Part shown: one piece after another, positions 1-20,052 of the stretch
Numbering within the stretch: the stretch's first letter is position 1
How the letters are laid out: every line of letters begins with the position of its first letter
Assembly (NCBI GenBank): GCA_023512255.1
Contig: JAILZY010000064.1
Location: 1-20,052, forward strand
Direction: 5' to 3'
Source of the DNA: a bacterium
GTDB lineage: Bacteria; SZUA-182; DTGQ01
DNA: 20,052 nucleotides
Made by a program: the position numbers and the translations under genes
Notes under the pieces: model-generated
Database searches by the model: none
What the model saw: only the letters and a program-made list of their open reading frames with translations
What the model was told of the DNA's origin: nothing

Positions 1-28
1 AAAACTTTAATATATATATTAAAGTTTT
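1..28. repeat. Perfect 28-bp AT-rich palindrome
   Basis: Bases 1-14 (AAAACTTTAATATA) are the exact reverse complement of bases 15-28, giving a loop-free dyad with an alternating TA centre. It sits just left of a second hairpin cluster and upstream of the promoter of the first gene. It could be a cruciform, a terminator of a gene left of the window, or a dyad operator. The sequence alone does not decide this. Confidence 0.8.
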
Positions 29-41
29 AGGAAAGGGGTAC

Positions 42-98
42 AAGGGGAAAACCCTTTTTCAAAAGGGTTTTCCCCTTACTCAAAAGGGTTTTCCCCTT
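42..98. repeat. 17-bp-arm hairpin with a third, competing arm
   Basis: Bases 42-58 (AAGGGGAAAACCCTTTT) pair perfectly with 61-77 across a 2-base loop. The same right arm recurs exactly at 82-98, so the left arm could pair with either copy. The two right arms have a 21-bp period. The right end of the third arm supplies the first two bases of the predicted -35 box at 97-102. No T-run directly follows the stem on either strand, so a simple intrinsic terminator is not clearly shown, although termination of an upstream gene is possible. Confidence 0.85.
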
Positions 99-126
99 AA
101 CACGGAGTCTAAAAAACTGCTATAAT
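97..126 (+). promoter_or_regulatory. Predicted sigma70-type promoter with extended -10
   Basis: A -35 box TTAACA (97-102, 5/6 to TTGACA) is followed by an 18-base spacer and a perfect TATAAT (121-126). The -10 is preceded by TG at 118-119, an extended -10. The expected transcription start is near 133, about 50 bases before the first ATG. It would drive the genes from 184 onward. This rests on motif match and spacing only. Confidence 0.6.
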
Positions 127-183
127 CTATTAGTAACTTATTCTTAAACCAGCAAAATAATAACAACAAGCGCGAAAAATCGT

Positions 184-1140
184 ATGTCAACACCAAAGCC
201 ACTGATTAGCCGCTCAATCAGCCCACTCTTTCTAAATGTGGTCTGGCTAGCTCTAGCTCTTAGTCTTATCCTGCTTCTTGACTTCAGCGGACGGGCCGAA
301 AGTCTGCCCCGCTCTTCCTCTCCAAATTCACAGATGGTTAAAGATCCTGAAGGAGACCTCTGGTTTTGGAGCCCGCAACTCATCCGCAGGTATCAAAGAG
401 CAGGTGGCATCTGGACTTATTATCAGGCTCCGGTAGTTTATTCTCAACTAGAAGTAAAATGGGATAGTCAGAGGCGAGAGGCTATCTACCTCCTTGATGG
501 AGTGCGAATTTCGGCCCAGGAGGCACAAAGATTTACCCAGCCTGGGGCTGGATTTGCGGTGGGAAGCAAGACAGCAGTAGGAGAGCCAGGTTTTACCCTC
601 TCCGTGAGCTCGCATCCTCCCCAAGAGCCCTCTTTGGGCAGGGAGCGAAAGAGATTTGCTGAGTCAAAACCTGCTCAGGTTCGCTTGAGCAGCCGCTGGC
701 AGCAGAAGTATTATCCGCCCCTTTGGCAGTTTACAGCCCTGGCGGTAAGCAAAAATTTTGTCTGGGTAGCTATTCGCTCAATTCCGCGACCTGCGGAATC
801 TTTGCCCTTATTCTGCCAGCCAGATGGCTCTCAGTCAAAGCGACACTTTCGAGAATCCCCCTTGCAGCCTATTCAGGGCGGGATATTGAGAATAGATAAA
901 AAAACTAATAGTTGGGTGCGATTTACTGAAAAAAACGGGCTACCCAAAGCTTTAATCTGCTCACCTCTGAAGGCTGAGGTAGTGCATCTGCCGCATTTTC
1001 TGCCTCTTTTAGGGTTTCCTCAAGAGGTGGTGACTATAGAACCTGATGAGAAAACCGGGCTGGTTTGCTTCACTACCCGCTCTGGTCAGCATGTCTGGTA
1101 TAATGAAAAAAAACAATGCTGGAAGGATGAAGCCAAATAG
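184..1140 (+). CDS. Secreted propeller-repeat-like protein
   Basis: A 318-residue protein with an N-terminal signal or anchor segment (basic start, hydrophobic stretch about residues 17-33). Two places resemble two-component-regulator propeller (Reg_prop) repeats: 'DPEGDLWFWS' with 'GGIWTYYQAP' downstream, and near residues 228-260 'GGILRIDKKTNSWVRFTEKNGLP'-type sequence (quoted here in part), a pattern of Gly-Ile-Leu-x-(I/Y)-D...W..(F/Y)T...GLP. The spacing is too irregular for me to call a full propeller, and no catalytic motif is visible. The ATG lacks a clear Shine-Dalgarno site but lies about 50 bases below a strong predicted promoter. The stop is followed 2 nt later by the start of a secreted metalloprotease, implying translational coupling and a joint extracellular or periplasmic role. 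The exact function is unknown. Confidence 0.7.
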   Translation: MSTPKPLISRSISPLFLNVVWLALALSLILLLDFSGRAESLPRSSSPNSQMVKDPEGDLWFWSPQLIRRYQRAGGIWTYYQAPVVYSQLEVKWDSQRREAIYLLDGVRISAQEAQRFTQPGAGFAVGSKTAVGEPGFTLSVSSHPPQEPSLGRERKRFAESKPAQVRLSSRWQQKYYPPLWQFTALAVSKNFVWVAIRSIPRPAESLPLFCQPDGSQSKRHFRESPLQPIQGGILRIDKKTNSWVRFTEKNGLPKALICSPLKAEVVHLPHFLPLLGFPQEVVTIEPDEKTGLVCFTTRSGQHVWYNEKKQCWKDEAK

Positions 1141-1142
1141 CC

Positions 1143-4100
1143 ATGACCAGCAAACACTGCACCATAAATTTCTCTTCCCTGATAGTTACAGCGGCTATTT
1201 TTTTCTTATGCTTGTCTGCTGGAATGAGCCTAGCGGCAGTTTTGGCCCCGACTAATCCTATTAATGACCGGGGTGAGCCATGGGAGAGGAAGGTGCTGTC
1301 TACGGCCTCAGGCATGATCCATATCCAGTGGAGGTATGAGTCCCAGGAGCCTCCTGACTCCTACCGCATCTATCGAGCCGAAGGAAATAAAAATCCCTTT
1401 GCTACGGAAAGCAGGGTGCAGGCAGCCACCCCCTGGCAGAGCGATCTGCCAAGCCGCTATTGTTTTTTCCGCTACCTACCAGAAGATGAGGATGAGGGAA
1501 AGAGATTCTGGTTTTTGGTCCGGGCAGTAAAAAACGGGATCGAATCCAACAACCTCGATGCCGAATCAGTGGTTGTCGATCTTCCTTGGATCGATGGCCG
1601 ACTAGATCCAAATTCTATCAACTTCTATGTCGAGGATGATCAACGCGGCGATTCTTTTTTGCAAGAGAGCGAAAAGTGCCCGTTCTGCTCCCAGACCAAT
1701 AAGACTTATTTTCGACTAGCCAGAGCCTATCTTGCCTTCCGAGGAACCCATGCCGCCTACTATGTAGACCGCGACTTTGGCCCTCCCCCTGATCTTGAGG
1801 CTATAGTCAATAGCTTTGAAACCGAAATCTATCCTACCAATCTGGCTTATTTTGGCCGAGACGAAAACAGCGAATTTTCAGATGTCGACGGCAACGGCCA
1901 AATCATTATCCTCCTGACCAAGTTAGGGGGTCCGGTCGGCGGCTACTTCAACGCTGAAGATAAGATTCTAGGCTATCGGTATCAGAACAGGGTAAGCAAC
2001 TGTGCGGATATGCTATATGTGTCTGTCGATTCTCCACTTCTGTCCATCAAGGGCACCATGGCCCACGAGCTTCAACATATGCAGCACCTTGAGGCTAATG
2101 TCAGACGAGGCGCCCTGTGGGAAGAACTATGGCTAGATGAGACCTGCTCACTCTTGGCCGAGGAAGTCAATAATCTGTTTTCCATAAATCTATACTGCTA
2201 CCCGATGATGCCGAATGAGATCAGCCTGACCAGGTTTGGATATTCTGATGTCCACGATCGCTTTGGCGGCTGTCCGATCCACTGGACTGACAGCCAAAAG
2301 AACTATGAGGCTCTTCTTCGGGTAATTGCCCACTATGAGCAGGCAGCTCTTTTTGGTCATTACATGGAATACAACTGCTCGCCCGCAACTGCCCTCTCCT
2401 CCCTGGTTGAAGACCCCAATCAGGGCCTGATTTCGGTCCAAAACCACCTTGGGTTTGATTTTCGCCAGGCCTTTATCGACTGGACCATAGCCAATTACCT
2501 CAATCCTTATACTGACTCTAGCCATATCCGCTATCATTACACGGCCAAATTCCCAAGCGGAGCATCTGCGCTAGAAAATCACTCAGTTAAGCCACAGGCC
2601 GTGCTCTCAACAGGATGGATTAAAAGCCCGGACCAGGAGCCTGCCTGGATAGAAAGATCCCTGCGAGACCTTTGCGCCGATTACGTACTTTTCCCCTCAA
2701 ATGGACTTCCTCATGACCACCTCCACTGGGAGATCAGAAAGATTAATCCTGAGGAAAATGTCTGTCATCTGGCTATACTCGATCGTAGCAATCAAACTAA
2801 AATCCTGCTGCAGGATATAGCTGATATTCCCCTCTTCAGGCCGGGAAATGAAGCCCGCTTCGGGAGCGGTAAATTTGCCCTGACCGAGGCTGATGGGCAA
2901 GACCTTGAGAGCTGTCTGATCGTAAGCAATCTGAGCAGCTATCAAGACAGCAATTACATCAGCTACTATGAGTGTCGGGCCTATCTGACTAGAAGTCCAT
3001 CGGTGTTTCAGGTCAAGCTGATCCAGGCTGATTATGAGTGGACCCTAAAAGGGCCTGCTGCGGACACGGAAAACCACAGAGGAATTAGCTCTATCGAGAA
3101 TAATCAGGCAAGAGAGTCGGCTCCCTTAATCAGAGCCGGATGGCTTCGGGTGATCATTCAATTCGACCAGTCTATGGATGAGCAAAGCGCTCTTTCTCCC
3201 ATTTTGTACTTCTCTGCGGCTGATAATAGTCTGCCCCAAGGAGCCGGAGCCGCGGCTTTTCAGCCTGCGGCGCTCAATCCCTGGTCCAAGACTGTCTACC
3301 CATCCGATACCTGGACTGGCCAGGTCTTTATCCCTCAAGGCCAAGGTGGTCAATTGGATGGTCTGGCCCGCTTGTGCATTTCGAGGGGCAAAAACTTTTG
3401 CCAGGAGCCGATGGAAAAAGAAGAGCAGATCGCCTTGCTGATTGATACTAAAGAGCCTCTCCAGCCAGTCATCAGCCGGATCACTGCCTACTCAGCCTCT
3501 CCAGCCATTATTGAACTAGACTGGAGCAGAAGCCCTGAGCCTGATCTTGCAGAATATCGGCTCTTTGGAATATCACCCGCTCCCCTGGTGATTTCCCTAA
3601 ACGATTTGAGCGATCCCAATCATCCCTCTTTACGCTGGATACAAGGTGATGCGGGGATTTATACCCTGAGTTTGACTGCTGTGGATCGGGCTGGCAATGA
3701 AAGCCAGGCTTCGGATCCTGTCAGCGTAGGGATAGGAGTAGAAGTACCGCTTTCTGCTGGGCTTAACCTGGTAAGCTATCCAATCGAGCCCCCTTTTGGC
3801 TACACAAGTGATTTGTGGCTGGCCGATCTTGGTCTTGCCGCTGCAAGTCTGCACCGCTACCAGCCAAAGGCCCTAGCCTATGAGACCACTTACTGGAGCA
3901 AGGAGGGAAAGGTGCAGGGAAGCATCTTCCCAATTCTCCAAGATAGCGGCTATCTCATGTATCGTCATCAGGCAGGCCGGATGACCCTAAGTGGACCTAT
4001 CCGCAACCGTCCGCTTTCGCTCTGTCGCGGGAGAAACATGGTCGGCGGGCCGATTCTTTCAGAGCCGATTCTTTCAGAAAATGAAAGCAGCTATGATTTC

Positions 4101-4289
4101 CTTCGGGCTCTTCTCTTGAGAGGATATATGGTCTCAAGCATCCTGGTCTATCGCTCCGATAAGGGGAGATGGGAGAGCAGCTACAATTTCTTTAGACAAA
4201 CATCGGGTGGCAGGATAAAAATAGGAATAGGCCAGGGGTGTCTGGTTGATTTACTCTGGACCGAAGGTAGCAGATGTGAGAAGCAGTAA
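1143..4289 (+). CDS. Secreted M30 (hyicolysin)-like zinc metalloprotease with Ig/FN3-like domains
   Basis: 1048 residues. It has a signal peptide (about 1-31), then an FN3-like domain (about 47-135, with 'DSYRIYRAEG'). The protease domain carries HELQH at residues 308-312 and a third likely zinc ligand E333 in 'WLDETCSLLAEE', the HExxH...E spacing of M30-type enzymes. A long middle region is followed by a second FN3-like domain (about 760-865, 'YTLSLTAVDRAGNES'). The C-terminal region has two related motifs, 'GLNLVSYPI' (from 873) and 'GRNMVGGPI' (about 965), as seen at the ends of many large secreted bacterial proteins. It probably degrades extracellular protein or processes surface proteins. 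The start is 2 nt after the upstream stop, with AAGGATG as a likely ribosome site. Residues around 970-979 are a duplicated PILSE pair from a 15-bp tandem repeat. The family call is from motifs, so M30 rather than another gluzincin clan is likely but not proven. Confidence 0.82.
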   Translation: MTSKHCTINFSSLIVTAAIFFLCLSAGMSLAAVLAPTNPINDRGEPWERKVLSTASGMIHIQWRYESQEPPDSYRIYRAEGNKNPFATESRVQAATPWQSDLPSRYCFFRYLPEDEDEGKRFWFLVRAVKNGIESNNLDAESVVVDLPWIDGRLDPNSINFYVEDDQRGDSFLQESEKCPFCSQTNKTYFRLARAYLAFRGTHAAYYVDRDFGPPPDLEAIVNSFETEIYPTNLAYFGRDENSEFSDVDGNGQIIILLTKLGGPVGGYFNAEDKILGYRYQNRVSNCADMLYVSVDSPLLSIKGTMAHELQHMQHLEANVRRGALWEELWLDETCSLLAEEVNNLFSINLYCYPMMPNEISLTRFGYSDVHDRFGGCPIHWTDSQKNYEALLRVIAHYEQAALFGHYMEYNCSPATALSSLVEDPNQGLISVQNHLGFDFRQAFIDWTIANYLNPYTDSSHIRYHYTAKFPSGASALENHSVKPQAVLSTGWIKSPDQEPAWIERSLRDLCADYVLFPSNGLPHDHLHWEIRKINPEENVCHLAILDRSNQTKILLQDIADIPLFRPGNEARFGSGKFALTEADGQDLESCLIVSNLSSYQDSNYISYYECRAYLTRSPSVFQVKLIQADYEWTLKGPAADTENHRGISSIENNQARESAPLIRAGWLRVIIQFDQSMDEQSALSPILYFSAADNSLPQGAGAAAFQPAALNPWSKTVYPSDTWTGQVFIPQGQGGQLDGLARLCISRGKNFCQEPMEKEEQIALLIDTKEPLQPVISRITAYSASPAIIELDWSRSPEPDLAEYRLFGISPAPLVISLNDLSDPNHPSLRWIQGDAGIYTLSLTAVDRAGNESQASDPVSVGIGVEVPLSAGLNLVSYPIEPPFGYTSDLWLADLGLAAASLHRYQPKALAYETTYWSKEGKVQGSIFPILQDSGYLMYRHQAGRMTLSGPIRNRPLSLCRGRNMVGGPILSEPILSENESSYDFLRALLLRGYMVSSILVYRSDKGRWESSYNFFRQTSGGRIKIGIGQGCLVDLLWTEGSRCEKQ
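4049..4078 (+). repeat. Two exact 15-bp tandem copies inside the metalloprotease gene
   Basis: GCCGATTCTTTCAGA occurs at 4049-4063 and immediately again at 4064-4078. It stays in frame and adds one PILSE pentapeptide to the protein. It looks like a recent slippage or duplication event and is one of several such events in this window. Confidence 0.9.
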
Positions 4290-4321
4290 AGACAGAAGAT
4301 TGCGGGGAAAGGAGCGAAGGT

Positions 4322-5035
4322 ATGGAATTTGGGTATCGAATCTTTGATTCTTATCTGATCAATCAGATTGATCTGCCGCTGATCCAGATCTCGGTTCTTC
4401 GGACCTGCGAAGCCGATATCCAGCGGGTTAAAATCCTGGCCGATCTTATCAGATCAGCAGGCAAGCGGTTTATAATCCATCCTATGGATGTCAATTTATC
4501 TGATACTCAAAAGGTAGTTCGAGAACGGAATTTGAGCCAAGTGAAGCGGTTTGCTGAGCTGGCTGATCTTGGCCTAATCATCCATGATGAGCTACTGCCT
4601 GATCGGCAGAGGCTGCGGGGAGAATGGCTGGAAAACTACCGAGCCGGATTGGCAGAGCTAGAGCAGATCTGCCCTGTTTCCATTGAAAATGCCAGAGATT
4701 CACGTAATGCCCCTTGGTTCTGGCAGACCCTTGCCCGACAAATCACCTTTGATATTGGCCACTTCGAATCCGAAGGGATAGATTCTCTCGATCTTGTCAA
4801 CACACTAAGCCCTGAGCTTATCCAAAAAATAAACTTCATCCATCTGCATCGCTCGAATGGTCTAAAACCAAATGGCCTGATCGATCACTGGCCACTAACG
4901 CCAGAGTGTCGGGAGCTGAAGACCTTGCGGAAGCTGGCTGAGCTAAAACCTGATCTTAAGGTAATTCTTGAGCTCGATACCGCTCAAGATATTCTGGAAA
5001 GCAGACGAGCCTTGAGGCTGGAATCCCTCCTATAA
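4322..5035 (+). CDS. Xylose-isomerase-like TIM-barrel protein
   Basis: 237 residues resembling the sugar-phosphate isomerase/epimerase and AP-endonuclease-2 TIM-barrel superfamily. Candidate metal-site residues sit at the expected strand ends: E122 in 'VSIENARDS', D144 and H147 in 'FDIGHFES', H174 and H176 in 'NFIHLHRS', D188-H189 in 'LIDHWPL', and E217 in 'VILELD'. It is slightly short for the family (usually 250-300 residues), so some peripheral helices may be missing. A good Shine-Dalgarno AAAGGAG (4308-4314) lies 7 bases before the ATG. It follows the protease gene by 32 bases and precedes an MFS transporter by 62 bases, so it may be co-transcribed. The substrate cannot be deduced, and either a sugar-type isomerase or a nuclease-like member is possible. 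Confidence 0.75.
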   Translation: MEFGYRIFDSYLINQIDLPLIQISVLRTCEADIQRVKILADLIRSAGKRFIIHPMDVNLSDTQKVVRERNLSQVKRFAELADLGLIIHDELLPDRQRLRGEWLENYRAGLAELEQICPVSIENARDSRNAPWFWQTLARQITFDIGHFESEGIDSLDLVNTLSPELIQKINFIHLHRSNGLKPNGLIDHWPLTPECRELKTLRKLAELKPDLKVILELDTAQDILESRRALRLESLL

Positions 5036-5052
5036 AAGCTAATCAATGCTCA

Positions 5053-5072
5053 AGCTCTAATGACTAAGAGCT
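5053..5072. repeat. Small inverted repeat before the transporter gene
   Basis: AGCTCT (5053-5058) pairs with AGAGCT (5067-5072) around an 8-base loop, and flanking GCTC/GAGC can extend it with a bulge. It sits in the gap between the TIM-barrel gene and the transporter. There is no T-run, so it is more likely an RNA hairpin that tunes processing than a terminator. Confidence 0.35.
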
Positions 5073-5097
5073 GATGAGCAAAGTAGGAAGCTAACCT

Positions 5098-6429
5098 ATG
5101 ACCATAAACAAAAATAAAAATAGCCTTAAAGATAGCCTTCCGGCCTTGGGCTGGTGTCTCTATGATTGGGCAAATTCGGCTTTTGCTACCACCATCATGG
5201 CCGCCGTACTGCCGGTCTACTACAGTACAGTGGCCGCGGTGACCCTACCCCGCAATCAAGCCAGCAGTTATTGGGGATATACCAACACGGTGGCCATGCT
5301 TATTATCGCTTCCCTCTCAGCCCCTCTCGGAGCGATGGCTGATGCGGCTGGAAAGCGAAAAAGCTACCTCCTTAGGTTTGCCCTGATCGGGATTTTAGCC
5401 AGCGGCCTGCTGGCCAGCGTAGGCCGAGGAGGGTGGCTATGGGCATCTTTTCTTTATATTATGGGAAGAATCGGCTTTTGTGGTGGAAATATATTCTACG
5501 ACTCCTTGCTGCCCTATGTGGCCAAGAGAGAGGATTTTGACCGCATATCCTGCCTCGGGTATGCGCTTGGGTATCTTGGAGGCGGACTCCTTTTGGCCCT
5601 CAACCTGGTCATGATCCTAAAACCCCGCTGGTTTGGCCTAGCCACACCCCAGGAGGGATCGAGGATTTCATTCCTAACCGTATCGCTCTGGTGGGCCATC
5701 TTCTCTCTGCCTATTTTCTTCCTGGTTTCAGAGCCGCGGGCAGATGAGCCCCGGCCTGATCAAAATCCCTTTTTAACCGGACTGCGCCGCCTGTCGGCGA
5801 CCTTTCATCAGGTCAGGCAGTATGGGCAGGTGTGGAAATTCCTCCTGGCTTACTGGCTGTATAATGATGGGATCGGCACAATCATAATTATGGCTACTAT
5901 TTTCGGCGCCGAGATCGGGATCGCTCAAAAGCACCTGATCGGGGCTATCTTACTGGTCCAGTTCCTAGGGATTCCCTTTACCCTGCTCTTTGGCTGGATA
6001 ACGAGGTTCCTGGAGACAAAAAGATGCATCCTGCTGGGATTAGCGGTTTACACCCTGGCCGCTATCGGAGGATATTTCATGCGAACTCCCCTTCACTTTT
6101 GGATACTGGCAGTAACGGTAGCTATGGTCCAGGGAGGATGTCAGGCCCTGAGTCGATCATTATTCGGTCGGATGATTCCCCAGGAGCAGTCAGCGGAATT
6201 TTTTGCTTTCTACGATATCAGCACAAAATTTGCCGGTATCATCGGACCTGCACTCTTTGGACTGATTGGCCAGCTCTCAGGATCGAGCCGCTACGGAATC
6301 ATATCGTTGATTATTTTTTTCCTTTTGGGAGGATGGCTGCTGATCCAGGTTCGGCCTGATGAAAAAAGCCAAAAGTCAGAATCCAGAAATTCAAAAAATG
6401 CCCCGCATCTGTCTCTTTCTGATGTCTGA
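5098..6429 (+). CDS. UMF1/Atg22-type MFS transporter
   Basis: 443 residues, strongly hydrophobic, with about 12 predicted membrane segments. The N-terminal motif 'LYDWANSAF' (21-29) is the hallmark of the UMF1 family (MFS_1-like Atg22). 'GAMADAAGKRKSYL' (about 78-91) matches the MFS loop between helices 2 and 3. In yeast, Atg22 exports amino acids from the vacuole. Bacterial relatives have mostly unknown substrates, so only 'small-molecule efflux or uptake at the cytoplasmic membrane' can be stated. Shine-Dalgarno AGGAAG (5085-5090) is 7 bases from the ATG. The C-terminal tail is hydrophilic and its last codons overlap the right arm of a 15-bp inverted repeat that spans the stop. Confidence 0.88.
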   Translation: MTINKNKNSLKDSLPALGWCLYDWANSAFATTIMAAVLPVYYSTVAAVTLPRNQASSYWGYTNTVAMLIIASLSAPLGAMADAAGKRKSYLLRFALIGILASGLLASVGRGGWLWASFLYIMGRIGFCGGNIFYDSLLPYVAKREDFDRISCLGYALGYLGGGLLLALNLVMILKPRWFGLATPQEGSRISFLTVSLWWAIFSLPIFFLVSEPRADEPRPDQNPFLTGLRRLSATFHQVRQYGQVWKFLLAYWLYNDGIGTIIIMATIFGAEIGIAQKHLIGAILLVQFLGIPFTLLFGWITRFLETKRCILLGLAVYTLAAIGGYFMRTPLHFWILAVTVAMVQGGCQALSRSLFGRMIPQEQSAEFFAFYDISTKFAGIIGPALFGLIGQLSGSSRYGIISLIIFFLLGGWLLIQVRPDEKSQKSESRNSKNAPHLSLSDV

Positions 6430-6439
6430 CTTTTGGCTT
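6366..6439. repeat. 15-bp perfect inverted repeat spanning the transporter stop
   Basis: AAGCCAAAAGTCAGA (6366-6380) is the exact reverse complement of 6425-6439, with a 44-base loop. The left arm and the start of the right arm are coding, and the TGA stop (6427-6429) is inside the right arm. It lies in the gap between convergent genes, so it may serve as a bidirectional 3' end structure. A small inserted palindromic element that replaced the gene's original end is also possible. Confidence 0.75.
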
Positions 6440-6498
6440 CTCTCATCGAGCCTCGGTTTTTGCTTACGGTCAATGGTAAGGTAGCCGGATTGCCTTAT

Positions 6499-6798
6499 TT
6501 ATTCAGATATGGCATAGAAAATCATCAAGGCAATACCGAAAAAGATGGCGCTGCCAACTACCGCATAACTGGTAACAAAAGGAGCGATCGTGCTGAGGCT
6601 GTACTTGCCCGACAGACTCTTGCTGGCAATGCATGTCCAGAAGAAAATAAAGGTCAAGTTAGCGATCAGAGCGGATTTGAACCTGCCTATAAGAATAAAG
6701 AAAACGCTCAGGGCGATCAAAAAAATCACCTGCTTCATGGGAATAATGATCTCCAGAGTTCCCAACAGGCTGATCAGATTGGAGCCCAGGCTTTCCAT
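6499..6798 (-). CDS. Small three-helix membrane protein, unknown
   Basis: 99 residues with three predicted transmembrane segments (about 21-38, 42-58, 72-96) and short polar linkers. I recognise no family. The gene is supported by an excellent AGGAGGT Shine-Dalgarno (6807-6813 on the - strand), 8 bases before the ATG, and by hydrophobic runs typical of real membrane helices. It is convergent with the UMF1 transporter and separated from it by about 70 bases. Nothing in the sequence identifies a substrate or partner. The reading frame on the opposite strand is low-hydrophobicity and looks like a shadow. Confidence 0.72.
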   Translation of the reverse strand: MESLGSNLISLLGTLEIIIPMKQVIFLIALSVFFILIGRFKSALIANLTFIFFWTCIASKSLSGKYSLSTIAPFVTSYAVVGSAIFFGIALMIFYAISE

Positions 6799-7354
6799 GG
6801 CTGACTACCTCCTCTTCTTTTGATAGCTGAAATTGAAGTTATTAGTTGTTTGTTGTTGTTTGTAAAAGTTATCGAATCGTCTTTTTCTCTACTCAAAACC
6901 GCTTTTTACCCTTATCTATTCGCATAAAGCATGCCTTTTCAGACCAAAAAGCAAAAAATTATAAACCCTCCCGATAAAGCTAGATCGAGCTGGTTTTCTG
7001 GAATGCCGCCGCTGGGCTGCCAATGCCTACTGGCTCAGAGCGCTTCCCTAGAGATTACAAAATAGTTCCTAATCCAATTACAATTTTGTTATTTAAGGAC
7101 AGGAAATGTCCTATTCTTCTTTTCGTATCAGCACGCTCTTCTTCATCTTGACCAGAAGGTATTTCCAACTACTTGCTTATCTTAATCTTAGGAATAACAA
7201 GAGGATAACAAAAATTAAACCTAATGCTCGCCCTAAGCTGATAATTTTCCCGAAATGGTCGATAAATTCTACCGAAAAAAATCTTTATAGCCCATGATGG
7301 ATGATTCAGAAAATACAATCAGAGAATACAAAAGATGAGGAGATAGGGGTGGTT
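6799..7354. other. Long AT-rich intergenic region, no convincing gene
   Basis: This 556-base stretch separates the divergent membrane-protein and GH57 genes, so promoters for both are expected, but I see no strong -35/-10 pair. It holds a TTGTTTGTTGTTGTTTGT run (6846-6863). A more GC-rich patch (about 6968-7050) could fold locally, but I cannot match it to a riboswitch class. A 63-codon frame at 7106-7297 has a weak AAGGA site, but its composition is like the surrounding AT-rich DNA and it has no recognisable protein features, so I do not call it. Confidence 0.6.
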
Positions 7355-7357
7355 ATG
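7345..7357 (+). promoter_or_regulatory. Ribosome binding site choosing the GH57 start
   Basis: AGGGG at 7345-7349 lies 5 bases before ATG 7355. The upstream in-frame ATG at 7301 has no Shine-Dalgarno-like sequence before it. This favours 7355 as the real start. Confidence 0.55.
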
Positions 7358-9538
7358 AGAGTCTTTGAGGCCGTAGACCTTTCAATATTGAATAATGAAC
7401 CAGTATTAAAGACAAGCTACAATGAGACCTACTTTTGGCTCCTGCCCAGAGATCCCCGCACGGCTTACGCCATTTACGAAATCGGTGAGCAGACCCGAGA
7501 GCATCTTAGGAAAAGATTTGGAAATTATTTTTTCGACCACAATTATCTGGTGATGCGCGTCTATCAGGTTGATGGACAGGGAGAATTCAATGGTTTCAAT
7601 TACAATAGTAAGTTTGAGGTCGATGATTTTCTCGGAGACAAAAACAGCTATTGGCTAAGCTTGGCGCCTGACCACGAGTATGTGGCCGAGCTGGGTTACA
7701 AAACCCGCAATACTACGAATTTTGAGATGGTAGTTCGCTCAAACCGCATCCGAATGCCCCGCGGCCAAGAACAGAAAGAGCAACGGTATGCAGACTGGAG
7801 AGAGATTCATCTCCCTGACCCTTCTCACGAGGTGAACATGCCGCAGGAGAAATGGCGATATAACTACTACTGGTATCGAAAGCATGGCCGCATTCTCCAT
7901 CCGGTGGAAGAAGAGAAGGGTTACTGGATTCTTCTTTTGCATAATCATCTTCCCTTTGTCAGACATCCCGAATATAGGGTTTCTATTGAAGAGCAATGGC
8001 TTTTTGAGGCCATAACTTCAGTTTATACCCAACTCCTTTTACTTTTCTGGAATATGGAGAAGGAGGGAGTAGATTTCCGAATGACCATAAGTTTAAGCCC
8101 TCCTCTGATTAACATGCTTCAGGATCCGCTACTTCAGAAGCGCTACCGGGTTCATCTGCGCGAGTTGATCGCTTTTACGGAAAAAGAATACGCCAACTCC
8201 TGGGATAAACCTTTCCGGCAGACCGTAGAGCAAACCCTGCACCGATTCTTTCAGGCCAGGAAGGTCTTCGAGACCTACGGAGGAGACCTTACCCGCGGCT
8301 TTCGGAATTTCCAGAATCAGGGGAAGCTTGAGATTATCACCTGTGCAGCCACCCATGCTATTCTTCCCTTCTATCTTCACTATCCTCAAATGGTGCAGGC
8401 ACAGCTTCGGACAGCTATTTGGGAATATGAGCGGGTTTTTGGCCGAAAGCCGAAAGGAATGTGGTTGCCGGAAAATGCCTATCATCCGGCACTGGACGAA
8501 TTTTTGCTCTCCGAGGGAATCTGCTGGACCGTAGTCAATACCCATGCTCTCCGCCAGGGTGATACCCGCTGCTTTTACGATGTCAATGCTCCCGTGATCA
8601 CCGAGCACGGGTTGTGCATCTTTGGCATTGATGACCAGACTAAAGGCCAGGTCTGGTCCAGACAGCATGGTTTTCCTGGTGATCCGCGATACAAGGAATG
8701 GTATCGGGATGTAGTCTGGGACGCGGATTGGGATTATATTCCCGAATACTTCAAAGTGGCTGGAGTTCGACGAAATAGTGGGCTCAAGTATTACCGGGTA
8801 ACCGGCAAGGATGTTCCTCTGGACAAAAAGGATTACTACCGCCCTGCTTGGGCAGCACAGGCCGCGGCAGATCATGCCAGCCAGTTTGTCCGTGACCGTG
8901 AGGTGCAGGCTCGCCAATTCTGGCAGAAAAACCACCGCAAACCTATCTTTTTCTCCGCTTATGATGGTGAGCTGTTCGGCCACTGGTGGGAAGAGGGCCC
9001 ATTGTGGCTTGAGCTGGTTCTAAAAAAGATGCTCTACGATCAAACCGCGGTGCGGCCAGTAACTCCCTCAGAGTATCTGTCCGAGCAGCACCGCCACCAG
9101 CGCCTCACCCCAGACATATCAAGCTGGGGAGAGGGGGACTACTTTGCCACCTGGTTGAGCAGCCGGCCTGAGCGGTCGAATGCCTGGATCTATCGGCACC
9201 TGTTCAAGCTTATTGAGCTGATGAGCAGACTTGCTTCAGAGCGATATGCGGCCACTGGCCTTGAGGAGCGAGCCCTTAATCAGGCTGCCCGTGAGTTGAT
9301 GCTGGCCCAAAGCAGTGATTGGGGATTTTTAATTGAAACCGGCCAAGCTGTCCACTATTCACAGATGCGGATTAGACAGCATCTGGATTGGGCTGATCAA
9401 CTCCTACAGCAGGTCCAAAGCGGCTCAATTGATGAGAAGCTTGTGACTACCTTAGAATACGCCCATAATATCTTTTCAAAAGATATGAACTTTCGGATAT
9501 TTTCCCGACAGGGCATCCCAAAACCAGAGCAAGGTTAA
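7355..9538 (+). CDS. DUF4912-GH57 alpha-glucan enzyme, branching-enzyme type
   Basis: 727 residues from ATG 7355 (745 if ATG 7301 is used). The N-terminal part (about residues 20-140, 'YFWLLPRDPRTAYAIYEI', 'YWLSLAPDHEYVAELGY') is a DUF4912 domain. The rest is glycoside hydrolase family 57, beginning 'GYWILLLHNHLPFVRHPE'. The likely nucleophile is the Glu of 'WLPENAYHP' (codon 8471-8473). The likely acid/base is the Asp of 'SAYDGELFGHWW' (codon 8963-8965). A DUF1957-like helical C-terminus ends in '..SKDMNFRIF'. These match GH57 1,4-alpha-glucan branching enzymes, which cut and re-attach alpha-1,4 chains as alpha-1,6 branches in cytosolic glycogen or starch. Exact specificity (branching versus amylase or transferase) is inferred from family context. 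It is convergent with the Rpn gene, 15 bases apart, and no other glycogen gene is adjacent. Confidence 0.9.
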   Translation: MRVFEAVDLSILNNEPVLKTSYNETYFWLLPRDPRTAYAIYEIGEQTREHLRKRFGNYFFDHNYLVMRVYQVDGQGEFNGFNYNSKFEVDDFLGDKNSYWLSLAPDHEYVAELGYKTRNTTNFEMVVRSNRIRMPRGQEQKEQRYADWREIHLPDPSHEVNMPQEKWRYNYYWYRKHGRILHPVEEEKGYWILLLHNHLPFVRHPEYRVSIEEQWLFEAITSVYTQLLLLFWNMEKEGVDFRMTISLSPPLINMLQDPLLQKRYRVHLRELIAFTEKEYANSWDKPFRQTVEQTLHRFFQARKVFETYGGDLTRGFRNFQNQGKLEIITCAATHAILPFYLHYPQMVQAQLRTAIWEYERVFGRKPKGMWLPENAYHPALDEFLLSEGICWTVVNTHALRQGDTRCFYDVNAPVITEHGLCIFGIDDQTKGQVWSRQHGFPGDPRYKEWYRDVVWDADWDYIPEYFKVAGVRRNSGLKYYRVTGKDVPLDKKDYYRPAWAAQAAADHASQFVRDREVQARQFWQKNHRKPIFFSAYDGELFGHWWEEGPLWLELVLKKMLYDQTAVRPVTPSEYLSEQHRHQRLTPDISSWGEGDYFATWLSSRPERSNAWIYRHLFKLIELMSRLASERYAATGLEERALNQAARELMLAQSSDWGFLIETGQAVHYSQMRIRQHLDWADQLLQQVQSGSIDEKLVTTLEYAHNIFSKDMNFRIFSRQGIPKPEQG

Positions 9539-9553
9539 GCATTTACCCCTAGC

Positions 9554-10492
9554 TCAGGAGATGCCAGATAATTTACTCAAAAGCTCCTGATAAGTATCCT
9601 CACTCAGGGACTTATCTGCACGAAGCTTTTCCAAATAGGCTTTCGCCTGCTCACCGCTTATAATCCCTTCACGGTAAAGATCGTATAGATTCCTAGCTAT
9701 CCCTTGCTGAATCCCCTGCTCTCGTCCCTGAGCAAAACCCTGGGCAAGACCCTGAGCACGTCCCTGCTCAAGACCCTGCTCAATGGCCTTGATTATTGCT
9801 CCCCGCTGGTCCTGGATAAACATCTCCCGGCGCTCCTGGTCATCCAGCTCCTCACGGGTCAAGTTAGCTTTATTGGCTATCTGAAAAGCCTTCGATATTG
9901 GCTGTTCAATGGCCAGGGTTTGCGGGATAAACTCTAGCGAGCCTGCATTCTTGAGAAAGTAGATCCATTTATCGGTAATATCAGCCAATTGTTCTTCGGT
10001 TTTGTTGAATTTAGGCAACTCCACAAATACTAGCTCGAGATCGGAATTTTTATACTCAAAGAATTCATTCCGCTCTATGAGACGAAAGCTGCTAATGATC
10101 TGGGTTGTTTCATTAAACATGATAAAATCGGTAATGGTAATGGCAATAACCGGATTGAGCTGAAGGTATTTTTCCGCACTCTCAATCTGAGTAGAATAAG
10201 ACTTAGCGGCATTGTAGAGCACCCGCTTTTCAAAGCCAGCCACATTCAACACTTGCATCTCAATGATAAACTCCCGACCATCTCGGCTCCTAGCCTTGAC
10301 ATCGAGATATGTATCCTTCATCCCCTTGATCTTCGGAGCCTGATAAGGGTCAATTATCGTCAGATCAACAATCTCATGCTCCGGGCTAAACCGCAGTATG
10401 GCATTGATGAATGAAAGCAGAATATCTTTGCTCTCCGAGCTGCCGAAAATTCTCTTAAAGGCAAAATCCGTCTTGGGATTCAAAAACCGCAT
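9554..10492 (-). CDS. Rpn-family PD-(D/E)XK nuclease/transposase protein
   Basis: 312 residues of the PD-(D/E)XK transposase-nuclease family (Rpn, PF12784 type). 'NPKTDFAFKRIFG' at residues 5-17 is the family signature. The catalytic core is D64 in 'LDVKARSRDG' with E78 and Q80 in 'FIIEMQ', the expected D...ExQ arrangement. Residues 238-265 are seven tetrapeptides of the form xQGx (EQGL, EQGR, AQGL, AQGF, AQGR, EQGI, QQGI), as in many members, likely a flexible or coiled linker. Characterised Rpn proteins are DNA endonucleases that promote RecA-independent recombination; a mobile or housekeeping role is not shown here. A Shine-Dalgarno AAGGGGG (10504-10510) is 11 bases from the ATG. It appears intact, and I see no terminal inverted repeats around it. 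Confidence 0.88.
   Translation of the reverse strand: MRFLNPKTDFAFKRIFGSSESKDILLSFINAILRFSPEHEIVDLTIIDPYQAPKIKGMKDTYLDVKARSRDGREFIIEMQVLNVAGFEKRVLYNAAKSYSTQIESAEKYLQLNPVIAITITDFIMFNETTQIISSFRLIERNEFFEYKNSDLELVFVELPKFNKTEEQLADITDKWIYFLKNAGSLEFIPQTLAIEQPISKAFQIANKANLTREELDDQERREMFIQDQRGAIIKAIEQGLEQGRAQGLAQGFAQGREQGIQQGIARNLYDLYREGIISGEQAKAYLEKLRADKSLSEDTYQELLSKLSGIS
9698..9781 (-). repeat. Seven 12-bp coding repeats (Q-G tetrapeptides)
   Basis: Seven in-frame 12-nt units encode xQGx tetrapeptides in the Rpn-family gene. Units vary at the first and fourth codon but keep Gln-Gly, so selection at protein level is plausible. Repeat number commonly differs between members of the family. Confidence 0.85.
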
Positions 10493-10553
10493 CCTGATTA
10501 CTACCCCCTTAGTTGATAAATAACTTTAAGCGCCATCATGCCTTACTATTTTT

Positions 10554-10584
10554 ATTATAATTTTTTTATTATAATTTTATCCAA
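10554..10584 (-). promoter_or_regulatory. Possible promoter of the Rpn gene with a duplicated -10-like box
   Basis: Read on the - strand, two TATAAT boxes occur 14 bases apart (complement of 10568-10573 and 10554-10559), because ATTATAATTTTTTT is duplicated in tandem. A weak TTGGAT (complement of 10579-10584) lies 19 bases before the second box. The region is very AT-rich, so chance matches are likely. Confidence 0.25.
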
Positions 10585-10607
10585 TATTTCGGCTATTGGC
10601 AATGGTT

Positions 10608-12008
10608 TTAAGCTCCATACAAAACCCACCGATTGGCCACAGTAATGCCGCTGAGCAAAGCACCGACAATCCCCACCAGCCCCTGATCAGTTCCACAGAC
10701 ATAAAGATTTTTAATCTCTGTTCGGCCATCAGGCAACTTATCCGGCGTCCCATAGACCGCGCCTTTCTGTCGAGCGGTAAACCGCTGAATTGTCCTCGGG
10801 GTAAAAGTATCACAAGCTACAATATGCCTCCCAAGGCCACGAATAAACCGCTCGGCTTTCTCAACTGACTCTCTCAGACAGTGCTCCTTCTGCCTCCGAT
10901 ATTCATCCTGGTCCAGCCTGCTCCAAAGATCGAAATTAGCCAAATGGGTAAGACGCACTAGGCCTTCTGTGGACATCTGCTCATCTTCTTGGTAGTTATT
11001 GGGACAGCAAATCACACCGCTCAATGAATCGATCAGACCATTTGGTTTTCGGTAGACAAAGCGCTCGGTATCATTGTAAAACAGAATGGTAGTCTCAAAA
11101 CCTAGAGATTGGGAGGGCAGGCAATCAAGCATAAGAATAGATTCAACAAAGGCTATCTCCCCCGGCTTTGGCTCTTTGGCCTCCGCCGGCCAAAAAGAGC
11201 AAAGGGAGCGGGTTTCGGGAAGACCAACTGTCGAGATAATAACCTTAGCTTGCATTATCCGGCCATTGGCCAGGTGAACTTCAGCCACACGCCCCTGATT
11301 AATAATTAGCTTGTGGACCTGGCAGCCATAGCGCAACTCCCCTCCGCTCTCCTGGTATTTATCGACCAGAAGCTGAATCAACTGTCTCATCCCAAGCTTT
11401 GGCCGGGCAAATCCTTCAGTAAATATGCTCCTGAAGAGAATGGAAAATTGAACAAAGTCCATATCATCTTCCCGGCAATTTCCGTAAAACATTATCGGGC
11501 AAAGAAGCATCTCGATCAAGAGAGGATCGGACAGGAATTGCTTCAAAACCTTGCGGGCTGAAACCATCTCTCTCCCTGGCGAGGAGAGCTCAGCGTAGTC
11601 AGCTAGAGAGTTAGTGAGCTTCAGAAAGCCATCAACCTGGCTGGGGAATTTGTCGGCGATTTCCTGAACTAGGAGCTGAAAGTCATTAGTGAATGACAAT
11701 TCCTTTTCTGGAAAAATGATGCGGGAAATTCGCTGAGGGCAAAGCCTTAGATCATCGTGGGACAGCCGAAGCTGCCGCAAGATCCTGGCCAAGGGAGCTG
11801 ATTTTACCGAGCGGGGCACATAGTTAGTCACAGCATGCAGGCCAACGTCCAGGATGCGGCCCTGGAAAGGATACCAGGAATTCAACCCTCCTGCCCTGAC
11901 CTGCTTCTCCAGAATGCAGACCCGACGACCAAAGTGGGCCAGCCGAATCCCGGCGGCCAGACCCGATAGCCCAGCACCAATGATGAGGACTTCATATTCA
12001 TAATCCAT
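10608..12008 (-). CDS. Phytoene-desaturase-like (CrtI-type) FAD oxidoreductase
   Basis: 466 residues. The N-terminus holds the dinucleotide-binding motif 'IIGAGLSGLAAG' (9-20) with E34 ending strand 2 and the 'RAGGLNS' element (38-44). The C-terminus has the second FAD signature 'LYVCGTDQGLVGIVGALLSG'. Together these mark the CrtI/CrtISO/RetSat superfamily of flavin-dependent desaturases, saturases and isomerases acting on long polyene chains. It lies at the downstream end of the co-directional ole/KS/ACP block, separated from the ACP by 276 bases containing a dispersed repeat element. No phytoene synthase or other carotenoid gene is visible, so a lipid or hydrocarbon substrate linked to the ole pathway is a reasonable inference. 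The carotenoid role is not excluded. The start ATG has no strong Shine-Dalgarno site. Confidence 0.87.
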   Translation of the reverse strand: MDYEYEVLIIGAGLSGLAAGIRLAHFGRRVCILEKQVRAGGLNSWYPFQGRILDVGLHAVTNYVPRSVKSAPLARILRQLRLSHDDLRLCPQRISRIIFPEKELSFTNDFQLLVQEIADKFPSQVDGFLKLTNSLADYAELSSPGREMVSARKVLKQFLSDPLLIEMLLCPIMFYGNCREDDMDFVQFSILFRSIFTEGFARPKLGMRQLIQLLVDKYQESGGELRYGCQVHKLIINQGRVAEVHLANGRIMQAKVIISTVGLPETRSLCSFWPAEAKEPKPGEIAFVESILMLDCLPSQSLGFETTILFYNDTERFVYRKPNGLIDSLSGVICCPNNYQEDEQMSTEGLVRLTHLANFDLWSRLDQDEYRRQKEHCLRESVEKAERFIRGLGRHIVACDTFTPRTIQRFTARQKGAVYGTPDKLPDGRTEIKNLYVCGTDQGLVGIVGALLSGITVANRWVLYGA

Positions 12009-12037
12009 GTTGCAGGCTTAGTTTCTCTTTTCCATTT

Positions 12038-12075
12038 ATTTATTATCACTACCTGAATTTATTATCACTACCTGA
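12038..12075. repeat. Two exact 19-bp tandem copies upstream of the oxidoreductase
   Basis: ATTTATTATCACTACCTGA at 12038-12056 is repeated exactly at 12057-12075. It sits about 30 bases upstream of the oxidoreductase start and directly beside the dispersed palindromic element, so it could be part of that element's boundary or a local slippage product. Confidence 0.9.
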
Positions 12076-12085
12076 CACTTTTATC

Positions 12086-12219
12086 GTCATTTCCGCGAAA
12101 GTAGTAATCCATGTATGGTTGCAGCAAACTTCTGGATTCCCGCCTACGCGGAAATGACCTCTGGTGCGCCTGAGGACCTCTACCAATCTGATTTGGATTC
12201 CCGCCTACGCGGGAGGGAC
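12086..12219. repeat. REP-like dispersed palindromic element, three arms
   Basis: Arm 1 (12086-12111, - orientation of the motif) and arm 2 (12133-12158) form an inverted repeat: 21 of 26 positions pair, with the outer 12 bases GTCATTTCCGCG perfect. A third, direct copy of the right-hand arm is at 12194-12219 ('TGGATTCCCGCCTACGCGG' shared with arm 2). This motif is well known as a dispersed repeat in many bacterial genomes. It separates the ACP gene from the oxidoreductase gene and could form a strong RNA hairpin there, attenuating or stabilising the operon message. Confidence 0.85.
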
Positions 12220-12284
12220 ATGAAATGCCTGCACTTAGAGGGCATAGAAAAAACGGGAGATAAAATGTGTCCGGTATTAAGTAT

Positions 12285-12536
12285 TTATTTATCCTTGAGC
12301 AGGGGTTCTAGGTAGGCTACGCAGCTATTTAAGGTAGCTAGCTTAGGATAGTCTTCCTCTGGAACCTCCACCTTATACCGCTTCCGAAGCTCCATGATGA
12401 TATCCAGAAAATCCATAGAATCAAGGTTTATCTGATCCCTGATCCGTAGATCTGGATCAAGCTGACTTGTATCCTCATCAGGAACAATTTCGGAAATGAT
12501 ATCTAAAATTGAGGCCTTAATCTCTTCTTGAGTCAT
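12285..12536 (-). CDS. Discrete acyl carrier protein
   Basis: 83 residues, the usual ACP length, acidic, with the 4'-phosphopantetheine attachment serine S40 in 'INLDSMDFLDI' (compare DSLD/DSM in ACPs). Predicted helices before and after match the four-helix ACP fold. It needs a phosphopantetheinyl transferase from elsewhere in the genome. A clear Shine-Dalgarno GGAG (complement of 12544-12547) is 7 bases from the ATG. It lies just downstream of a FabF-type ketosynthase and in line with oleABCD, which argues for a dedicated carrier for a specialised acyl chain rather than the housekeeping ACP. That partnership is inference. Confidence 0.92.
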   Translation of the reverse strand: MTQEEIKASILDIISEIVPDEDTSQLDPDLRIRDQINLDSMDFLDIIMELRKRYKVEVPEEDYPKLATLNSCVAYLEPLLKDK

Positions 12537-12630
12537 AGAGTATCTCCCTCATTATGTTATTCTCCTTAAAGAAGCTCAGCCAAGTTGCGGGGTTTATATT
12601 TCCAGGTATCCACTTTTCCCATTATTTTTA

Positions 12631-13872
12631 TCATGTTTCGAACCGTTTGACAATCACTACCGAATTGATCCCGAGCATGCCAAAAGAATTATTGAGGATA
12701 TAATCAATTCTCTCAACTGGCTGTGGCTTTGTAACCACCAGGTTGTTCAAACTGCATTCCGGGTCCAAATTTTCCAGATTGATGGTTGGATGGATGAGAA
12801 AATCCCAAAATGAAGGAAGATTTCCGGCTAGCTCCAGAGCGCCGGCCGCGCCCATAGTATGTCCGATATAACTTTTCGTATTATTGATATACGTTTTTGA
12901 ACTTTGACCAAAAACTCGGCGAATAGCCTTTGCTTCCTCGATATCCCCTATCTGCGTAGCAGTGGCATGGCTGCTGATCAGGTCGATCTCATGGGGAGCA
13001 ATATGTGCCCGCTCAAGGGCCAACTCCATGCACTCGGCCTGCCGCTCTCCGCTTGGGAGAACAAAGTCCAGGGCATCGGAATTGATGGCATAGCCGACAA
13101 TCTCCCCGTAGATCCTGGCTCCACGGCTCAGGGCATCTTCAAGGCGCTCAAGGGTGAAGATACAGCCTCCTTCTGAGACCACGATCCCATTGCGATCTCG
13201 GTCAAAGGGGCGGCAGGCTTTAGTCGGATCTTCATGACTGGCCAAAGCTCCCTGACTCTTGAAACTGGCAAAAATGCCAAAGGTGTGAATACTTTCAGAT
13301 ACTCCGCCAGCCAAAGCCAGATCCACCTCGCCTAAGCGTAGCATCTGCACCCCCTGAATCAATCCACAGTTTCCAGCAGCACAGGCAGCCCCAAGGGTAT
13401 AGTGCGGCCCACTGATGCCCATATTAACCGACAGCTCACCTGCGGGATTATTAGCCACAGTCCTGGGATTATGATGATGGGTCCAGTATCGAAGATCATA
13501 GCCAAACTGCTGAAGATTATAAATTTCATTTTCTGTCTCTACATTGCCATGTTCGGTAATGCCAAGATAAATCCCAACTCTTGACTTATCAATCCGACCA
13601 AGATCAAGACCAGCATCCCTAACCGCTTCCCATCCGCAGTAGATAGCTACCGATCCGGCTCGTGTTCCACGACGGACCTCTTTTCTCTTTTGGTACTTCA
13701 ACATATCGAAATTGCAGACTCCAGCCAGAACTTCTCCCATGTAGCGGGTTTCAAACTTGCGAACCCCGGATCTGCCCGTCAACAGGCTCTGTCTAAATTC
13801 CTCAAGGGAGTTACCATTCGGCGCAGTCAATCCAATACCAGTAATAACAACTCGGGTCTGATTATTAGGCAT
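12631..13872 (-). CDS. FabF-type beta-ketoacyl-ACP synthase
   Basis: 413 residues, full KAS II length. The catalytic triad is visible: C164 in 'GAACAAGNCG', H302 in 'SSHATATQIGD', and H338 with K333 in 'NNTKSYIGHTMGAAGALE'. It would condense an acyl chain with malonyl-ACP by decarboxylation, in the cytosol. The intact Cys-His-His rules out a chain-length-factor-like dead subunit. It sits between oleD and a discrete ACP, with no ketoreductase, dehydratase or enoyl reductase alongside, so any reductive steps must come from general fatty acid synthesis or be absent. The role is likely to extend or initiate the acyl chain fed to OleA. The Shine-Dalgarno site is weak (GAAGGGA about 14 bases upstream). 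Confidence 0.9.
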   Translation of the reverse strand: MPNNQTRVVITGIGLTAPNGNSLEEFRQSLLTGRSGVRKFETRYMGEVLAGVCNFDMLKYQKRKEVRRGTRAGSVAIYCGWEAVRDAGLDLGRIDKSRVGIYLGITEHGNVETENEIYNLQQFGYDLRYWTHHHNPRTVANNPAGELSVNMGISGPHYTLGAACAAGNCGLIQGVQMLRLGEVDLALAGGVSESIHTFGIFASFKSQGALASHEDPTKACRPFDRDRNGIVVSEGGCIFTLERLEDALSRGARIYGEIVGYAINSDALDFVLPSGERQAECMELALERAHIAPHEIDLISSHATATQIGDIEEAKAIRRVFGQSSKTYINNTKSYIGHTMGAAGALELAGNLPSFWDFLIHPTINLENLDPECSLNNLVVTKPQPVERIDYILNNSFGMLGINSVVIVKRFET

Positions 13873-13897
13873 TTTGGATAATTTTTCCCTTCTGTAA

Positions 13898-13947
13898 TTT
13901 TTACCTTCTTACTTTGTGTTTTTACCTGTGTTTTGGCTGTTTTTACC
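13898..13947. repeat. Three TTTTTACC boxes at exact 21-bp period
   Basis: TTTTTACC occurs at 13898-13905, 13919-13926 and 13940-13947, so each copy is offset by exactly 21 bases, two helical turns. On the transcribed strand it reads GGTAAAAA. It fills the 79-base gap between oleD and the ketosynthase gene. It could be a degenerate tandem repeat or a protein-binding array. The low complexity of the DNA means chance cannot be ruled out. Confidence 0.55.
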
Positions 13948-13951
13948 CTTT

Positions 13952-14950
13952 TTATTTATTCTTAGAGTAAAAGGCCACCGATCGCCTCAGCCCCTCTTCC
14001 ATACTAACCTCTGGGATATAGTTCAACCGCTCTCTAGCCTTCCTGATATTAAAATAGTGCGAGGTCCCAAGTTGTGAGGCCAAAAACCTGGTCATGGCTG
14101 GCTCTCCGCTGAGGTGAAAGGTATGGTAGTATTTCTCTATTGCCCAGCCAATCTTTTTAGCTACGGCTAAAGGGATTGATTTTTTAACAGTAGGAAGCCC
14201 CAGGTTCTGAAGGAACTGGTCGATCCACGGCCACAAGAGCACCGGCTCGCCCTGACTGATAAAGAAAACCTCACCAGCCACTCCTGATGATGGATCAGCC
14301 AGTCGGTCAGCAGCCAGAAGATGGGCCTGAGCCACATTTTCCACATAGGTAAGATCAACTTTGTTTCGGCCATCACCCACCCTGATCAATTTCCCCTGCC
14401 TAGCCCGCTCAAGTAGCCTGGGAATGAGGTTAGTGTCCTCAGGTCCCCAAACCAGATGAGGTCGAAGAGCCACAGTGCTCAAGCCCTCCCGCCCATTGGC
14501 CAAAAGAACCATCCGCTCAGCCATAGCCTTGGTTTCAGGGTAGGGGCAAAGGTATTCTTGGGGATAGGGGGCGGTCTCATCAAGGTTGATCTGATCAGAC
14601 TGATCATGGACCACGCTTGGTGAGCTGGTATAGACAAGTCTTGGCACGCGCTGCTTCTGACATCCGGCAATAATCGTGCGGGTGCCGATCACGTTAGTCT
14701 GGTAAAATTCCTCCCACGGCCCCCAGATTCCGGTCAAAGCAGCCACATGGAAAACACAGTCTACCCCCCGACAGGCATCCTCTACGATCTTTGAGCAGCA
14801 GATATTCCCTTGAACAGTTTCTACGCCGATCTTTTGCAACTCAGGGTATGTTCGCCTGCCCAAAACTCTGACCTGATCCCCTCGCTCAATGAGCTTTCTC
14901 ACGATCCATCTGCCGATAAAGCCTCCTCCACCAGTTACCAGGGCTTTCAT
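13952..14950 (-). CDS. oleD: OleD-like NAD(P)H-dependent beta-keto acid reductase
   Basis: 332 residues of the extended short-chain dehydrogenase (epimerase/3beta-HSD-like) type. The Rossmann glycine motif 'TGGGGFIGRWI' starts at residue 6. The active-site pair is Y137 and K141 in 'YPETK', with serines at 109-112 in 'YTSSPSV'. In the Ole pathway OleD reduces the 2-alkyl-3-ketoalkanoic acid made by OleA to the 3-hydroxy acid. The family is broad, so the specific OleD call depends on its location directly after oleA, oleB and oleC on the same strand. Shine-Dalgarno GAGGTG (complement of 14959-14964) is 8 bases from the ATG. The gap to oleC contains a duplicate of the oleC 3' end. Confidence 0.88.
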   Translation of the reverse strand: MKALVTGGGGFIGRWIVRKLIERGDQVRVLGRRTYPELQKIGVETVQGNICCSKIVEDACRGVDCVFHVAALTGIWGPWEEFYQTNVIGTRTIIAGCQKQRVPRLVYTSSPSVVHDQSDQINLDETAPYPQEYLCPYPETKAMAERMVLLANGREGLSTVALRPHLVWGPEDTNLIPRLLERARQGKLIRVGDGRNKVDLTYVENVAQAHLLAADRLADPSSGVAGEVFFISQGEPVLLWPWIDQFLQNLGLPTVKKSIPLAVAKKIGWAIEKYYHTFHLSGEPAMTRFLASQLGTSHYFNIRKARERLNYIPEVSMEEGLRRSVAFYSKNK

Positions 14951-15019
14951 CTCATCTTCACCTCACTTCAAACATCTAATCCCATACCTATCTTGGCTCG
15001 CCTATTAATAAAATGGTTT

Positions 15020-15098
15020 TCAGACAGCCAGCTTTTCCCGAAAAATTTTAGCATTATGCCGAATATCAACTGGAAAAGCAGGATGAAATAAAAAATCC
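15020..15098 (-). pseudogene. Duplicated 3' fragment of oleC
   Basis: Bases 15021-15098 match 15157-15234 inside oleC at 77 of 78 positions, offset 136. On the - strand the copy encodes 25 residues of the OleC C-terminus ('..[11 protein letters not shown]') and then a TGA where intact OleC has Trp. It has no start codon and lies in the gap between the oleC stop and oleD. It is a partial duplicate rather than a gene. Between the two copies is a CTGCG/CGCAG dyad (15100-15120). Confidence 0.92.
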
Positions 15099-15137
15099 GC
15101 TGCGCACTTGTGTTACGCAGTCAGCAAAAAAGAACCG

Positions 15138-16784
15138 CTAAAGCCTCCTCTCGGCCCAGACAGCCAGCTTTTCCCGAAAAATTTTGGCATTATGCCGAAT
15201 ATCAACTGGAAAAGCAGGATGAAATAAAAAATCCTCGATTTGTCTAGTCAGGGGGCTCTTTTGCCCAAGCTCTCGAAGCTCATTAATGAGCCGGGCGGCC
15301 TCAGCCTTCCCCTTTGGCATTCGCCCCCCTCGGAGTTCGACAACAATCAACGGCTTCTGATTCGGCCTTTTCCCAAGCCCAACCAGAGCAGTGCGAAATA
15401 CCTCAGGATGCTGATTAAAAATAGCCTCACAGGGAATGGTAAACAAGGTCCCTTTTGGGGTAACTACCCGATGGGCCATCCGGCCACAAAACCAAAGCCG
15501 ACCAGCATCATCCAGATAACCCACATCCCCCATGCGATGCCAAACATTCTGGCCATCGAAGACCTTGGCCAAAGCCGTAGCCTCTCCTCGATTATAATAC
15601 TCATGAGTTACCACTGGACCACAAACCACAATCTCGCCAATCTCTCCCCTTGGGAGCTCCTTAACCTCGCTCCAGCTACAAATGGCCCTATCTGTAATTT
15701 CGATAATCCTGACTCTAATCGTAGGAAGAGGTAAGCCAACGCAGACTCCTGCTCCAGAGCAGGTTTTCTCTTCTGTCTCAGCCAGAATTTCCCGGCCACT
15801 AATCGAGGCCACCGGCAGGGCTTCCGTAGCTCCATAGGGAGTGTAGGTATTGGCATCCTCGGCCAAGATAGCAGTAAAAGACTTGAGAATAGCGGCCGGC
15901 ACCGGAGCCCCAGCCATGAGAATACGCCGTAGGCTAGGCAGCCTGATCCCCTCCTTTAGGCAGTATTCTGTAACTCTCCTCCAGATAGCCGGAGAGCCAA
16001 AGCTATTGGTAACTCCTTGATTATTAATGGCCTCAACGATTTTTACCGGATCAACCTGGCTAGGCTTGGTCGGATCCATCTCAGGAATAATGCAGGTCAT
16101 GCCCATAGCTATGCTAAACAAGGCAAATAGGGGAAAACCAGGCAAATCTACCTCACCCGGCCGAATGCCGTAATGCTGCTGAATCAATCTGACCTGGGCA
16201 TCAAACATGCCATGAAGATAAACCACTCCCTTCGGGCTCCCCGTGCTGCCAGTGGTAAAGAGAATAGCAGCCATATCCGTATCCTTAGCTTCTGCAACCT
16301 CATACGGCTTCCACACCTTAGGGCGGACATGATCAAGAGGCACAGCGCCGATCCAGGGGAATTTCGACCCAACCATCACCGAACAGCGCACAGATCGAAA
16401 ATATCGGCGATAAATGAACCGAGCCAAATGGACCATTGGGACGGCCACCAGACCTTCTGGCTCAACCGAAGCAATACAGTCTAGGAGATTCGATTTGCCC
16501 ATGCCCGGATCAATCAGGATCGGAACCGCACCGATCTTAAAGAGAGCAAAGGTCAGGGCGATAAATTCAAGACTGGGCCTGACCATCAATAATACCCTCA
16601 TCCCTTTTCGGAAACCAAGGTTAGTGAATCCGTGGGCATAGCGATCAGCCTCCTCGTTCAGTTGCCGGAAGGTAAGGTGAGTGTAGGAAACCCTCCCCCA
16701 CCTATCCCTACTGTGGGGAAAGACCACCGCCCGCTGATAGGGAACTGTTTGAGCCATCTTAGGCAGGTAAGCGGCAATATTCAT
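15138..16784 (-). CDS. oleC: OleC, beta-lactone synthetase (AMP-binding)
   Basis: 548 residues, full length for OleC, of the acyl-adenylate-forming ANL superfamily. The P-loop-like motif 'LFTTGSTGSPKGVVYLHG' is followed by 'YTPYGATEALP', the 'MGDVGYLDDAGRLWFCGR' hinge region and a C-terminal lysine in '[17 protein letters not shown]', typical of OleC. OleC activates the 3-hydroxy acid with ATP and closes a cis-beta-lactone instead of forming an acyl-CoA. The start ATG has no strong Shine-Dalgarno. Upstream is a 75-base gap with a 15-bp tandem duplication. It is the third gene of the oleABCD run and is not fused to oleB. The 3' end is partly duplicated downstream. Confidence 0.93.
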   Translation of the reverse strand: MNIAAYLPKMAQTVPYQRAVVFPHSRDRWGRVSYTHLTFRQLNEEADRYAHGFTNLGFRKGMRVLLMVRPSLEFIALTFALFKIGAVPILIDPGMGKSNLLDCIASVEPEGLVAVPMVHLARFIYRRYFRSVRCSVMVGSKFPWIGAVPLDHVRPKVWKPYEVAEAKDTDMAAILFTTGSTGSPKGVVYLHGMFDAQVRLIQQHYGIRPGEVDLPGFPLFALFSIAMGMTCIIPEMDPTKPSQVDPVKIVEAINNQGVTNSFGSPAIWRRVTEYCLKEGIRLPSLRRILMAGAPVPAAILKSFTAILAEDANTYTPYGATEALPVASISGREILAETEEKTCSGAGVCVGLPLPTIRVRIIEITDRAICSWSEVKELPRGEIGEIVVCGPVVTHEYYNRGEATALAKVFDGQNVWHRMGDVGYLDDAGRLWFCGRMAHRVVTPKGTLFTIPCEAIFNQHPEVFRTALVGLGKRPNQKPLIVVELRGGRMPKGKAEAARLINELRELGQKSPLTRQIEDFLFHPAFPVDIRHNAKIFREKLAVWAERRL

Positions 16785-16795
16785 GGAAAATCAAT

Positions 16796-16824
16796 ATCCA
16801 GTAGTCATGAATCCAGTAGTCATG
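16796..16824. repeat. 15-bp tandem duplication in the oleB-oleC gap
   Basis: ATCCAGTAGTCATG at 16796-16809 is repeated at 16811-16824, separated by one A (period 15). It lies about 12 bases upstream of the oleC ATG, where it could shift the spacing of translation signals. Confidence 0.9.
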
Positions 16825-16859
16825 CTCGAAGTTTCATTATCAAACCCATATTCTGGGAT

Positions 16860-17789
16860 TCAAATAGGATTGTTATTCAAAGGATTATTATTCAAAAATT
16901 CCCTCATCAGCGGCACAATCCGCTCATGAGCATCCTCGACCACATAATGCCCCGCATCCTCAAATACCTGAACGCGGGCTTCGGGGAAAAGCTCCTGCCA
17001 AGTCTTCAGAAAGGAATAATTAAAACAAAAATCCTGCCCTCCCCACAGAATCAACACTGGTCGGTGGCGAAATTCCGGCAGCCTCTTTTGGATGGCCTCA
17101 AGAATAGGGTAGCTTTTGTCTTTTGGCCGCATCGGAATGTCTTGAACAAAACATAAGTGAGCGATCCGATTTTCATAGCTTCGATAAGGGGCAAGATACC
17201 CTGCCCTGACCTGTGGTGTCATCCGCTCACGATGCCGACAGGCTAGGTAAATAGCCAAGCCGGCAAAGGCATTAAACCTGCGGATAGCCACTCGGCCAAA
17301 GATGGGAATCCGACAAAGGCCAATCTGCCAAGGCATTCTGGATGACAGAAAAGCGGCTGTATTGAAGATAATTAGCCGCCTGATTTTGTCTGGATGTCGA
17401 ACGGCATATCCCATGCCAATTGCCCCTCCCCAGTCGTGCATAGCCAGGGTAATATTTTTAAGGTTCAGGGTCTCAAGCAGAACTTCCAGGTTATCAATAT
17501 GCTGCCCCAAAGTATAGGGATACTTTTGCGGTTTATCGGACAGACCACACCCCATGTGATCCGGCACGATGATCCGATAAGAGTCGGCCAGCCCACTGAC
17601 CAAGTGCCGATAGTAGAAAGACCAAGTGGGATTGCCATGAAGCATGACCACACACTCACCTGATCCCTCATCAAGATAGTGGTAATTATACTTCCCAAGC
17701 CGAAGGAAATGGGAGCGAAAAGGATAAAGCTCTCTGAACGGCTCAAGGTTTACCAAACTCACGTCTCTTTGTCTCTTCCTACCACTCAA
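16860..17789 (-). CDS. oleB: OleB, beta-lactone decarboxylase (alpha/beta hydrolase)
   Basis: 309 residues from a TTG start, haloalkane-dehalogenase-like alpha/beta hydrolase. The oxyanion motif 'HGNPTW' (51-56), nucleophile D119 in 'MHDWGG', acid D253 in 'WGGQDF' and base H281 in 'DAGHYV' form the expected triad. OleB decarboxylates the beta-lactone from OleC to a cis-olefin. The Asp nucleophile is the known OleB state. The TTG start overlaps the end of oleA by 11 bases. A GTG at 17762 is an alternative start with AGGAAG 12 bases upstream, giving 300 residues and no overlap; neither start has an ideal ribosome site. The C-terminal tail 'NNNPLNNNPI' comes from a 15-bp tandem duplication (16866-16895) and is probably dispensable. 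Confidence 0.9.
   Translation of the reverse strand: MSGRKRQRDVSLVNLEPFRELYPFRSHFLRLGKYNYHYLDEGSGECVVMLHGNPTWSFYYRHLVSGLADSYRIIVPDHMGCGLSDKPQKYPYTLGQHIDNLEVLLETLNLKNITLAMHDWGGAIGMGYAVRHPDKIRRLIIFNTAAFLSSRMPWQIGLCRIPIFGRVAIRRFNAFAGLAIYLACRHRERMTPQVRAGYLAPYRSYENRIAHLCFVQDIPMRPKDKSYPILEAIQKRLPEFRHRPVLILWGGQDFCFNYSFLKTWQELFPEARVQVFEDAGHYVVEDAHERIVPLMREFLNNNPLNNNPI
16866..16895 (-). repeat. 15-bp tandem duplication at the oleB 3' end
   Basis: AGGATTGTTATTCAA (16866-16880) and AGGATTATTATTCAA (16881-16895) differ at one base. The pair is in frame and adds an extra 'LNNNP' to the OleB tail. Confidence 0.88.
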
Positions 17790-18837
17790 CCCCTAACATA
17801 CAGCAAGTAATGCCGCTTCCAATACCCAAGAGAGCAGCCCTTTGTCCAGCTTTCAACATCCCCTGATCAATCCCAATAGCCATAGTTATTGGCAAAGACA
17901 CCGACCCCATATTTCCGAGGTATTCAAAGGTAGAATAATCCTTCTCCATATCCAGCTCAAGAGCAGTAAACAAGGCTCTTCGATGGGCACTGCCTACCTG
18001 ATGACAGAAGAAGCGGTCTATATCTTCACTCTTCCATCCAAGCTCCCTTTTCGTATCGACCCAACTCCTGCGGGCCAGATAACATCCCTCCCGCAAGAGT
18101 CTTTCCGAATCGGTTTTCATTGTCGGCTGACTAGTTGCATCTAGGGCACTGTCTGCTCCCCCCGCCCCTCCACCTCGGCATAGGTCATTGTGCTGAGAGA
18201 CCGTGCGAGCTATGCCTCCAAGAAGCCTGTGGCCAGTTTTCGATATTCGGGCATGGGTCAAAATAGCTGCCGCAGCCCCAGAGCCGATGGTCAAGGAAGC
18301 AAAAGCACCTTTCAGCTTCTCCCTCGATGGGGCAGGGTCTGCAAGAAGCCGGGCAATGGTTGTCTCAACCAGGGGACGGCTATGCTCTCCAGCCACAACC
18401 ATACCGGCTAAAATCTGCCCTGATTCGATCATACTGGCTATGACCACCAGACCATTGATAAACCCCAGACAGGCGTTCGATAGGTCAAAGACCATAGCGG
18501 ATTCGCCAAACCCCAGGGCATGGTGAACTACCGTGGCTGTTGCCGGCTCAAGAAAATCTCGGCTGACTGCGGCATAAATCAGACATTGGATCTGCTCTGG
18601 AGCTAACGATGCCCTCTCAAGAGCCTTCTTCCCAGCCTTGATACTACCCTCACTAGGCAGGGCGCCCTTCTTCCAAAAGCGGCGTTCCCTGATTCCAGTC
18701 ATCAATTCTAGCCGGCCATAGGGCAGTTTCAATTTATCATAAAGTGGCGAAAGTCGCTGCTCAAGCTCATCTGAAGTTACCACATCCTCAGGCAGCTCAT
18801 AGCCAAAGGATTCAATACAGACATGTTGAAAGCGCAT
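17779..18837 (-). CDS. oleA: OleA, head-to-head acyl condensing thiolase
   Basis: 352 residues of the thiolase/KAS III fold. The nucleophile C123 is in 'LSNACLGFING', H279 in 'FFCHQVG' and N309 in 'YLGNMGS'. E97 in 'SRDFLEPATA' lies 26 residues before the Cys, the spacing of the OleA catalytic glutamate that removes a proton from the second acyl chain (E117/C143 in the Xanthomonas enzyme). 'LCRGGG...MKTDSERLLREG' also matches OleA. It joins two fatty acyl thioesters head to head with loss of carrier to give a beta-keto acid, in the cytosol. It is the first ole gene of the - strand run and follows a 462-base AT-rich gap. Only a poor Shine-Dalgarno-like GAGAAG directly precedes the ATG. Confidence 0.94.
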   Translation of the reverse strand: MRFQHVCIESFGYELPEDVVTSDELEQRLSPLYDKLKLPYGRLELMTGIRERRFWKKGALPSEGSIKAGKKALERASLAPEQIQCLIYAAVSRDFLEPATATVVHHALGFGESAMVFDLSNACLGFINGLVVIASMIESGQILAGMVVAGEHSRPLVETTIARLLADPAPSREKLKGAFASLTIGSGAAAAILTHARISKTGHRLLGGIARTVSQHNDLCRGGGAGGADSALDATSQPTMKTDSERLLREGCYLARRSWVDTKRELGWKSEDIDRFFCHQVGSAHRRALFTALELDMEKDYSTFEYLGNMGSVSLPITMAIGIDQGMLKAGQRAALLGIGSGITCCMLGVEW

Positions 18838-19299
18838 CTTCTCAGGCTTCTCTTTTTCTCATTTTTTCAAGGTCTTCTGGTTTCGATTCTTTACACCGGG
18901 GATAAAATAAGACTTTATCGTAATAAATATAAGTAATTGAAAATAAACAACTTTTAAAAAACCAAGATTCAAACTAATCAATTTTTATTAGAAATAAAAA
19001 TCTATAAATAACAATAACTTACAAAAATATTTCCGATTAAATCTATAGTAAGCGACCAACCATAATGAGTTATAACATCCTGGCTAGGATAATTATTTCA
19101 CTTGTCCACAGGCTGCGTCATTATATCGAGTCGAATTATAAACCTTTATGGTCGGGCACTTACACAGGGCTTGTAAGGTGGGAAAAGTATAATCAAGAAT
19201 CCTGAGAAAATCAAGGAGAGATTCCCAAAAGATACACAAGATACCTGCGCCAGGTAAATTATATTTTTGCCTAGCGCAGGTATCTTGGCTAAGGAATGA
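18838..19299. other. AT-rich leader region before the ole genes
   Basis: 462 bases with no coding frame I support. It should contain the promoter of oleA on the - strand. TATAAT-like boxes occur there (for example complement of 19120-19125 and 19135-19140), but none has a good -35 partner at normal spacing, so no promoter is called. The left end is a strong hairpin (19237-19287) described separately. Confidence 0.6.
19237..19287. terminator. Strong hairpin, probable terminator of the Pro/Thr-rich gene
   Basis: CAAGATACCTGCGC (19237-19250) pairs perfectly with 19274-19287. After one mismatch, seven inner positions also pair (one as G-T), leaving a short AT loop, about 21 pairs in all. It starts 13 bases after the stop of the secreted Pro/Thr-rich gene on the - strand and is followed there by TGTATCTTTT. 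The T-run is imperfect, so RNA stabilisation is an alternative role. Confidence 0.6.
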
Positions 19300-19839
19300 C
19301 TAGATAAGCAGACTGCTTATCAGCGACACAAGACCAACCGAAGTTGCCGCAGGAGTTGTTGGGATCAGAGTCGGCAGAGGGGTAATTGAGGTTACTGGAA
19401 TAGGAACAGTGGTAGTTGGAGTCGGAACTGGAGTATAGGTAAGCCCGACAAGGCTTAACGGGGTATAGGTGATCAGCGGAGCCAGAGGGGTAGTGACTAA
19501 AACATTGGCTGGGACAGTTGCCGCCACAGGAACCGTTGGAACCAGGCTGGTAACTCCAACCCCAGCCGTAGTAACCGCAGGAGCAGTGGGCAGAGTAGGA
19601 GCGGGGAAGAGAGAGCTGGTGGTCAGCGGTGCATGAGCAGACCTGAAGGGGCCAAATCCTAAGAGAGCCGGTGGTAAAACGGGAACATAACCAAATAGCC
19701 CAACCCCGGCCAGCGGATTAAAATAGGGCCCAAAGGGCCCAAACTGTGCATCCGCTCTTGGAACAAGCAAGGCTAGTAGCAGGAAAAGCATGATACCAGC
19801 CCAAAATATATTCTTCTTGAAAAACTCTCCTTTATTCAT
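19300..19839 (-). CDS. Secreted Pro/Thr/Val-rich low-complexity protein
   Basis: 179 residues from the ATG at 19839. The signal peptide has a basic start (MNKGEFFKKN), a hydrophobic core and a probable cleavage near 'ADA-QFGP'. The mature part is almost free of charged residues: a Gly/Phe/Pro-rich section ('QFGPFGPYFNPLAGVG') followed by Pro/Thr/Val-rich sequence to a hydrophobic end. This suggests an extracellular or outer-surface structural or adhesive protein, not an enzyme. I recognise no family. The start is set by AGGAGG (complement of 19846-19851) 6 bases upstream; an upstream in-frame ATG at 19860 would put that site inside the gene. The gene upstream ends 66 bases away on the same strand and has a similar composition. 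Confidence 0.75.
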   Translation of the reverse strand: MNKGEFFKKNIFWAGIMLFLLLALLVPRADAQFGPFGPYFNPLAGVGLFGYVPVLPPALLGFGPFRSAHAPLTTSSLFPAPTLPTAPAVTTAGVGVTSLVPTVPVAATVPANVLVTTPLAPLITYTPLSLVGLTYTPVPTPTTTVPIPVTSITPLPTLIPTTPAATSVGLVSLISSLLI

Positions 19840-19845
19840 ACCTAT

Positions 19846-19851
19846 CCTCCT
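19846..19851 (-). promoter_or_regulatory. Shine-Dalgarno choosing start 19839
   Basis: AGGAGG on the - strand, 6 bases before ATG 19839. The signal peptide fits this start, so the earlier ATG at 19860 is unlikely. Confidence 0.8.
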
Positions 19852-19905
19852 TGAAATCAAAGAGAAAATCTTACCGGTCTCAAGCTATACCCGGACAAGA
19901 TCAAG

Positions 19906-20052
19906 TTATGGGGTAAGAGGTCCAAGGCCGAGGATGAGAGCCGGAGTCAGCAGCGACTGGAGCGGAGGAGGAGGGTTCAGCAAGGCGGCAAATATCGGAT
20001 AGCTAGCCAGCGTTCCCCCTTGCAGAATCTCATAGGCTACGGCATAGGCCGG
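19906..20052 (-). CDS. C-terminal end of a hydrophobic Pro-rich protein (partial)
   Basis: An open frame enters from the right edge and ends at TAA 19906-19908, giving 48 residues ('..EILQGGTLASYPIF..' then 'LLNPPPPLQSLLTP' and 'LILGLGPLTP'). It is rich in Pro, Leu and Ala with only one charged residue, like the downstream secreted protein, and on the same strand. It may be a related small secreted protein in tandem, but the 5' end is missing and the family is unknown. Confidence 0.55.
   Translation of the reverse strand, partial: PAYAVAYEILQGGTLASYPIFAALLNPPPPLQSLLTPALILGLGPLTP

Follow-up and report, generated by a model that had tools for sequence, protein, structure and literature searches.

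The DNA analysed here, a stretch of 20,052 nucleotides that we refer to as the window, carries seven intact genes in the order oleA-oleB-oleC-oleD-KS-ACP-CrtI-like, all transcribed from the minus strand between positions 18837 and 10608. Its features are the following.

17779..18837, minus strand: oleA, thiolase-like enzyme of head-to-head Claisen condensation, predicted from homology
16860..17789, minus strand: oleB, alpha/beta-hydrolase of the haloalkane-dehalogenase type, predicted beta-lactone decarboxylase
15138..16784, minus strand: oleC, putative AMP-binding beta-lactone synthetase
15021..15098, minus strand: 78-base direct repeat in the oleC-oleD gap, a 99% identical copy of the oleC 3' end (15157-15234)
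13952..14950, minus strand: oleD, putative 2-alkyl-3-oxoalkanoate reductase (SDR)
12631..13872, minus strand: dedicated FabF-type ketosynthase (KS) with intact Cys164-His302-Lys333-His338
12285..12536, minus strand: discrete acyl carrier protein (ACP; PF00550) with a DSM phosphopantetheine site
10608..12008, minus strand: CrtIa, a CrtI-like FAD enzyme of the phytoene-desaturase/CrtISO superfamily (PF01593)

An earlier note on this DNA had described seven co-directional genes, and all of these open reading frames and their family assignments hold. It had also proposed conservation of the gene order as a check. The same seven-gene order is kept in two genomes of the window's family (G001, a congener, and G002), and the last three genes thus do stay beside oleABCD in relatives. 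Because the order is conserved there and, in part or as a whole, across several phyla, the cluster is not a product of chance.

The first four genes encode clustered homologues of OleA to OleD, a family whose reactions are known, and their catalytic residues are retained; judged by homology, the Ole names hold at the family level. OleA scores 457 bits against the NCBIfam model PRK09258, which exceeds the cut-off, aligns over its full length with its closest solved structures (the 3row set of OleA entries) and contains the catalytic motifs NACLGF, LEPATA, CHQVG and YLGNMG. OleB, which is 84% and 75% identical to its counterparts in G001 and G002, respectively, has the motifs HDWGG and GHYV; its gene is listed with a TTG start at 17789, yet GTG at 17762 is the likelier start. 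The NCBIfam models for the olefin beta-lactone synthetase and for OleD have cut-offs tuned to particular genera, and the window proteins fall under these despite strong matches: OleC reaches 617 and 581 bits with the synthetase models, ranked second and third behind PRK09274, and OleD reaches 375 bits with the OleD model, its top NCBIfam match. The motif TTGSTGSPKG is present in OleC, and GGGGFIG and YPETK in OleD.

The ketosynthase is distinct from housekeeping FabF: it is only 32.5% identical to the genome's own FabF and falls into a separate clade with 100/99 branch support. KS identity among loci of the clade is about 67-89%, with conservation at about 70% across phyla. Within the genus, KS and ACP rank with the best-conserved members of the cluster, at identities of 89% and 92% (the latter between the window and G001), compared with 80% for OleA. 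The ACP gene follows KS in 70 of 77 testable loci, and CrtIa lies 3' of KS in 58 of 67. These data bear on the simplest account of the locus, namely that an ordinary Ole olefin is made from housekeeping chains and that the additional KS and ACP are redundant fatty acid synthase (FAS) genes. The Ole system of Xanthomonas does draw on core-FAS chains (PMC6463001), and the window's genome has a housekeeping FAS at a separate locus, but the distinctness of the KS clade, its conservation across phyla and within the genus and the strict partner exclusivity described below make this account very improbable.

CrtIa resembles the carotenoid flavoenzymes CrtI, CrtISO and CrtD in its fold, its FAD-binding motif and its best family matches. 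An AlphaFold2 model (pLDDT 92) has the amino-oxidase/CrtI fold with the FAD motif, and its top Foldseek hits are 4rep and 4dgk, with TM-scores of about 0.58-0.76. It differs from these enzymes in scoring far under every carotenoid-enzyme cut-off (100 bits versus 587 for carot_isom, the CrtISO model that is its best NCBIfam match, and 60 versus 238 for crtI_fam) and in having fatty-acid enzymes as genomic partners; the window locus contains no carotenoid genes. Acyl chains bound to ACP are its predicted substrate, although we are aware of no member of the CrtI family with demonstrated activity on fatty acyl-ACP.

A second locus in the window's genome (G000), and likewise in G001 and G002, carries CrtIb-FabG-FabZ-FabI-PPTase. 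The KS-ACP-CrtIa genes of the window are one half of a module, and this set, located elsewhere in the genome, is the other. The earlier note had missed the second half. Compared with classical oleABCD clusters (Xanthomonas, Micrococcus, Stenotrophomonas), the window shares the four clustered enzymes with intact motifs and differs in its seven-gene extent, which includes KS, ACP and CrtIa, and in having the rest of the module at the second locus. A single 11-gene run, oleABCD-KS-ACP-CrtIa-CrtIb-FabG-FabZ-FabI, is whole at three loci (L102, L128, L238) and, at a fourth (L087), whole except for FabZ, for which the search gave no hit; five more loci have partial runs (L089, L091, L113, L121, L239). 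Contiguous runs recur in several unrelated lineages. The module lies apart from oleA in the majority of Nitrospinota and in many Planctomycetes, and in Nitrospinota CrtIa remains with KS-ACP though the ole genes are elsewhere. A search of viral contigs and plasmids for the KS found none.

We analyzed co-occurrence in 199 unselected Planctomycetota genomes, with the PfaD family as marker of the polyunsaturated fatty acid (PUFA) synthase Pfa, a marker that is imperfect in that it also matches trans-AT PKSs (B. subtilis control; G001). The KS clade occurs in 40 genomes, OleA in 71 and PfaD in 31. OleA is present in all 40 KS genomes (Fisher p 8e-23) and no genome has both KS and PfaD, but the p-values overstate independence, since few evolutionary switches, seen as 3-5 label changes on the OleA tree, underlie the exclusion between KS and PfaD. 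Among the 71 genomes with OleA, 40 have KS only, 27 PfaD only, 4 neither and none both; KS lies at most 10 kb from oleA in 19 of the 40. The OleA phylogeny is sorted almost perfectly by partner: 19 of 20 PfaD-partnered OleAs form one clade (100/100) from which KS-partnered OleAs are absent, three of the four OleAs with neither partner nest among a single partner type, and the window OleA is placed outside the Pfa-partnered clade. PfaD is absent from the window's genome, G002, G003, G013 and 24 other module genomes. Two PfaD hits in G001 were considered as an exception to this exclusivity and rejected; both are of the trans-AT PKS type and sit in a modular PKS context, and one of them is a FabD-PfaD didomain.

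The link between module and Ole is thus strong. The suggestion in the earlier note of a dedicated Ole extension formed by KS, ACP and the CrtI-like enzyme is borne out by the recurrent linkage, by the presence of OleA in every KS genome and by the exclusion of PfaD. The same observations weigh against the view that the module makes a separate product, such as a polyene, a pigment precursor or a phospholipid PUFA, and is near ole through shared regulation only. Its absence from the vicinity of oleA in most Nitrospinota and many Planctomycetes would fit this view, which is nevertheless quite unlikely given OleA in 40/40 module genomes, the partner-sorted OleA tree and the 11-gene runs in unrelated lineages.

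We instead favor, with a probability of about 0.7, a reading in which the Ole pathway is combined with a type II fatty-acid module of its own. This module would take the place of Pfa and pass polyunsaturated chains, still bound to ACP, to OleA for conversion into a polyunsaturated olefin. The PPTase would activate the ACP, and KS together with FabG, FabZ and FabI from the second locus would extend the ACP-bound chain. CrtIa and CrtIb may insert double bonds or shift their position, either while the chain is being elongated or afterwards. OleA would then join two of these chains head to head, OleD would reduce the resulting 2-alkyl-3-ketoacid, OleC would close the beta-lactone, and OleB would remove CO2, leaving a polyunsaturated long-chain olefin similar in type to hentriacontanonaene (C31:9). 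The module would thereby fill the role of Pfa, the type I PUFA synthase, in Shewanella-type producers. We infer the feeding of OleA, the polyunsaturation of the chains, the roles of CrtIa and CrtIb and the exact product, which is perhaps C31:9. The special chains are most likely polyunsaturated; since the module includes the enoyl reductase FabI, they could also be saturated, fully or in part.

An alternative order of events places the flavoenzymes after Ole, with KS and ACP giving ordinary or slightly altered chains and CrtIa and CrtIb desaturating the finished olefin much as CrtI does phytoene. Known substrates of CrtI and CrtISO are free hydrophobic hydrocarbons and the nearest folds of CrtIa are carotenoid desaturases, both of which speak for this order. 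We nonetheless regard it as unlikely: at most loci the CrtIa gene comes after that for ACP, and in Nitrospinota it stays with KS-ACP where ole is elsewhere; moreover, it is the KS-marked module, not the flavoenzymes alone, that excludes PfaD, which points to chain supply.

Chain supply by a dedicated synthase has a documented precedent in the production of C31:9 through Pfa and Ole (PMC6463001, PMC3098273, PMC4882568), which the earlier note left out in stating that known ole clusters use ordinary acyl-CoA or acyl-ACP. In S. oneidensis, OleA uses a predicted 16:4 chain, and C31:9 is lost in Pfa mutants (PMC6463001). As in the Pfa-Ole systems of Shewanella oneidensis and Geobacter bemidjiensis, which yield C31:9, OleABCD is accompanied in the window's case by a dedicated synthase that co-occurs with OleA, rather than by housekeeping FAS alone, and the genes are often linked. 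Pfa itself, as judged by the PfaD marker, is not that synthase. The supplier consists of discrete type II enzymes and two CrtI-family flavoenzymes, in contrast to the multidomain PfaA-D, and the two suppliers are never found together in the Planctomycetota sample.

A further parallel may be Desulfotalea psychrophila, which is reported to make C31:8 and C31:9 without Pfa and has FASII clusters with phytoene-dehydrogenase-like genes (PMC2649909). These 'anaerobic PUFA' clusters (Rattray et al. 2009), likened here by description, include two such genes with adjacent tags, DP2405 and DP2406; unlike the window, they also have radical SAM genes, and that paper draws no link to ole. Our literature search found no paper linking the KS-CrtI module to ole genes. 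On this comparison, the window module would extend the 2009 proposal.

The anammox ladderane candidate cluster (kuste3603-3608 type) likewise brings together ACP, FabZ, FabF and CrtI-like kinds of enzymes (PMC2649909, PMC4790861), a similarity raised in the earlier note that proved superficial; the interpretation given in that note is, overall, partly supported. Were the similarity one of function, the products could be ladderane-type or other cyclised lipids. The anammox KSs are, however, 29-34% and the CrtI-like proteins at most 27% identical to those of the window, no closer than housekeeping enzymes. Anammox loci also have a radical SAM gene and a degenerate, non-canonical second KS (Val163/Asn298/Lys328/Glu333), whereas the single KS of the window is canonical, and the nine anammox genomes among the 199 contain neither OleA nor the window KS clade. 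Orthology was rejected on identity, on the separate KS clades in the tree and on the degenerate KS, and a ladderane-type product is extremely improbable. In E. coli, anammox CrtI-like proteins, non-orthologous to those of the window, gave no lycopene, and anammox operons gave no new fatty acids (PMC4790861).

At somewhat better than even odds, we would go further and propose a Pfa-independent, wholly type II route to polyunsaturated acyl chains, with two flavoenzymes of the CrtI family as desaturases or isomerases of ACP-bound chains. This route would be widespread, in Nitrospinota and Planctomycetota among other phyla, and would be the chief source of polyunsaturated Ole hydrocarbons in them. 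Which enzymes build the polyunsaturated chains of D. psychrophila has been a standing question since 2009, and the genome pattern points to 11-12 specific genes, predicted to replace Pfa, that are found in bacteria related to cultured ones such as Gimesia and Nitrospina. If true, the proposal would mean that there is a second biochemical solution for building polyunsaturated chains and that the carotenoid-desaturase superfamily serves in a new role, and it would add a trait to the membrane lipids of nitrite oxidisers and planctomycetes.

Within the window, a weak terminator-like hairpin in the oleC-oleD gap (15120-15100) and a 276-base gap upstream of the CrtI-like gene call for caution over a single seven-gene transcript. 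The 78-base direct repeat of oleC sequence in the same oleC-oleD gap is a local duplication and no functional part of the cluster.

The window comprises the entire contig C61, part of a genome that measures 3.83 Mb and is 96.6% complete. The seven-gene cluster claimed in the earlier note is borne out: seven intact genes on the minus strand, running from 18837 to 10608, encode OleA, OleB, OleC, OleD, a FabF-type ketosynthase (KS), an acyl carrier protein (ACP) and a CrtI-like FAD enzyme (CrtIa), with intergenic distances in this order of -11, 75, 187, 79, 94 and 276 bases. Sequence inspection revealed that the catalytic motifs of the four Ole proteins and the ACP are all intact, as is the KS active site (Cys164, His302, Lys333, His338). 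The nearest solved structures to OleA are the 3row set, from X. campestris OleA. Searching other genomes for the gene order, a check proposed with the original claim, recovered all seven genes in identical order in relatives from the same genus (G001) and the same family (G002). KS and ACP are among the best-conserved genes, with 89% and 92% identity in G001 versus 80% for OleA. In the same relative, inserted GmrSD-type restriction and HEPN genes separate ACP from CrtIa (L043, 8127-9896).

The complete module became apparent in Nitrospina sp. LS_NOB, where the KS-ACP-CrtIa triad runs on into CrtIb, an unknown protein, FabG, FabZ and FabI. Counterparts of CrtIb, FabG, FabZ and FabI (50-66% identity) are grouped with a PPTase on contig C151 of the window's genome; this second locus also occurs in G001 and G002, where the surrounding contig stretches are longer and carry no ole genes. 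Since these genes reside on a separate contig, the pathway in this genome comprises about 12 genes at two loci. A separate locus encodes FabH, FabG, ACP and FabF homologues, its FabF being only 32.5% identical to the cluster KS.

Scanning the KS alignment against 84,980 species genomes, we retained 80 loci from Nitrospinota, Planctomycetota, genomes with a Nitrospirota label, and one genome each labelled Myxococcota and Pseudomonadota; the Pseudomonadota-labelled genome (G003) has KS, ACP and CrtIa together on a contig of 12 kb that lacks ole. In a broad sample of 386 genomes, 15 genomes, belonging to nine families, contained the KS clade. Where the contig permits the test, KS is followed by ACP in 70/77 loci and by CrtIa in 58/67. 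An uninterrupted oleA-B-C-D-KS-ACP-CrtIa-CrtIb-FabG-FabZ-FabI run is found in L102, which has a related PPTase close by, L128 and L238 (genome G704); L087 shows the same run with FabZ undetected, and L089, L091, L113, L121 and L239 contain partial runs. In L087, from a genome labelled Nitrospirota, OleB and OleC are fused in a single 848-aa ORF (320-2866).

We then compared the KS clade with PfaD, the marker of the type I PUFA synthase Pfa. Among 199 Planctomycetota genomes, 40 contain the KS (all matches at least 60% identical), 71 OleA and 31 PfaD. OleA is present in all 40 KS genomes, and KS and PfaD co-occur in none of the 199. The 71 OleA genomes divide into 40 with KS only, 27 with PfaD only, four with neither and none with both; Fisher values for this pattern overstate independence, because few evolutionary switches underlie it. 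KS lies within 10 kb of oleA in 19/40 KS genomes, and PfaD and OleA share a contig, 5-39 kb apart, in 15 of the 27 PfaD-only genomes. In the OleA tree, 19 of 20 PfaD-partnered sequences form one 100/100 clade devoid of KS-partnered OleAs. The four OleAs with neither partner fall among KS-partnered sequences (two), inside the Pfa clade (one) and beside a standard OleA (one), the pattern expected if some assemblies are incomplete and one organism has a classical Ole pathway. Of 29 module genomes examined outside Planctomycetota, 28 lack PfaD. The exception, G001, has PfaD-family matches (L221, 10309-14142; L222, 904-10380) in modular PKS surroundings, one being a FabD-PfaD didomain; these genes are apparently of the trans-AT PKS type.

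Because the module always accompanies OleA and never PfaD in this sample, it is most simply read as a replacement for Pfa as chain supplier. From what is known of their families, KS, FabG, FabZ, FabI, ACP and PPTase are enough to elongate a chain, and CrtIa and CrtIb would be natural candidates for introducing or shifting double bonds. The CrtIa model is confident (pLDDT 92), with carotenoid desaturases as closest folds. Its sequence scores well under the carotenoid families, and the nearest of them, CrtISO, is a redox-neutral isomerase; CrtIa may therefore act as a desaturase or an isomerase. The product would presumably be polyunsaturated. In S. oneidensis, Pfa has been proven to supply the polyunsaturated chain for C31:9, a chain predicted to be 16:4 n-3 (PMC6463001, PMC4882568).

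The earlier note also likened the cluster to anammox ladderane genes. Anammox genomes, identified by hydrazine synthase, contain FabZ-KS-degenerate KS-CrtI-like clusters, with an ACP detected in one; the second KS carries the published Kuste3606 residues. Identities to the window are 29-34% for KS and at most 27% for the CrtI-like proteins, and all nine anammox genomes in the Planctomycetota sample lack both OleA and the window-type KS. The likeness is therefore one of enzyme kinds and not of descent. What stands of the first interpretation is its core, a dedicated, conserved, Ole-linked extension; its ladderane comparison is wrong.

C31:9 is said to have been reported from Planctomyces (Gimesia) maris by Sukovich et al. 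in 2010; a Gimesia genome in our set (G093) has KS and OleA and lacks PfaD. Pfa-like clusters have been linked to ole by Shulse and Allen (PMC3098273). The closest precedent to the module is D. psychrophila, a Pfa-free producer of C31:8 and C31:9 whose FASII clusters with phytoene-dehydrogenase-like genes were proposed to make PUFA anaerobically, although no connection to ole was drawn (Rattray et al. 2009, PMC2649909). In the open-access literature searched, we found no paper tying this type II module to ole genes. The cluster is best read as a form of the Ole hydrocarbon pathway that has a type II supplier of its own.

Further features of the window are as follows.
184-5035: three ORFs of 318, 1048 and 237 aa that match no Pfam family, then an ATG22/MFS transporter
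7301-9538: GH57 branching-enzyme-like protein with DUF4912
9554-10492: PD-(D/E)XK (Rpn-type) putative transposase, directly downstream of CrtIa
12086-12158 and 12194-12219: in the gap between the ACP and CrtIa genes, palindromic repeats of the form TGGATTCCCGCCTACGCGG(G/A)A that resemble a dispersed extragenic repeat
15021-15098 and 15157-15234: 78-base copy of the 3' part of oleC in the oleC-oleD gap, 99% identical; a recent local duplication
19300-19860, minus strand: Pro/Gly-rich protein upstream of oleA that matches no Pfam family and has a signal-like N-terminus, also in G001 (L043, 16707-17267, minus strand)
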